Assembly: GCA_017472145.1 (NCBI GenBank)
Contig: JAFUQX010000018.1
Coordinates: 1 to 56,574, forward strand
Reading direction: 5' to 3'
Origin: Ruminococcus sp.
Lineage (GTDB): Bacteria > Bacillota > Clostridia > Oscillospirales > Ruminococcaceae
Length of the DNA stretch: 56,574 bases
In this document: positions 1 to 56,574 of the stretch, in pieces
How positions within the stretch are numbered: position 1 is the stretch's first letter
How the letters are laid out: each line of letters starts with the position of its first letter
Position numbers and translations under genes: made by a program
Notes under the pieces: model-generated
What the model saw: the letters and a program-made list of their open reading frames with translations, nothing else
Databases searched by the model: none
What the model was told of the DNA's origin: nothing

Positions 1-60
1 TAATTCCTCTATGCAGATCATTTCATACTGGCCTCGTTCGTCTCTTTTCGTTGCTAACAT
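1..60 (-). CDS. N-terminus of a probable IS transposase (partial)
   Basis: Reading the minus strand from an ATG at 60, the frame stays open to the window edge and gives 20 residues, including the stretch RDERGQYEMICIEEL. This resembles the N-terminus of IS1182/IS4-like transposases, which typically start with a short basic stretch followed by an E-M-x-x-x-E-x-L-V-P pattern. A purine-rich GGTGG lies just upstream and a TATAAT-like box sits further upstream on the minus strand near 84-93. Only the tip of the gene is in the window, so the family assignment rests on very few residues; a non-transposase protein cannot be excluded. Confidence 0.4.
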   Translation of the reverse strand, partial: MLATKRDERGQYEMICIEEL

Positions 61-100
61 TTCTGCCACCCGCCTTTTTTTCTATTATACCATATCTATG

Positions 101-132
101 CGAAAAAGCCAAGCTCTTGCTTGGCTTTTTCG
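101..132. terminator. Perfect 13-bp hairpin, bidirectional terminator-like
   Basis: CGAAAAAGCCAAG (101-113) pairs perfectly with CTTGGCTTTTTCG (120-132) around a 6-nt loop. A-rich and T-rich flanks make it terminator-like on either strand. It lies between the partial minus-strand gene and the repeat upstream of the VWA gene. Confidence 0.6.
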
Positions 133-142
133 ACAGACTGAG

Positions 143-216
143 CTCCCCTTGCTAAGGGGAGGCTTTCAAAGATTTTTTCGACAAGCAAAGGCCTTCCCAG
201 AGCAAAAGGGGAGGCC
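143..216. repeat. Dispersed palindromic repeat, left copy
   Basis: An 8-bp hairpin CTCCCCTT-GCT-AAGGGGAG (143-161) is followed by CTTTCAAAGATTTTTTCGACA, then a second imperfect hairpin (GGCCTTCCC at 190-198 with GGGGAGGCC at 208-216). The first hairpin and its CTTTCAAAG-TTTTTCGACA tail recur in inverted orientation near the right end of the window (56435-56477). The region 217-300 shows only a 12-bp palindrome TCCCGGCCGGGA at 243-254. Confidence 0.65.
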
Positions 217-308
217 TTCACTTTGTAAGGATGTTACAAATCTCCCGGCCGGGAATTGTCTCAAACGCCAAAACGGACAAGAGAGGAAGAGATTTATACG
301 ATTTTATC

Positions 309-337
309 TTGACAGCAGGAGAGAGATGTTGTATAAT
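309..337 (+). promoter_or_regulatory. Consensus sigma-A promoter for the VWA gene
   Basis: TTGACA at 309-314 and TATAAT at 332-337 are separated by exactly 17 bp, a perfect match to the housekeeping consensus. It lies about 65 bp ahead of the VWA start and may drive the whole cluster. Confidence 0.85.
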
Positions 338-401
338 AAAAAGGAAAAAAGCGGAGGGGTGTCGATTCGTGCACCGCCGCCGCAGCGAGAGGATGGATAC
401 T

Positions 402-2558
402 ATGTTCAAGCGAATTCTTGCAGCCGTGATCATCATTCTGCTGTCTCTGCCCCTGCTGGGGATGCAGGCCAGGGCCGCTGAAAAAACCGTCACACGCCAG
501 ATCAATCTGGTCTATGATGACTCCACCAGCATGCGGGATGGCGGCCAGACCACCTGGTGTCAGGCCAAATACGCTACCGAGGTCTTTGCGGCCCTCATGG
601 AGGAAAACGACACCATGCATGTCTACGCCATGAGTGACTATTCATCGCCCCGTCTGGCGCTCTCCGGAGCGGATGGGGCGGCCCATAATGCATCTCAGGT
701 TCATGAAATGCTCACCTCAATGAATGGAACGCCCTTCGCCGCCGTGGAAAAGGCCTATGCCGATCTGGAGAATTCCTCCGCAGACGAAAAGTGGCTGGTC
801 ATCTTTACGGACGGCGCTTTTGCAGATGAAGGCAACAACGCAATGATGCCTGCCAGCCTGAACAATTTCTTTTCCGGGAAATCAGATGATGTACAAGTTA
901 TGTACCTGGCCATCGGGGACAAGGCCTTCGCCATCAACGAGGACGAGGGGAAGGGCATCTATTCCGAAAAGGCCACGGACGGGAAGGACGTGCTCCGGAA
1001 GCTCACCGGAATGAGCAACCGCATCTACAACCGCAACAAGCTCGAGGTGGACGCAAAGAGCCGTACATTTTCCTTTGACGTACCGATGTCGGAGTTGATC
1101 GTTTTCGTTCAGGGAAAAGGCGTGACCCTTCAGGGTCTGAGCGGCCCGGACGGAGCGGCCCTTTCAGCCGACAGTGCGGCCCAGGTGCGCTACAGTGAGC
1201 AGGCCGATGTGAATTTTTCCCCCGGCGCATTTCCCTTTGACGATTCCCTCCAGGGGCAGATTGCCTATTTTACGGGCGATTTCGCCGCCGGAGACTATAC
1301 AGTGGACTGTGAAAATGCACAGACCATCGAGGTCTATTACAAGCCCAATGTGGACATTCTGGCCATGCTCACCGACAGCGAGGGGAATGTCTATTCGCCA
1401 AGTGACCCCATCCGTCCGGGGGCGTATACCCTGTCCTTCGGCTTTGTAAAGCCGGGTACGGATGAGATCCTGGAGGCCTCCGACCTGCTGGGAGATGTCA
1501 ATTTCACGGCTTCTCTGACTGTGGACGGAACGGACTCCGGCCGTACATATGAAAACGGGGACACCATCGAGATCACCGAGGGAAGCCAGGCGGTCCTCCA
1601 GGCGCAGGCCGAGTATCTGGACGGGAACTCTGTCCGCACGGAGCTGTCCTATCGTGTCCTCCAGGGGCATACACTTTCCATGAAGGTCGGAAAGAGTCCG
1701 GACTACACGCTTACCATGGACGGCTTTGAGAAGGACGATCAGCCCATCACGGTGACTTTGCAGCCCCAGGAGGGAGCGATCACCCCGGAGATCTGGGAGC
1801 AGATGGAGACCATTCAGATCAGCCCGGCAGATGAGGAGGTGCGCTTGGGTACATTCAAGGTGGAAAAGACCGATGTTCCGGGCGTTTTTCACATCTTCCC
1901 CACCGTCTGGAATGACCGTGTGCTGTTATGCTCCGTGGGAAATATCCCCCTGGAGATCTCTTTTTCCCAGACCATCGATGGAGAGCTTTGGCAGGGAGAA
2001 GGCACTGGCTCTGTGGAGATCACGGACGGCGTTCCCGGTGCGGTACGCAGTCTCCCCTGGCTCATTGCACTGGCCGTGCTGGTGCTGATCCTCCTGTTTG
2101 TCCTCTGGTGGATGACACGTAAGGTGCTGCCGAAGCGGATTGTGCTCGTGCCGGATACCACGGAGTTCTTTATTGGCCTGGGGAAGGCCGAGGGCGTGCA
2201 GGCTTCTATCAAGTATAACCGGAGCGCACGCACCCTGAAAATGTCCACGCCGCCCTATTCCGTAGACCCGGAGTGCGAGGGCAGTATGACCATCACCCTG
2301 CGGCCCTGCGACCGCCGCTATGTGAAATCCTCCCGGAGACGGGTCGAGGTGGTCTCCGTCCATGCGACGCATAATGTCTACCAGATCTCGATCTCCCATG
2401 TGGATTTTGAGTGCAATGAAAACGGCAAGTGGGTGCTGTCCGGGGCTGAGGAGGGGCAGAGCTTCGTCCTGTCCATGCGGAATCCCAACCTGGAGCTGAA
2501 AACCGGCTCAGCCGCCAATCCGGCCTCCCGGTGCTCCTGCGATGTGAAACATCTGTGA
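402..2558 (+). CDS. Membrane-anchored VWA-domain protein
   Basis: This 718-residue protein starts with a hydrophobic signal segment, so most of it should be outside the cytoplasm. A von Willebrand A domain follows, with MIDAS residues D39-x-S41-x-S43 and the later GTPF and FTDGAF motifs, implying divalent-cation-dependent ligand binding. Beta-rich extracellular repeats run to a transmembrane helix near residues 549-572, and a cytoplasmic tail of about 145 residues is rich in basic residues. The ATG at 402 is chosen because GAGAGG lies nine bases upstream; the ATG at 393 would abut that site. It is the first gene of a same-strand cluster with a tubulin-like protein. VWA proteins are known partners of bacterial FtsZ-like families, so it is probably the surface-facing or scaffold part. 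The ligand is unknown. Confidence 0.85.
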   Translation: MFKRILAAVIIILLSLPLLGMQARAAEKTVTRQINLVYDDSTSMRDGGQTTWCQAKYATEVFAALMEENDTMHVYAMSDYSSPRLALSGADGAAHNASQVHEMLTSMNGTPFAAVEKAYADLENSSADEKWLVIFTDGAFADEGNNAMMPASLNNFFSGKSDDVQVMYLAIGDKAFAINEDEGKGIYSEKATDGKDVLRKLTGMSNRIYNRNKLEVDAKSRTFSFDVPMSELIVFVQGKGVTLQGLSGPDGAALSADSAAQVRYSEQADVNFSPGAFPFDDSLQGQIAYFTGDFAAGDYTVDCENAQTIEVYYKPNVDILAMLTDSEGNVYSPSDPIRPGAYTLSFGFVKPGTDEILEASDLLGDVNFTASLTVDGTDSGRTYENGDTIEITEGSQAVLQAQAEYLDGNSVRTELSYRVLQGHTLSMKVGKSPDYTLTMDGFEKDDQPITVTLQPQEGAITPEIWEQMETIQISPADEEVRLGTFKVEKTDVPGVFHIFPTVWNDRVLLCSVGNIPLEISFSQTIDGELWQGEGTGSVEITDGVPGAVRSLPWLIALAVLVLILLFVLWWMTRKVLPKRIVLVPDTTEFFIGLGKAEGVQASIKYNRSARTLKMSTPPYSVDPECEGSMTITLRPCDRRYVKSSRRRVEVVSVHATHNVYQISISHVDFECNENGKWVLSGAEEGQSFVLSMRNPNLELKTGSAANPASRCSCDVKHL

Positions 2559-2936
2559 TCAGAGAATTTCTGGTTCAAATCGGACTTTGCCTTTATTTCT
2601 CCCAGATAAACAAAACTCGTACAGTCCGCAAGATTTGTCGCTGCGCTCCGCTCTTGCTATGTACGCTCATTCCGCATGACGGCTTTTCTTGTCTGGATGC
2701 GCAGACTTCCTATTGGAACAAACAGAAATGGATAAGCTTTTTATATTATGCGGAATGAGCCTGATCGTTCGGCCTGAAGCAGACGTAAGCCTTAACTTGC
2801 TTCGTCATGGCTGCTCCGCAGCCATCTGGGACTCCTCGTCCCAGACCCTACGCCAGCATTTTCTGAAGAAATTGCTGGACCAAAAAGACTTCATAATTCC
2901 AATGCAAATATACAATTTTATGATGGAGGTTTTACA
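2559..2936. other. Structured 378-bp intergenic region
   Basis: No convincing gene is present. A perfect 13-bp inverted repeat, GCTCATTCCGCAT at 2665-2677 and ATGCGGAATGAGC at 2748-2760, is separated by 70 bp. Two compact hairpins follow: GGCTGC-TCC-GCAGCC (2809-2823) and TCTGGGAC-TCCTC-GTCCCAGA (2825-2845). A possible -10 (TATATT) overlaps the second arm. This may be a small mobile or palindromic element inserted inside the cluster, or a leader for the tubulin-like gene. Confidence 0.5.
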
Positions 2937-5900
2937 ATGGTAATGAAAAAAGAAAACGTAAAGTACAATTCCACCCCGGCTACGATCTTTATCGGCTGTG
3001 GCGGCATCGGCTCGGATATCGTGGCCAGAGTCGCTGAATTGTGCCACGGCGATGAAGCTGAACGCATCCGCTTCGTGGTGCTCGATACCAACGCCAACGA
3101 CCTGAAAAAGGTGGTCAAAGGCTCGGCTGAGATCACCTCGATCCAGACTTCCTCGACACAAAATATTCTTGACTATCTGAAAAATGATGAGGATGCACGC
3201 CGCACCTGGTTCCCCAACAACACCACCCTCTATCCCAAAACTGTGTCCGAGGGCGCTGGCCAGGTCCGGGCCATCTCCCGACTGGCGATGAACACCACCA
3301 TTAAGATCGGCCACATCCAGCGGCTCTACCGGGAGATCGACAACCTCTTCCTCAAGGACGGCGGCGAGTTCAAGCAGGCCCTCCGGGTGGTCATCGTCTC
3401 CTCGGCGGCCGGCGGCACAGGCTCGGGTATCGCCATGATGGTGGGTATGATGGTGCGCCAGTACCTCCATCAGCATTACCGGGAAAAGTCAGCTCTCATC
3501 CGTGGCTTCCTGCTCCTGCCGGGCGTGATGGACAGCGGCACCATCCGCACTCAGTCCGAGCGTCAGAGCCTGCGCAGAAACGGCTATGCCACCATCAAGG
3601 AGATCAACGCTTTCATGATGAATGCCTCCGGCTTCTGCGGCGTGCGCCGGGAGCTGAGCCGCTTCCGGGATATCCATGTGGATGTGCCCACCGCAGACAA
3701 CGACACCGAACGCCTGAGCGCTCTGCCCTTTGACTTCTGCTTCCTCCTGGATCGGGTGGACAATCAGCAGGAGAGCATGCAGACCCTGGAACAGTACAAG
3801 GCCTTTGCCGCACAGAGCCTCTATGAGCAGAATATCGGCGCTATGCAGGCCTGCTCCTTCTCTATGGAGGACAATATCATCAAGGAGTTTGCCAATGCGG
3901 AGAATCTGGGCCGCAACCGCTTCGGCGGCATCGGCTCGTCCGTCCTGCGCTACCCCTATGAGGAGATCGCAGACTATGTGGCCTATACCCGGGCCATGGA
4001 ACGGATCGGCGGCGGCAGTGAAGCCTCCGACTGGTCTAAGTATGACAAAAAATATAAAGAAGAATTTGAACAGTTCAAGAAGAAGAGAGGACTTACCGCT
4101 GATAAAGAGCCGAACCGAGGGGCGATCTATGTGGCCGCTCTGAACAACGATGAGCACCGCTTTGGTCAGGACATCAAGCGGGAGCTGGCTCCCATGGGCA
4201 ATGTAAGCGTCTCGGCCCCGAAGCAGGCGGACTCTCTCCTTAACAATATTTTCACGGAGATCCTCTCCTCCTTCACCAGCCTTCCGGCCATCAGCAGCAA
4301 GCAGTCTGCTGTGGAAAGCTACAAGAAGGTCATCGATTATAAGAATGACGGCGGCGCAAGCGGTACAGGCTCGGTAAAGCTCTCCAACCTGCGGGCCTAT
4401 GAGACACAGGTCAAGAAGGAGGCCTACAGCTTTGCCAAGGCCAAGGCCCAGGCCATGTTCTTTGATTCTCCCAATATCAAGGGAACGGCCGTCAAGCCCT
4501 TCCACATCGAGTCTGTGCTCACCGCTCCCGGCGGAAGCATCCACCCCAATGCCGTGCGCTATATGCTCTATCTGGTACAGCAGAAGATGGAGGAGCAGCA
4601 TCAGGCGGCCAAGGTCAGTGTGGACGAGATGAACGAGAAGCTCAAGAACTATGCGCCCAACGCCTCCAATCCCGCCATGTTTGATGCGAAGATGCGTGCC
4701 TCCAAGATCGAGGAGTGCACCATCGATGAGCTGGTGGAGCTGGAAAGAGAAGTGGCCACCCTGAAAGACCGTCTCGAGGGCTATGACCCGAACAAGCTCT
4801 ATGAGCAGTATAACGTGGTATTCCCGGCCTATGCAAAGGCTGTGCTCAGCTACCGGGAAGCCGTTCTCAAGTCGGCCGCTTTTGAGGTGGGTCTGGACTA
4901 TCTCCACCGCCTGTGCCAGGAATTCGAGCGTTTCTATGGCACCTTCGGCGTGAAGGTCACCGAGCTGAAGAAGAAAAAGGAAAGCATTGTGGACGGCCTG
5001 CGCTTCCGCAGAGGACAGTTTGTGTCCAATGTGTGCGGCACAGAGAGACATCTTCAGGCGATCCTCAAGGACTGCCCGGAAAGCTCCGACGGCCTGCTCC
5101 TGCCCTCTGACCTCAACGCCGATATTCTCGAGGCCATCAAGAGAAATACACGCCTGCGCAAGGAATATGAGGGCGACCCCAGAGCCGCAAACCAGACCCT
5201 GGATATCTTTGATGAGGTGCTGATCGACTATTTCCGTGGTGCGGTTCGTGAGGATTGTGCCGAGATCATCGATCTGAATATTGTCGATGCCATTCGCCTG
5301 GAATGCCGTCTGGAGGCCCGCTTCAAGGCCGAGGACAGCGTGGAGGAGCTGACCGACCCCAGTGATGCAGCGCCCACGCTCACCCAGCAGGAGGAGTATC
5401 TCTCCGGCAAGATCCGCTATGGCCACCGCCTGGCCGCTCCGGGCATTACCGGACCTCGCTTCGATGAGCCGAGAGATGTGTGCGCCTGCGCCTACAGCGT
5501 GACCCTGAAAAGCCTCAAGGGCGTGGATGTAAAGGCCCTCTTTGAGGTGGAGGGCATCCATCCGGAGGAGACCGACACCGTTTCCAAGTATGAGATCCGC
5601 TTCTTCAATGCCCTCTATAATCTGACCCCGGACAGACTGGCCCGCTTTATGAACCCCGAGTCCTGCAATAGGAAGGACTTCCCCGGCGAGACCAGCCCCG
5701 GTATCTACTTCTCCGCTTATCATAATTACATCCAGGATATCGGCCCGGATTCCACCAAGAGCGCAGCCATTTCCCTCCACATCGACAAGAGATGGGACTC
5801 CGTGGCTGAGCTGCCGGAGCTGGATATGAAGGTGCAGTATGCAGAGATGGTACGGATCCATATGGCCCTGATCTATGGCCTGGTTTATGATATGATCAAG

Positions 5901-6554
5901 ACACGCCCCTCCTCCCGCCACGACGCCAAGAAGCGTATCTTCGAGCTGGAGGACAGCGAGGGTGAGCTGATCCCGTTTGTTGTATCCAACGGCACAGAGT
6001 GCGATGAGTTCTACGAGGTGCTGGATGCCCTCTACCGGGATCGTGCAGCGGTGAAGCTCATCCATAAGACCACCAAGAGCCGCAGCCGCTATGACATCGA
6101 GAAGAACCACCGCTACAACGAGACGGCCTTCTACCACGATCTGAACATGTTCCGCATCGGCGACGGCCACGAAGACCCCACCAGCCTCTTTGAGATCCCG
6201 CTGGCCTACTACAACTCCCTGCCCAGAGTCAAGATGGATGACAACGAGCTGTCCATTATGATCGACAGCGTCATCCGCATCCTGGAAGAGGAGGTCGCCA
6301 AGTATGAGCAGCCCTTCGATCAGATGCCCTATCTGGTGGAGATCCTGGAGGAGCAGTTCAGGCTGCTGGTGGAGAACTTCTGCAACGAGGAATATAACGA
6401 AAAGTATGATATCCGCAAGAATTCTGACATCCAGGATAACGTGGTGATCGGCATGGTGCTGCGCAAGGTCTCCAACAAGATCAAGCAGTCCCAGGTATCC
6501 GACTGCGATGACCGGGCCCGTGCATTGCGTCAGCTGGTTCGGGGTCAGAGATAA
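2937..6554 (+). CDS. Tubulin/FtsZ-like GTPase family protein
   Basis: This 1205-residue protein has an N-terminal tubulin-like nucleotide-binding domain. The early glycine loop is G20-C-G-G-I-G-S-D27, followed by a LDTNAND strand at 49-54. The tubulin signature appears as AGGTGSG at 158-164, preceded by a hydrophobic strand (VVIVSSA). The family matches the bacterial 'tubulin-like' group (Tubulin_2), much longer than FtsZ (about 350-400 aa). The remaining roughly 900 residues are mostly helical and charged, with no recognised enzyme motif. It lacks a signal peptide or clear TM helix and should be cytoplasmic. GGAGG at 2925-2929 supports the start. Its neighbours are a VWA protein and two membrane proteins, which suggests a polymer-forming or scaffold role at the membrane. 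Polymerisation and GTP hydrolysis are inferred, not shown. Confidence 0.85.
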   Translation: MVMKKENVKYNSTPATIFIGCGGIGSDIVARVAELCHGDEAERIRFVVLDTNANDLKKVVKGSAEITSIQTSSTQNILDYLKNDEDARRTWFPNNTTLYPKTVSEGAGQVRAISRLAMNTTIKIGHIQRLYREIDNLFLKDGGEFKQALRVVIVSSAAGGTGSGIAMMVGMMVRQYLHQHYREKSALIRGFLLLPGVMDSGTIRTQSERQSLRRNGYATIKEINAFMMNASGFCGVRRELSRFRDIHVDVPTADNDTERLSALPFDFCFLLDRVDNQQESMQTLEQYKAFAAQSLYEQNIGAMQACSFSMEDNIIKEFANAENLGRNRFGGIGSSVLRYPYEEIADYVAYTRAMERIGGGSEASDWSKYDKKYKEEFEQFKKKRGLTADKEPNRGAIYVAALNNDEHRFGQDIKRELAPMGNVSVSAPKQADSLLNNIFTEILSSFTSLPAISSKQSAVESYKKVIDYKNDGGASGTGSVKLSNLRAYETQVKKEAYSFAKAKAQAMFFDSPNIKGTAVKPFHIESVLTAPGGSIHPNAVRYMLYLVQQKMEEQHQAAKVSVDEMNEKLKNYAPNASNPAMFDAKMRASKIEECTIDELVELEREVATLKDRLEGYDPNKLYEQYNVVFPAYAKAVLSYREAVLKSAAFEVGLDYLHRLCQEFERFYGTFGVKVTELKKKKESIVDGLRFRRGQFVSNVCGTERHLQAILKDCPESSDGLLLPSDLNADILEAIKRNTRLRKEYEGDPRAANQTLDIFDEVLIDYFRGAVREDCAEIIDLNIVDAIRLECRLEARFKAEDSVEELTDPSDAAPTLTQQEEYLSGKIRYGHRLAAPGITGPRFDEPRDVCACAYSVTLKSLKGVDVKALFEVEGIHPEETDTVSKYEIRFFNALYNLTPDRLARFMNPESCNRKDFPGETSPGIYFSAYHNYIQDIGPDSTKSAAISLHIDKRWDSVAELPELDMKVQYAEMVRIHMALIYGLVYDMIKTRPSSRHDAKKRIFELEDSEGELIPFVVSNGTECDEFYEVLDALYRDRAAVKLIHKTTKSRSRYDIEKNHRYNETAFYHDLNMFRIGDGHEDPTSLFEIPLAYYNSLPRVKMDDNELSIMIDSVIRILEEEVAKYEQPFDQMPYLVEILEEQFRLLVENFCNEEYNEKYDIRKNSDIQDNVVIGMVLRKVSNKIKQSQVSDCDDRARALRQLVRGQR

Positions 6555-6590
6555 TGACGGAAATGTTTCTTTCAGAAGGGAGGTGAGCCT

Positions 6591-8834
6591 GTGTTTACCG
6601 TTGTCATCTGCGAAAAGAAGCTCCTCAAGAAGCTGGAAAAATATCATCTGCTCCTGGCCCCGCTCCTGAAATCCAGAGAGGTCGTGTTCTGTGAATGGTA
6701 CAGAAAGGCCGACAGCCTCAGCGCCATGGTCCCGGAGCTGGAATCGGTCGTGGGAAAGCACACCGAATGGCGTGCCATCCTCGTTTCTTCCGAGGGAAAG
6801 GAGAAGATCAATCCCTTTGATTATACCGGCTATCAGGAGAAGCGCACCGATGCCATCCAGCGGTATGGCTACGACCCCGGAAATGCAGACAGTCTCCGGG
6901 AGCAGCGGTTCAAAAGCTACAGAAAGGCTGCGTCCAATCCTCTGGTGCGGCTGGGCTGTGCCCTGTGCGGCTGTCCCGTAGGGGAACAGCTTCTGGATGC
7001 GCCCTTTGAAACAGAGAAGCTCCTGACCGGGGAGATCGGAATAGAGGAGGTCATGCTCCACCGCACCCTGAGAGATCTGCCCAGCCGTTCGAGTGCGGTG
7101 CATACGCTCCAGACCCTTCACCGGGACAAGCTGCTCTCCTTCGTTCAGGAGGCAGACGAGCAGAAGGTGCTCTTTGCCATCGAGGAGGGGGACGCCCATA
7201 TGCTGGCCCAGCTCCTGGGTTATCTGGGAAGCGAGCGGCTCATCCGGCTGCTCACCGACAGCGATCCCTGCTATGCCGATCCGGAATATACCGAGAAGAT
7301 CATCGACAATACAGCGAAAATGCAGGCCCTCTCCAGCTTCTCCCAACGGTTTGTGCTGAAGAATCCCAGGCCCTCCGAGGTGCTGTGCATCGCCCAGCGG
7401 TGCACCGATACCACACGCCATCAGGTCAATGTGCGGTGGCAGGACAGCGATGAGCTGCAATATTCCCGGTTCTCTGAGTTCAACCTCCTGCCGGATATGC
7501 TCCGGTATATGATCTTTGACCTCCACGAGTCCGACTGCTGCTCCTATGAGTACGATGTCCTGCGCTTCCTGACCTTCCTGCTCATCACCGCCGCCAATGA
7601 CATTCCCCCCGGCCTGCTGGAAAAGAACCGGGTCTATGTGGCGGACTGTATCAATAACACAGAACAGTTCACAAAGCTGTTTGCATCATATGACAAAAAG
7701 CTCCGGAATACCGAAAAGGCCATCGTTCAGATGCAGGAGCTGCTCCACAGACGCAGTGAGGAGGAGGTGGACACCAGCTCCCTCATGAAGCAGGCTCAGA
7801 CGGAGGTGACCGTTCCGGTGACGTTTGATCTTCCCCCGGAGGAGCTGAAGGAGGCCCGACTCCTTGTGAAGAAGATCGGCCTGGCCGGAGACTGTCCCCA
7901 GGATGAAAAGGAGGTCATCTACCCGCAGTTCGAGCGGATCTATGACCGCTTCAAGCGGATGCTTCAGCAGCCCAGACGTGCGGTGAAGCGTGCGGTGGAT
8001 ATCATGCGCACCCACAACCGCATTGAGGATATCAGCGCTGTCTATCTGGATCCCCTCCAGACAGAGGTCCTGGAGGAAAAGGCACAGGAGATCGAGAAGG
8101 AGATCCTCTTTTCCAATACCATCGATCTGTATCAGGAGGCCTGGTACAAGGAGCGCCTTCAGGAGGAGGAGGGCAAGGTCAGAGGCTGTGTGGATACACG
8201 CCTGACCCGGAAGGTCACCGTGGCCGGCGGTGCTGTGGTTCTGGGGGCCTTCTTCGCCGGCTTTGTGCCCATGCTTCTCTCTGCGGAGAATACCGTCTCC
8301 ACCCTGGGGAATTCCCTGCTCTTTGCCCTGGGCGGATGCCTGGCTCTGGCTGCGGCCGGAATGGGCCTGCTGCTGATCCTGCGCCAGGATGTGAAAAAGG
8401 TCATCAAGGGCTTCAACGGCGTTTCAAGGGCCATTGCCGATACCATTACCCATTCCATGAATACCTACTCCATCTTCCTGACCAAGGTCTGCTCCTTTAT
8501 GCGGATCCGTTCGGTGCTCAATTCCTTCCGGGAATTTGAAAAGCAGGAGATCGTGCAGCACCGGATCTATGACAAGCATCTGAGCGATATCCGGCGTATC
8601 CGTGCGGAAATTCATGAGATCTACCGGGGCTGTGACCTGTCCCTCTATGAGCCTTCCGGCGAGGAGGAATTCTACGAATATGACTATACGATCCTTATGG
8701 ATTATGACTATTTCCCGGCCTACAAGGCCAGCGTGTGCACCATCCCCTTTATGCAGGAGGGATGTACGGTGCAGATCCCCGTGGACTTTGTGGATCAGAT
8801 CACGCTGAGGAGAGAGGAGCTTTATGATGTATGA
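6591..8834 (+). CDS. Two-TM cluster protein of unknown function
   Basis: I do not recognise the family. The 747-residue protein starts at GTG 6591, preceded by a strong AAGGGAGG at 6576-6583. The first 80 residues alternate strand and helix (FTVVICEKK, EVVFCEW, WRAILVSS), loosely like a receiver or Rossmann-type fold. The middle is helical and charged. Two hydrophobic helices lie close together at about 543-566 and 575-598, forming a hairpin in the membrane, and the last 150 residues are again soluble. It begins 36 bases after the tubulin-like gene and overlaps the next gene by 11 bases, so the three are surely co-transcribed. It plausibly links the cytoplasmic tubulin-like protein to the membrane. 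Confidence 0.75.
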   Translation: MFTVVICEKKLLKKLEKYHLLLAPLLKSREVVFCEWYRKADSLSAMVPELESVVGKHTEWRAILVSSEGKEKINPFDYTGYQEKRTDAIQRYGYDPGNADSLREQRFKSYRKAASNPLVRLGCALCGCPVGEQLLDAPFETEKLLTGEIGIEEVMLHRTLRDLPSRSSAVHTLQTLHRDKLLSFVQEADEQKVLFAIEEGDAHMLAQLLGYLGSERLIRLLTDSDPCYADPEYTEKIIDNTAKMQALSSFSQRFVLKNPRPSEVLCIAQRCTDTTRHQVNVRWQDSDELQYSRFSEFNLLPDMLRYMIFDLHESDCCSYEYDVLRFLTFLLITAANDIPPGLLEKNRVYVADCINNTEQFTKLFASYDKKLRNTEKAIVQMQELLHRRSEEEVDTSSLMKQAQTEVTVPVTFDLPPEELKEARLLVKKIGLAGDCPQDEKEVIYPQFERIYDRFKRMLQQPRRAVKRAVDIMRTHNRIEDISAVYLDPLQTEVLEEKAQEIEKEILFSNTIDLYQEAWYKERLQEEEGKVRGCVDTRLTRKVTVAGGAVVLGAFFAGFVPMLLSAENTVSTLGNSLLFALGGCLALAAAGMGLLLILRQDVKKVIKGFNGVSRAIADTITHSMNTYSIFLTKVCSFMRIRSVLNSFREFEKQEIVQHRIYDKHLSDIRRIRAEIHEIYRGCDLSLYEPSGEEEFYEYDYTILMDYDYFPAYKASVCTIPFMQEGCTVQIPVDFVDQITLRREELYDV

Positions 8835-11800
8835 TGCTGTAAAAATGCTCCTGGCTTCTCTGCCCTTTCTGGGCCTGACCCTGTTGGGAGAGAAAATCAA
8901 CCTGAAAAAAGTAAACCGCAGCCGGCAGATCCTCATGCCTGTGCTTTCGGTGCTGGCCTGTCTCTATCTGCTGGTAAAGACGGATGATATCAATCAGGGG
9001 ATCCTGGACCTGATCCGAGAGATCCCGGAGTGGCTGATGGATCTGTCCCCGGAGCTTTCGGCCTATGCGGAGCAGCTGCTGCAAAGTGTGGACTGGAGCT
9101 ACTGGATGACCTATATCTCCTGTCCGGTGATGCTCATCGGCTATTACCTCATCAAGGCGGTGCTGCTGCCCATTCTCTCCGCTGTTTTCTCCGGGAGCGG
9201 CTTTCTCGTCACCAGCCTCAAGGGGCTGTTCTACCAGGAGGAGACCGATCTGAGCTTCTGGTCCGTCAAGGAGAAGTATGCTCAGCTGCGCCGGTATTAC
9301 AAGGTGTTCTTCTATGCAGCGGCCATTATCGCATCCCTGATGCTGACCCTGTGCCGGATGCTGATGGACAATGAGATCCTGAGCGCCCCCTTTTATCCCG
9401 TGTTCGGAGTGCTCATCGTAGGAGAGCTGTACTTTGCCCTGGACGGCCTGAGACGAAAGGAATATTTCACCACCGTGCTGGGAGAGGATGAGGAGGCCGC
9501 CCATGTGGTCAACTACTCCCTCATGCGCAAGTTCCTGCGCTCGGCCTTCCGTGCACACCTGATGAAGGAGGATACGGTCATTCAGTACGGGGAGGCCTCC
9601 GGCGTGTCTGTTACTGATGTCATCAAGGAGCTGGAAAAGGATACCGATCCGGACATCTCCCTGTTCGGACAATATCTCAGCCAGGTGCACAGAACCGGCT
9701 TTTCGCTCAACACCGACTATATTCAATCGGTGGAATCCCTCCTGCGGGGACGGAGCGTGCTCTTTAACAATCCCTTTTACCACGACCTTGTGCCCTATAT
9801 CTTCTACCCCATGAACCGTGTGCTCATGAGCCACAAAAAGGTCATGGTGGTGCTGGGACGGCATCGGACCGAGGAGGATGTGACTGCGTGGCTTCAGGAC
9901 GGTGTGGCTTCGGTTACGAGAGTCCCTCAGATGTGGCGCATTGGCGTGCTGGACGATTCCGACCAGGAACTGGATATCGGCATCATGACCCGCTCTGATG
10001 TCCATAACGGCGCTCTCCACCAGAAGAAAAAGGCCTTCTTCTCACAGGTGGAATATGTGATCCTCCTGGAACCGTCCAAGCTCATCTCCACCGCACAGAT
10101 CGGATTGAATTCCATCATCAAATACTGCCGCAGCGAGGAGAAGAATATCGTCTGCTGCTCCTTTGATAAGAACTGTGACGGCCTGGTGGATGCGCTCTCC
10201 CACATTCTCATGACGGATATTCAGGAGGTGTCTGCCACCAACAGGAGCAACGGCACCTATTCCTACATGTGCTGGGACTATGACCAGATGTATTGGCAGC
10301 ACCGGCTTTTCCCGAATATCTCACGATATCGGGGTATTGGCACAGAGCTGTCCCTGGCCGCCCTGAAAAATCAGGTGGAGACTACCGCCTGGTACGGCGG
10401 CGAGACCTATCCGGTTGCCGATCAGCTCTGGATCGACCGGCAGTACTACTATGACCTCATGCGCTATGCAGGACTTCCGGCCCGGCAGGAGGAGGTCTCC
10501 GAACGCTTCCGCTTCAGACCCACCTTCTGGGATGCCAGAAGACGCCCCTATCAGTATATAACCGTGGAGGACGAAGCCTGCAATATGTTTGAGATGGTCC
10601 GGGCCTTCTCCACACGCTCTACCCGTCAGGGCTTTGTGAATGTCATTTCGGGAGACTATCTGCTGAAGGATTATATGGCCGATAATGCGTCCATTTTCAT
10701 GGCCGATCCAAAGGCCATTCCCTGTATCGTTGCGGACTATGCACGCACCGCCCGGAATGTGACCATCCGTCTGCTGCTCATGCTTTCCTCCGGCCCGGTC
10801 AGCGAGGAGGATATTCTCAAGGAATTTGCCATGATGGGCCGTACGGTGCGCAATGTGAGAGAGACCCTCTGGTGTGAGATCCTCAAGTGCTATACACCGT
10901 GTTCCGTGCAGATCGATGCGCTGAGCGTCCTTCAGAAGGAGCTGGAGCTGTGCGACCCGCAGACCGGAGAGCGATGTGTCTTTGATGAGAGCATGCTCTA
11001 TACCGAGCGCAGATATTCGGTAGCCAAGAACCGCTACGAGACGATGTACTGCATCGAGGACAAGAACTTCCTGCGCCTGGTGTGCGGTGAGCTGCGCAGT
11101 GCCTCCTATATCGCAGAGGACGAAAAGGGCGGCCGCCACTTTCTGGGTGCGGAGCTGTACGGACATATTTTCCAGCGGCATCTGCCGGGACAGTTCTTTG
11201 TCTTTGATGGAAAGTATTATGAGATGTGCGCCCTGGCGGATGATGGCCATGTCATTGTCCGGCGTGCAGCGGACCATATCCACGGACGAAAATATTACCG
11301 TCAGCTTCGCCGGTATACCATCGGCAGTCATTTCCTGGCTGAGCGTACCGGCGGCGAAAGACGAATGGACGACATCCATGTCACCCTGGAATATGCCGAT
11401 ATTACGGTGAATACCAGCGCTTATCTGGAGATGGATACCGCCAGCGATTATATGACCGCAAGGCGTGTGGAGATCAGCGGCATTCCGGAGAGAGCCTATC
11501 GCCGCAAGCAGCTGCTCCGCCTGGAGTTCCCGGCTCTGGATGTGTATGAGGCCTATACCCTGGCCTTTCTCATGAACGAGGTCTTTGCTTCGCTCTTTGC
11601 GGAGAACCAGAGCTTCATTGTGGCCACGGCCATTCCGCCGGCTGAGGATGAAAACACCGACTCTGATGGGCCTTGTGCGTATCCTCTGACCTATACGCTC
11701 CAGGATGACTCCGCTGAAGGAAAGGCCTGCATCTGCATTATCGAGGACAGCCAGACCGATCTGGGTCTGCTGGTGGCCGTGGAGCGGAATCTCAGCAGGA

Positions 11801-13038
11801 TCATGGGGATGGTCTATGACTATCTGGACTGGCATCAGTGGAAAACCGAGGACAGCAAAAAGCCCCGGCCCAAGGACGAGCCGGAGGAGATCCCGGAGGA
11901 TGAACCTGCGGAAAAGAAGAAAGGCTTTTTCCAGCGGCTCGGGGAGAAGATCAAGGAAATCATCGAGCGGATCAAGCGCCGCTTCATCAAGGAGGACGAA
12001 CCGGAAAAGGAGCTTCCCGATCCGGAGCAGCCCCGGATGCATGCAGATATGAGCACAGCACCGGAGCAGGGGGAGGATATCCCGGAAACAGAGACGGAGA
12101 CAGAACCGGAGGACGATTCCGCAGAACCAGAAGGCGATGGAATCGAGATCGAAGCCGAGGAAGAGGAGGCCACCAGGGTCCAGGCCAGCACGGATGAGCG
12201 GCCGCCCTATTTCAGGAAGAATTTCCTGCTTCTGGGTGGTGCAAAAATTCCGGCGGTTCTTCATACGGCAGAGCTGCACAGACAGCTGGAGAGAGCCGGC
12301 TATGAGAAAAATCCGCTGACACAGGCCCGGACCGGCCGGTACAGCAGCTATGACTGGGATCAGTATGATCCCCACCGGAGAGGTACACACTTCTGTGATT
12401 TCTGCGGCGTTGAGCTGGTGGGTACGGAATATGAGGTGCTGGCCGACGGCCGTGAGCGCTGTATGAGCTGCGGACGGACAGCGGTGAAGACTGCGGAGGA
12501 GTTTACAGAGATCTTCAAGGAGGTCATGAGAAATATGGAGGCCTTCTTTGGCATCCAGTTCAAGTGCGGAATTCATGTGGAGATGACCACCGCTCAGAAG
12601 ATCCAGCGTAAGATCAATGAGAAGTTTGTGCCCACAGCCGGCTTTGACGCAAGAGCCGTTGGGCTGGCGGTGAAAGACGCCGCCGGATATAAGATCCTCA
12701 TCGAAAACGGTGCGCCGAGAATTTCCTCCATCATGACCATTGCCCATGAGCTGACCCACATCTGGCAGTACCTCAACTGGGATGAAAGTCACATCCGCAG
12801 GAAGTACGGACGCTCCAAGCGGACGGAGGTATATGAAGGAATGGCCATGTGGGTGGAGATCCAGTACGCCTTCCTCATCAATGAGAAGGAGGCCGCTAAG
12901 CGCACAGAGATCTCTACTATGAAACGACAGGATGAATACGGACGGGGCTTTCTGCTCTATCAGGAGCGGTATCCCTTCTCCGAGGGCAATGCCATCAGCA
13001 AGCCCACTCCCTTTATGTATAAGGATAGTCCTTTATAA
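8824..13038 (+). CDS. Five-TM protein with degenerate SF2-helicase-like core and DA1-like zinc peptidase
   Basis: The 1404-residue protein has about five hydrophobic helices within residues 6-207. Residues 300-450 follow the layout of an SF2 helicase first lobe: a Q (301) ahead of LLRGRSVLF, where a Walker A loop should stand but NNPFYHD (315-321) is found. EPSK (416-419) occupies the DEAH place and SFDK (446-449) the SAT place. A segment near 970-1000 (IIEDSQTDLGLL) recalls the DUF1998 end of MrfA/Hrq1-type helicases. After an acidic, proline-rich linker comes a zinc ribbon (C1191-x2-C1194, C1213-x2-C1216). A metallopeptidase follows with H1308-E-L-T-H1312 and E1338-G-M downstream, the order seen in LIM-DA1 peptidases. 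Membrane anchoring and peptidase activity are plausible; ATP hydrolysis is not. Domain names are my inference from motif layout. Confidence 0.7.
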   Translation: MMYDAVKMLLASLPFLGLTLLGEKINLKKVNRSRQILMPVLSVLACLYLLVKTDDINQGILDLIREIPEWLMDLSPELSAYAEQLLQSVDWSYWMTYISCPVMLIGYYLIKAVLLPILSAVFSGSGFLVTSLKGLFYQEETDLSFWSVKEKYAQLRRYYKVFFYAAAIIASLMLTLCRMLMDNEILSAPFYPVFGVLIVGELYFALDGLRRKEYFTTVLGEDEEAAHVVNYSLMRKFLRSAFRAHLMKEDTVIQYGEASGVSVTDVIKELEKDTDPDISLFGQYLSQVHRTGFSLNTDYIQSVESLLRGRSVLFNNPFYHDLVPYIFYPMNRVLMSHKKVMVVLGRHRTEEDVTAWLQDGVASVTRVPQMWRIGVLDDSDQELDIGIMTRSDVHNGALHQKKKAFFSQVEYVILLEPSKLISTAQIGLNSIIKYCRSEEKNIVCCSFDKNCDGLVDALSHILMTDIQEVSATNRSNGTYSYMCWDYDQMYWQHRLFPNISRYRGIGTELSLAALKNQVETTAWYGGETYPVADQLWIDRQYYYDLMRYAGLPARQEEVSERFRFRPTFWDARRRPYQYITVEDEACNMFEMVRAFSTRSTRQGFVNVISGDYLLKDYMADNASIFMADPKAIPCIVADYARTARNVTIRLLLMLSSGPVSEEDILKEFAMMGRTVRNVRETLWCEILKCYTPCSVQIDALSVLQKELELCDPQTGERCVFDESMLYTERRYSVAKNRYETMYCIEDKNFLRLVCGELRSASYIAEDEKGGRHFLGAELYGHIFQRHLPGQFFVFDGKYYEMCALADDGHVIVRRAADHIHGRKYYRQLRRYTIGSHFLAERTGGERRMDDIHVTLEYADITVNTSAYLEMDTASDYMTARRVEISGIPERAYRRKQLLRLEFPALDVYEAYTLAFLMNEVFASLFAENQSFIVATAIPPAEDENTDSDGPCAYPLTYTLQDDSAEGKACICIIEDSQTDLGLLVAVERNLSRIMGMVYDYLDWHQWKTEDSKKPRPKDEPEEIPEDEPAEKKKGFFQRLGEKIKEIIERIKRRFIKEDEPEKELPDPEQPRMHADMSTAPEQGEDIPETETETEPEDDSAEPEGDGIEIEAEEEEATRVQASTDERPPYFRKNFLLLGGAKIPAVLHTAELHRQLERAGYEKNPLTQARTGRYSSYDWDQYDPHRRGTHFCDFCGVELVGTEYEVLADGRERCMSCGRTAVKTAEEFTEIFKEVMRNMEAFFGIQFKCGIHVEMTTAQKIQRKINEKFVPTAGFDARAVGLAVKDAAGYKILIENGAPRISSIMTIAHELTHIWQYLNWDESHIRRKYGRSKRTEVYEGMAMWVEIQYAFLINEKEAAKRTEISTMKRQDEYGRGFLLYQERYPFSEGNAISKPTPFMYKDSPL

Positions 13039-13043
13039 GAAAG

Positions 13044-13089
13044 AAGAGCTGCTGCAGCATTTCATCATTGCTTGCAGCAGCTCTTTTCT
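13044..13089. terminator. Terminator after the VWA/tubulin-like cluster
   Basis: AAGAGCTGCTGCA (13044-13056) pairs with TGCAGCAGCTCTT (13073-13085), followed by TTCTT. It lies immediately after the stop of the last cluster gene. Confidence 0.8.
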
Positions 13090-13108
13090 TGTCCCGATGC
13101 TGGAAAAT

Positions 13109-13145
13109 AAAGAGCCTGCGGTTTGATCAGCCGCAGGCTCTTTTT
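13109..13145. terminator. Bidirectional terminator between convergent genes
   Basis: AAAGAGCCTGCGG (13109-13121) pairs perfectly with CCGCAGGCTCTTT (13131-13143), with a T-run after it and A-run before it. It serves the minus-strand esterase gene and backs up the preceding plus-strand terminator. Confidence 0.85.
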
Positions 13146-13161
13146 GTGTATAATATTCACT

Positions 13162-14454
13162 TTACATAAAAATCAACTGCTTCATCCGGACCAGATCGAA
13201 GATGGTCACACATCCGTCTCCGGTGAGGTCACCGCTGAGCGGGGATGTAAGCCCGCCGGCTCCCGCCAGATGTTTCTGGGTCATCACCATATCCGCAAGC
13301 GTGAATGCGCCGTCTGCGTTGACATCGCCCTCTGTATCCGTGCCTGTGTCGGTGCAGTATACATTCTCATACATGGTCTCTGCCCAGATGCGCCGCATTT
13401 CCGCATAGCCCTCGCTGCTGGGATGAACACCGTCTCCGCTGAGCATCTCCGGATGCTCCCGGAAATAGGCGTCAAAATCAGGCCCGTGTACAACCTGAGG
13501 GTATTCCGTATAGATCTGCTGCACCTTTGCATTGTATGCATCCAGATAGGCATTTACCCCGGCTTCCGCAGCATAGGGAATGGTCGGCAGTACAGGGATT
13601 TTCCCGGCGGCCAGGACGGCCTCGATCATATAGACCGTGTTTTCGTAATATTTTTCAGCGCCTGTCTGATTGCCCCACGCATCATTCGTTCCATAGGCGA
13701 TACTGACGTACCTTCCGGGATAGGTGGAGAGCCACCGGTCAATGTGACTGCGGCCGTCTGTACTGGTAATGCCGCCGATCCCACCGTTTTCCTGCACAGG
13801 GAAGTACCGGGAATCCAATGTATGGATGTGCGTGGCGAAGCCTGTGCCGTAGCAATTGTTCATACCGCCGGCCGTGATGGAATCACCCAGGAAAATCCAG
13901 CTGTCGGTGACGCCGTCGGATACATCATGGATGTCCAGGTTGATGCTGATGTTTCCGCTGTCCTTGCCGTCTGCGCCTGTGATGTGTATGCGGATCCAGC
14001 TGCTGCCCTCCATGTCTACAATATGCTGACGGGAGCTGAGGGTATTGCCCTCCACCGTCTCCACGATCTCCCAGCCATCCTCCGGATACGTGCCGCCGGG
14101 TGCGTCATTGATCTCGATGGTGTAGTCTGAAGGCTCCATGTTCCGTGAAACATACATTCCCACCGAATCGTAGGAGCTGGTGTTATACCACACCGCATTG
14201 ACCGTCTTCCGATTCTCCTCAGGCACGGCGGAGAGATCATAGGCAAGATAATCCGGGGCTGTGCCGTTCCAGAAGGAGAAATAGTGCTCGTCATTGGCAG
14301 CTGTGGCCTGACCCGTGCCGGAATAGGCCGGACAGCCGCGGCTGATGACCGGGTTGGAAACCATCGCTGCACTGGCCGGAAGGGCGGCCATACTCCAGGT
14401 CGTACCCATTGCAGCCACTGTCAGAACGGCTGCTCCTTTAAAAAATCGTTTCAT
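13162..14454 (-). CDS. Secreted SGNH/GDSL esterase with C-terminal dockerin
   Basis: This 430-residue protein has a signal peptide of about 30 residues ending in ASAA, so it is exported. A beta-rich N-terminal domain precedes an SGNH hydrolase domain with nucleophile S192 in FLGDSIT, N257 in YGTND, and D341-x-x-H344 in DGVHP. This supports deacetylation of polysaccharide side chains, as in CE2/CE3-like esterases. Residues from about 370 form a dockerin: two calcium-binding repeats beginning GDVNADG and GDLTGDG. This would dock it to a cohesin-bearing scaffoldin. The exact substrate is not visible. It is monocistronic, with its own promoter and terminator. Confidence 0.9.
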   Translation of the reverse strand: MKRFFKGAAVLTVAAMGTTWSMAALPASAAMVSNPVISRGCPAYSGTGQATAANDEHYFSFWNGTAPDYLAYDLSAVPEENRKTVNAVWYNTSSYDSVGMYVSRNMEPSDYTIEINDAPGGTYPEDGWEIVETVEGNTLSSRQHIVDMEGSSWIRIHITGADGKDSGNISINLDIHDVSDGVTDSWIFLGDSITAGGMNNCYGTGFATHIHTLDSRYFPVQENGGIGGITSTDGRSHIDRWLSTYPGRYVSIAYGTNDAWGNQTGAEKYYENTVYMIEAVLAAGKIPVLPTIPYAAEAGVNAYLDAYNAKVQQIYTEYPQVVHGPDFDAYFREHPEMLSGDGVHPSSEGYAEMRRIWAETMYENVYCTDTGTDTEGDVNADGAFTLADMVMTQKHLAGAGGLTSPLSGDLTGDGCVTIFDLVRMKQLIFM

Positions 14455-14511
14455 CCTGTATCATCCTTTCATGTTTTTGTCTGTGCTTCGGGAATCTGCT
14501 TTGCTTTATAT

Positions 14512-14540
14512 ATTATACCACATGTACAAACACTTGGCAA
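14512..14540 (-). promoter_or_regulatory. Promoter of the SGNH esterase gene
   Basis: On the minus strand, TTGCCA (14535-14540) and TATAAT (14512-14517) are 17 bp apart, about 60 bp ahead of the start. Confidence 0.75.
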
Positions 14541-14574
14541 GGACAGGAAAACTTTCTGCCTGACTTCATAGGAG

Positions 14575-14603
14575 TTGCCAAAGTGCAGATTCTGTGGTAT
14601 AAT
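14575..14603 (+). promoter_or_regulatory. Promoter of the HAD phosphatase gene
   Basis: TTGCCA at 14575-14580 and TATAAT at 14598-14603 have a 17-bp spacer. It is divergent from the esterase promoter and uses the same -35 variant. Confidence 0.75.
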
Positions 14604-14639
14604 TAAGAAAAATACAATAGACAGAAGGAGCTTTTGGAA

Positions 14640-15347
14640 ATGCCAATCACAACCATACTTTTTGATCTGGACGGAACACTCGTCCCCATGGATCAGGATA
14701 TATTCATCGGAGATTATTTCAGACGGATCGCCGCAAGCCTTGCACCTCATGGCTATGATCCGAAAAAGCTTGTGGATACGATCCTGCGCGGCACGGAGGC
14801 TATGATCCGGAATACCAGCGGCCGGAGCAATGAGGCGGTTTTCTGGGAGACGGCCGTGTCTCTCTATGGAGAGCAGCTCCTGGAGGATAAGCATCATTTC
14901 GATACATTCTATGAGATGGAGTTTGACAAGATCAGGGATGTGTGCGGCTATAATCCTGCGGCCGCCGAAACGATACACAGCCTGAAGGAGGCTGGATATC
15001 GTGTGATCCTGGCTACGAATCCCATTTTCCCGGCCCGTGCCACAGAGCAGCGCATCGGATGGGCCGGACTCAGGCCGGAGGATTTTGCCCTTGTCACCAC
15101 CTATGAGAATATCAATTGCTCCAAGCCGAATCTGGCCTATTATACAGAGATCCTCAGGCGGTTTGATCTGCGTCCGGAGGAGTGTCTGATGGTGGGCAAC
15201 GATGTGAGTGACGATATGGTTGCTGAGAAGATCGGCATGAAGGTATTTCTGCTCACGGACTGCCTGATCAATAAGGAGCATGCGGATATTTCCGTTTATC
15301 CCAATGGCTCGTTCAGGGAGCTGAAGGACTATATCCAGAGCCTGTGA
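14640..15347 (+). CDS. HAD-superfamily hydrolase (phosphatase)
   Basis: This 235-residue cytoplasmic protein has HAD motif I as FDLDGTL near the N-terminus (nucleophile and acid aspartates), motif II in VILATNP and motif IV in MVGNDVSDDM. The helical cap between motifs I and II indicates a subclass I enzyme of the phosphoglycolate-phosphatase-like type acting on small phosphorylated metabolites. The ATG at 14640 is preferred over the TTG at 14634 because AAGGAG (14625-14630) is nine bases away. The substrate cannot be told from sequence. Confidence 0.88.
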   Translation: MPITTILFDLDGTLVPMDQDIFIGDYFRRIAASLAPHGYDPKKLVDTILRGTEAMIRNTSGRSNEAVFWETAVSLYGEQLLEDKHHFDTFYEMEFDKIRDVCGYNPAAAETIHSLKEAGYRVILATNPIFPARATEQRIGWAGLRPEDFALVTTYENINCSKPNLAYYTEILRRFDLRPEECLMVGNDVSDDMVAEKIGMKVFLLTDCLINKEHADISVYPNGSFRELKDYIQSL

Positions 15348-15366
15348 AATATACTTTAATCTGAAA

Positions 15367-15402
15367 AAAGCCCTGGCAGGGCCAAACCGGCCGGGGCTTT
15401 GG
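15367..15402. terminator. Terminator between convergent HAD and antiporter genes
   Basis: AAAGCCCTGGC (15367-15377) pairs, with one G-T wobble, with GCCGGGGCTTT (15390-15400). An A-run precedes it, so it works best for the minus-strand transcript. Confidence 0.7.
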
Positions 15403-15421
15403 TATATAGATTTCCGGGAGA

Positions 15422-17050
15422 TCAGTTGGCAGCAGTCTTCCTCCGGACAAGTGCTCTGAGTACAAAGAGCACAGCCAGCATGAGCACAATAGAAACGCCC
15501 AGCACCACAAAGACATTCTGCACAAAGCCGGCGATCAGATAGCCGACTGCACTGACACCGGCTACTGTAAAGGCATAGGGCAGCTGTGTGGAGACATGAT
15601 TTACATGATCGCACTGCGCTCCCGTGGAAGCCATGATGGTCGTATCGGAAATGGGAGAGCAGTGGTCGCCGCATACCGCACCGGCCAGACAAGCGGAGAT
15701 GCAGATGATGACCATGGATGGAATGCTCCCTGTATCGGAAACGCTGACCAGCTCACTGCTGAACACGCTTGTCACAATGGGAATCAGGATGCCGAATGTT
15801 CCCCAGGATGTACCGGTCGCAAAGGAAAGGCCGATGGCCACCGCAAAAAGAATCAGCGGCAGGAGGATCTGGATGGCGGATGCACTTTCTACAAGACCGG
15901 ATACAAAAGCGCCGGCCTCCAGGAAATTGGTCATAGTCTTGAGCGTCCAGGCAAAGGTGAGGATCAGGATCGCCGGAACCATCTGCTTAAAGCCGGCTGC
16001 GATAGAATCCATACAGTCTGTGAAGCTCAGCACACGGCGGCAGAGATAATACAGGATGATCACGATCAGGGCGGCCATAGAGCCAAGAGACAGACCATAG
16101 GCTGCATCGCATCCGGCAAAGGCATTGATGAAATCCGTACCGCTGAAGAAGCCGCCTGTATAGATCATACCGATCACACAGAGCAGGATCAGAATGAGCA
16201 CCGGAAGGATCAGGTCGATCACCCGGCCGCGTGTGTGAGCCGGAGCCTCTTCATCCTCGTAGACCTTATTGCGTGTGGTAAAGATATCGCCCTTTTCCGC
16301 ATTCTCCTCATGGATTCTCATGGAGCCGTAGTCAAACCTGCTCAGCGAAATAAATACCACCATGAGCAGTGTCAGCAGCGCATAGAGATTGTAGGGAATG
16401 GTATTGATAAAAAGCTGAATGCCGTTTACACCGTCCACTGTACCGCTGACGGCTGCGGCCCATGAGGAGATCGGCGCAATGATACAGACCGGCGCAGCAG
16501 TAGAGTCAATGAGATAGGCCAGCTTGGAGCGGGAAACTCTGTGCTTGTCCGTAACCGGGCGCATAACAGAGCCTACTGTCAGGCAGTTAAAATAGTCATC
16601 CACAAAAATCAGCACACCCAGCAGGAAGGTGGCCAGACTTGCACCGGCACGGCTTTTGATGTGTCTGGCCGCCCATTCACCATAGGCCCGGCTGCCGCCG
16701 GCCTTGTTCATGAGCACAACGATGATACCCAGCACAACCAGGAAAATCAGGATGCCGACATTGTAGGAATCAGACAGGTTGGCAATGAGACCGTCCTGTA
16801 CAATAACAGTGAACATGCCGGTAAAGCCTGTCCCGGATGCGGCTGCATAGATCGCACCGCCGGCTGCGATGCCGATGAACAGAGAGGAATAGACCTCCTT
16901 GGTGATGAGCGCAAGGCCGATGGCCACGATCGGCGGAAGCAGAGACCACAGAGAACCGATCGCTCCGGACACAGGGGCTGAAATCAGGCAGCATATGATA
17001 AAGACGGCTACCAGAAGGGCAAAGATGATTTTACTTAGATACTTCTTCAT
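15422..17050 (-). CDS. NhaC-family Na+/H+ antiporter
   Basis: This 542-residue polytopic membrane protein has about a dozen hydrophobic segments. Segments such as FVDDYFNCLTVGSVMRPV and the glycine/serine-rich FATGTSWGTFG stretch are characteristic of the NhaC ion-transporter family, which exchanges Na+ (or a linked organic substrate) for protons. Its length fits the longer Clostridial members. The start is two bases beyond the stop of the DMT transporter gene and its GGAGAAG site lies within that gene's end, so the two are one operon driven from the promoter near 18040. Some family members carry organic acids or amino acids, so the cargo is open. Confidence 0.85.
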   Translation of the reverse strand: MKKYLSKIIFALLVAVFIICCLISAPVSGAIGSLWSLLPPIVAIGLALITKEVYSSLFIGIAAGGAIYAAASGTGFTGMFTVIVQDGLIANLSDSYNVGILIFLVVLGIIVVLMNKAGGSRAYGEWAARHIKSRAGASLATFLLGVLIFVDDYFNCLTVGSVMRPVTDKHRVSRSKLAYLIDSTAAPVCIIAPISSWAAAVSGTVDGVNGIQLFINTIPYNLYALLTLLMVVFISLSRFDYGSMRIHEENAEKGDIFTTRNKVYEDEEAPAHTRGRVIDLILPVLILILLCVIGMIYTGGFFSGTDFINAFAGCDAAYGLSLGSMAALIVIILYYLCRRVLSFTDCMDSIAAGFKQMVPAILILTFAWTLKTMTNFLEAGAFVSGLVESASAIQILLPLILFAVAIGLSFATGTSWGTFGILIPIVTSVFSSELVSVSDTGSIPSMVIICISACLAGAVCGDHCSPISDTTIMASTGAQCDHVNHVSTQLPYAFTVAGVSAVGYLIAGFVQNVFVVLGVSIVLMLAVLFVLRALVRRKTAAN

Positions 17051-17052
17051 GT

Positions 17053-17988
17053 TTACTTCTCCATATTCGTTTTCTTTTTGAGTTTACGCAGCTTCTGAAA
17101 ATCCGGCAATGGAAGCTGGGCGAGAAGAACCGCTGCAAATACAAGGACACAGCCGGAAAGCTCCTTCAGGCTCAGGGCCTCGTGCAGAATCAGCCAGCCT
17201 GATAAGGCCGCAAAAACGGACTCCAGGCTCATGAGCAGTGTGGCCGCAGTGGGACTGGTGCTCCGCTGGCCCAGGATCTGAAATGTATAGGCCACGCCGC
17301 AGGACAGCACACCTGCATAGAGAATGGTGTATCGGGCCTCCAGGATCGCATCCAGCTGAGGCTTCTCGAACAGGAACATGCAGACCGCCATCAGTGTTCC
17401 GGCCGTGAAGAACTGGATACAGGACATGAGGGTGCCGTCCGTCCCTCTGCTGTTAAACCGATCAATGGTCATGATGTGTACCGCATAGAAAAACGCACTG
17501 CACAGCACCAGGCCGTCTCCCAGCCCTACGTGGAAACCCTCATTGATACACAGAAGATAGAAGCCGGCCGCAGCCAGCAGAACACAGGCCCATATCTTAA
17601 CTGTGCATTTCCGGTAAAGGACAAGCTCGATCAGCGGCACGAGAATGATATACAGGGCCGTGATAAAGCCAGCCTTGCCGGCCGTGGTCAGGCTGATTCC
17701 GCTCTGCTGGAAGGAGCTTGCAATAAAAAGCAGGAATCCGCAGGCTATACCGCCTTTGACGGTCGTGCGCAGGGAAGCTTTTCTCTCAGAGGAAGCCTGC
17801 GGCAGCCGTCTGCTGATCCGGAATGCAATGAGGATGGGGATCAGAACCACGCCTCCCAGAAGGGTTCGTATGGAATTGTAGGTGAAAGGCTCTACATAGC
17901 GCATACCCTCGCTCTGAGCGACAAAGGCCGTGCCCCATATCAGAGCGGCCATCAGAAGCATCATGCTTCCCTGAAGCTTTTTTCCCAT
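17053..17988 (-). CDS. DMT-superfamily (EamA) transporter
   Basis: This 311-residue inner-membrane protein has ten predicted helices arranged as two five-helix EamA repeats, the family's usual size. The N-terminal motif IWGTAFVAQ and the second-repeat segment YTFQILGQRSTSPTAATLLMSLESVFAALSG (conserved E in the last helix) are typical. Such proteins export amino acids, metabolites or drugs. It is the first gene of an operon with the NhaC-type antiporter, which could rely on the same ion gradients. The substrate is unknown. A C-terminal lysine-rich tail is cytoplasmic. Confidence 0.88.
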   Translation of the reverse strand: MGKKLQGSMMLLMAALIWGTAFVAQSEGMRYVEPFTYNSIRTLLGGVVLIPILIAFRISRRLPQASSERKASLRTTVKGGIACGFLLFIASSFQQSGISLTTAGKAGFITALYIILVPLIELVLYRKCTVKIWACVLLAAAGFYLLCINEGFHVGLGDGLVLCSAFFYAVHIMTIDRFNSRGTDGTLMSCIQFFTAGTLMAVCMFLFEKPQLDAILEARYTILYAGVLSCGVAYTFQILGQRSTSPTAATLLMSLESVFAALSGWLILHEALSLKELSGCVLVFAAVLLAQLPLPDFQKLRKLKKKTNMEK

Positions 17989-18038
17989 GCAGCATTCTCC
18001 GTTTCTGACATCTTTTGCCGGATTTCGACAACAGTCCC

Positions 18039-18067
18039 ATTATATCATTTTTCTGTCCGAAGTGCAA
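18039..18067 (-). promoter_or_regulatory. Promoter of the DMT transporter/antiporter operon
   Basis: Minus-strand TTGCAC (18062-18067) and TATAAT (18039-18044) have a 17-bp spacer, about 50 bp ahead of the start. Confidence 0.75.
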
Positions 18068-18168
18068 CCGTTCCTGAAAAAATGCATAAATTTTTAGCAA
18101 TAATTACCAAATGAGCCGCTCTGGATTCGGGACTTTCCACAAGAGAACGAATCTGTAGTCTCTTATGC

Positions 18169-18197
18169 TTGCAAATTTGTGGTGCATATGGTATAAT
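18169..18197 (+). promoter_or_regulatory. Promoter of the SWIM protein gene
   Basis: TTGCAA at 18169-18174 and TATAAT at 18192-18197, 17-bp spacer. Confidence 0.75.
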
Positions 18198-18234
18198 TTC
18201 AGAAGAAAATATCAGCCGCAAGGAGGCGTATTCT

Positions 18235-19053
18235 ATGGCAAATACTATCGGATTTACCGCAGGAGACGAAGAGATTCCGCAGACAAGTACAGCTTGGCCG
18301 GCCGAGGAGTCGCCTGCTCCGCCGCGCCGATCGGTCGTACAGGTATTTTTCCCGGACAGCCGCCGGAAGCTGAGTTACTATAATGACCAGTTTGACCTGC
18401 ACTGCGGCGATCTTGTCTATGTAGAGGGAAAGCTGGAGGGCCAGCTTGGACGTGTAGCAGAGGTGAACTACAACTTCAAGATCAGGATTTCTGAATATAA
18501 GCGTGTCATCGCCCTGGTGGATACCGCTGTGCAGGGTGAATTCTGCGTGGCCGGCGCTCAGCTCATCACCTTCGATCCCGGCTCCCTTCCTTACAGCAAG
18601 GTGCTTCGCTGGTTCAAAGCCCCTGAAAAGGAAGGGGAGATCTATGCCTCCGGGAATGATGACAGCGCATTCCGTCTGGACGATCTGAAGGAAATGAAAA
18701 TTGCTCCTGAGATCGCAGAGAGAGGTGTAGATTATTATAAGAATGACAGGGTTCGATGCATCTGTCTGGACGGGCCGCACGGACGTGCAATCGTTGAGGG
18801 AGAGGCCTTCTATGAGGTAGAGTTTGAATACTGCTCCGGTGAGATCAGCAGTCTCGTATGCACTTGTCCCTGCTGCTATACCTGCAAGCATGAATTTGCA
18901 GCTATGCTCCAGCTCCGGGAAACGCTGGAATACATAACCAATCTTTTTTCCAGGGAATATGAGCGTACAGGATATTTTATCTCAGTAGAAAAGAGCGTAC
19001 TGCTGGGCTTTGTTCTTGATCACATGGAAAGCGGACGGATCACCTTCGGATAA
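18235..19053 (+). CDS. SWIM zinc-finger protein
   Basis: This 272-residue protein is probably cytoplasmic, with no signal peptide or TM helix. Near the C-terminus is a SWIM zinc finger of form C209-x-C211 ... C217-x-H219, a fold linked to DNA or protein binding. The N-terminal half contains a beta-barrel-like segment (HCGDLVYVEGKLEGQLGRV) that resembles KOW or PSP1-type domains, a weak similarity. The start at 18235 is set by AAGGAGG seven to eight bases upstream; the frame extends further upstream but without a site. SWIM fingers usually occur next to SNF2 helicases, and no such partner is adjacent here. The function is unknown. Confidence 0.75.
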   Translation: MANTIGFTAGDEEIPQTSTAWPAEESPAPPRRSVVQVFFPDSRRKLSYYNDQFDLHCGDLVYVEGKLEGQLGRVAEVNYNFKIRISEYKRVIALVDTAVQGEFCVAGAQLITFDPGSLPYSKVLRWFKAPEKEGEIYASGNDDSAFRLDDLKEMKIAPEIAERGVDYYKNDRVRCICLDGPHGRAIVEGEAFYEVEFEYCSGEISSLVCTCPCCYTCKHEFAAMLQLRETLEYITNLFSREYERTGYFISVEKSVLLGFVLDHMESGRITFG

Positions 19054-19115
19054 AATCACATGGATATTTGCAGGAGGCTGCTGTATAATAACAGCAAAAG
19101 CAGGGAGGTACAAAC

Positions 19116-19583
19116 ATGGCAAAACGAGTAAAGGATTCCTATTCAGAGCAGGTACAGGTGCTGACTCAGGCCAATATTAACGGCTATAACCGGCTGTTCG
19201 GCGGTCAGCTGATGGAGTGGATCGATGTAGTGGCTGCGGTGGTGGCCAGAAGGCATTCCGGGCGTAATGTCACTACAGCTGTAGTGGACACCCTGACCTT
19301 TCAGGCGCCGGCCTATCCAAACGATACGGTCATCATCTGCGGGTATATTACCTATGTGGGACGAACCTCCATGGAGGTCTGCACCAAGACCTATGTGGAA
19401 TGCCTGGACGGTACAAGAAGGCTTATCAATACAGCCTATCTGGTTATGGTGGCCCTGGACGCAAGCGAGAAGCCAGTGGAGGTACCCAGACTGATCCTGG
19501 AGACAGACGAAGAAAGAGCTGAGTGGGAGGCCGCTGAGAAAAGGGTGAAGCTCCGCAAGCAGAGAAGCCGGGAACATTATTAA
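19116..19583 (+). CDS. Acyl-CoA thioesterase, hotdog fold
   Basis: This 155-residue protein has the single-hotdog layout of the YciA/BFIT thioesterase family. The conserved N-terminal segment N-x-x-G-x-L-F-G-G-Q-L-M-E-W-I-D places the catalytic acid in the long central helix. The later strands (VVDTLTFQAP, VIICGYITYVG, SMEVCTKTYVE) complete the sheet. It would hydrolyse acyl-CoA esters in the cytoplasm. A TATAAT at 19083-19088 lies upstream without a good -35. An intrinsic terminator follows, so it appears monocistronic. The C-terminal tail is basic. Chain-length preference is not visible. Confidence 0.9.
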   Translation: MAKRVKDSYSEQVQVLTQANINGYNRLFGGQLMEWIDVVAAVVARRHSGRNVTTAVVDTLTFQAPAYPNDTVIICGYITYVGRTSMEVCTKTYVECLDGTRRLINTAYLVMVALDASEKPVEVPRLILETDEERAEWEAAEKRVKLRKQRSREHY

Positions 19584-19592
19584 AGGGATCTG

Positions 19593-19627
19593 AAGCGGGA
19601 ACGAGCGGTGTTCCCGCTTTTTTTGAA
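19593..19627 (+). terminator. Terminator of the thioesterase gene
   Basis: AAGCGGGAAC (19593-19602) and GTTCCCGCTT (19610-19619) pair perfectly and are followed by a long T-run. Confidence 0.9.
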
Positions 19628-19637
19628 TTTCCAGCGG

Positions 19638-19700
19638 TTGACAATACGGGGCTTTCATGGTATAATATATAAATGTTCACCTGTCGCTTTAGAGCGATAG
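19638..19700 (+). promoter_or_regulatory. Consensus promoter and leader hairpin of the amino-acid ABC operon
   Basis: TTGACA (19638-19643), 17-bp spacer, TATAAT (19661-19666). The transcript would start near 19673, and a short hairpin CTGTCGCT/AGCGATAG (19681-19700) forms close to its 5' end. This could protect the message from decay. Confidence 0.85.
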
Positions 19701-19741
19701 CAAAATGAAATGATACTGTATGATTAAGGAGTATGATATTG

Positions 19742-20533
19742 ATGAAGTATGTAAATTTAAAAAGAATGCTTGCAGTCCTGGCTGCTGCTGCAATGGCTGT
19801 ATCCTTTATCGCATGCGGCGGAAATGAAACAGCTCAGGGCGATACCGAAAAGTTTGTCGTGGGCTTTGACGCAGAGTTCCCGCCTTATGGCTATCAGGAT
19901 GAAAACGGCGAGTATGTAGGCTTTGACCTGGATCTGGCTGCTGAGGTATGTGAGAGAAATAACTGGGAGCTGGTCAAGCAGCCCATCGACTGGAATGCAA
20001 AGGATATGGAGCTGAACTCCGGTACGATCAGCTGCATCTGGAACGGCTTTACCATGAATGGCCGTGAGGATGAGTATGCATGGACAGACCCTTATATTGA
20101 CAACAGCCAGGTGTTTGTTGTAAAGGCTGACAGCGGCATTACAGATTTTGCCGGCCTTGCAGACAAGGGCGTTGCCGTTCAGACCGATTCCTCTGCTGAG
20201 GATGCTCTGGAGGAAAACACTGAGCTGACCGATTCCTTCAAGGAGCTGGTTGTGGTAAGTGACTATAATACTGCGTTTATGAATCTGGATTCTGGCGCTG
20301 TAGATGCCATTGCCATGGATATCGGCGTAGCCAAGTATCAGATCGAATCCCGTGAGGGTGAATATGTCATGCTGGAGGAGATCCTCTCTGCTGAGCAGTA
20401 TGCAGTCGGCTTTGCGCTGGATAATACCGAGCTGCGTGACAAGGTTCAGGCGACTCTGAATGAAATGAAAGAAGACGGCACGTTTGAAAAGATTGCCGAG
20501 GAGTGGGAACTGAGTGACTCTATCATTCAGTAA
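19742..20533 (+). CDS. Amino-acid ABC transporter substrate-binding lipoprotein
   Basis: This 263-residue exported lipoprotein has a hydrophobic signal ending in a lipobox, SFIAC, whose cysteine would be lipidated. The mature part is a family-3 solute-binding protein. It starts FVVGFDAEFPPYGYQDENG, with YVGFDLDLAAEV and the later GFTMNGRE and AMDIGVAKYQI stretches typical of polar amino-acid binders. The ATG at 19742 is used because AAGGAG (19726-19731) is ten bases upstream; an in-frame ATG at 19733 is too close. It is first of three genes with permease and ATPase. The family includes cystine, glutamine and histidine binders; the ligand is not resolved. Confidence 0.93.
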   Translation: MKYVNLKRMLAVLAAAAMAVSFIACGGNETAQGDTEKFVVGFDAEFPPYGYQDENGEYVGFDLDLAAEVCERNNWELVKQPIDWNAKDMELNSGTISCIWNGFTMNGREDEYAWTDPYIDNSQVFVVKADSGITDFAGLADKGVAVQTDSSAEDALEENTELTDSFKELVVVSDYNTAFMNLDSGAVDAIAMDIGVAKYQIESREGEYVMLEEILSAEQYAVGFALDNTELRDKVQATLNEMKEDGTFEKIAEEWELSDSIIQ

Positions 20534-20553
20534 GATTCCGGAGGAAACCGATC

Positions 20554-21207
20554 ATGACTTTTCTTGAGATCGTTGCACAGCTGGGAGACAGCATGCTCAA
20601 CTCCATCTGGATCTTCCTGCTGACCCTGCTGTTTTCCATCCCGCTGGGACTGCTGATCTGTATTGCACGGCTGTACGCCTGGAAGCCCATTCAGTGGCTG
20701 ATGAAGATCTACATATCTGTTGTCCGCGGTACACCCCTTATGCTTCAGCTCCTGGTGATCTACTTCGGTCCGTATTTCCTCTTTGGAATGCGGCTGACTA
20801 CATCCTACCGCTTCTGGGCGGTGATACTGGCCTTCTCCCTGAATTATGCTGCTTATTTTGCGGAGATCTTCCGCAGCGGCATTCAGTCTATTCCCGTGGG
20901 GCAGCATGAGGCGGCCTATATCCTGGGATATGGCAAGTTTCAGAAGTTCCTACGGATCATTACCCCTCAGATGTTCAAGCGTGTTCTGCCGGCTGTAACC
21001 AATGAGTCTATTACACTGGTCAAGGATACATCCCTGGCCTTTGCCATTTCCTATATTGAGCTGTTCACAGAGGCTTCTATGATCGCTGCTGCGGAAACCT
21101 CCATGCTGCCCTATCTGGTCGCTGCGATATTCTACTATGTGCTCAATCTGATCGTGGCCGGCGTGATGTCCATGCTGGAAAAGCGTATGAATTATTATAA
21201 GATATAG
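20554..21207 (+). CDS. Amino-acid ABC transporter permease
   Basis: This 217-residue inner-membrane protein has about five helices and the HisM/GlnP-family layout. The motif [19 protein letters not shown] and the EAA-loop segment [24 protein letters not shown], which docks on the ATPase, are clear. It follows the binding-protein gene by 20 bases and precedes the ATPase by 10, so all three are translated from one message. It probably acts as a homodimer, since only one permease gene is present. Confidence 0.95.
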
Positions 21208-21217
21208 GAGGTGTCCC

Positions 21218-21976
21218 ATGAACTATCTGGAAGTCAGTCATTTGAAAAAACGTTTTGACAAGACGGATGTGCTCCATGATATCTCCTTCTCCGTGAAGGA
21301 AGGTGAGGTCGTCTCTATCATCGGCCCGTCCGGTTCGGGCAAGTCTACGCTCCTGCGGTGCTGTACCTTCCTGGAAACCATTTCCGGCGGCGGTATTTCC
21401 TATATGGGCAAAAAGGCGGTTGAGGTGAACGGAAGCGGAAAGCTTGAGTATGCGCCCAAGAAGGAATTCAGGGAAATTCAGCATTACTTCGGATTGGTGT
21501 TTCAGAATTTCAACCTGTTTCCGCACTATTCCGTTCTGCGCAATATCGTAGAGCCTCAGCGTCTGATCCTGAAGAAAAGCAGGGAGGATGCTGAGAAAAC
21601 TGCTATGCAGCTTCTTGAAAAGGTTGGCCTTGCCAATAAAGCCAAGGCGTACCCCTGTGAGCTTTCCGGCGGACAGCAGCAGCGTGTGGCAATCGTGCGT
21701 GCGCTGGCTATGTCTCCGTCCATTCTTTTCTTTGATGAACCGACCTCGGCGCTCGACCCGGAGCTGACCGGAGAAATTCTTGAGGTCATCCGTCTGCTGG
21801 CCGATGATCATATGACCATGGTGATCGTCACCCATGAAATGAGCTTTGCAAAGGCGATCTCCGATCGTGTGATCTTCATGGCCGATGGATATATCGTAGA
21901 GGAGGGGACGCCGAAGCAGGTGTTCGAGCATCCTGAGAAGGAGCGTACACGCCAGTTCCTGGCACATTATAGCTAA
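21218..21976 (+). CDS. Amino-acid ABC transporter ATPase
   Basis: This 252-residue protein has Walker [10 protein letters not shown], signature LSGGQQQR, Walker [13 protein letters not shown] and switch histidine in VTHEM, all intact. Its length and order match GlnQ/HisP-type ATPases. It energises uptake by the permease encoded just upstream. GGAGG six bases before the ATG supports the start. A strong terminator follows. Confidence 0.95.
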
Positions 21977-21981
21977 AAATG

Positions 21982-22020
21982 AAAGCCTGAGAAGTTCGAA
22001 TCGGTCCTCTCAGGCTTTTT
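21982..22020 (+). terminator. Terminator of the amino-acid ABC operon
   Basis: AAAGCCTGAGA (21982-21992) pairs with TCTCAGGCTTT (22008-22018), followed by a T-run. The next gene starts 20 bases later without a visible promoter, so some read-through may be needed. Confidence 0.85.
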
Positions 22021-22040
22021 CATGAATGGAGGTATTTTAT

Positions 22041-22454
22041 ATGAAACGGGATATTATCACTGACCCCATGCTCCTGAGCCGGAAATCCGTGCCGGCCATG
22101 CAGGAGGATATACAGACCGCTCAGGATCTGCTGGATACGGTTATTGCTCATGCAGATCATTGTGTGGGTATGGCCGCCAATATGATCGGTGTTTGCAAAA
22201 GAATCATGGCCGCCCAGATCGGCGGGAAATATCAGATCCTCATAAATCCGGAGATCACAGACCATTCCGCTCAGAAATACACGGCTGAGGAGGGCTGCCT
22301 TTCGCTGAAGGGCGTGCGTACAACGGAGCGTTATGCAGTGATCACTGTGTCCTATTATGATGAGAAATTCCGGAAGAAAATGCGCACCTTCCGGGGCTTT
22401 GAGGCGCAGATCATCCAGCATGAGATGGATCATTTCGAGGGGATTTTAATTTAA
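22041..22454 (+). CDS. def: Peptide deformylase, divergent short form
   Basis: This 137-residue enzyme should remove the N-formyl group from new proteins. Motif 2 is EEGCLS with metal ligand C86. Motif 3 is QHEMDH with ligands H127 and H131 and catalytic E128. Motif 1 reads GMAANMIG, so the usual glutamine of GxGLAAxQ is replaced by M48. The protein is shorter than E. coli Def (about 169 aa), ending soon after motif 3. The start at 22041 follows GGAGG. Such short Firmicute forms are known, though a second canonical deformylase elsewhere would not be surprising. Confidence 0.85.
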   Translation: MKRDIITDPMLLSRKSVPAMQEDIQTAQDLLDTVIAHADHCVGMAANMIGVCKRIMAAQIGGKYQILINPEITDHSAQKYTAEEGCLSLKGVRTTERYAVITVSYYDEKFRKKMRTFRGFEAQIIQHEMDHFEGILI

Positions 22455-22474
22455 CGGTTCTTCATAATAAACCC

Positions 22475-22502
22475 TTGAAAAACAGCAGGGAATGTGTATA
22501 AT
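22475..22502 (+). promoter_or_regulatory. Promoter of the cytoplasmic GH43 / ABC-F operon
   Basis: TTGAAA (22475-22480) and TATAAT (22497-22502), 16-bp spacer, 44 bp ahead of the start. Confidence 0.7.
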
Positions 22503-22546
22503 ATAGGTATCTTACGATCGCAGTAATTACAGAGGAGATTTTTGAT

Positions 22547-24025
22547 ATGAAAAAACAGGTTTATAATCCTTTTTTACCCCTGAATGTATGCATTCCGGAC
22601 GGCGAACCGCATGTGTTCGGCGACCGTGTCTATCTTTATGGTTCTCATGACAAGGAAGGCGGCGAAACCTTCTGCATGCTGGACTATGTGGTCTATTCCG
22701 CTCCGATAGATGATCTGACGGACTGGCGGTGTGAAGGTACGATCTATTGTGCATCACAGGACCCGGACTATCCCAACAGAAAATATATGTACGCTCCTGA
22801 TGTGGTGCAGGGCAAGGACGGACGGTACTATCTCTACTACTGCATGTCCGGAGCCTTCGGCGTGGGCGGCTATTTCGGGCCGATCAGTGTAGCCGTGTGC
22901 GATACGCCGGCCGGAAAGTATGAATTCCTCGGCCATGTGCGCTATCCGGACGGACGGCCGATGCTGAAATATGTCTGCTTTGACCCGGGCGTGATCAATG
23001 ATAACGGCGTGATCCGTATCTACTATGGCACACAGTATGACTATGAGCAGAAAGAGGGCTGGCAGCAGGACGAAAGCATTATCCAGGAGGAAATGAAGAT
23101 GTTCGGCAAGAGCCGTGAGGAGATCCTGGGGACAGAGGGCAGCGTCATGGGCCCCTGCATGGTTGTAGTGGAGGACGATATGCTGACTGTAAAGGAGGAG
23201 CCCAGACACATCATTCCCTATGATACACGGGGAACAAGCTTTGAGGAGCATCCCTTCTTTGAGGCCAGCTCTATGCGGAAAATGGGGGAGACCTACTATT
23301 TTGTGTATTCCTCCAAGCAGAATCATGAGCTGTGTTATGCCACCAGCAAATATCCCGACCGGGACTTTGTGTTCGGCGGAACGCTTGTTTCCAACGGGGA
23401 TGTAGGTATGAATGGACGAGAGGAAAAGGATCGCCTGAATATGACCGGTACGACTCATGGCAGCATCGAGAATATCGGCGGTCAGTGGTATGTTTTCTAC
23501 CACCGCCTGACCCATAAATCCGACTACAGCCGTCAGGCCTGTGCAGAGAAAATCACAGTGAATCCGGATGGCTCCATCAGACAGGCTGAGATCACCTCCT
23601 GCGGACTGAATGACGGCGCACTTCCTGCAAAGGGCACCTACCCGGCCGGAATCGCCTGTGTGATCACCAACGGGCACATGCCCCACGGATGCAACTCCAT
23701 CTACACCGACCACTTCCCCAATGTGACCCATAGGGGAGAGGATCGCTTTATTGGGGAGATCTCAGATGGTACGCTGATCGGCTATCGCTATTTTGACTTC
23801 CGGCAGGCCGAAAAGCTTTCCGTTCTTCTGCGCAGTACCGGACATGGTGTCCTTACGGCTTCGGACGAAATGGGCGGCCAGGCTGTAAGTGCATTTGAAA
23901 TCACTCCGGCCGGGGAGTGGACAAAGCTGGAGGCTGCTCTGAACATGGAGGACGGCGTGCATCCTCTGTATCTTTTCTACACAGGTTCGGGAGAGCTTGA
24001 GCTGAAGGAAATTGCATTTGATTAA
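22547..24025 (+). CDS. Cytoplasmic GH43-family glycoside hydrolase
   Basis: This 492-residue protein lacks a signal peptide and dockerin, so it acts inside the cell on imported oligosaccharides. It has the GH43 five-blade propeller pattern: likely base D18 in CIPDGEPHVF, the pKa-modulating D85 in YAPDVV and the likely acid E239 in FFEASSMRK. This supports beta-xylosidase or alpha-L-arabinofuranosidase-type activity. A C-terminal beta-rich domain of about 130 residues follows, perhaps a carbohydrate-binding module. The ABC-F gene starts 20 bases later. Exact linkage specificity is not visible. Confidence 0.88.
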   Translation: MKKQVYNPFLPLNVCIPDGEPHVFGDRVYLYGSHDKEGGETFCMLDYVVYSAPIDDLTDWRCEGTIYCASQDPDYPNRKYMYAPDVVQGKDGRYYLYYCMSGAFGVGGYFGPISVAVCDTPAGKYEFLGHVRYPDGRPMLKYVCFDPGVINDNGVIRIYYGTQYDYEQKEGWQQDESIIQEEMKMFGKSREEILGTEGSVMGPCMVVVEDDMLTVKEEPRHIIPYDTRGTSFEEHPFFEASSMRKMGETYYFVYSSKQNHELCYATSKYPDRDFVFGGTLVSNGDVGMNGREEKDRLNMTGTTHGSIENIGGQWYVFYHRLTHKSDYSRQACAEKITVNPDGSIRQAEITSCGLNDGALPAKGTYPAGIACVITNGHMPHGCNSIYTDHFPNVTHRGEDRFIGEISDGTLIGYRYFDFRQAEKLSVLLRSTGHGVLTASDEMGGQAVSAFEITPAGEWTKLEAALNMEDGVHPLYLFYTGSGELELKEIAFD

Positions 24026-24045
24026 GTATAGGAGTAATCGATTGA

Positions 24046-25599
24046 ATGAGTATTTTAAATGTTGAAAATGTAACCCATGGCTTTGGTGCAAGACAGATTC
24101 TGAAGGATGCCTCCTTCCGTCTGCTGAAGGGTGAGCACATCGGGCTTGTAGGCGCAAATGGAGAGGGAAAGTCGACCTTCCTGAACATCATTACCGGAAA
24201 GCTCATGCCGGATGAAGGCAAGATCGAATGGTGCAGACATATCACCACAGGCTATCTGGATCAGTACAGTACCCTTTCCAAGGGCAAAACCATTGCCGAT
24301 GTGCTCCGTGAGGCTTTCTCTCACTTTGCCGACCTGGAACAGGAGATGCTGGCACTTTATGAGACCATGGCGGACTGCTCCGATGAGGAAATGGCCGAGG
24401 CTATGGAAAAGGTGGGAGAGATCCAGGATATCCTGGACTACGGCGGATATTATACCATTGATGCAAAGATTTCTGAATATGCCAATGGTCTGGGACTGGG
24501 TGAAATCGGTCTGGACAGAGATGTATCGGAGCTTTCCGGCGGTCAGAGAGCCAAGGTTCTGCTGGCCAAGGTGCTTCTGGAAAATCCCATGATCCTCATC
24601 CTGGACGAGCCGACCAATTTCCTGGATGAGAACCATATCGCCTGGCTGAAAAATTTTCTCCAAAACTATGAGAATGCCTTCATTCTGGTATCCCACGATA
24701 TCCCCTTCCTGAACGATGTTGTCAATGTCATCTATCATGTGGAAAATGCTGTGCTGACACGATATACTGGAGACTATGACAATTTCCAGAGAATGTATGA
24801 GCTGAAAAAGCGGCAGATCGAACAGGCCTATGAGAAGCAGCAGAAGGAGATCGCCGACCTTCAGGACTTTATCGCCCGGAACAAGGCTCGTGTGGCTACC
24901 ACCAATATGGCAAAGTCCCGTCAGAAAAAGCTGGATAAGATGGATAAGATCACCCTCATGGCGGAGAAGGCCAAGCCGATCTTCACCTTTAATCCGGCCA
25001 GGACGCCGGGACGGGTTGTTATTGAGTGTAATGATCTTGTGCTGGGCTATGACGAGCCGCTGACAAGGCCTCTGTCCCTGAAGCTGGAATGCAACCAGAA
25101 GGTGGCCATCCGTGGTGTAAACGGCCTGGGTAAATCTACACTGCTCAAAACCCTGCTGAAGCTGATCCCGCCGGTATCCGGTACGGTAGAGCATGATCAG
25201 TTTGTGGAGATCGGCTACTTTGAGCAGGAGGAGAATGCTGGCTCCAAGACTGCACTTCAGACCATCTGGGATGAATATCCGGCCATGACCAATGCCGAGG
25301 TTCGTGCCGCTCTGGCCCGATGCGGACTGACCACGGAGCACATCACCTCTCAGATGCGTGTGCTGTCCGGCGGCGAGAACGCCAAGGTGCGTCTGTGCCG
25401 TCTGATGCTGAAGAATATCAATCTCCTGGTGCTGGACGAGCCGACCAACCATCTGGATGTGGATGCAAAGGATTCTCTGAAAAAGGCCATTCAGGAGTAC
25501 AGAGGTACGGTACTGCTGGTAAGCCACGAGCCGGATTTCTATATGGATGTCTGCGATGAGATCTGGAATCTGGAGGACTGGACGACCAAGATCGTATAA
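24046..25599 (+). CDS. ABC-F family ATPase
   Basis: This 517-residue soluble protein has two ATPase domains: Walker A loops GANGEGKST and RGVNGLGKST, signatures LSGGQRAK and LSGGENAK, and Walker B ILILDEPTN and LLVLDEPTN. A charged helical linker (about 240-310) joins them, as in ribosome-acting ABC-F proteins such as YbiT/YdiF. No TM domain is present. The role is probably translation or ribosome assembly support; some ABC-F proteins give antibiotic protection, which cannot be judged here. It is likely co-transcribed with the upstream GH43 gene. Confidence 0.92.
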   Translation: MSILNVENVTHGFGARQILKDASFRLLKGEHIGLVGANGEGKSTFLNIITGKLMPDEGKIEWCRHITTGYLDQYSTLSKGKTIADVLREAFSHFADLEQEMLALYETMADCSDEEMAEAMEKVGEIQDILDYGGYYTIDAKISEYANGLGLGEIGLDRDVSELSGGQRAKVLLAKVLLENPMILILDEPTNFLDENHIAWLKNFLQNYENAFILVSHDIPFLNDVVNVIYHVENAVLTRYTGDYDNFQRMYELKKRQIEQAYEKQQKEIADLQDFIARNKARVATTNMAKSRQKKLDKMDKITLMAEKAKPIFTFNPARTPGRVVIECNDLVLGYDEPLTRPLSLKLECNQKVAIRGVNGLGKSTLLKTLLKLIPPVSGTVEHDQFVEIGYFEQEENAGSKTALQTIWDEYPAMTNAEVRAALARCGLTTEHITSQMRVLSGGENAKVRLCRLMLKNINLLVLDEPTNHLDVDAKDSLKKAIQEYRGTVLLVSHEPDFYMDVCDEIWNLEDWTTKIV

Positions 25600-25616
25600 T
25601 TCCTGTATGCATAAAC

Positions 25617-25662
25617 AAAAGGCACAGGCCCCTGACAAAAAGTTTCGGGGCCTGTGCCTTTT
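25617..25662. terminator. Strong bidirectional terminator
   Basis: AAAAGGCACAGGCCCC (25617-25632) pairs perfectly with GGGGCCTGTGCCTTTT (25647-25662). It separates the convergent ABC-F and exporter-permease genes. Confidence 0.92.
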
Positions 25663-25691
25663 CTATATTTTGGAGAGTGACAAGCGTTTTT

Positions 25692-27812
25692 TTATGAGTA
25701 AATGGCCATTGCGGCTTCTCCCTCATGAACAGAGAGATATTCCTCATTCAGTTCTTCGAGTATTTTTATAGTAGTATTATCGGCCGGGAAGAGGAAGGAG
25801 TAGTAAATGGGTTCAAACGAATCGACCTCCTCGTTTGTATACCAGATGTCTACACTAATGCCCAGCGTGATTTCGGAATCCTTCAGATCCCCGTCTGCAC
25901 GGGATTCCAGCGCCTCCAGAACGATGTCATATTCATCAAACAAATTCCAGTTGAAATTTGCGCTGAGTTTTCCATGTATATCATCTGATACATACATGTA
26001 CACAGAGCCGCTGACAGTAACTTCATCTTCCTGGAGCTGCTTCAGGGTATCCTTCAGCTCATTCAGACGGTCATACTGTGTCTGGTCGATCTTCTCATAG
26101 TAATAGGCCACAGTCTTGGGAGCGATTTTTTCGCTCACGGCAATATCGATTGTAGTGCTCATTCCCTGAATGATACATTCTGTGGTGAAGTTGAAGTCAC
26201 AGGTTTCAATGCCGCTGTTCAGGCTGATCCAATCTGTAAGATCTGCATTTTTTGTCTCCTCACGGAACATGTCATACAGCTTATGAACCTCTTCATCTGT
26301 ATCAAAGGCGTTGTAATTGTCGTAAATGCAGATAATTTCTGCATCCGGCAGGCCGGTCCAGGCTTCCTGAAAATCCTTGGATTCGCTGACCGCTCTGCTG
26401 AGCTTCTGATATCTGTCCATGGTCATATAAACATTCCGTTTATAGCTGCCGCCGTCCGTCTCAATTTCCAGGAGAACCGGGGTCATGTTATCATGGTCGT
26501 TATACAGATTGCTTACATCGACCTCCGTCTTGTCCAGAGAAAGCTCCAGGCAGTAGGAAACATCACTCAGAATCTCCTGATCGGTCAGCTTGATGCCGTC
26601 CGCCTTGGTCAGAACATAGTCTGTGTAGTTCATGTAGCCATAGTTCCGGACTGTACTGTCAGATAAAACGGTCACACTGTTGATCTCATCCGGAGCAGGG
26701 CGGAAGCTCATAGCAGAATTATAGGCACCGGCCAGTCCGAAATAGATCGCCACATTCAGTACGGCTACGATACCCAGTGTGGGAATAGCCTTTACAAGGT
26801 TCTTCACCTTGCGTGTGGTCAGCAGTTCATACAGGAAGTAAACAAAGACGATAACAACATAGGCGATTATGATCATTGTCCAGTCCGTATAATTGCTGGT
26901 ATATAAAACAATATTCTGGAAAAGACCTACGATCATCACGCTGCACATCGTCATAGCCACAAGAACACGATATACCGCCTGCATAAAGCGGCTGGGTGCG
27001 CTCTGGGAAGCTGTCTCACTGCTTCTGCGGCAGAAAAGGAATCCGCCCACAACAAAATAGATCAGACCCAGCACAAAGCCATATACAATAGAAGGGATAT
27101 GAATGGCCAGGGCACTTACACCCATACCATACTGAATCCCCATAAGCTCAAATACGATGCCTACAACAGGATTGATGCTTGACGCTGTAAAGCTGTTGCT
27201 GATACAGCCGTCGAAAATGGGATTGGACTCTAACGTACCAATGAACAGGGACATCAGGAAGCGAGGGAAAAACAGAACCAATGCTGTAAGAACGATGCTG
27301 TTGAGCAGAGTTCCGGTGAGACCCTTTGCAATGAGGATCGCACCGCCTACCAGAAGGCTGGCCGAGATGCAGTACAATATCCACAGCAGGAGCGTCTTGT
27401 AGGCCAGTGCGATCTTGTCCGGCATGAGCCATGCGCCGATGAGCCCGGTAAGCACCGCTGCAAAAAGGATGATCAGAACCCATGTAATTACAGCGGCTGA
27501 AAAGCTCAGGTACATTGTGCTTCGTGTATGGGGAATGGAATGGTACATGTCACTTGCATTGCGCTTGTTCATAAAGCTGAACATCTGAAGCATCAGCAAG
27601 GGCATGAAGCCCACAAAGGAAAGCAGCAGCCAGGGCAGATAGCTGATGCCTGTATATTGTGTAGGGTGTGTAGGGTTGTCATATTCGCCCAGGGAAATCA
27701 GCATGATTGCTGTAATGCCGGCCATGATAATAACACCAATGATTCCGGTCAGGCGAAGCTGACGCAGGCCCTCTAAGTATAATCCAGGACTAAAACGAAT
27801 TTTCTGTTTCAT
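25692..27812 (-). CDS. ABC exporter permease with large soluble domain
   Basis: This 706-residue membrane protein has about six hydrophobic helices in residues 20-330, then a further membrane segment near 365. A long, mostly soluble C-terminal region with many acidic residues follows. It pairs with the ATPase encoded 19 bases upstream and the GntR regulator before that, the gene order of YtrABC-type exporters. The start at 27812 (MKQKIRF) is preferred because GGAGGAGA lies just upstream; an earlier in-frame start would overlap the ATPase gene. The permease family recalls YtrC-like or DUF6449 proteins. Export of cell-wall-active peptides is a common role but is inferred. Confidence 0.85.
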   Translation of the reverse strand: MKQKIRFSPGLYLEGLRQLRLTGIIGVIIMAGITAIMLISLGEYDNPTHPTQYTGISYLPWLLLSFVGFMPLLMLQMFSFMNKRNASDMYHSIPHTRSTMYLSFSAAVITWVLIILFAAVLTGLIGAWLMPDKIALAYKTLLLWILYCISASLLVGGAILIAKGLTGTLLNSIVLTALVLFFPRFLMSLFIGTLESNPIFDGCISNSFTASSINPVVGIVFELMGIQYGMGVSALAIHIPSIVYGFVLGLIYFVVGGFLFCRRSSETASQSAPSRFMQAVYRVLVAMTMCSVMIVGLFQNIVLYTSNYTDWTMIIIAYVVIVFVYFLYELLTTRKVKNLVKAIPTLGIVAVLNVAIYFGLAGAYNSAMSFRPAPDEINSVTVLSDSTVRNYGYMNYTDYVLTKADGIKLTDQEILSDVSYCLELSLDKTEVDVSNLYNDHDNMTPVLLEIETDGGSYKRNVYMTMDRYQKLSRAVSESKDFQEAWTGLPDAEIICIYDNYNAFDTDEEVHKLYDMFREETKNADLTDWISLNSGIETCDFNFTTECIIQGMSTTIDIAVSEKIAPKTVAYYYEKIDQTQYDRLNELKDTLKQLQEDEVTVSGSVYMYVSDDIHGKLSANFNWNLFDEYDIVLEALESRADGDLKDSEITLGISVDIWYTNEEVDSFEPIYYSFLFPADNTTIKILEELNEEYLSVHEGEAAMAIYS

Positions 27813-27831
27813 CTTCAATCTCCTCCATCTC

Positions 27832-28731
27832 TTACTGATAGTCAAAGGTGTAGCCCAGCGCATCCATCTCGTAGGTAAAGACTTCTTCCAGAGAAAGAGG
27901 CAGGATCTCCAGCAGAATGGGATTCAGCGCACGGAGCTTGGCACTGGCCGCTTCACGATCATTTTTTACGATCATATTGATAACCGTACCCTGACGGCTG
28001 AAGTGCTGTACCACAATGCCCATATTCTCAAAGTCTGTCTTCTCATACTGCTTCGGAAAGGCCGCCTGAATCTTGAACTGCTCGGTTTTCAGATTCTCTA
28101 CATCACTTTGCAGCACCAGACCACCCTTGTGCAGCAGCGCCAGCTGATCACAGGTATCCTCCAGCTCGCGGAGAGAATGAGAGGTGATGACCGCCGTAGC
28201 ATTACGCTCCAGAACATCCTCACAGATCAGCTTTTTTACCAGGTTACGCATGACCGGATCAAGGCCATCGAAGGTCTCATCAAAGAAAATGTAGTCCGGC
28301 TGGATGGACAGAGCCAGCAGCGTGGCCGCCTGCCTGCGCATACCCTTGGAGAAGGTATTCAGCGGTTTTTTCGGGTCAAGCTCAAAAAGCTTTGTCAGCT
28401 TCCGGCATTTCTCTGCCGAGAAGGTGGGGTAGATGCTCTTGTACATCTGCTCCATGCGGTTGATGTTTGCACCAGCCAGGAAATACAGCTCATCCGGCAC
28501 ATAGGCAATACGCTTCTTGACATCAGGATTTTCCCATACAGGCTGGTCATCGATGAGCACCGTTCCCTCGTCCGGCTTGTATACGCCGGTAATCAGACGC
28601 AGGAAAGTGGATTTGCCTGCACCGTTTGAACCAACCATGCCATAAATGCTTCCGTTCTGAATCTCACAGGTGATGGATTCCAGCGCACGGAATCCCGAAA
28701 AATTCTTGCTCAGTTTTTCTGTACGAATCAT
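27832..28731 (-). CDS. ABC exporter ATPase (YtrB-like)
   Basis: This 299-residue ATPase has Walker A GSNGAGKST, a signature-type segment FSKGMRRQ, Walker B DYIFFDETFDGLD (DET rather than DEP) and the H-loop in VITSHSLREL. The C-terminal 80 residues form an extra alpha/beta domain typical of exporter ATPases. Its start overlaps the stop of the regulator gene by 4 bases (ATGA), which implies translational coupling. It energises the permease encoded downstream. Confidence 0.93.
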   Translation of the reverse strand: MIRTEKLSKNFSGFRALESITCEIQNGSIYGMVGSNGAGKSTFLRLITGVYKPDEGTVLIDDQPVWENPDVKKRIAYVPDELYFLAGANINRMEQMYKSIYPTFSAEKCRKLTKLFELDPKKPLNTFSKGMRRQAATLLALSIQPDYIFFDETFDGLDPVMRNLVKKLICEDVLERNATAVITSHSLRELEDTCDQLALLHKGGLVLQSDVENLKTEQFKIQAAFPKQYEKTDFENMGIVVQHFSRQGTVINMIVKNDREAASAKLRALNPILLEILPLSLEEVFTYEMDALGYTFDYQ

Positions 28732-29126
28732 GCTTCATTTCCTCCTTGTTCTTGTTTTTCATATGCAGCTTCCACACAGGCCAGCACACTTTCCTTTGGT
28801 ACACCAGCCAGAGCCATATCCCTGAGCATTTCCGTCAGCTGCGAAAGCTTGGCCAGATGCGTCTCTGTCAGCCGTTGCTTAGCATCCTTGCAAACAAAAT
28901 AGCCCTTTCCCGGTACGGACTGAATCACACCCCGTCTGTCCAGATCGCTGTAGGCCTTCAGAATCGTTCTGGGATTTACGGAATGCTCCATAGCCACATT
29001 GCGTACAGAAGGAATCTGCTCACCCTCACGGAATATATCCGTCAGGATGAAATACTCCAGCTGCTGTGTGATCTGTTCATACACCGGCTGTCTTGATAAT
29101 GCGTCTATCTGAAACATATTCTGCAT
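28728..29126 (-). CDS. GntR-family regulator, YtrA subfamily
   Basis: This 132-residue repressor has an N-terminal winged helix-turn-helix (QPVYEQITQQLEYFILTD ... IPSVRNVAMEHSVNPRTILKAYSDL) and a short C-terminal helical dimerisation part, the length of the YtrA subgroup that controls adjacent ABC exporters. It is the first gene of the operon. Two copies of a palindrome, TGTTGCA-N7-TGCAACA, bracket its promoter and fit autorepression. The inducer is unknown. Confidence 0.92.
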   Translation of the reverse strand: MQNMFQIDALSRQPVYEQITQQLEYFILTDIFREGEQIPSVRNVAMEHSVNPRTILKAYSDLDRRGVIQSVPGKGYFVCKDAKQRLTETHLAKLSQLTEMLRDMALAGVPKESVLACVEAAYEKQEQGGNEA

Positions 29127-29145
29127 TCTCCTTTCTGTCTATGTC

Positions 29146-29172
29146 AGGTGTTGCATCTACCCTGCAACACCT
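29146..29172. promoter_or_regulatory. Operator O1 at the transcription start of the GntR operon
   Basis: AGGTGTTGCA (29146-29155) and TGCAACACCT (29163-29172) are perfect inverted arms around 7 bp, centred just downstream of the -10. The core is TGTTGCA-N7-TGCAACA. Binding here would block initiation. Confidence 0.8.
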
Positions 29173-29174
29173 AC

Positions 29175-29203
29175 AGTATACCACGCCATCTGTTGCATGT
29201 CAA
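29175..29203 (-). promoter_or_regulatory. Promoter of the GntR/ABC exporter operon
   Basis: Minus-strand TTGACA (29198-29203) and TATACT (29175-29180), 17-bp spacer. The -35 box lies inside the spacer of the second operator. Confidence 0.85.
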
Positions 29204-29211
29204 GTGCAACA
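29191..29211. promoter_or_regulatory. Operator O2 over the -35 of the GntR operon
   Basis: TGTTGCA (29191-29197), 7-bp spacer, TGCAACA (29205-29211). It has the same half-sites and spacing as O1 and lies 42 bp from it, about four helical turns. Confidence 0.8.
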
Positions 29212-29276
29212 CATGCAATTCGGCATTTGTCACAAATTATTGATCATGAAAACAGCAGTATTGCACAAAAGAAAAA

Positions 29277-29296
29277 CGAACGCCCGAAGACGTTCG
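29277..29296. terminator. Short hairpin, possible minus-strand terminator
   Basis: CGAACG (29277-29282) pairs with CGTTCG (29291-29296); on the minus strand a T-run follows. No minus-strand gene lies immediately upstream, so its role is uncertain. Confidence 0.3.
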
Positions 29297-29336
29297 CTCT
29301 GAGTATGCAGATGAAAAGAAAACCCTGTCTGCCTAC

Positions 29337-29365
29337 TTGCATTTTGAGAGAATGTGTGGTATACT
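29337..29365 (+). promoter_or_regulatory. Promoter of the cyclophilin gene
   Basis: TTGCAT (29337-29342) and TATACT (29360-29365), 17-bp spacer. Confidence 0.75.
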
Positions 29366-29396
29366 ATGTGTATAATGATTTTTTGGAGGAAGAATT

Positions 29397-29867
29397 ATGG
29401 TTGTTATTGAAATGGAAAATGGAAAAAAGATCGAGATCGAGCTGTACCCGGAGATTGCTCCCATTACTTGTGAGAATTTTGAGAAGCTGGTAAAGGATGG
29501 CTTCTATAACGGACTGACCTTCCATCGTGTCATCCCTGGTTTTATGATTCAGGGCGGCTGTCCGGACGGCACAGGTATGGGCGGTCCCGGCTGGAATATC
29601 AAGGGTGAATTCGCTGCAAACGGCGTTAAGAACGACCTGAAGCATACCCGTGGTGTAATCTCTATGGCCCGTTCCATGAACCCGAATTCTGCCGGCTCTC
29701 AGTTCTTCATTATGCATGAGGATGCACCCCATCTGGACGGTCAGTATGCTGCATTCGGCAAGGTCATTTCCGGTATGGACGCTGTGGATGAGATCGCAGA
29801 AACAGATACGGACTACTACGACAAGCCCATGACTGCTCAGGTTATGAAAAGCGTTACAATCGAATAA
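29397..29867 (+). CDS. Cyclophilin-type peptidyl-prolyl isomerase
   Basis: This 156-residue protein is almost only a cyclophilin domain, with no signal peptide, and should be cytoplasmic. The active-site stretch FHRVIPGFMIQGG holds the catalytic arginine. It is followed by MARSMNPNSAGSQFFI and a C-terminal HLDGQYAAFGKV, all family hallmarks. It speeds cis-trans isomerisation of prolyl bonds in folding proteins. GGAGGAAG lies just before the ATG. It is transcribed from its own promoter, divergent from the GntR operon. Confidence 0.95.
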   Translation: MVVIEMENGKKIEIELYPEIAPITCENFEKLVKDGFYNGLTFHRVIPGFMIQGGCPDGTGMGGPGWNIKGEFAANGVKNDLKHTRGVISMARSMNPNSAGSQFFIMHEDAPHLDGQYAAFGKVISGMDAVDEIAETDTDYYDKPMTAQVMKSVTIE

Positions 29868-29901
29868 GTCCATACGCTGACAAATAATCCGATTTTTATG
29901 T

Positions 29902-29930
29902 ACTGCCGCAGACCTATGCACTGCGGCAGT
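29902..29930 (+). terminator. Hairpin after the cyclophilin gene
   Basis: ACTGCCGCA (29902-29910) pairs with TGCGGCAGT (29922-29930). No clear T-run follows, so it may be a weak terminator or a message-stabilising stem. Confidence 0.45.
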
Positions 29931-29978
29931 TCAAATATCAGTGCCTTTTTTAGGCGCTAAGTGACAAAGAGGTTTCAT

Positions 29979-30395
29979 ATGGCACGCTCAAACAGCTATA
30001 ATACCAAGCAGAAGGAACGCATTCTCAGTCTGCTGATCGAAAACAGCACCAAGCACGCTACAGCCGGCTTCATTGCTCAGCGTTTGCAGGAGCAGGAGAC
30101 ACCTGTGGGGATTGCAACCATCTACCGCTACCTCGACCAGCTGGCAGAGGAGGGGATTATCCGGAAGTACACACTGGACAGCAAGACAGGCGCATGCTAT
30201 CAATATATCGGAGATCCTCATGGATGCAGCGAACATTTTCATCTCAAGTGCATCAAGTGTGAAAAGCTGTTCCATGTGGAGTGTGATTACCTCAGCGATC
30301 TGGGAGATCACATTCTTGCACATCACGGCTTCCGCATCGACCATACAAAGACCGTTCTCTACGGCTGCTGCAAGGATTGCTCCAAAACGGAATGA
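29979..30395 (+). CDS. Fur-family metal or peroxide regulator
   Basis: This 138-residue DNA-binding protein has an N-terminal winged helix (IATIYRYLDQLAEEGII is the recognition region). The metal-binding C-terminal domain contains HFHLKCIKC and a terminal C-C-x-x-C, which would form a structural zinc site. Length and motifs fit Fur, Zur or PerR; the type cannot be fixed from sequence. The start at 29979 follows AAAGAGG; an upstream GTG at 29961 is less likely. The next gene converges immediately, with no room for a terminator. Confidence 0.9.
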   Translation: MARSNSYNTKQKERILSLLIENSTKHATAGFIAQRLQEQETPVGIATIYRYLDQLAEEGIIRKYTLDSKTGACYQYIGDPHGCSEHFHLKCIKCEKLFHVECDYLSDLGDHILAHHGFRIDHTKTVLYGCCKDCSKTE

Positions 30396-30596
30396 TCACC
30401 CGATATCATTATGGTGACTGAAGCCCATATAATCCGTTCTCAGCGGACGCTCATAGATGCGGACCGGGGCCTGATCCAGTGCATTCAATAATGAAGGCGA
30501 ATCCTTCTGCATCCGTGAAGAGGTTCGGGGAGTGTATATTTTCATTTCGTCACAAGGACAGACCGGTGTGTCTTTTTGCACATTCTGTTTTTCCAT
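30396..30596 (-). CDS. Small protein of unknown function (66 aa)
   Basis: I do not recognise it. The frame starts at an ATG with AAGGAG correctly spaced upstream and follows the 142-residue gene by 11 bases, which supports a real gene. It is polar, with one CPC motif near residue 13 and many prolines and arginines, and has no TM helix. The stop abuts the end of the convergent Fur-family gene. It may accompany the upstream protein, for example as a coat or storage-type partner, but this is conjecture. Confidence 0.55.
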   Translation of the reverse strand: MEKQNVQKDTPVCPCDEMKIYTPRTSSRMQKDSPSLLNALDQAPVRIYERPLRTDYMGFSHHNDIG

Positions 30597-30607
30597 TGCA
30601 TTTCTCC

Positions 30608-31036
30608 TTACAAATAAGGCTTTAATCGTTCGATATAGGCTTCTTCCCGGCGGATCATTTCCTTGCCCTGTCTTTTCAGTGCTTCGGAAATACGGGGATT
30701 TTCATTCATAAGCTGTGTCATCTGGATGATGCCCATATTGGTTCCTTGTACCATAAGCTTGGCGATTTCCTTTGTGTCAATACCTCCGATGGAGTGCATT
30801 TTCACATTCACCTCTGTACAGAATTTGGCCATTGTGCCCTGTTCAGCGGGTGTCATATGATTCCGGAGCATCTGTTCGTTCAGCTGCGCTTTCTGTTCCT
30901 TGTAATAATCCAGCTGCTTGTGCAGCTCTGTTTGCAGGCCCGAGTCCTGCGCTTTGGGGAGGATGGCTTCGATGGCATCGATTCCCACGGAAGCATTCTT
31001 ATAATATCCGTTCAGGATACAAGCGGTTTGTTCCAT
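30608..31036 (-). CDS. Helical protein of unknown function (142 aa)
   Basis: This soluble, almost wholly alpha-helical protein looks like a four-helix bundle, with repeated amphipathic segments (AIEAILPKAQDSGL, LHKQLDYYKEQKAQL, IAKLMVQGTNMGI, MIRREEAYIERLK). The size and layout recall ferritin-like DUF2383-type proteins, but the metal ligands are not evident. AGAAAGGATATTG before the ATG gives a fair binding site. It heads a two-gene minus-strand unit with the 66-residue gene. Confidence 0.65.
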   Translation of the reverse strand: MEQTACILNGYYKNASVGIDAIEAILPKAQDSGLQTELHKQLDYYKEQKAQLNEQMLRNHMTPAEQGTMAKFCTEVNVKMHSIGGIDTKEIAKLMVQGTNMGIIQMTQLMNENPRISEALKRQGKEMIRREEAYIERLKPYL

Positions 31037-31116
31037 AACAATATCCTTTCTGTTTTGTGATTGTTCTTATTTTTCCGGATTTGCGCCGGAATATGCATCT
31101 GTTAAAGGAGTTTTTT

Positions 31117-31632
31117 ATGCAAGCAAAAACATATATAAAGGGCATCGGCTACTATTTTTTCGCCGAGATTCTCTGCCTTTTCCTGACTGTAACTCTTGTT
31201 ATGCTGGGAAATCTTTTTTTCAAAATACTTTGTGCCATCTGCTGCATGGGCGTTCTGATTTGTCTGATTGTCAATTTCGCCATCAACTGTGAAAAAAATG
31301 ACCGGAAATATGGCATAAATCGGAGTATGAGACGGCCGCTGCTGCTGGGACTGTCCGCCTCTTCTGCCTATCTTGTTTTTTATTTTCTGCTGCTTCTGGC
31401 CAGACTTCAGATTCTGCCGGATGACTTTTACCGTATCTACAAGCTGCTGAATGCCCCCTTTATGATGATCTGTAATTTTACAGAGTCCGGCGTGCTTGCT
31501 TCGGAGCTGGGAATGGCTGCTCTGATTCTGTTCTTTGTACTCAGTCTTGTGCCCATGGCCGTATGTGTCATTACATATATTATGTGTGCTCGTGACATGA
31601 TACCAGAGGACTTTATGTTTCAGAAAAAGTAA
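31117..31632 (+). CDS. Four-TM membrane protein of unknown function
   Basis: This 171-residue protein has four strongly hydrophobic segments, at about 10-30, 35-55, 78-98 and 140-160, and a short cytoplasmic tail. The ATG at 31117 is chosen because AAAGGAG is correctly placed just before it. No family is recognised. It lies upstream of the amidase and radA genes on the same strand with no clear terminator between, so it may share their transcript. A small hairpin TTCCGG/CCGGAA at 31073-31091 lies before it. Confidence 0.7.
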   Translation: MQAKTYIKGIGYYFFAEILCLFLTVTLVMLGNLFFKILCAICCMGVLICLIVNFAINCEKNDRKYGINRSMRRPLLLGLSASSAYLVFYFLLLLARLQILPDDFYRIYKLLNAPFMMICNFTESGVLASELGMAALILFFVLSLVPMAVCVITYIMCARDMIPEDFMFQKK

Positions 31633-31694
31633 CGGGATATTTTCAGCAGTCAGGACATACACATATACCAAAACTGAATGTAAGGAGTGTGTGT

Positions 31695-32432
31695 ATGCAT
31701 TATACCTGGAAAACTGTAGGAAAACGTCTCCTGGGCCTTGCTCTGGTCATCTCTGTCAGCATCGCTGCTGTATATTTCGGAGGAACAAAGGCCATCGAAA
31801 ATGTGCTTCAGGCCTCTGTTATTAAACAGCCCTATGAAGCACCGGTTATTGTGCTGGATGCAGGACATGGCGGCCTGGACGGAGGCTGCTCCTCTGTGAA
31901 CGGAGTTCCTGAGAAGGGAATCAATCTGAACATCCTGCTGCATCTGCGTGCGCTTCTGCGCATGTATGGCTACAACGTTGAGGTCACAAGGGATACGGAC
32001 TGTTCCATTCATGATGAAGGAATCGAAGGAATCGCCAATCAGAAAAGCTCCGATATGGATAATCGGCTGGCATTGTTCAATGAGTATGACCATGCCATAT
32101 GCCTGTCTGTCCACCAGAATCAGTTCACCGACCCCGCCTACAGCGGAGCGCAGATGTTCTATTCCAATCAGGTGAAGGGCAGCTCTGCACTGGCACAGTC
32201 TATTCAGGACGCCTTTGTCACACATCTTCAGCCGGAAAATAACCGGGAGATCAAGCTTTGCGGAAAGGAGCTGTTTCTCTGTTATTTCAGTGAAAATCCC
32301 ACTGTTATGGTAGAATGCGGATTTCTCTCCAATCCAGAGGAGGCCGCCTTGCTTGAAACGGAGGAATATCAGCAGAAGGTGGCCTTCACCATTTTCAGCG
32401 GACTTCAGCAATATCTGGCAACACTTATATAG
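31695..32432 (+). CDS. cwlD: N-acetylmuramoyl-L-alanine amidase, CwlD-like
   Basis: This 245-residue peptidoglycan amidase has an N-terminal signal-anchor helix (about 11-29) and an Amidase_3 domain. The zinc ligands are H58 (LDAGHGG), E73 and H140 (LSVHQN), with catalytic glutamate E207 in VMVECGF. It cleaves the bond between muramic acid and the stem peptide outside the membrane. Length and lack of a binding repeat match CwlD, which makes muramic-delta-lactam in spore cortex. Whether this organism sporulates is not known, so the symbol is tentative. TAAGGAG sits seven bases before the ATG. radA follows closely. Confidence 0.85.
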   Translation: MHYTWKTVGKRLLGLALVISVSIAAVYFGGTKAIENVLQASVIKQPYEAPVIVLDAGHGGLDGGCSSVNGVPEKGINLNILLHLRALLRMYGYNVEVTRDTDCSIHDEGIEGIANQKSSDMDNRLALFNEYDHAICLSVHQNQFTDPAYSGAQMFYSNQVKGSSALAQSIQDAFVTHLQPENNREIKLCGKELFLCYFSENPTVMVECGFLSNPEEAALLETEEYQQKVAFTIFSGLQQYLATLI

Positions 32433-32459
32433 ATGATCCCAAAGGAAAGGAATGTTAAA

Positions 32460-33872
32460 ATGGCAAGATCCAAGACCATTTACTGCTGCACGGAATGCGG
32501 CTTTGAAACATCTAAATGGAACGGCCGATGTCCTGGCTGCGGAACGTGGAATAGTCTGGAGGAGGAGCTCCTCAGAACCGCACCGGGAGGAAAATCTGGA
32601 AATGTATCCAGAAAAAAGGTGGATCTGTCTGACCGGATCCAGGAGCTGCATCAGATCAGCACAGAGGATGATGTGCGTTATCACACAGGCTGCGGAGAAC
32701 TGGACCGTGTGCTGGGCGGCGGTCTTGTGAAAGGTTCGATCGTTCTCATCGGCGGTGAGCCAGGCATTGGCAAGAGTACATTGCTGCTCCAGATCTGTCA
32801 GTATCTGGGGCAGGAGCACTCCGTTTTGTATGTATCAGGAGAAGAATCTACCCGACAGATCAAGCTCCGTGCACAGCGTCTGGAGGTGGATACGGAGAGC
32901 CTGTATCTGCTGGCTGCTACAGATGCGCAGAGTATATGCGATACGATCGTGTCCTGTGAGCCGGATATCGTCATTATTGACTCCATCCAGACCATGCAGA
33001 TTCCGGAGATATCCTCCAGCCCCGGCAGTCTGACTCAGGTGCGTGAGTGCACCAATCTTTTTATGCAGACAGCCAAAACACAGGAAATTCCGATCTTTGT
33101 CGTTGGGCATGTAAACAAGGACGGTGCAATTGCAGGCCCTAAGGTCATCGAACACATTGTGGATACCGTTCTGCATTTTGAAGGAGAGCGGCATCTTTCT
33201 TATCGTCTGCTCCGGGCCATCAAGAATCGTTTTGGCTCTACCAATGAGGTGGGCGTATTCGAAATGGTCAGCAAGGGACTTCGGGAGGTGCCGAATCCTT
33301 CAGCGATGATGCTTTCAGAGCGGCCTGTGGATGTTTCCGGCACATGCGTGACCTGTGTGATGGAGGGAACACGACCCATTCTGGCAGAGGTTCAGATCCT
33401 GGCCACCAAGAGTGGATTTGCAAGTCCTCGCCGTACAGCCAATGGCATTGATTACAGCCGCATGACGATCATCATTGCCATTCTGGAGAAGCATCTGGGC
33501 TTTCTGTTCAGTACCCTGGATGTGTACCTGAATGTAGTCGGGGGATTTCAGCTGCGTGAACCATCTGGAGACCTTGCGGTTGCCATGTGTCTCTACTCAT
33601 CGCTGGTCGATCGTCCGATTCATCCCCGGCTGGCTGCCTTTGGTGAAATCGGCCTTGGCGGTGAGATACGAAGTGTTTCTTATTTGCAGCAGCGTCTGCG
33701 TGAAGCAGAACGTCTGGGCTTTGAGTATTGCATCGTGCCAAAGCATTCACTTGAAAATATTGATGTACGTTCCTTCAAGATGAAAATTGCTGGAGTGACT
33801 ACACTGAAGCAGGCCTTTATGCTCCTGAACAAGGTGTCGGGAGCAGGAAAGCCGCCTGAAAATAAGGAATAA
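32460..33872 (+). CDS. radA: DNA repair protein RadA/Sms
   Basis: This 470-residue protein has all RadA parts: a C4 zinc finger (C10, C13, C24, C27), a RecA-like ATPase with Walker A GGEPGIGKST at 98-107, the RadA-specific KNRFG motif, and a C-terminal Lon-like domain (GGFQLREPSGDLAVAM). It drives branch migration in recombination intermediates. Start at 32460 follows AAAGGAAAGG by nine bases. It is downstream of the amidase gene by 27 bases. Confidence 0.97.
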   Translation: MARSKTIYCCTECGFETSKWNGRCPGCGTWNSLEEELLRTAPGGKSGNVSRKKVDLSDRIQELHQISTEDDVRYHTGCGELDRVLGGGLVKGSIVLIGGEPGIGKSTLLLQICQYLGQEHSVLYVSGEESTRQIKLRAQRLEVDTESLYLLAATDAQSICDTIVSCEPDIVIIDSIQTMQIPEISSSPGSLTQVRECTNLFMQTAKTQEIPIFVVGHVNKDGAIAGPKVIEHIVDTVLHFEGERHLSYRLLRAIKNRFGSTNEVGVFEMVSKGLREVPNPSAMMLSERPVDVSGTCVTCVMEGTRPILAEVQILATKSGFASPRRTANGIDYSRMTIIIAILEKHLGFLFSTLDVYLNVVGGFQLREPSGDLAVAMCLYSSLVDRPIHPRLAAFGEIGLGGEIRSVSYLQQRLREAERLGFEYCIVPKHSLENIDVRSFKMKIAGVTTLKQAFMLLNKVSGAGKPPENKE

Positions 33873-33892
33873 TAAAAAAGGAGGGATTCATC

Positions 33893-35740
33893 TTGAATTT
33901 CAAAAGAATCACACGGATGATCAGCGGCCTGACAGTGTCTGTCTGTATGCTTTGTACCCTTTGCCCAGCGGGGCTTACAGCCTGGGCGGAGGAACAGTCG
34001 GAGCAGGTCGGATCGACTGCATCGGAAATGGAGACAACAGAAATAAGTACAGAAACACTTCCGTCCGAAACGACGATCGTGTCTGAACCAGAGCCGGCTG
34101 TAACAACCACTGAACCCGGAGCGGTCACAGATACTGTATCCGAAACATCTGCCATAGAGGTCACCACAACTATACCAACCGAAATGGAAACATCCAGTAG
34201 TTCAGAAACAACAGTCACTGCTTCTGAAAGAACAACGCTTGGCGATCTGAATGGGGATAATGTGATCAATATTTCCGACGCTACTGATATTCTGTTTATT
34301 TATGCATCACGGGCGGCCAGCCTTGAGCCGGATTTTACTGAGCAGCAGCTTCTTGATGCGGACTGTAACAGCGACGGCGTCGTGAATATTTCCGATGCAA
34401 CACTTCTTCTGCAATACTACGCCTGCTATGCGGCCAGTCTCGTAACAGAACCGTTTTACGAATATGTAAAGAACGCTCCTGAGCCGCCTGTTATGACCAG
34501 TCCGGAAATTACGACAACTACTACAGCCGTGACCACCACGACCACAACAACTGAAACTACCACAACAACAACTACTACCACTACTACAACGACAACAGCT
34601 GCAACAACTACCACTACTACAGCCAGGCCGGACAGCTATTCGCTGCCTGTAAACTGCATCCTTCAGAACGCATCTCCTGTACTTCCAACAGGCTGCGAAG
34701 CAACGGCCCTGACCATTGCCCTGAACTATGACGGCTTCAGTGCTAATAAATATGACATTGCTTCTAACTATCTCCCAAAAATGAGCTTCACCGGAAGTTA
34801 TGGTGCAAATTTTACATATGTATTTCCAGGTGATCCCACCACTTCCTACGGCTATGGCTGCTATGCTCCAGCCGTTGTTGCCACCGCAAACGCTTATTTC
34901 ACAGCTCAGAAAAATGCCTCCTATGCGGAAAATATCACAGGGACATCCTTTACCGATCTGTATTCCTACATTGCAGCAGGCCGGCCTGTGGTCTTCTGGG
35001 GTACAATGAATATGGGCTATACCTCTGTAGGAGAAACATGGTCAACTCCGGACGGCAATGTAGTCACATGGACACGGAATGAGCACTGTCTGGTTCTGAT
35101 CGGATATGACAAAAATGCCGGAACGGTTCTTGTAGCCGATCCGCTGAGAGGAAATGTTACATACAGTGCAAGCCTTGTGGAACAGCGGTATAATGAGCTT
35201 GGAAGAAATGCGGTTATTCTCCATCCCATCACCGAATATAAGGGCGAGGAGGTTTCTGTTTCCTCCGGCGGTGTATATCGCCTGCGCAATGCCGCAACCG
35301 GATATTATCTGACTGTAGCCGGCGGTGTGGATGCAGACTGTACCAATGTGATTCAGGCCCCTGGAAATGGTTCTTCATCCCAGCAGTTCCGCATTGTTTA
35401 TGACGAATCCACCAATTCCTACCAGCTGTATGCGATGTGCTCCTCCGACGGCGCAAACCGTGTAGTCGATATTGTAAAAATCGGCGGCAGTGTTGTGGGC
35501 GGAAGCAATGTGGAAATATATCGGCCTCTGGATTCCCCGGCACAAACCTTTGTCTTAGAGCCGCAGCCCAACGGAAAAATGCGGCTGTCCTGCCGGACAA
35601 ACCGCAGTGCTTGTCTGGCCGTATCCGACGATTCTGAAGGAACATCCAGCGGTATCTACTACAGCTCATCCGGTAATGCTGTGATTCAGTATTACACAGG
35701 TACCGACAATCAGCTCTGGTATCTGGAACGAGCAGAATAA
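33893..35740 (+). CDS. Secreted C39-like peptidase with dockerin and ricin-like domain
   Basis: This 615-residue exported protein starts at TTG, placed seven bases after GGAGGG. A signal peptide is followed by a Ser/Thr/Glu-rich spacer and an internal dockerin (about 115-185; repeats GDLNGDN and ADCNSDG). A Thr-rich linker (about 207-244) follows, then a C39-like papain-fold domain with probable C268, H398 and D416. A C-terminal ricin-type beta-trefoil of about 165 residues should bind carbohydrate. This is a likely cellulosome-associated protease or peptidase-like protein. The catalytic triad is complete by position, but activity and target are untested. Confidence 0.85.
   Translation: MNFKRITRMISGLTVSVCMLCTLCPAGLTAWAEEQSEQVGSTASEMETTEISTETLPSETTIVSEPEPAVTTTEPGAVTDTVSETSAIEVTTTIPTEMETSSSSETTVTASERTTLGDLNGDNVINISDATDILFIYASRAASLEPDFTEQQLLDADCNSDGVVNISDATLLLQYYACYAASLVTEPFYEYVKNAPEPPVMTSPEITTTTTAVTTTTTTTETTTTTTTTTTTTTTAATTTTTTARPDSYSLPVNCILQNASPVLPTGCEATALTIALNYDGFSANKYDIASNYLPKMSFTGSYGANFTYVFPGDPTTSYGYGCYAPAVVATANAYFTAQKNASYAENITGTSFTDLYSYIAAGRPVVFWGTMNMGYTSVGETWSTPDGNVVTWTRNEHCLVLIGYDKNAGTVLVADPLRGNVTYSASLVEQRYNELGRNAVILHPITEYKGEEVSVSSGGVYRLRNAATGYYLTVAGGVDADCTNVIQAPGNGSSSQQFRIVYDESTNSYQLYAMCSSDGANRVVDIVKIGGSVVGGSNVEIYRPLDSPAQTFVLEPQPNGKMRLSCRTNRSACLAVSDDSEGTSSGIYYSSSGNAVIQYYTGTDNQLWYLERAE
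34510..34624 (+). repeat. Low-complexity ACN tract encoding a poly-Thr linker
   Basis: About 115 bases of ACN codons, with occasional Ala, Glu and Val codons, encode a near-uninterrupted threonine linker. Synonymous codons are mixed (aca, acc, acg, act), so the selected feature is the protein rather than the DNA repeat. Confidence 0.85.
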
Positions 35741-35756
35741 AATTACAGAGACAGAA

Positions 35757-35795
35757 AAAAGGCAGTCCTTCTCCGCTGAGACAGAACTGCCTTTT
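35757..35795. terminator. Terminator between C39-like and nitrilase genes
   Basis: AAAAGGCAGT (35757-35766) pairs with ACTGCCTTTT (35786-35795). It serves both convergent genes. Confidence 0.85.
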
Positions 35796-35816
35796 CTATA
35801 TCATTTTTATTGTGTA

Positions 35817-36602
35817 TCATAAAGAGTGATAAAGCCTTGTCTTCCTATCCCGGAGCGCCGGAAAGCTTTCACGAGAGGAGGTTACTATATCCTGATCAAG
35901 CATAATGAAAAAAAGTCCATCTTGATTTTTACAGTCCAGAAGGATCGTACCATCCGGAGCGATCACCATGCTGTCACCGGAGTAGACAAGTCCATCCTGC
36001 ATCCCGACACAGTTTACACCGATAATGTACATCTGATTCTCAATGGCTCTGGCCTGAAGCAGGACTTTCCAGTGCGCAGAACGCTTTTCCGGCCAGTTTG
36101 CGGGAACAAAGATCGCTGCGGCTTCCTCCGGACGAGTACGCATAAGCTCTGGAAAGCGCAGGTCATAGCAGATCACACAACGGAAGGGGAAGCCATCCAG
36201 GGAGGCTATGGGCAGGGAAGTACCTGAGGAAAAAAGACGATCCTCTCCGGCATAGGAGAAGGGGTGTATCTTCACATAGTCAAGGAGTATTGCTCCGTCC
36301 GGGCCGACAAAGGTGTAATGGTTCTCCGCAAGTCCGCTTTTCAAGGAACACACCCAGCCAAATCCAATGGCAATATGCATGTCAGCCGCAAGATGCTTCA
36401 TGGCTGACAATGTCCTTTTTCCGTAGAAAGATGTATATTCTGTGTTCATAGAGAATCCTGTAAAGCTCATCTCCGGGAAGATGATGCCATCCGCATGCCT
36501 TTCTGCGGCCTGCTGTATCAGAAATTTTCCCTTTGAGAAATTCTTCTCAAAGGCGAGATACTCTATATTTGTCTGGGCAATAGCCAGCTTGATTCTGCTC
36601 AT
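35817..36602 (-). CDS. Nitrilase-superfamily carbon-nitrogen hydrolase
   Basis: This 261-residue cytoplasmic enzyme has the complete catalytic set E44 (FPEMSFTGF), K111 (VKIHPF) and C145 (VICYDLRFPEL). It would hydrolyse an amide to acid and ammonia. Size and motifs best fit the omega-amidase or YafV branch, which clears alpha-ketoglutaramate-like compounds, but the substrate is inferred. It starts three bases after the alarmone synthetase stop and has a weak site, so it is probably translated by coupling. Confidence 0.88.
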   Translation of the reverse strand: MSRIKLAIAQTNIEYLAFEKNFSKGKFLIQQAAERHADGIIFPEMSFTGFSMNTEYTSFYGKRTLSAMKHLAADMHIAIGFGWVCSLKSGLAENHYTFVGPDGAILLDYVKIHPFSYAGEDRLFSSGTSLPIASLDGFPFRCVICYDLRFPELMRTRPEEAAAIFVPANWPEKRSAHWKVLLQARAIENQMYIIGVNCVGMQDGLVYSGDSMVIAPDGTILLDCKNQDGLFFIMLDQDIVTSSRESFPALRDRKTRLYHSL

Positions 36603-36605
36603 ATG

Positions 36606-37286
36606 TTACAGCTCGTTTATCTGCTTGAACATATCCTGCATTCGTATGTCGATCTCCGAAATAGAGTCTGCGCACTCCTTCAGCTCCTCGGTGAGACCGG
36701 AGGATACATCCTTGTTTCCTACTGACTTGTAATGAAGCTGATGCTCGAGACTGGCCCAGAAGTCCATAGCGATGGTGCGGATCTGAATTTCTACAGGCGC
36801 ATACTCCACACCTGTAGACATATGTACAGGAACGCTGACGATCATATGAAAGCTCCGGTAACCGTTGCCCTTAGGGTTTTTGATGTAATCCTTGGTTTTC
36901 AGCACTTTGAAGCCGCTGCCTACGGTAAGCAGTTCAGCCAGAGCATAGATATCATCAATATAGCAGCAGATGACACGGACACCGGCGATATCCATGAGAT
37001 GCTTCCGAGCAGATTCCGGTGATACAGCATAGCCCTTGCGTTGGAGCTTGCCTACAATGCTCTGAGGAGTTTTGATGCGGCTTTCAATATTGTGAATGGG
37101 ATTGCGCTGAAACCGCATGCTGAACTCATTATCGAAAATATTCAGCTGGGCTTTCACCAGCTCAATGGCGGAATCGTAGAGATGCTCCAGCTCCAGAAAG
37201 GAATAGAAAATCGTCTGAAGCTGATTCTCCTTCTGCTCCGGTACAATATCGCGGATGGCGTCCAGGTAGAATTCTTTATCGTCCAT
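36606..37286 (-). CDS. Small alarmone synthetase (RelQ/YjbM-type)
   Basis: This 226-residue protein has a single RelA/SpoT synthetase domain, with no hydrolase or regulatory TGS/ACT domains, matching small alarmone synthetases of about 210 residues. Conserved stretches include RIKTPQSIVGKL (substrate loop), DIAGVRVIC and EIQIRTIAMDFWASLEH. It makes (p)ppGpp from ATP and GTP or GDP in stress. Start at 37286 follows GAGGTGA; the frame extends upstream through the promoter and is not coding there. Confidence 0.93.
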   Translation of the reverse strand: MDDKEFYLDAIRDIVPEQKENQLQTIFYSFLELEHLYDSAIELVKAQLNIFDNEFSMRFQRNPIHNIESRIKTPQSIVGKLQRKGYAVSPESARKHLMDIAGVRVICCYIDDIYALAELLTVGSGFKVLKTKDYIKNPKGNGYRSFHMIVSVPVHMSTGVEYAPVEIQIRTIAMDFWASLEHQLHYKSVGNKDVSSGLTEELKECADSISEIDIRMQDMFKQINEL

Positions 37287-37356
37287 GTATGTCACCTCAT
37301 TTTTGGGGAAGGTACGGCACTCGGGCCGTACAATTTCTGCGGTTAATATTCCTTTT

Positions 37357-37385
37357 ATTATAACATAGCTTCGATCGATTTGCAA
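37357..37385 (-). promoter_or_regulatory. Promoter of the alarmone synthetase/nitrilase operon
   Basis: Minus-strand TTGCAA (37380-37385) and TATAAT (37357-37362), 17-bp spacer. Confidence 0.75.
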
Positions 37386-37423
37386 GAGAAAATGAAACAG
37401 TGGAAAATTTTTTGGAATAGCAC

Positions 37424-37452
37424 TTGATTTCTGAAGCATAATCAGGTATAAT
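37424..37452 (+). promoter_or_regulatory. Promoter of the ACT/UPF0210 operon
   Basis: TTGATT (37424-37429) and TATAAT (37447-37452), 17-bp spacer, divergent from the alarmone synthetase promoter. Confidence 0.75.
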
Positions 37453-37543
37453 ATATAAGAATATGCTGTCTGAACACAGACAGCCAAAATGCAGCTCTCC
37501 GTGTCTGGCGGCGGCTGAATTCATACATCAAGGAGGTACCCTC

Positions 37544-37813
37544 ATGAGAGCGGTAATTACAGTAATCGGAAATGACAATGTTGGCATTCTGCATAAGGTA
37601 AGCGGCGTGTGCGCCAAATATCAGGCAAATGTACTGGAGGTAACCCAAAGCGTGCTTCAGGAAATGTTCGCTATGATTATGATGGTGGATATTTCTGCTC
37701 TGAATGCAGACTTTGCAAAGCTGAATGACGAGCTGACTGCACTGGGCGCAGAGCTGGGCCTGTCCATCCACACCATGCATGAAGATATCTTCAACGCCAT
37801 GCACCGCATCTAA
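37544..37813 (+). CDS. ACT-domain protein (UPF0237)
   Basis: This 89-residue protein is a single ACT domain: [24 protein letters not shown] begins with the typical glycine turn between first strand and helix. ACT domains bind amino acids and regulate partner enzymes. It is followed after 26 bases by the UPF0210 gene, its usual partner, so the pair probably functions together. AAGGAGG at 37530-37536 sets the start. The ligand is unknown. Confidence 0.92.
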
Positions 37814-37839
37814 GATTTCACATACAGGAGTACATATCA

Positions 37840-39210
37840 ATGAATAATTCTATGTTTAATGCAACGGATATTCTGGAAACCATCCGTATGATTCAGGATG
37901 AATGTCTGGACATCCGTACTACTACAATGGGTATCTCCCTGCTGGATTGTATTGACCCGGATATCAATAAGGCCTGTGATAAGGTGTATGACAAGATTAC
38001 CCGGAAGGCTGAAAAGCTGGTGGAGACCGGCGAAAAGATCGAGAAGGAATACGGCATTCCGATTATCAACAAGCGTATCTCTGTTACACCTATCGCCATG
38101 TTGGCTGCGGCCTGTCCGGGTGAAAATCCGGTCAAGTTTGCAAAGGCGCTTCAGAGAGCGGCCGAGACCTGCGGCGTAAACTTCGTAGGCGGCTATTCTG
38201 CGCTGGTACACAAGGGCTTTAGTGCCGGCGATATTGCACTCATCCGCTCCATTCCGGAGGCACTGGATATCACCACAAGACTTTGCTCTTCTGTAAATGT
38301 CGGCTCTACCCGGAGCGGCATCAACATGGATGCGGTCAAGATGATGGGTGAGGTAATTCTGGAATCAGCTCACCTGACCGCAGACAGACAGTGCGTAGGC
38401 CCGTCCAAGCTGGTCGTATTCTGCAATGCACCTGAGGACAATCCTTTTATGGCTGGTGCATTCCACGGTGTGGGCGAATCTGACTGTGTTATCAATGTAG
38501 GCGTATCCGGCCCGGGCGTTGTACGCTCCACCATTTCAAAGTATCCGGATCTGACATTGGATCAGCTGGCCGATATCATCAAAAAGACTGCCTTCAAGAT
38601 TACCCGTATGGGTCAGCTGGTCGGCGCAAAGGCTTCCCAGATGCTGGGCGTGGAGTTTGGCATCGTAGATCTGTCTCTTGCACCCACTCCGGCTGTAGGA
38701 GACAGCGTAGCACATATCCTGGAGGCTATGGGACTGGAGACCTGCGGTACACACGGTACAACAGCCGCTTTGGCTATGCTCAATGATGCAGTCAAGAAGG
38801 GCGGCGTTATGGCCTCTTCCAATGTAGGCGGTCTGTCTGGTGCATTCATTCCGGTTTCCGAGGATGCTGGCATGATCGATGCAGCTGTAGACGGTACACT
38901 GACTCTCAGCAAGCTGGAAGCAATGACTGCTGTGTGCTCTGTAGGTCTGGATATGATCGCCATTCCGGGCGATGTGGAGGCTACAACTATTTCTGCTATC
39001 ATTGCAGATGAAATGGCCATTGGCATGGTGAATAACAAGACCACTGCTGTACGTGTGATCCCGGCGGTAGGTATGAAGGAAGGCGATATGCTGGAATTCG
39101 GCGGACTGTTTGGCAGTGCTCCGATCATGCCGGTATGCCGGAAATCTTCTGCACGCTTCATCGAACGAGGCGGTCGGATTCCGGCTCCCATGCACAGTAT
39201 CAAGAATTAA
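37840..39210 (+). CDS. UPF0210/PFL-family protein
   Basis: This 456-residue protein belongs to the UPF0210 (DUF711) family, whose members are conserved in many Firmicutes and archaea and structurally related to glycyl-radical enzyme folds. The N-terminus contains [25 protein letters not shown], and later [20 protein letters not shown] is highly typical. No glycyl-radical motif is seen. Its function is unknown in any organism as far as I know; ACT-domain pairing suggests amino-acid-responsive control. Confidence 0.92.
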
Positions 39211-39240
39211 GAAATAAATTATAATATATGAGGTGACTCT

Positions 39241-40500
39241 ATGCAGAAGGTACAGGCCGACATCGCCATCATTGGCGGAGGAGCCTCAGGCCTTGCTGCT
39301 GCAATTGAAGCGAAACGGTATGGCGGCGCAGCCTGTCATACTATTGTATTGGAGAAAAATGCCCGGCTTGGAAAAAAGATTCTGGCCACTGGAAATGGTC
39401 GGTGCAACCTTGGACATGTGGAGGAAAAGGAGCGCAGATACTACACAGGCTCTTGTGCAGCTCTGGCCGAACAGCTTTTCTCAGAGTTTGAGGGTTCAGA
39501 GTCCTTTTTCAGGTCACTGGGCGTCATATGTAAAGCAGACAGCGGCAGATTGTATCCATACAGTAATCATGCCGCTTCTGTTTTAGATGCGCTTCGCTTT
39601 CATATGCAGGAGCTTGGTGCTGAGTCCTATACAGAGTCAGAGGTGACAGCTCTGGATTATGACAAAAAGTCCGGTCTTTGGAAGCTCACAGCCGGCGAAA
39701 TAGAAATCAGCGCAAAAGCTGTTATCGTGGCCTGTGGCGGAAAAGCCGCTCCAGCCTTTGGTACAGACGGCAGCTTTTTCAGACAATTAAAATTTCTGGG
39801 ACATACTCACACCCAGCTGACTCCTGCTCTGTGCGCTGTCTATACAGACGCAGAACGGCTGAAGGGTCTGAAGGGCATTCGCACATTGGGTCGCGCCACG
39901 CTTTTTGGCCCGAAGGGAGAGCGGATCGCTTCGGATAAGGGAGAAATTCAGCTGACAGATCAGGCCCTTTCCGGAATCTGCATCTTTAATCTGGCCAGCT
40001 TGGCTACGGAATACGGTATGACCATACAGCTGGATTTATTGCCCCATCTGAATGAATATGAGGTAACAGAGCTGTTGTGGGGACTTTATGCAGAACGCTC
40101 CGGCTGGGCCATTGAAGATATGCTTACAGGCGTTTTCCAGAAAAAGCTGGGGCAGGCCCTTCTGAGATCAGCCGGAATCAATCTGCCCTTTGAGACTCCG
40201 GTGTATAGTCTTTCTCCGCTGGATATGGAGAAACTTATCCGCACCATCGGAGCGTGGACATTTCCAGTGAGAGGTCTCAGCCCATGGAGTGCGGCGCAGG
40301 TTACATCCGGCGGAATTCCCCGTGCGGAGATCGATGAGAACCTTCAGTCAGTCCTCTGCCCCGGTCTCTACTTTGCAGGAGAGGTGCTGGATCTTGCAGG
40401 GGAGTGCGGCGGCTTTAATCTGGCGTGGGCCTGGTGCAGTGGTATCCATGCTGCTCATTCGGCAATAGATGCAATCGAGGGAGGCACTCAGAATGATTAA
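39241..40500 (+). CDS. HI0933/BaiN-like flavoprotein
   Basis: This 419-residue FAD protein has an N-terminal dinucleotide fold, IAIIGGGASGLAAAIEA, and the family's GNGRCN motif (ATGNGRCNL) and C-terminal VTSGGIPRAEID and LAGECGGFNLAWAW. Members are NAD(P)/FAD oxidoreductases; one, BaiN, acts in bile-acid dehydroxylation but most have unknown substrates. The stop overlaps the next flavoprotein gene by 8 bases, so the two are coupled. Confidence 0.92.
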   Translation: MQKVQADIAIIGGGASGLAAAIEAKRYGGAACHTIVLEKNARLGKKILATGNGRCNLGHVEEKERRYYTGSCAALAEQLFSEFEGSESFFRSLGVICKADSGRLYPYSNHAASVLDALRFHMQELGAESYTESEVTALDYDKKSGLWKLTAGEIEISAKAVIVACGGKAAPAFGTDGSFFRQLKFLGHTHTQLTPALCAVYTDAERLKGLKGIRTLGRATLFGPKGERIASDKGEIQLTDQALSGICIFNLASLATEYGMTIQLDLLPHLNEYEVTELLWGLYAERSGWAIEDMLTGVFQKKLGQALLRSAGINLPFETPVYSLSPLDMEKLIRTIGAWTFPVRGLSPWSAAQVTSGGIPRAEIDENLQSVLCPGLYFAGEVLDLAGECGGFNLAWAWCSGIHAAHSAIDAIEGGTQND

Positions 40501-42097
40501 GATATCCAACTTATCAGTCGTGCTTCAGGATGCAGACCGGCCGCTGGAGAGCCTGATTGCCAGAAAGCTGCGAATTCCTGTGTCGAATATTGTCAGGGTA
40601 AAGCTTCTGAAAAAATCTGTAGACGCACGAAAAAAAACAGCTGTGCAGCTGGTGCTGACTCTGGCCGCAGAGCTGAAGCACGAGAAAGAAGTGCTCCGGA
40701 AGCACACGAATAATCCTAACATAACCTCGTACGTACCCTATGAATATACCTTTCCCAGCGTGTGCTCATGTAAGGAGCGGCCGGTGGTGATCGGCTTTGG
40801 CCCCGCTGGTATGTTTGCTGGATTGCTTCTGGCCAAGGCTGGTCTGCGTCCGATCATTCTGGAACGCGGGGAATGCGCGCAGGAGCGCCGAAAATCTGTG
40901 GAGCTTTTCCGCCATACAGGAAAGCTTGATACAGAAAGCAATATTCAGTTCGGCGAAGGCGGCGCAGGTACATTCTCAGATGGAAAGCTGAATACAGGAA
41001 TCAATGATCCGCGCATCCGCTATGTTCTGGAAACCTTTGCCGAACATGGTGCACCAGAGGATATCCTCTATCTGGCTAAGCCGCACATCGGCACAGATTA
41101 TCTGGTGCAGGTGGTGCAGAACATTCGTTTTTCTATTCAACGAATGGGCGGTGAGGTGCATTTCGGTGCAAGATTCTGTGGATATGAAACAGATACGCAG
41201 GGACGCCTTTCTGCAGTGCAGTATATGCAGGCCAGGGAGGAGCATTGTATTCCTGCAAGAATATGCATACTGGCCACAGGTCACAGCGCACGGGATGTGT
41301 TCCGGCTGCTCAATGAAAAAAAACTTACTCTGACACAGAAGAATTTCGCTATGGGCGTGCGGATCGAACACTTGCAGAGCGACCTTGACCGCTGTATGTA
41401 TGGCCCGAATGCAGGCCATACAGCCCTTCCGGCAGCAGATTATAAGTCTGCTGTGCATCTTCCAAACGGACATAGTATGTACACATTTTGCATGTGTCCG
41501 GGTGGGGAAGTGGTAGCCTCTGCATCAGAGGCGGAACGTCTGGTCGTAAATGGTATGAGCAATCATGCCCGTGACGGAAGAAATGCAAACAGTGCTATCC
41601 TGGTGGGAATTACTTCGGAAATCCTTGGGAATCCTGATCCGCTGGCCGGTCTGTATTTTCAGGAAAGGCTGGAACACAGAGCGTTTCTGGCGGGCGGCGG
41701 CAATTATAAAGCGCCTGTGTGTCTGGTTGGAGATTTTCTCCGAAAAAAGACTTCCACAGATTTCGGGAAGGTTCTGCCTACATATCGTCCTGGAACAATT
41801 TTTGTTTCACCGGAGGCGTATCTGCCGGAATTTATGACGGAGACACTGCGGTTAGGGATTCCGGCTATGGCTCAGAAAATTCCGCTGTTCCATGACCCGG
41901 AGGCGGTTTTGACAGGTCTTGAGAGTCGAAGTTCATCGCCGGTGCGTATTGTCCGTGGTGAAAATTATCAGTCAGTGGATGTGCCAGGACTGTATCCATG
42001 CGGTGAAGGTGCTGGTTATGCCGGAGGTATTACATCCGCAGCGGTAGATGGTTTGCGCTGTGCTGAAGCAGCCATAGCTGGTCTGCAAGAAGGCTGA
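40493..42097 (+). CDS. FAD-dependent dehydrogenase (COG2509-like)
   Basis: This 534-residue protein has an N-terminal RNA-binding-like alpha/beta segment of about 90 residues, then the FAD fold VVIGFGPAGMFAGLLLAKAG. The NIQFGEGGAGTFSDGKLNTGI segment and C-terminal PCGEGAGYAGGITSAAVDG are hallmarks of COG2509. Its reaction is not established. GAGGGAGG at 40477-40484 inside the previous gene directs the start at 40493. It probably works in the same redox pathway as its partner flavoprotein. Confidence 0.9.
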   Translation: MIKISNLSVVLQDADRPLESLIARKLRIPVSNIVRVKLLKKSVDARKKTAVQLVLTLAAELKHEKEVLRKHTNNPNITSYVPYEYTFPSVCSCKERPVVIGFGPAGMFAGLLLAKAGLRPIILERGECAQERRKSVELFRHTGKLDTESNIQFGEGGAGTFSDGKLNTGINDPRIRYVLETFAEHGAPEDILYLAKPHIGTDYLVQVVQNIRFSIQRMGGEVHFGARFCGYETDTQGRLSAVQYMQAREEHCIPARICILATGHSARDVFRLLNEKKLTLTQKNFAMGVRIEHLQSDLDRCMYGPNAGHTALPAADYKSAVHLPNGHSMYTFCMCPGGEVVASASEAERLVVNGMSNHARDGRNANSAILVGITSEILGNPDPLAGLYFQERLEHRAFLAGGGNYKAPVCLVGDFLRKKTSTDFGKVLPTYRPGTIFVSPEAYLPEFMTETLRLGIPAMAQKIPLFHDPEAVLTGLESRSSSPVRIVRGENYQSVDVPGLYPCGEGAGYAGGITSAAVDGLRCAEAAIAGLQEG

Positions 42098-42148
42098 ATG
42101 AACCGAAGGGTGAAAAAGGAATAAATGGATACAGGGGAGACCATAGGC

Positions 42149-42182
42149 CTAATTGCACCAAATACAAATTTGGTGCAATTAG
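42149..42182. repeat. Perfect 15-bp inverted repeat before the recombinase gene
   Basis: CTAATTGCACCAAAT (42149-42163) and ATTTGGTGCAATTAG (42168-42182) surround a 4-bp centre. A T-run occurs only 8 bases later, so it may be a terminator of the flavoprotein operon or a protein-binding site. It is AT-rich, unlike most terminators in this window. Confidence 0.7.
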
Positions 42183-42215
42183 AAGGGGCTTTTTTATGAG
42201 AGGAGGGAGAAAAAA

Positions 42216-43214
42216 ATGCAAATTGATAAAACAGAATGCCCGGACTTTTTGTTGGACTATATTTTACATATCACAGTAACGAAAAACCTATCCAGACGTA
42301 CGGTTGAAGAATACTACCTGGACGTACGGATGTTCCTTAAATATCTGTGCATGATGAGAGACGAACGCTATGAGGATACTACAGATTTGCAAAGCATTCC
42401 CATCCAGGATATGCCTGTGTCTATGCTGAATCAGGTTCAGCTGCAAACTATTTATGAATTCCTGTACTACTTGAAGGATGAGCGCGAAAACCACGACCGT
42501 GCCAGAGGTCGGAAGGCCTCGGCTCTCAAGAGCTTCTTTGGATTTCTATACTATAATCAGAATCTCATCAATCACGATCCTACAGAAAGACTGGAGCTTC
42601 CCACGCCAAAAAAAAGTTTACCGCGCTTTCTCACACTGGACCAGAGCAGAAAGCTGCTGGAATCAATTGATACAGCATATTTTGAGAGAGATTATTGTAT
42701 GATCACGATACTTCTCAATTGCGGCGTGCGGCTTAGTGAGCTGGTTGGCTTGAATACGACCGATCTGATTCTGGATGAATGTAAAATGCGTGTTCTTGGC
42801 AAGGGTCGTAAGGAGCGCATGGTTTATCTCAACAGCGCCTGTATGGCGGCCTTACGCGCATATCTGGCCGTACGCACACATATGGCCAGTGAAATCACCG
42901 ATCGTGCTCTGTTTCTGTCCAAACGGCACACACGGATCAGCAAGCGGCGTGTACAGCAAATTGTGGAAAATGCCCTATCAGCAGCAGGGCTTGGCGGTCA
43001 AGGCTACTCTGCTCATAAGCTGAGACATACTGCTGCTACGCTTATGTATCAATACGGTAAGGTAGATGCTCTGACGCTGAAAGAGCTGCTGGGCCATGCC
43101 AGCACATCTACTACAGAGATATACACGCATCTTTCTGATGATACTGTCCGTTCTGCAACAGAAAGCTCCCCTCTTGCAGACATAAAACCAGAAGAAAAAA
43201 ATAATAAAAAATGA
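42216..43214 (+). CDS. XerC/D-type tyrosine recombinase
   Basis: This 332-residue protein has an N-terminal SAM-like core-binding domain and a C-terminal catalytic domain with R172 (CGVRLSEL), the K in GKGRKER, H267-x-x-R270 (HKLRH), H294 (LGHAS) and nucleophile Y303 (EIYTHL). The set is complete. Length and single-copy context fit the chromosomal XerC/XerD-type dimer-resolution enzyme rather than a phage integrase. It is slightly longer than E. coli XerC because of a lysine/glutamate-rich tail. No flanking mobile element is seen. Confidence 0.88.
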   Translation: MQIDKTECPDFLLDYILHITVTKNLSRRTVEEYYLDVRMFLKYLCMMRDERYEDTTDLQSIPIQDMPVSMLNQVQLQTIYEFLYYLKDERENHDRARGRKASALKSFFGFLYYNQNLINHDPTERLELPTPKKSLPRFLTLDQSRKLLESIDTAYFERDYCMITILLNCGVRLSELVGLNTTDLILDECKMRVLGKGRKERMVYLNSACMAALRAYLAVRTHMASEITDRALFLSKRHTRISKRRVQQIVENALSAAGLGGQGYSAHKLRHTAATLMYQYGKVDALTLKELLGHASTSTTEIYTHLSDDTVRSATESSPLADIKPEEKNNKK

Positions 43215-43220
43215 ACAAGC

Positions 43221-43259
43221 AAAGAGCAGGAAAGTTATACACTCTCCTGCTCTTTTTAT
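43221..43259. terminator. Terminator between recombinase and GH3 genes
   Basis: AAAGAGCAGGA (43221-43231) pairs perfectly with TCCTGCTCTTT (43245-43255), followed by T's. Confidence 0.88.
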
Positions 43260-43278
43260 AGATTGACATGTGAATAAA

Positions 43279-44595
43279 CTATTGTGCTGTTTCTGTCTGC
43301 GTTGTTGTCTCATCCGATTCTACAGCGATGACCCCGAGGTCATATTTCTGAGTGAGAATTTTTCGCACACTTTCATCAATGCGTTTTTCTGTAATTTCCC
43401 CTTCTTCTACAGCAGACTTCACGCCCAGAAAGGCATTGGTCAGATCGTAAGGCATGAGTATGATATCACATCCTGCCTGAATGGACAGCACGGCTGCTTC
43501 ACCGGGTGTGTAATTCTCTGTAATCGCCCCCATACTGTGAGAGTCAGTTACGATCAGCCCGGAGAAGCCCAGCTGATTCTTCAGCCAGGTCGTCACTACG
43601 ATGGGAGAAAGATCACCGGGAAGATTATCCAGCGTCGCCGTGGTAATCTGATGTCCCACCATGACGAAATCCGCACCTGCGTTAATACCACCCTGGAAGG
43701 CTGGAAACTCCGTTTCACACAGCTGAGAATATGTTCGGTCTATGACTACACTGCTGTTGTGTGTATTGCCGCTGCCGGCCCCAAGTCCGGGAAAATGCTT
43801 CAGTGTAGAGGAAACGCCTGTCCCCTCCAAGCCTGTTACAAACTGTGCACACATCTCAGAAACAACATATGGATCACTGGAGAAAATACGGCTGCCCAGT
43901 TCGTTATTCGGGCTGATATTTACATCTGCAACCGGGGCAAAGTTCACATTGAAGCCCAGCGCCTTCAAGGAGCTTCCAATGGTATTGCCGAGATTATACA
44001 CGCTCTCATAGTCGAGATTTGCGCCATAATATTCCATATCATAGCTGCTGTATGTTCCTAGCTGCTGAGAAACACGAGCTACACTGCCGCCTTCTTCATC
44101 TACACAAAGGAATAAGCCTATGCCATTGTGTGCATCCTGTGTGTATTGCTGAGACAGTGAAAGCAGCTCATAGGTCTGCTGCCAGCCTTGAAGGTTCTGT
44201 GCAAAATAGATCAGGCCGCCAACAGGCACGGCTTCAAGAGCAGATTTGGTAAGAGAACCAGCCTCTGTTACACTGCCGCTGAATCCGGTGAGTTCTTCGG
44301 GCGTAACGATAAACATCTGGTAGATTTTCTCATCCAGGGTCATATTACTCAGAAGCGATTCGATCACATCATAATCCGTTTCGGCCTGAGTAACAGTTGT
44401 CCCCCTGGTCATGACCGGAGGAATGGTTTCCGCAGGGGCGGTCGTAGTTGATGGAGTCTCCGTTCTATCCAGAACAGGTGCAGTAGCTGTCACTCTTTCA
44501 GAACCATCTACCGTTGTCTCCGGGGTGATGATCTCACCTGAACAGCCGCACAGAAGGGAGGCCAGCAATATAGCAAGAACCTTTCTGATTTTCAT
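43279..44595 (-). CDS. GH3 NagZ-like lipoprotein with altered Asp-His dyad
   Basis: This 438-residue protein has a lipoprotein signal with lipobox LLCGC, then a Thr-rich spacer of about 50 residues. A GH3 N-terminal barrel follows, resembling beta-N-acetylhexosaminidase NagZ. Substrate-binding K266-H-F-P-G and likely nucleophile D351 (VTDSHSMGAI) are present. The acid/base loop reads G-N277-T-H279 where Firmicute NagZ enzymes usually have D-x-H, so the Asp partner is replaced by Asn. It is surface-anchored and would cut GlcNAc links in peptidoglycan turnover; activity may be lowered. Confidence 0.87.
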   Translation of the reverse strand: MKIRKVLAILLASLLCGCSGEIITPETTVDGSERVTATAPVLDRTETPSTTTAPAETIPPVMTRGTTVTQAETDYDVIESLLSNMTLDEKIYQMFIVTPEELTGFSGSVTEAGSLTKSALEAVPVGGLIYFAQNLQGWQQTYELLSLSQQYTQDAHNGIGLFLCVDEEGGSVARVSQQLGTYSSYDMEYYGANLDYESVYNLGNTIGSSLKALGFNVNFAPVADVNISPNNELGSRIFSSDPYVVSEMCAQFVTGLEGTGVSSTLKHFPGLGAGSGNTHNSSVVIDRTYSQLCETEFPAFQGGINAGADFVMVGHQITTATLDNLPGDLSPIVVTTWLKNQLGFSGLIVTDSHSMGAITENYTPGEAAVLSIQAGCDIILMPYDLTNAFLGVKSAVEEGEITEKRIDESVRKILTQKYDLGVIAVESDETTTQTETAQ

Positions 44596-44630
44596 AAAAA
44601 TACCTCGTTTATTCCAATATAATATAAGAT

Positions 44631-44659
44631 ATTATACCAGATATGCACGTTTTTGTCAA
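44631..44659 (-). promoter_or_regulatory. Consensus promoter of the GH3 lipoprotein gene
   Basis: Minus-strand TTGACA (44654-44659) and TATAAT (44631-44636), exact 17-bp spacer. Confidence 0.85.
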
Positions 44660-44683
44660 CTCACACGATATCGGTGATTCAAA

Positions 44684-46360
44684 TCAGGCGATCCGGGCTG
44701 TTTCAATTTCTTCAGCACGAAGCAAAGCCTTATCAATGTGATCACAGAAATTCTCGCGCCCCAGTCTTTCTATAAGTCCAGCCTTTTCCATAAGTGCCAT
44801 AGGCTGCTCATTTACATGAGAAAATACAACAGAAATTCCAAGCTTTTCGCATTTATCTACGATTTTCAGGAGTGTTTCTGCGCCAGTCGCATCCATAGCC
44901 GGAACATTTCTCATACGAATGCACACCACCTGAATATTCGTATCATTAAGCACATACATAAACTTATCAGAAGCGGCAAAGAACATCGGACCGTTGATCT
45001 CATAAACCCTTGTATTTTTAGGTACTTTCTTCAGGTCAATGTGATCAGGGTCATCATCCTCATCATCTACATAAACCCAGCCCTGTACGCCGGAAACATC
45101 GGCCATCTGCTTCATAAAGAGAAGAGAGGCTAATACCAGACCTACAGCAATGGCCACTACCAGATCAAATACCACTGTGAGTACCAGGGTCACCAGAAGT
45201 ACCAGCACATCCGCCTTGGGAGCAGTTTTAATGGTATTGACAATGCTTCGCCAGCCGCTCATATTGTATGCAACCTGAAACAGAATGGCCGCAATCGTAG
45301 GCATTGGAATCAAAGAGGCATAAGGCATAAGCAGCACGAGAATCAGCAGAACTACCACAGAATGCACCATACCCGCTATGGGCGTACGTCCGCCGTTTTT
45401 AATGTTGGCGGCTGTTCTTGCAATTGCACCAGTGGCCGGAATTCCTCCGAAAATCGCAGAAGCAATGTTGCCAGCACCCTGTGCCACAAGCTCCATATTA
45501 GAGCGGTGTTTTGAGCCGATCATACCATCCGAAACCACACAGGACAGCAGGGACTCAATACCAGCCAGGATGGCAATGGTGAAGGCATTGGGCAGGAGTG
45601 CTTGAATCCGATCGAGATTCAGCTCCGGCAGGCTGGGAGTGGGGGGCGCAGAGGAAATGGTGTAGAGATCCCCGATGGTGTTGACATTCATGCCGGAAAG
45701 ATTTACAAGAAGCGCAGAAACAATGACGGCAATCAGTGAAGCTGGAATTTTCTGGAGCTTCTTGGGCCAAAGGATAAGAATGGCAAGGGACAGCAGTCCC
45801 ACCAGGCACGCCTGCCAGTTAAACGTAGAGATACTCCGGAAAACCTCCATAAGCTTCTCCATGGATTCTACAGGAGAATGGCTGAATGTCAGGCCCATAA
45901 AATCCTTGAGCTGACCGATGATAATCGTTACAGCAATACCAAATGTAAATCCCATGGTAATGGTGTTCGGAATATATTTGATCAGCGCACCCAGCCGGAA
46001 AACGCCCATGAGAATGAGCAGGATACCAGCCATGATAGTCGCAATGATCAGACCGTCCATTCCTTCTGTGGCGACAATACCTGCTACGATGGTAGCAAAA
46101 GCCGCAGTAGGCCCTGCGATCTGCACGCGGCTGCCGCCCAAAAAGGCCACAACAAATCCAGCCACGATAGCGGTGTAGAGCCCCTGCTCCGGATTCACGC
46201 CAGAGGCCAGCGCCAGCGCAATGGACAGGGGCAGAGCAATGATAGCCACGATGATACCGGAGACGATATCTTTCGCAGCTTGTGCCTTTGAATAGCTTTT
46301 GATTACGGAAAAGAGCTTTGGCTTGAGCTTTTCTTTTGTCACATTCGGTTGTGTTCCCAT
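44684..46360 (-). CDS. SulP-family anion transporter with STAS domain
   Basis: This 558-residue inner-membrane protein has the SulP transport core (about 12 helices; GSRVQIAGPTAAFATIVAG is diagnostic) and a C-terminal cytoplasmic STAS domain (VVCIRMRNVPAMDATGAETL). It transports sulfate, bicarbonate, dicarboxylates or similar anions; which one is not evident. The start at 46360 follows AGAGGG; the upstream frame extension has no binding site and overlaps the promoter. Confidence 0.93.
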   Translation of the reverse strand: MGTQPNVTKEKLKPKLFSVIKSYSKAQAAKDIVSGIIVAIIALPLSIALALASGVNPEQGLYTAIVAGFVVAFLGGSRVQIAGPTAAFATIVAGIVATEGMDGLIIATIMAGILLILMGVFRLGALIKYIPNTITMGFTFGIAVTIIIGQLKDFMGLTFSHSPVESMEKLMEVFRSISTFNWQACLVGLLSLAILILWPKKLQKIPASLIAVIVSALLVNLSGMNVNTIGDLYTISSAPPTPSLPELNLDRIQALLPNAFTIAILAGIESLLSCVVSDGMIGSKHRSNMELVAQGAGNIASAIFGGIPATGAIARTAANIKNGGRTPIAGMVHSVVVLLILVLLMPYASLIPMPTIAAILFQVAYNMSGWRSIVNTIKTAPKADVLVLLVTLVLTVVFDLVVAIAVGLVLASLLFMKQMADVSGVQGWVYVDDEDDDPDHIDLKKVPKNTRVYEINGPMFFAASDKFMYVLNDTNIQVVCIRMRNVPAMDATGAETLLKIVDKCEKLGISVVFSHVNEQPMALMEKAGLIERLGRENFCDHIDKALLRAEEIETARIA

Positions 46361-46418
46361 TGATAATCCCTCTTTATTGTAATATTTGGCTCGTTTTCCA
46401 CAAGCCTGCAACCTGCAC

Positions 46419-46447
46419 ATTATAGCACAAGAAGCGGCATATTTCAA
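46419..46447 (-). promoter_or_regulatory. Promoter of the SulP gene
   Basis: Minus-strand TTGAAA (46442-46447) and TATAAT (46419-46424), 17-bp spacer. The rest of the 46361-46699 gap holds no gene. Confidence 0.75.
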
Positions 46448-46621
46448 GGGATTTCGTGGAATTTTCGTCATTTCAGCATTTTGTACGACTTCCTGTCTCT
46501 CTGGTGGAAAATTACGTGCGGGCAGGCTTCATGAAATCATGGTTGTTAAGGTGCGTTTGAGGATTTTTTCCTGAAACAGACTGATTGGTTCAATCTACAA
46601 CAAATGTGATATAAAATGCAC

Positions 46622-46651
46622 TTGTGAATGTAGTGGAATATATGCTATAAT
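46622..46651 (+). promoter_or_regulatory. Promoter of the secreted GH43 gene
   Basis: TTGTGA (46622-46627) and TATAAT (46646-46651), 18-bp spacer. Confidence 0.65.
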
Positions 46652-46699
46652 AACCAAAAGGAGTTTGGATAAATCAATCCATGAGGAGGAATCATCACT

Positions 46700-49462
46700 A
46701 TGCGCAAATTGCTGAAAAAAGCCCTGAGTCTGCTCACCTGCGGCGTAATAGCCGCCGCCATGTCCACGTCTCTCCCGGGCGCTGAAGCCGGCGAATACAC
46801 CCGTGTATCCGTCCATGACCCGTCTATTGTCAAATTGGAGGATGGCTCGTATTACATCATTGGTTCACACCTGGGAGCCGGCCGTTCCATCGATCTGATG
46901 AACTGGACAGACACGGCCAATGCTGCTGCCGGTACAACCAGCACCACCTACTTCAATGACATCTACACCGATCTGGCTGTCCCGAATGCATGGTCAGACA
47001 CCACCGATACCTACGATCTCTCCGGGAACCTTTGGGCCCCTGATATTGTGTGGAATCCTGTTCTGAATAAATACTGCATGTATCTTTCTGTCAACGGAGA
47101 CTACTGGCACTCCTCTATTGTGCTCTGTACTGCTGATGATGTGGACGGACCGTATACCTATGTGGATACCATCGTTTACTCCGGATTTGAGACCAATCCC
47201 TTGAATCAGGCCAATCACTACTCGAATTCCGATGTAGAAAAGGTGCTGGGAAGCAACCCTGACCTGAGTCGGTATCTCGATTCTAATGGGCGCTGGAATG
47301 CAGAATATGGCACAAATGCCATTGATCCTGGCGTATTTTATGACGAAGCTGGAAACTTGTGGATGGTCTATGGCTCGTGGTTTGGCGGAATCTATATGCT
47401 GGAGCTGGATGAAAATACCGGACTGCGTGATTATAACGTCACCTACCCCACCGTCCAGAATCAGTCCGATGCCTATATGGGTACGAAAATCGGCGGTGGT
47501 TACTGGGCCTCCGGCGAGGGCGCATATATCGAATATATGACGCCTCCCGGCAGCAATAAGGGCTATTACTACCTGTTCCTATCCTATGGCTACTTCCACC
47601 CCAATGGCGCCTATAATATGCGTATCTTCCGCAGTGAATCTCCCAGCGGCCCTTATTATGATCAAAACGGCAACTCCCCTATCTGCACGAAAGGTACAGA
47701 TAATATCGGGGGCAATGTGGGCGTGCGTCTTATGAGCAACTATCAGTGGGGCTGCAATGGCTACAGCTTCAAGGCCCAGGGTCATAACTCTGTCCTCATG
47801 GACGAGGATGGCAAGCTTTATGTGATCTATCATACCAAATTCGGCGGCCTGGGATTGTTCCATCAGGTGCGTGTTCATCAGATGATTATGAATGAGGATG
47901 GTTGGGTGACCGCTACCTCCTATGAATATAACGGCGAATCTCTCTCCGAAAAGGGGCATACCATGGAAGCGGTTATCGGTGATTATGAATTTCTCATTCA
48001 CGATCTCGATCAGGGCTATAAGGTGGAATGGTCAGAGAGCGATGCTGTGGATGTGGTAGAGATTGCAAAGCCTGTGAATATTACTCTGAATGAAAACGGC
48101 ACGGTAACGGGTGATGTTTCCGGTACATGGAGTATAACAGAAGGCTCTCCCTACATGAGCATTACCGTGGGCGGTGTAACCTATAAGGGCGCATTTATCG
48201 TCCAGGCCGATGAATCTGTGGAGATGATACAGAAGATGACCTTCACGGCCACTGGCAACAACATGTGTGTATGGGGCAGTAAAAAGGAAGCTTATGATAT
48301 GTCTAAGGATATGATCGACAGAACCAGTGCCGGCAGCCAGCTTGTTTACAAGGCCGCTGAGGAAGAAAACAACAGTACTGCCGTTTATATTGGTGACACA
48401 GACCTGCTCAGTGGTGTGTCCTACTTCATCACCAATCGTTTTAACGGCCTGTCTCTGGATATACCAGGCGGCTCTACCGCAGAAGGCACAAACATGCAGC
48501 AGTGGAATCTCACTGGCGGCAGTCATCAGGAATGGCGTATTACGGCTACATCAGATGGCTACTGCAAAATCATCTCTATGAAGGATGAAAGCGTGTGTCT
48601 GGGCGTATCGGGACCAACTGCGGACGATGGCCTTGATATTCAGATTCAAACCTATACCGGAGCGGACAACCAGCAGTGGAAGCTCATCGAAAAGCGTGGA
48701 AGCTATGGTATCGTATCCAAGTCTTCTGGTGATAAATCCGGCATCGATGTATATGGATGGAGCACGGAGAACGGTGGCGCCATCAAGCAGTGGAACTACT
48801 GGGGCGGCGACTGCCAGCTGTGGAATATTACCCCGGTATATCCGGAGGTAAATGACGGCGGCTACTCCATCAAGAATGTAAACAGCGGCCTATGGGTTGG
48901 CCAGAGTGACACTGGAAGCGCCATGCAGACCGATGTCCGTACAGCGTGGAGTATCCAGAAGCTCCCGGATGGCACATACACCATTCAGGATGCCGAGGGC
49001 CAGGCGCTCACTGTTCAGGACGGCAGTGCAGAGGATGGCAAGGATATCTATCTCTCTGAGTATACAGGAGATATTTCTCAGAGGTTCAGCATCTACGTCA
49101 ATGCAGATGGTTCCTATGCCATTCTGTCAGCGGTCTCCGACAGCAAATCCGGCTTTGATGTATACGGCATCAGCCTGGAATCCGGTGCAAACATCTGCCA
49201 GTGGAATTTCTGGGGCGGTGCTGGACAGAAGTATATCCTGGAGCCGGCGGCTCTCTCTGAGCCGGAGCCGGAAAAGATTATCGGAGATGTGAGTGCAGAC
49301 GGAGAATTCTCCATGCTGGATATTGTGATGATGCAGAAATATCTGGTTGGCGCAGGTACGCTCACCGACCCCGAAGCCGGAGATCTCTCCGGTGACGGCC
49401 GGCTTCAGGTGTTTGATCTGGCTATGATGAAAATATACATCCACGAAGCAGGAATTCAGTAA
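46700..49462 (+). CDS. Secreted GH43 arabinanase-like enzyme with ricin-type lectin domains and dockerin
   Basis: This 920-residue enzyme starts with a signal peptide (cleavage near residue 30). The GH43 propeller has likely base D40 (VSVHDPSIVK), the WAPDIVW motif and acid in ASGEGAYIEY, fitting arabinan endo- or exo-hydrolysis. A beta-rich GH43-associated domain comes next, then two ricin-type lectin modules (QQWNL and Q-x-W repeats), and finally a dockerin with GDVSADG and GDLSGDG. It is monocistronic. It belongs with the dockerin esterase in an extracellular pectin or hemicellulose-degrading complex. Confidence 0.93.
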   Translation: MRKLLKKALSLLTCGVIAAAMSTSLPGAEAGEYTRVSVHDPSIVKLEDGSYYIIGSHLGAGRSIDLMNWTDTANAAAGTTSTTYFNDIYTDLAVPNAWSDTTDTYDLSGNLWAPDIVWNPVLNKYCMYLSVNGDYWHSSIVLCTADDVDGPYTYVDTIVYSGFETNPLNQANHYSNSDVEKVLGSNPDLSRYLDSNGRWNAEYGTNAIDPGVFYDEAGNLWMVYGSWFGGIYMLELDENTGLRDYNVTYPTVQNQSDAYMGTKIGGGYWASGEGAYIEYMTPPGSNKGYYYLFLSYGYFHPNGAYNMRIFRSESPSGPYYDQNGNSPICTKGTDNIGGNVGVRLMSNYQWGCNGYSFKAQGHNSVLMDEDGKLYVIYHTKFGGLGLFHQVRVHQMIMNEDGWVTATSYEYNGESLSEKGHTMEAVIGDYEFLIHDLDQGYKVEWSESDAVDVVEIAKPVNITLNENGTVTGDVSGTWSITEGSPYMSITVGGVTYKGAFIVQADESVEMIQKMTFTATGNNMCVWGSKKEAYDMSKDMIDRTSAGSQLVYKAAEEENNSTAVYIGDTDLLSGVSYFITNRFNGLSLDIPGGSTAEGTNMQQWNLTGGSHQEWRITATSDGYCKIISMKDESVCLGVSGPTADDGLDIQIQTYTGADNQQWKLIEKRGSYGIVSKSSGDKSGIDVYGWSTENGGAIKQWNYWGGDCQLWNITPVYPEVNDGGYSIKNVNSGLWVGQSDTGSAMQTDVRTAWSIQKLPDGTYTIQDAEGQALTVQDGSAEDGKDIYLSEYTGDISQRFSIYVNADGSYAILSAVSDSKSGFDVYGISLESGANICQWNFWGGAGQKYILEPAALSEPEPEKIIGDVSADGEFSMLDIVMMQKYLVGAGTLTDPEAGDLSGDGRLQVFDLAMMKIYIHEAGIQ

Positions 49463-49479
49463 GCAGATCATATAGAAAG

Positions 49480-49510
49480 AAGCCTCCGGGGAAGTCCTCG
49501 GAGGCTTTCG
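49480..49510. terminator. Terminator between GH43 and the solute-binding operon
   Basis: AAGCCTCCG (49480-49488) pairs with CGGAGGCTT (49499-49507), followed by a T-rich stretch. It serves both convergent transcripts. Confidence 0.8.
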
Positions 49511-49527
49511 CTATTCAGTGCTTAGAT

Positions 49528-51810
49528 CTACTGATTTTCCATAAGATACAGGCTCACACGCTCCTGAAGCTCCTCTGCGGTTTCTTCTGCGGTCTTTGTA
49601 CCGTCGTAGAAGCCCTGCATGACATCCTCGTACAGGTCGAATATAATACTGCGCTCCTCCTCTACCTCCTCAATACTCAGGATCAGCTGGTAAAATGCAT
49701 CTATTTCCTCCTGCGTTATAGAGCCATACTCGATATTCACACCGTTGAGTCCGCCAATGTTATTGATATTGATGGACTCCATCTGATATTGCAGGCTCTC
49801 CTTCAGAATATCATCGACAATGGACAGACCGTGGACACGTTTCGGTTCTACATTCAACTGATCGTGGATGAACTGCCAGGCGGCCTCCGGCTCGGAGCAG
49901 GCACTGGTGATGGCAAAGATATGGTTAATGCGTCCGAAATAATGTCCGCTGCGGCTTTCATCCAGAACCGGCTTTCCGATCATCGTGCAGGGCTGGTCAC
50001 CGAACATTTTCTCATGCATGAGAAAATCCTGGTAGCTGGTTACTATCCACATACCCATGTGCATCCGCTCACCGTTCATGCACTTGGCTGCATCCTCCTC
50101 ATACCAGGCATCGCTCTCCTCCTGAGTCATATTCTCAAAATCCGGAAGCTCGATGACGTTCATTTCCTCAGCAAATTTCAGCGCATCCAGGAAAGAAGGA
50201 TCGTCAAAGCAGCAGGTGCCGTTCTCAAAATCGATGAACTTGTTTCCGTCTGTGACAAGGTTCATAAATTCACGCCGATCCTGACGCTGAGTGATCTCAA
50301 TGCCCTGTGCGTCCAGCTCCCGGCAGATATCCACAAATTCCTGAACCGTCCAGCTCTCTTTTCCCTGAGTCATGTCCGCATTGACAAACATGGTTTCCAC
50401 TGTAAATTCCGCCTGAATCCAGTAAAGATGGCCATCGATCTCGTTAGCTTTCAGATAGTTTGGGAGGAAATCCTCCTTTGGGAAGGTGTCGCCGGTGCCC
50501 ATGACCTCATAGAGATCCAGGAGAGCGCCGCTCTTGGCCATGTTCATATAGTTATCCCAGAGGCAGACGATATCCGGGCCTTTTCCAGCGGCAATATCCT
50601 CATAGAATCGTACCAGACCCTTTCCTTCTCCCTCCGGGTCGTCCGGATCGTCATACTGCTGGTAATTGATGACCTCAATGCGGTAGTCCTCATGTGTACG
50701 GTTAAACTCAGATATAGCACCTGACAGATCATCGTACAGCCCGTATGTGCCCAGGGTTAGAATTTTCGCCGGGTCCGCTTCCCCTTCCTCTCTGGGGGAA
50801 AGCATTCCAAGGATGCTGCATCCATTTTCATCCTGAAGAATGCCCATGAAAACATTTTCCTCTGTGCAGATCATGTCTATGATACTGCTTCCGGAAAGGC
50901 CTGCATCCAGAAAGTTCACGATTTCAGTCATACGGCCGTCCTCTGTGAACACATAAAGACCCTCTGTCGTCCGGAGATAGAAGGGCGTATCCTCCCCTGC
51001 TCCCGGAATGATTCCGCTGAACAGATGTGCATTTCCCTTCGGGAGAGCAGCTTCCTCAAAGGTCTCCTCGGCAGCGTTCCATTTTCTCAGAACGGTGTCT
51101 CCGCCCTTGAATCCTAATAGCATAATGCTGCCGTCTCCAGCCATCTCATAGTCTATAAGATTATCTGTATCCAGTCCGGCTATATCTGCGACTGTTCCAT
51201 CGGTCCGGACGATCTGTCCCATTGTTTCATCGATGGAAAAAGGAGCGAGAATGATAAAATTCCCGTTTTCATCCTCCTCTACACCCCCGGAGAGGCCTGT
51301 TTCCACAACGGAGAGGAGCTCACCCTCCGGCGAGATCGTTTCCAGCGTGTAGTTGTACACATAGCCATCATAGTATTCCTCCCAGTCAAAATCGGGATTA
51401 TCCGGCTCCTGATCCATGTCCGGGTTCTGTCCGCCTTCCACAGAGATCATAAAATTTCCCTCTGCGCTGATACAGAAGTCTGAAGGAAAGGCGTTCTCTC
51501 CGGACGGTGTGTAGTCAAAGAGCTTTGTGCTCTTACCCCTTGTGTTATAGGTATACATGGCATACTCCGGAGTTCCGCTGTAATAGTCGTACTGAAGGAC
51601 GTAAAGGATGTCCTCATGATATTCCATGCTCATCAGGTTTGTATTTGCCTGAGCCGCAGTCAGCTCCTCGCACTTGAAAAGCTGGCTGGATTCTGCGATT
51701 TCCTGTGCTGGGGCATTACTCTGGGATTCACTGCCGCTTCCTTCCGTACAGCCGGATAACAGGGCGATGGATAGGGTAAGGGCTGTTATTTTTGTGATGA
51801 TGTTTTTCAT
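49528..51810 (-). CDS. Large solute-binding lipoprotein with extra N-terminal domain
   Basis: This 760-residue lipoprotein has lipobox LLSGC. Residues of roughly 40-340 are a repetitive beta-rich domain (repeated GE, DG turns, propeller-like) not found in usual sugar binders. The rest is an SBP family-1 fold with LSGAISEFNRTHEDYRIEVINY and GPDIVCLWDN. The start at 51810 is chosen for GAAGGAG nine bases upstream. It is last in a five-gene operon with two sugar-type permeases, so it delivers a ligand, probably an oligosaccharide or related compound. No ATPase is encoded nearby. Confidence 0.85.
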   Translation of the reverse strand: MKNIITKITALTLSIALLSGCTEGSGSESQSNAPAQEIAESSQLFKCEELTAAQANTNLMSMEYHEDILYVLQYDYYSGTPEYAMYTYNTRGKSTKLFDYTPSGENAFPSDFCISAEGNFMISVEGGQNPDMDQEPDNPDFDWEEYYDGYVYNYTLETISPEGELLSVVETGLSGGVEEDENGNFIILAPFSIDETMGQIVRTDGTVADIAGLDTDNLIDYEMAGDGSIMLLGFKGGDTVLRKWNAAEETFEEAALPKGNAHLFSGIIPGAGEDTPFYLRTTEGLYVFTEDGRMTEIVNFLDAGLSGSSIIDMICTEENVFMGILQDENGCSILGMLSPREEGEADPAKILTLGTYGLYDDLSGAISEFNRTHEDYRIEVINYQQYDDPDDPEGEGKGLVRFYEDIAAGKGPDIVCLWDNYMNMAKSGALLDLYEVMGTGDTFPKEDFLPNYLKANEIDGHLYWIQAEFTVETMFVNADMTQGKESWTVQEFVDICRELDAQGIEITQRQDRREFMNLVTDGNKFIDFENGTCCFDDPSFLDALKFAEEMNVIELPDFENMTQEESDAWYEEDAAKCMNGERMHMGMWIVTSYQDFLMHEKMFGDQPCTMIGKPVLDESRSGHYFGRINHIFAITSACSEPEAAWQFIHDQLNVEPKRVHGLSIVDDILKESLQYQMESININNIGGLNGVNIEYGSITQEEIDAFYQLILSIEEVEEERSIIFDLYEDVMQGFYDGTKTAEETAEELQERVSLYLMENQ

Positions 51811-51836
51811 GGCTGATTTCTCCTTCATTCTTTTTT

Positions 51837-52865
51837 TCATCTATATAAACTTTCGTCTCTGGCAGCTTTTTTCAGAAATGTGATCCAGAAGCTTTTTACA
51901 CCTTTCATCCGCCAGACTGCTATGAGTACAGCGATCCCGGCCAGCGTAAATCCTGCTCCTGAAAGAAGCACCACCACTGCAATCCGATGGAGCTGCCGCA
52001 GGGCCTCGTTTTCATAATCCGGATAGACTATGGGTTTTGTATGGGTGATATATTCAGGCAAGACTTTAAGATACGCCCATGCACCGGAAACGGACAGCCG
52101 GCCTGTGTTCTGCACAATGTGATATTGCTCCTCTATGGTGCTGTTCTCCGTTTCCAATGCAGGTGGCTGAAGAACGCTCTCCATTGTCTCCTGAAACAGA
52201 TTCAGACCATATTCCTTCACAGGCTCAGGGAGAATGGCTTCGTAGGACGTGATAGGAACAGAATCGGTTTCATTGCACATATAATCTCCATACAGCATAT
52301 AGATTCGGGGCGATGGTGTCCTGCTTTCAATTACGCCCGTCACCTCACAGATTCGATTTTCAAAAACCACCTGCATCCCAATGATATCCACTGACCCGAA
52401 TAAATCCCACGCTGCCTGTTTTTCCAGAACCACACCCATAGAGGATACTCTGGCCTCAGTCAGATAGCTTCCTGTCAGCAGCGTGTCATTGTGTATGCGG
52501 AAATAGCAATCACTTATGAGTATCAGCTCTACCAGCCTGAAGGTTCGTTTTGATCCAAAGGCCTGTATATGGCCCATTTCACAGGAGTATGCATCATACC
52601 ATCCAGCATTTTCCGTATCCTGAGAAAGCTGTACTTCAAAGGTTTCCCTCACAGATCGGATCTTATCGGGAGTCAGTCCCGCTTCTTCTGACAGAAAGCA
52701 GCTGACCTGTACAGCGTCTTTATCCCACCGTTCTGCGGCCAGCTGCTCTGGAAGGGACTCTCTGAGTGATTCGATTCTGAACAGTCCCCAAAGCCCGATG
52801 AGCATTCCGACGATCCATAGAGCAGCAGGAAAAATGGCCTTTTTTATGTATATCTGTTTTTTCAT
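51837..52865 (-). CDS. MacB-like ectodomain membrane protein
   Basis: This 342-residue protein has one N-terminal TM helix (about 10-30), a 240-residue external domain resembling the MacB periplasmic core domain, and one TM helix near the C-terminus, with a short basic tail. It lacks the four-helix FtsX permease core of MacB proteins. It sits between the HlyD-like gene, five bases away, and the solute-binding lipoprotein. This suggests a partner for the adaptor protein. The family call is from fold pattern, not a strong motif. Confidence 0.65.
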   Translation of the reverse strand: MKKQIYIKKAIFPAALWIVGMLIGLWGLFRIESLRESLPEQLAAERWDKDAVQVSCFLSEEAGLTPDKIRSVRETFEVQLSQDTENAGWYDAYSCEMGHIQAFGSKRTFRLVELILISDCYFRIHNDTLLTGSYLTEARVSSMGVVLEKQAAWDLFGSVDIIGMQVVFENRICEVTGVIESRTPSPRIYMLYGDYMCNETDSVPITSYEAILPEPVKEYGLNLFQETMESVLQPPALETENSTIEEQYHIVQNTGRLSVSGAWAYLKVLPEYITHTKPIVYPDYENEALRQLHRIAVVVLLSGAGFTLAGIAVLIAVWRMKGVKSFWITFLKKAARDESLYR

Positions 52866-52870
52866 AAACC

Positions 52871-54556
52871 TCACTCCGCCGATTCCTTCATACGCACCAT
52901 ATCTCCATCCTGAATGGCTTCGGTGCAGAGGACGATGACATAGGTATCTCTGGTGATCTCTCCATCGATGGCGGCATTGCTGCCATCATCCGCAAGAACG
53001 GTCACATTGATTTTTTTCGCATAATACCGATTTCCCAGGGGTGTGCTTTTTGTCTCCAGCACCAGAATGAATGTACCCGTGCTGTCTTCAGAGATTGCTC
53101 TGGAGGGAACAGTGAAATCAAAGCTCTGGTTGTTTTCGCTCATCTTCAAGGCAAGACTCTGCCCGGCTGTCACATCTCCGGATACGGTAAAGAGCAGCGT
53201 TTTTTCATCAGCACTGCCTGAGGAGGACGAGGTTGCATTGTACACACCCTTGAGAATTGCCTCTGCATCAGCGTTGATAACGCTGGCTTCTATGCCGGGG
53301 CGGAGACTCTGTGCTTTCTCAGCAGATGTATTGAACCGGACAGTATAGGTGCTGTCTGACTTTATCAGCTGCAGTACCGGAGCAGATGTAAGAACCATAT
53401 CTCCGGCGGCGGCACTGAGCCCGGTAACGATACCGCTTGTTTCCGCATAGAGGGAGACAGTACCGTCCTCATTGAGCAGAAGTGTCTCATCGGATGCACT
53501 TGTCTCCAAGAGGAGGATTTCCAGCAGGCTGATGTCTCTCTTTATATCCGATGCTGCTTCATCCAGAGTTGTACTGAGATTTTCGGAGGCGTATTCTGTG
53601 CTTTCCTGCGCTGTTTCATAGGCCTGCTCTGCGTAGGAAGCATCATTTTCCGCCTGCACAGCCTTATTCACCTGACTGACAGCCTTGTCATAGGCATCGG
53701 CTGTGCTCTCGTAGTAGCTCCATGCACTTTCTGCGGCGGATTCCATCGGGGCGGCGTTTTCGTTTCCGCTGTTCACCGCAGACTGCCATGCATTGTGAGC
53801 GGTGAGATAATCCTCATAGGCGGACTCTCTTGTACGATAGGCTTCATCCGCCAGCTCCTGCAAGGTATCTGAGTCTCCAATGAGACTGCTCTGTGCCTTG
53901 GAATAGTTTTTCCGGGCCTGTTCCTCCGCGTCCTGGGCCGATTCATAGCTTGATAAAGCCATCTGAATTTCCGGCTGATACTTGGATGGAAGCTTCTCAA
54001 AGTCATCTGTATTTACATAGGAAAGGTCATTCTGAAGGAATGTATATTCCGCCTGAACGGCAGCACTCAGATAGACTGTATCGGATGAAGATGTGAGCTG
54101 ATAGGCGGTACAGATCTCCTCCATGAGAATTGATTTGTCCTGCTCCAGTGCAATTTCAGATTCTTCATAGGTCAGTCCCTTGCGGAGATAAAGCTGTATA
54201 GCAGCGTAGTAGGCCTTGCGCTTGTCTCCTCCCGATGTATCCTCCGTACCGTCCGTTTCCGGCTGAATGGTACAGAGCAGCTCACCCTGCTCCACCCGAT
54301 CGCCTGTGCTGACTGCAAGGTCTGCAATCGTTCCAGTGCATTCCGGATAGATATTGATTACATCATCCGCAGAGGCGATTCCGGTTCCGCTGATTCTGTC
54401 ATAAATACGCCCGGATTTTACATATTGTGCGGTAATTTCGGGCAAAGAGGCGTTCATGATGGTGTTGGAGAAAAAGGTGAGCAGAAGTACGGCTGTAAAG
54501 AAGCAGACGGCCAGGATTGTAATTGTACGTTTTTTTGAATTCATTTTCTTTTTCAT
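52871..54556 (-). CDS. HlyD/membrane-fusion-type adaptor protein
   Basis: This 561-residue protein has an N-terminal membrane anchor (about 12-31), a lipoyl-like beta domain (IYPECTGTIADLAVSTGDRVEQGELLCTI), and a long alpha-helical coiled-coil (about 110-340, rich in Ala, Glu and Gln). The second lipoyl half follows (SLYAETSGIVTGLSAAAGDMV), then a beta-barrel domain. This is the usual order in MacA/HlyD-type adaptors, with an unusually long hairpin. In a Gram-positive it would sit outside the membrane. It starts one base after the stop of the MalG-like permease gene. Confidence 0.88.
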   Translation of the reverse strand: MKKKMNSKKRTITILAVCFFTAVLLLTFFSNTIMNASLPEITAQYVKSGRIYDRISGTGIASADDVINIYPECTGTIADLAVSTGDRVEQGELLCTIQPETDGTEDTSGGDKRKAYYAAIQLYLRKGLTYEESEIALEQDKSILMEEICTAYQLTSSSDTVYLSAAVQAEYTFLQNDLSYVNTDDFEKLPSKYQPEIQMALSSYESAQDAEEQARKNYSKAQSSLIGDSDTLQELADEAYRTRESAYEDYLTAHNAWQSAVNSGNENAAPMESAAESAWSYYESTADAYDKAVSQVNKAVQAENDASYAEQAYETAQESTEYASENLSTTLDEAASDIKRDISLLEILLLETSASDETLLLNEDGTVSLYAETSGIVTGLSAAAGDMVLTSAPVLQLIKSDSTYTVRFNTSAEKAQSLRPGIEASVINADAEAILKGVYNATSSSSGSADEKTLLFTVSGDVTAGQSLALKMSENNQSFDFTVPSRAISEDSTGTFILVLETKSTPLGNRYYAKKINVTVLADDGSNAAIDGEITRDTYVIVLCTEAIQDGDMVRMKESAE

Positions 54557-54557
54557 A

Positions 54558-55442
54558 TTATGTTTTCACCCCGGAATAAGACATTCCCTGAACCAGATCT
54601 TCCTCTCCGTACAGGAACAGGAGCAGGGACGGAATCATATAAAATACGGCTGCTGCAAATATCAAACCCAGATCGCCGGAACGGATCTGCGACAGGAATA
54701 TAGACAGGGGCTGCTCCCGCGAATCATCGATCATGAGCAGGGGCTGCTCCACCATGTTCCAGCAGTCAATGAATACCAGAAGCAGTACGGAGACAATGAC
54801 ATTCCGGCAAAGGGGAACTGCAATGTGCAGGAAAATACGGATTTCACCAGCACCATCCAGACGGGCGGCCTCCAGATAGGCCTTGGGAATACGTTTCATG
54901 ATTCGTGTGAACAGAAAAACGGGAAACGTAGAGAAGATTCCCGGCAGGATAACCGCCCAGCGAGTTCCTGAAAATCCCAGCTGTTCACTAACCAGAAAAT
55001 TGGGCACAAGCGTAACCTGATAGGGCATAAGCATGAGGATGATATACACAAGAAAAATCATCTGCCGGATACGTCCGCCGAATCTTGCAAAGCCATAGGA
55101 CGCAGTCAATGCAATGCCGATCTGAAGCACAGTTATGGGGACAGCCAGAATCACAGAGTTCCAGAACTTAAACAGATATTCTGAGCTGGTGATCAGAGTG
55201 TCGGCATACTGCTTCAGGGTCACACGATCGGGAATCAGCTTCAGTGCAACAGAATTCGCTGTGTAGATGCTGTCACTTTTCAGGTCAAGCATTGCGCCGT
55301 AGTTATAGAAGATTTCTGTCTCTGTCATGAAAGAATCACATATGGTAAGTACCAGCGGCATCAGAAACAGAACACTGGCAAAACCCAGAAGCAGAAACAG
55401 GCTTATATTTATAATCCGTGTGCGGGTTTGTTTTCGGCTCAT
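54558..55442 (-). CDS. Sugar-type ABC permease (MalG family)
   Basis: This 294-residue inner-membrane protein has six helices and the EAA-loop EAARLDGAGEIRIFLHIAVPLCRN. It should form a heterodimer with the permease encoded just before, whose stop overlaps its start by 4 bases. It is of carbohydrate-uptake type 1. The ATPase may be a shared MsmK-like subunit encoded elsewhere. Confidence 0.93.
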   Translation of the reverse strand: MSRKQTRTRIINISLFLLLGFASVLFLMPLVLTICDSFMTETEIFYNYGAMLDLKSDSIYTANSVALKLIPDRVTLKQYADTLITSSEYLFKFWNSVILAVPITVLQIGIALTASYGFARFGGRIRQMIFLVYIILMLMPYQVTLVPNFLVSEQLGFSGTRWAVILPGIFSTFPVFLFTRIMKRIPKAYLEAARLDGAGEIRIFLHIAVPLCRNVIVSVLLLVFIDCWNMVEQPLLMIDDSREQPLSIFLSQIRSGDLGLIFAAAVFYMIPSLLLFLYGEEDLVQGMSYSGVKT

Positions 55443-56311
55443 TCTTCCAGCTCCTTTCCGTTTTTTTGCTCAATAAAAAAGAGGATTCCCACAATCAGGA
55501 GCATCGCCAGAGCAAGCAGTATGGCTGCTGAGGAAAGCTTCTGGTAATTGGCACTCTGGAAGGTATTGTTCATAAAATGCTGGAGCAGATACAGCTCCTC
55601 ACAAGGGTAGTCTCCCGTTAGCAGATAGACCTCCCGGAACACTTTGAAGGAACAGATGATATCATAGAGCAGAATAAAAAACAAGGTGGGAAACAGATAG
55701 CGCAGCTTGATATGAACAAACTGCCACCAGGCCGAGGCCCCCTCCTGTCTGGCCATTTCCAGATAGTCTGTGGGAATTCCCGAAAGCCCGGCCATGAGAA
55801 GGACCATATTATAACCGAGCGTTTTCCAGATGAAAATGAGAACCAGTACAGCCATGCCATATCCAGAGGAAAGCCATGGGATGGGAGCGATATCCCACCG
55901 CTCCAGAATTCCATTGATGTAACCATTATCATGAAAGAGGGCCTGCCATACAACTACTACAGAAGCGGCCGGTACCATCATAGGTGTCAGAAAGAAGGTG
56001 CGGATCCAGCTTTTTCCCGGAACGGCTCGCTCCAGAAGCAGGGCGATTCCCAGGGCTGGAAGGATGGACAGCGGAATGGCGGTCAGTGTGAAAATCAGGG
56101 TATTCTTCACCGCAAACCGGAAGGCCTGGTTTTGTATCAGCTCTTTGAAGTTTTCAAGTCCTACAAAGTTTTTGGATGCCACATTGTCAATGCAGCTGTA
56201 GTATATTACGACTCCGAAGGGTATGAGAAAAAATATCAGTACTCCAAGCAGACTGGGCAGAAGCCATCCCCAGCCTTTTATATATTGAACAAGGCTTTTT
56301 CCTTTTTTCAT
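55439..56311 (-). CDS. Sugar-type ABC permease (MalF family)
   Basis: This 290-residue protein has six helices and an EAA-loop MARQEGASAWWQFVHIKLRYLFP. The segment GWGWLLPSLLGVLIFFLIPFGVVIYYS is a typical MalF-type first helix. It is the first gene of the five-gene operon and pairs with the MalG-like permease. GGGAGGT lies just before its start. The EAA loop begins M-A-R rather than E-A-A, a mild departure. Confidence 0.93.
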   Translation of the reverse strand: MKKGKSLVQYIKGWGWLLPSLLGVLIFFLIPFGVVIYYSCIDNVASKNFVGLENFKELIQNQAFRFAVKNTLIFTLTAIPLSILPALGIALLLERAVPGKSWIRTFFLTPMMVPAASVVVVWQALFHDNGYINGILERWDIAPIPWLSSGYGMAVLVLIFIWKTLGYNMVLLMAGLSGIPTDYLEMARQEGASAWWQFVHIKLRYLFPTLFFILLYDIICSFKVFREVYLLTGDYPCEELYLLQHFMNNTFQSANYQKLSSAAILLALAMLLIVGILFFIEQKNGKELEE

Positions 56312-56350
56312 TTACAGTACCTCCCTTGCAATGAGATGTTTTGTCAGATT

Positions 56351-56356
56351 CTTATA
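56351..56356 (-). promoter_or_regulatory. Weak -10 box of the solute-binding operon
   Basis: Minus-strand TATAAG at 56351-56356 lies about 40 bp ahead of the MalF-like start; the region 56312-56390 is AT-rich and I see no good -35. Confidence 0.4.
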
Positions 56357-56402
56357 CTTATATAGACACAGATTTTACAGAAATGGTTTCAGAATAAAAA
56401 AA

Positions 56403-56429
56403 TACCGTCCGCTTCCGATGCGGACGGTA
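56403..56429 (-). terminator. Terminator for a minus-strand gene beyond the window
   Basis: TACCGTCCGC (56403-56412) and GCGGACGGTA (56420-56429) pair perfectly. On the minus strand a run of seven T's follows, so it would stop a transcript coming from beyond the right edge. Confidence 0.75.
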
Positions 56430-56434
56430 CAGTC

Positions 56435-56574
56435 TGTCGAAAAACCTTTGAAAGCCTCCCCTTAATAAGGGGAGGTGGCACGCCGAAGGCGTGACGGAGG
56501 GGATTGTAAGGCATGAGAAAACTTACGATTTTGCGTGCTTTTTCAATCCCCTCAGTCGTCACTTCGTGCCGACA
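56435..56574. repeat. Dispersed palindromic repeat, right copy
   Basis: A TGTCGAAAAACCTTTGAAAG arm and the hairpin CCTCCCCTT-AATA/AAGGGGAGG match the left copy at 143-183 in inverted orientation. A second, longer palindrome follows. GGCACGCCGAAGGCGTGACG with GAGGGGATTG is mirrored by CAATCCCCTC ... CACTTCGTGCCGACA at the window edge. The element is non-coding, resembles a MITE or REP-type repeat, and may continue past 56574. Confidence 0.75.

What the first reader, a model, noticed from the sequence alone, without database searches (positions are those of the whole stretch)
402..13038. Four-gene tubulin-like / VWA / membrane-protein cluster
A secreted, membrane-anchored VWA protein, a 1205-aa tubulin-like protein with an intact AGGTGSG loop, and two large TM proteins lie in one same-strand block. 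The last three are tightly coupled (36-nt gap, 11-nt overlap). Makarova and Koonin (2010, from memory) predicted a multi-component membrane-remodelling system built on FtsZ-like and VWA proteins. This cluster has those two parts plus two large components I do not recognise from any described version. It may be a cytoskeleton that couples an outside sensor to an inside polymer.
Basis: partly seen in the sequence, partly recalled or inferred. Interest (0 to 1): 0.85.

Follow-up and report, generated by a model that had tools for sequence, protein, structure and literature searches.

The report
Bacterial tubulin-based membrane sensor operon
Some gut bacteria carry a fixed set of four neighbouring genes that seems to link a sensor outside the cell to a tubulin-like protein and a membrane-bound protease inside it, often near genes for ion channels and immune-type proteins, which suggests a stress or self-defence system that has not been described.

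Summary
Window 309-13143 reads as one transcription unit: promoter, four genes, terminator. The set is conserved: starting from the fourth gene, the other three lie directly upstream in 72 of 72, 67 of 68 and 59 of 60 informative loci, and the exception carries them as two separate pairs. P2 is an FtsZl1/Tubulin_2 protein with an invariant GTP loop; the genome also has an ordinary ftsZ. P1 is a membrane-anchored VWA protein. P3 is a soluble domain on a membrane hairpin, without recognised relatives. P4 has membrane helices, a body that resembles MrfA-type helicases but lacks both ATP motifs, and a zinc-knuckle HExxH domain; 14 relatives add a transglutaminase-fold domain. CASTOR-like channels, RyR-domain proteins or TIR proteins lie nearby in 40 of 80 loci. 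Related tubulin/VWA systems with a DO-GTPase and GAP1 are in print (Makarova and Koonin 2010; Kaur et al. 2020); here P3 and P4 stand in their place. Best reading: an envelope-proximal sensor-polymer-protease relay for conflict or stress. New variant of a known kind.

The parts
309..337 (+). sigma-70-type promoter-like site, TTGACA-17-TATAAT
   Evidence: 12 of 12 consensus bases
402..2558 (+). P1: VWA protein with N-terminal hydrophobic segment, one late membrane helix (about 2049-2105) and a short tail; VWA about 507-815, DDSTS metal site 516-530
   Evidence: VWA_2 1.2e-6, 29.5 bits vs cut-off 27; hydrophobic segments and DxSxS
2937..6554 (+). P2: FtsZl1/Tubulin_2 protein; Tubulin_2 domain 2985-3995, GTP loop GGTGSG 3411-3428
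   Evidence: Tubulin_2 1.7e-51; GTP loop invariant in 49 aligned homologues; profile match to FtsZ E 1.7e-6
6591..8834 (+). P3: large soluble domain with a membrane hairpin (about 8220-8276 and 8325-8381)
   Evidence: conserved in 72 of 72 informative P4 loci; no convincing family or solved-structure relative
8824..13038 (+). P4: membrane helices at the N-terminus, helicase-like body without ATP motifs, zinc knuckle, HExxH domain; start may be 8827
9706..11436 (+). P4 body (about aa 295-871), similar to MrfA-type helicases; Walker A place 9766-9789 reads NNPFYHDL, DEAH place 10063-10083 reads LLEPSKL
   Evidence: hhalign E 2.5e-4, score 46.8 vs at most 19.9 in 12 shuffles; motif tallies
12394..12471 (+). 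zinc knuckle of P4, CDFC...CMSC (aa 1191-1216)
   Evidence: four Cys invariant in 64 aligned homologues
12745..12846 (+). HELTHIW (aa 1308) to EGMA (aa 1338): metallopeptidase-type motif pair of P4
   Evidence: HExxHxW in 15 of 15 homologues found by full-length profile
13109..13143 (+). terminator-like hairpin, 15 pairs

Best explanation
A four-component relay across the membrane. P1 senses something at the cell surface through its metal-dependent VWA domain. Its tail contacts P2, a GTP-binding tubulin relative that assembles under the membrane. P3 and P4 hold the assembly at the membrane. The helicase-like body of P4, having lost both ATP motifs, serves as a scaffold or switch. When assembly brings P4 copies together, the zinc peptidase-type domain of P4 (with a transglutaminase-fold domain in some relatives) acts on a target inside the cell; optional partners (CASTOR-like channel, RyR/TrkA membrane protein, TIR protein) act beside it as effectors or signal handlers. 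The purpose is most likely a conflict or envelope-stress response. Shown here: one operon, conservation of the four-gene unit, domain and motif make-up, neighbour genes of relatives. Inferred by rule: topology. Inferred only: polymerisation, order of signalling, proteolysis, purpose.
For: Unit: P3 72 of 72, P2 67 of 68, P1 59 of 60 informative loci; P4 in 25 and P2 in 31 of 394 genomes, all 25 within the 31; the exception L093 has P1-P2 together elsewhere in its genome. P2 GTP loop invariant in 49, similarity to FtsZ. P1 metal site in 63 of 64 and two hydrophobic segments in 60 of 64. Topology: charge and cysteine counts. P4: helicase-like body without ATP motifs; HExxHxW in 15 of 15 found by profile; transglutaminase-fold fusion in 14. 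Partners: CASTOR-like channel 20 of 80, RyR protein 19 of 80, TIR 16 of 80 loci (identities). TIR background far lower. Related tubulin/VWA systems are read as conflict systems in print.
Against: No function was tested. The window itself shows none of the CASTOR, RyR or TIR families in its 56 kb, and its upstream side is cut off. Half of the 80 loci (40) have none of the three. The sister clade lost HExxH in 6 of 6, so the peptidase cannot be essential to every version. P4's helicase similarity vanishes without the sister clade (0.2% to 7.7%), is absent against DEAD and RecG-type sets, and is carried by the first RecA-like part. P2 similarity to FtsZ is reliable only to about residue 175, so the polymer-forming half is not established. 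No background was measured for CASTOR and RyR families.
Confidence: 0.42

Rival explanations
1. A membrane-remodelling cytoskeleton, as Makarova and Koonin proposed for FtsZl1: P2 filaments shape or organise the membrane, P1 binds wall or neighbours, P3 and P4 are anchors, and the peptidase-type domain trims the machine itself.
For: FtsZl1 with VWA and membrane proteins; P3 and P4 are both membrane proteins; a normal ftsZ is present, so P2 has another job.
Against: Exchangeable TIR, RyR, channel and transglutaminase neighbours fit effectors better than shape. The system is patchy: 25 of 394 genomes of the order.
Confidence: 0.22
2. An ion- or osmotic-stress or cell-wall sensor without any immune role: P1 reads wall tension or a ligand, and the channel and RyR/TrkA partners adjust ion flow.
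For: CASTOR-like channel and RyR/TrkA_N proteins are the commonest neighbours (20 and 19 of 80).
Against: TIR proteins in 16 of 80 loci against a low background; the channel or RyR protein is not found in most loci.
Confidence: 0.18
3. P2 is a GTP-binding switch or scaffold that does not polymerise, so the system is a receptor complex and no cytoskeleton.
For: Makarova and Koonin could not find the T6-H7 elements in FtsZl1; here too the alignment with FtsZ is reliable only to about residue 175.
Against: GTP loop invariant in 49 homologues and further invariant blocks past it, to about residue 340, which fit a complete tubulin-type domain.
Confidence: 0.15

Closest known systems
FtsZl1/vWA systems (Makarova and Koonin 2010, PMC2875224; parts 1 and 2 of 5 of the text read)
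   Same: FtsZl1/Tubulin_2 protein beside a VWA protein, further membrane proteins, ordinary ftsZ elsewhere in the genome
   Different: No kinase, P-loop GTPase or OmpA match among the four proteins. P3 and P4 are not named in the text read; their unnamed families B1-B9 are in supplements that could not be opened, so P3 or P4 may have been drawn there without analysis.
GAP1-N2/DO-GTPase conflict systems with tubulin and vWA (Kaur et al. 2020, PMC7159879; section 29 read in full; passages)
   Same: Tubulin-domain protein with a long C-terminal part and an extracellular vWA protein in Firmicutes; placed at the membrane; regulated assembly suggested. Found here in the same order as type B loci (DO-GTPase2, GAP1-M, GAP1-N2 matches)
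   Different: No DO-GTPase or GAP1 match in P1-P4; P3 and P4 instead
MrfA-type SF2 helicases (MZB family)
   Same: Order and spacing of motif places along the P4 body; profile match E 2.5e-4
   Different: Walker A lysine and DEAH lost; no Pfam match to MZB or helicase domains; body joined to membrane helices and a peptidase-type domain
HExxH zinc metallopeptidases: DUF6782, DUF6055, BSP, DA1-like
   Same: HExxH with a downstream Glu; zinc knuckle before it (as in DA1, recalled)
   Different: Weak matches only: 63, 60, 57 and 13 of 64 members, best E 2.1e-5, 9.6e-6, 6.4e-5 and 0.017; the window's own matches are below the curated cut-offs

Membership tests
FtsZl1 / Tubulin_2 | N-terminal FtsZ-like domain with the GTP loop | tested here: met
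   Tubulin_2 1.7e-51; GGTGSG invariant in 49 homologues; similar to FtsZ E 1.7e-6
FtsZl1 / Tubulin_2 | central coiled coil and helical C-terminal domain | not tested
   no coil or secondary-structure predictor was run; the protein has about 850 aa after the domain
FtsZl1 / Tubulin_2 | VWA gene in the same operon | tested here: met
FtsZl1 / Tubulin_2 | present beside a conventional ftsZ | tested here: met
   G000:C11:17164-18141
GAP1-N2/DO-GTPase tubulin system | DO-GTPase and GAP1 proteins | tested here: not met
   no match at E up to 1 in P1-P4; positive control in type B loci. Other genes of the window were not scanned with Pfam, and the upstream side is cut off
GAP1-N2/DO-GTPase tubulin system | tubulin protein and extracellular vWA protein | tested here: met
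MrfA-type helicase (P4 body) | Walker A and DEAH motifs | tested here: not met
   NNPFYxDL and EPS in their places; no GKT in the sister clade either
MrfA-type helicase (P4 body) | profile similarity over the core | tested here: inconclusive
   E 2.5e-4, 43%, over 501 columns with the sister clade; first RecA-like part 46-63% against pooled helicases; aa 480-700 none; aa 735-815 E 0.026 but an unrelated profile (P2) reaches 0.021 there; core clade alone 0.2%
HExxH metallopeptidase (P4 C-terminal) | HExxH and third-ligand Glu | tested here: met
   HExxHxW and EGMA in 15 of 15 profile-found homologues; lost in 6 of 6 of the sister clade
HExxH metallopeptidase (P4 C-terminal) | proteolytic activity | not testable with these tools
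   needs an assay

The most novel reading that the evidence does not exclude
A tubulin-based innate immune receptor of bacteria: an outside VWA domain triggers GTP-driven tubulin-like assembly at the membrane, which activates a membrane-anchored protease on a dead-helicase scaffold and, in many species, TIR signalling read by RyR-domain and CASTOR-like channel proteins. A cytoskeletal polymer would then be a signalling platform, with bacterial relatives of ryanodine-receptor and plant symbiosis-channel parts as effectors.
Probability: 0.3. Interest if true: 0.88.

Novelty: new variant of a known kind. Interest (0 to 1): 0.64.

Why it matters
FtsZl1 tubulins have been known since 2010, and none of the papers found here reports a tested function for them. 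This four-gene unit has a fixed make-up, recurs in many gut Clostridia, and is present in three strain genomes whose titles carry no MAG label (Pseudoflavonifractor sp. An44, Lachnoclostridium sp. An131, Faecalicatena contorta ET51), so the question can be tested. If the relay reading holds, a tubulin-type protein works as a signalling platform at the membrane, tied to TIR, RyR and channel proteins.

Tried and rejected
P4 as a plain membrane protein: given up after finding the conserved zinc knuckle and HExxH and the helicase-like motif order. P3 as the 'distinct GTPase' of Makarova and Koonin: no GTPase family match. P4 body as a Pfam-recognised helicase: no match in the window's protein, only scattered single-member matches. 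First profile tests against helicases: one search used a wrong option (global mode), shown by the failed FtsZ control, and its numbers are void; one search repeated it correctly and was negative for the core clade; the pattern missed the small MrfA proteins, so its mrfa and control lines repeat stale output; one search is the valid run. DEAD and RecG-type sets gave no signal with P4 in any run, although they are relatives of MrfA. Mobility: no P4 match in plasmids, phages or viral contigs. P2 matched one phage-labelled record (MT836542), an unverified 9.8-kb faecal scaffold with P1 and P2 that is more likely bacterial, and one Azospirillum plasmid over 29% of its length. Solved-structure searches gave nothing for P2 or the P4 body, only weak zinc-ribbon and other hits for P4C, and only weak hits for P3 (best E 0.036); full P4 gave weak hits, best 0.16. 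P3 members have scattered matches to membrane families through the hairpin (best 8.5e-5), not taken as kinship. A T7-loop equivalent in P2 (EDN at 311-313) was looked for, but the FtsZ alignment does not place it. The P2 tree is a quick one; non-Bacillota members nest inside, but MAG binning is not excluded and no transfer is claimed.

Literature: nine text searches listed no paper on this P3/P4 variant. Of the papers named, I saw: PMC2875224 parts 1-2 of 5; PMC7159879 section 29 and passages; PMC8195603, PMC9871819, PMC13232231 and PMC9503650 passages. Papers outside the open library and supplements were not seen.
Full report
OBSERVATION. The window is the whole of contig C59 of a 76-contig genome. 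The four ORFs are present as described. A promoter-like site with 12 of 12 consensus bases lies at 309-337 and a 15-pair hairpin with a T-rich tail at 13109-13143, so the four genes read as one transcription unit of about 12.8 kb. The total numbers of such sites in the stretch are not above chance; these two are the best ones. P1 most likely starts at 402, since the ORF start at 231 lies upstream of the promoter. P4 may start at 8827, giving the 8-nt overlap with P3 found in 40 of 77 loci. The contig begins about 300 bases upstream of the promoter, so genes further up are unknown.

CONSERVATION. In 148 genomes of the family P2 matched in 8. Their neighbourhoods are of two kinds. Type A has P1-P2-P3-P4: the window and G093 have all four; G066 has P2-P3-P4 and then the contig end; G052 has the four over two contigs; G094 has them in a diverged form. 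The other three (G115, G019, G098) are type B, without P3 and P4. In the order, a P4 profile matched 25 of 394 genomes and a P2 profile 31 of 394; all 25 are among the 31. The six genomes with P2 only showed no P3 or P4 beside it. P3 gave 16 strong matches, all in P2+P4 genomes, and 3 weak ones over short stretches of the hairpin region; it misses diverged P3. A scan of genome contigs with the P4 alignment found 187 relatives; the best 80 were kept. Where enough sequence lies upstream, P3 is there in 72 of 72 loci, P2 in 67 of 68, P1 in 59 of 60. The one exception, L093, has P3-P4 on one contig and P1-P2 together on another contig of its genome. These counts start from P4, and 80 of 187 relatives were read. 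A sister clade (six genomes, L119-L124) has the same layout with a longer P1, a P4 of about 1750 aa, and a P3-like protein that the P3 profile does not detect; two hydrophobic segments were called in 5 of these 6 P3-like proteins and one in the sixth.

P2. Tubulin_2 1.7e-51; the general tubulin/FtsZ model is 6.6e-7, below its cut-off. Profile comparison with 20 FtsZ proteins: type A rows alone 46%, E 2.1e-4; with sister and type B rows (61 of 64 used) 90%, E 1.7e-6, score 55.9 against at most 23.0 in 10 shuffles. The T1 and T4 GTP loops align; beyond about residue 175 the alignment is not reliable. The genome has an ordinary ftsZ, and P2 is its only Tubulin_2 match.

P1 AND TOPOLOGY. Of 64 P1 proteins of at least 600 aa, 63 have DxSxS, 61 an N-terminal hydrophobic segment and 60 two hydrophobic segments in all. 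K/R is higher after the late segment (4.33 vs 2.25 in 15 residues, n=36), and the ectodomain has 0.7% Cys against 1.3-2.3% for the other parts. This puts VWA outside and the tail inside. P3 in 70 homologues has K/R-rich flanks (5.0 and 4.3) and a short loop with 0.9, so both ends are inside. Of eight P4 proteins sampled, five have five hydrophobic segments, two six and one four; the charge pattern mostly puts the body inside. In 15 loci the P4 C-terminal domain is a separate ORF, 13 of these with no hydrophobic segment called; some splits may be sequencing errors. All this is rule-based.

P4. Pfam finds nothing in the window's P4 body. I noticed by eye a motif order like that of MrfA-type helicases and then tested it. 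With the sister clade included, the body aligns with 13 MrfA proteins over 501 columns (window P4 aa 295-871): E 2.5e-4, 43%, score 46.8 against at most 19.9 in 12 shuffles and 19.8 reversed; helicases pooled with larger relatives give 49.3. Unrelated profiles score 14-29. DEAD and RecG-type sets score 20-21, no signal. Without the sister clade the scores fall to 0.2% (MrfA) and 7.7% (pooled). In parts, the first RecA-like part carries the match (46-63% against the pool), aa 480-700 gives nothing, and the weak hit at aa 735-815 (E 0.026) is no better than one to an unrelated profile (0.021). So homology is supported for the first RecA-like part and otherwise open. At the ATP motif places type A has variants of NNPFYxDL and EPS, and the sister clade has no GKT there either; the body is probably not an ATPase. 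After an acidic linker come a zinc knuckle and HELTHIW...EGMA. HELTH was one of the scan patterns, so its presence in 79 of 81 sources (the other two are cut by contig ends) is biased. Of the 25 genomes found by the full-length profile, 15 fetched ones keep HExxHxW in 15 of 15, the window and G094 keep it too, six sister-clade ones have lost it while keeping the knuckle, and two were not settled. Fourteen relatives carry a further C-terminal transglutaminase-fold domain (14 of 14 match PF01841); nine other loci have a separate neighbour family of this kind (one member scanned; motif in the eight printed), and no locus has both.

NEIGHBOURS OF RELATIVES. Clustering 530 flanking ORFs gave two large recurrent families. 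A CASTOR/DMI1-like ion channel (PDB CASTOR 3.7e-18; Castor_Poll_mid in 8 of 13 members): 19 of 19 in operon direction, 16 within 1 kb, 20 of 80 loci by profile. A membrane protein with RyR and, in some members, TrkA_N matches (PDB RyR 1.4e-17; RyR in 8 and TrkA_N in 4 of 13 members): 13 of 19 within 1 kb, 19 of 80 loci. TIR proteins, several with leucine-rich repeats, lie in 16 of 80 loci (18 ORFs). At least one of the three is in 40 of 80 loci. TIR background: 233 TIR_2 matches in 335 genomes of the order (column added up), 0.22 expected in 0.69 Mb of flank at 2.2 Mb per genome. The two counts used different profiles and different genomes, so the factor is rough. Of the 25 P4 genomes 20 have a TIR gene somewhere, against 73 of about 310 others; kinship confounds this, and some of the 25 may not have been drawn. 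No background was measured for the other two families. The window shows none of the three. Phage RyR-domain proteins degrade or sequester cADPR-type immune signals (PMC13232231, passages), which gives the TIR/RyR pairing a meaning but proves nothing here.

COMPARISON. Makarova and Koonin described FtsZl1 with VWA, kinases, GTPases and OmpA proteins and proposed membrane remodelling. Kaur et al. described tubulin/VWA systems with DO-GTPase and GAP1 among conflict systems; type B loci here carry those parts (DO-GTPase2 in 4 of 4 loci tested, above cut-off in three of them; GAP1-M and GAP1-N2 just below cut-off in L018). Type A keeps tubulin and VWA and has P3 and P4 in place of that module. Nine text searches listed no paper on this variant. 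It is a new variant of a known kind.

MECHANISM. The relay in Best explanation joins an outside metal-dependent domain, a GTP-binding tubulin relative, two membrane anchors, a peptidase-type domain and exchangeable partners. Each step after the anatomy is inference.

Noticed in passing
window 2559-2936: The 378-nt P1-P2 gap holds a perfect 13-nt inverted repeat (2665-2677 / 2748-2760) and is longer than in the relatives measured; it looks like an insertion. An 18-base piece recurs only with 3 mismatches at 24201.
   Followed up: partly
window about 10159-10200 (P4 about aa 446-459): The stretch DKNCDGLVDALSH of P4 holds several residues invariant in 48 homologues. It sits at the helicase motif III place and its role is unknown.
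   Followed up: no
L119-L124: The sister clade has P4 of about 1750 aa with several hundred residues after the knuckle domain that were not identified.
   Followed up: no
L081:14310-17828, L083:7203-10709, L086:12171-15659, L087:14359-17850, L091:14099-15523: In five related loci a gene of one family starts 20-39 nt after P4; the one scanned matches FtsK/SpoIIIE. Small proteins with a shared start follow in three of them.
   Followed up: partly
L093 and L193 (one genome, G730): The operon is split into two pairs, P3-P4 and P1-P2, on different contigs, which suggests two functional pairs.
   Followed up: yes
L191 (MT836542.1): An unverified faecal scaffold filed as Bacteriophage sp. carries P1 and P2 and is probably bacterial.
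   Followed up: partly
window 13162-14454, 22547-24025, 33893-35740, 46700-49462: By eye: secreted proteins with dockerin-like ends and glycoside-hydrolase-like proteins near the operon, as in fibre-degrading Oscillospiraceae (recalled). Not scanned with families.
   Followed up: no
L025, L053, L061, L063, L070: A transporter family recurs in five loci; the one scanned matches CitMHS. In three of the loci it directly follows a member of the LRR/TIR family.
   Followed up: no
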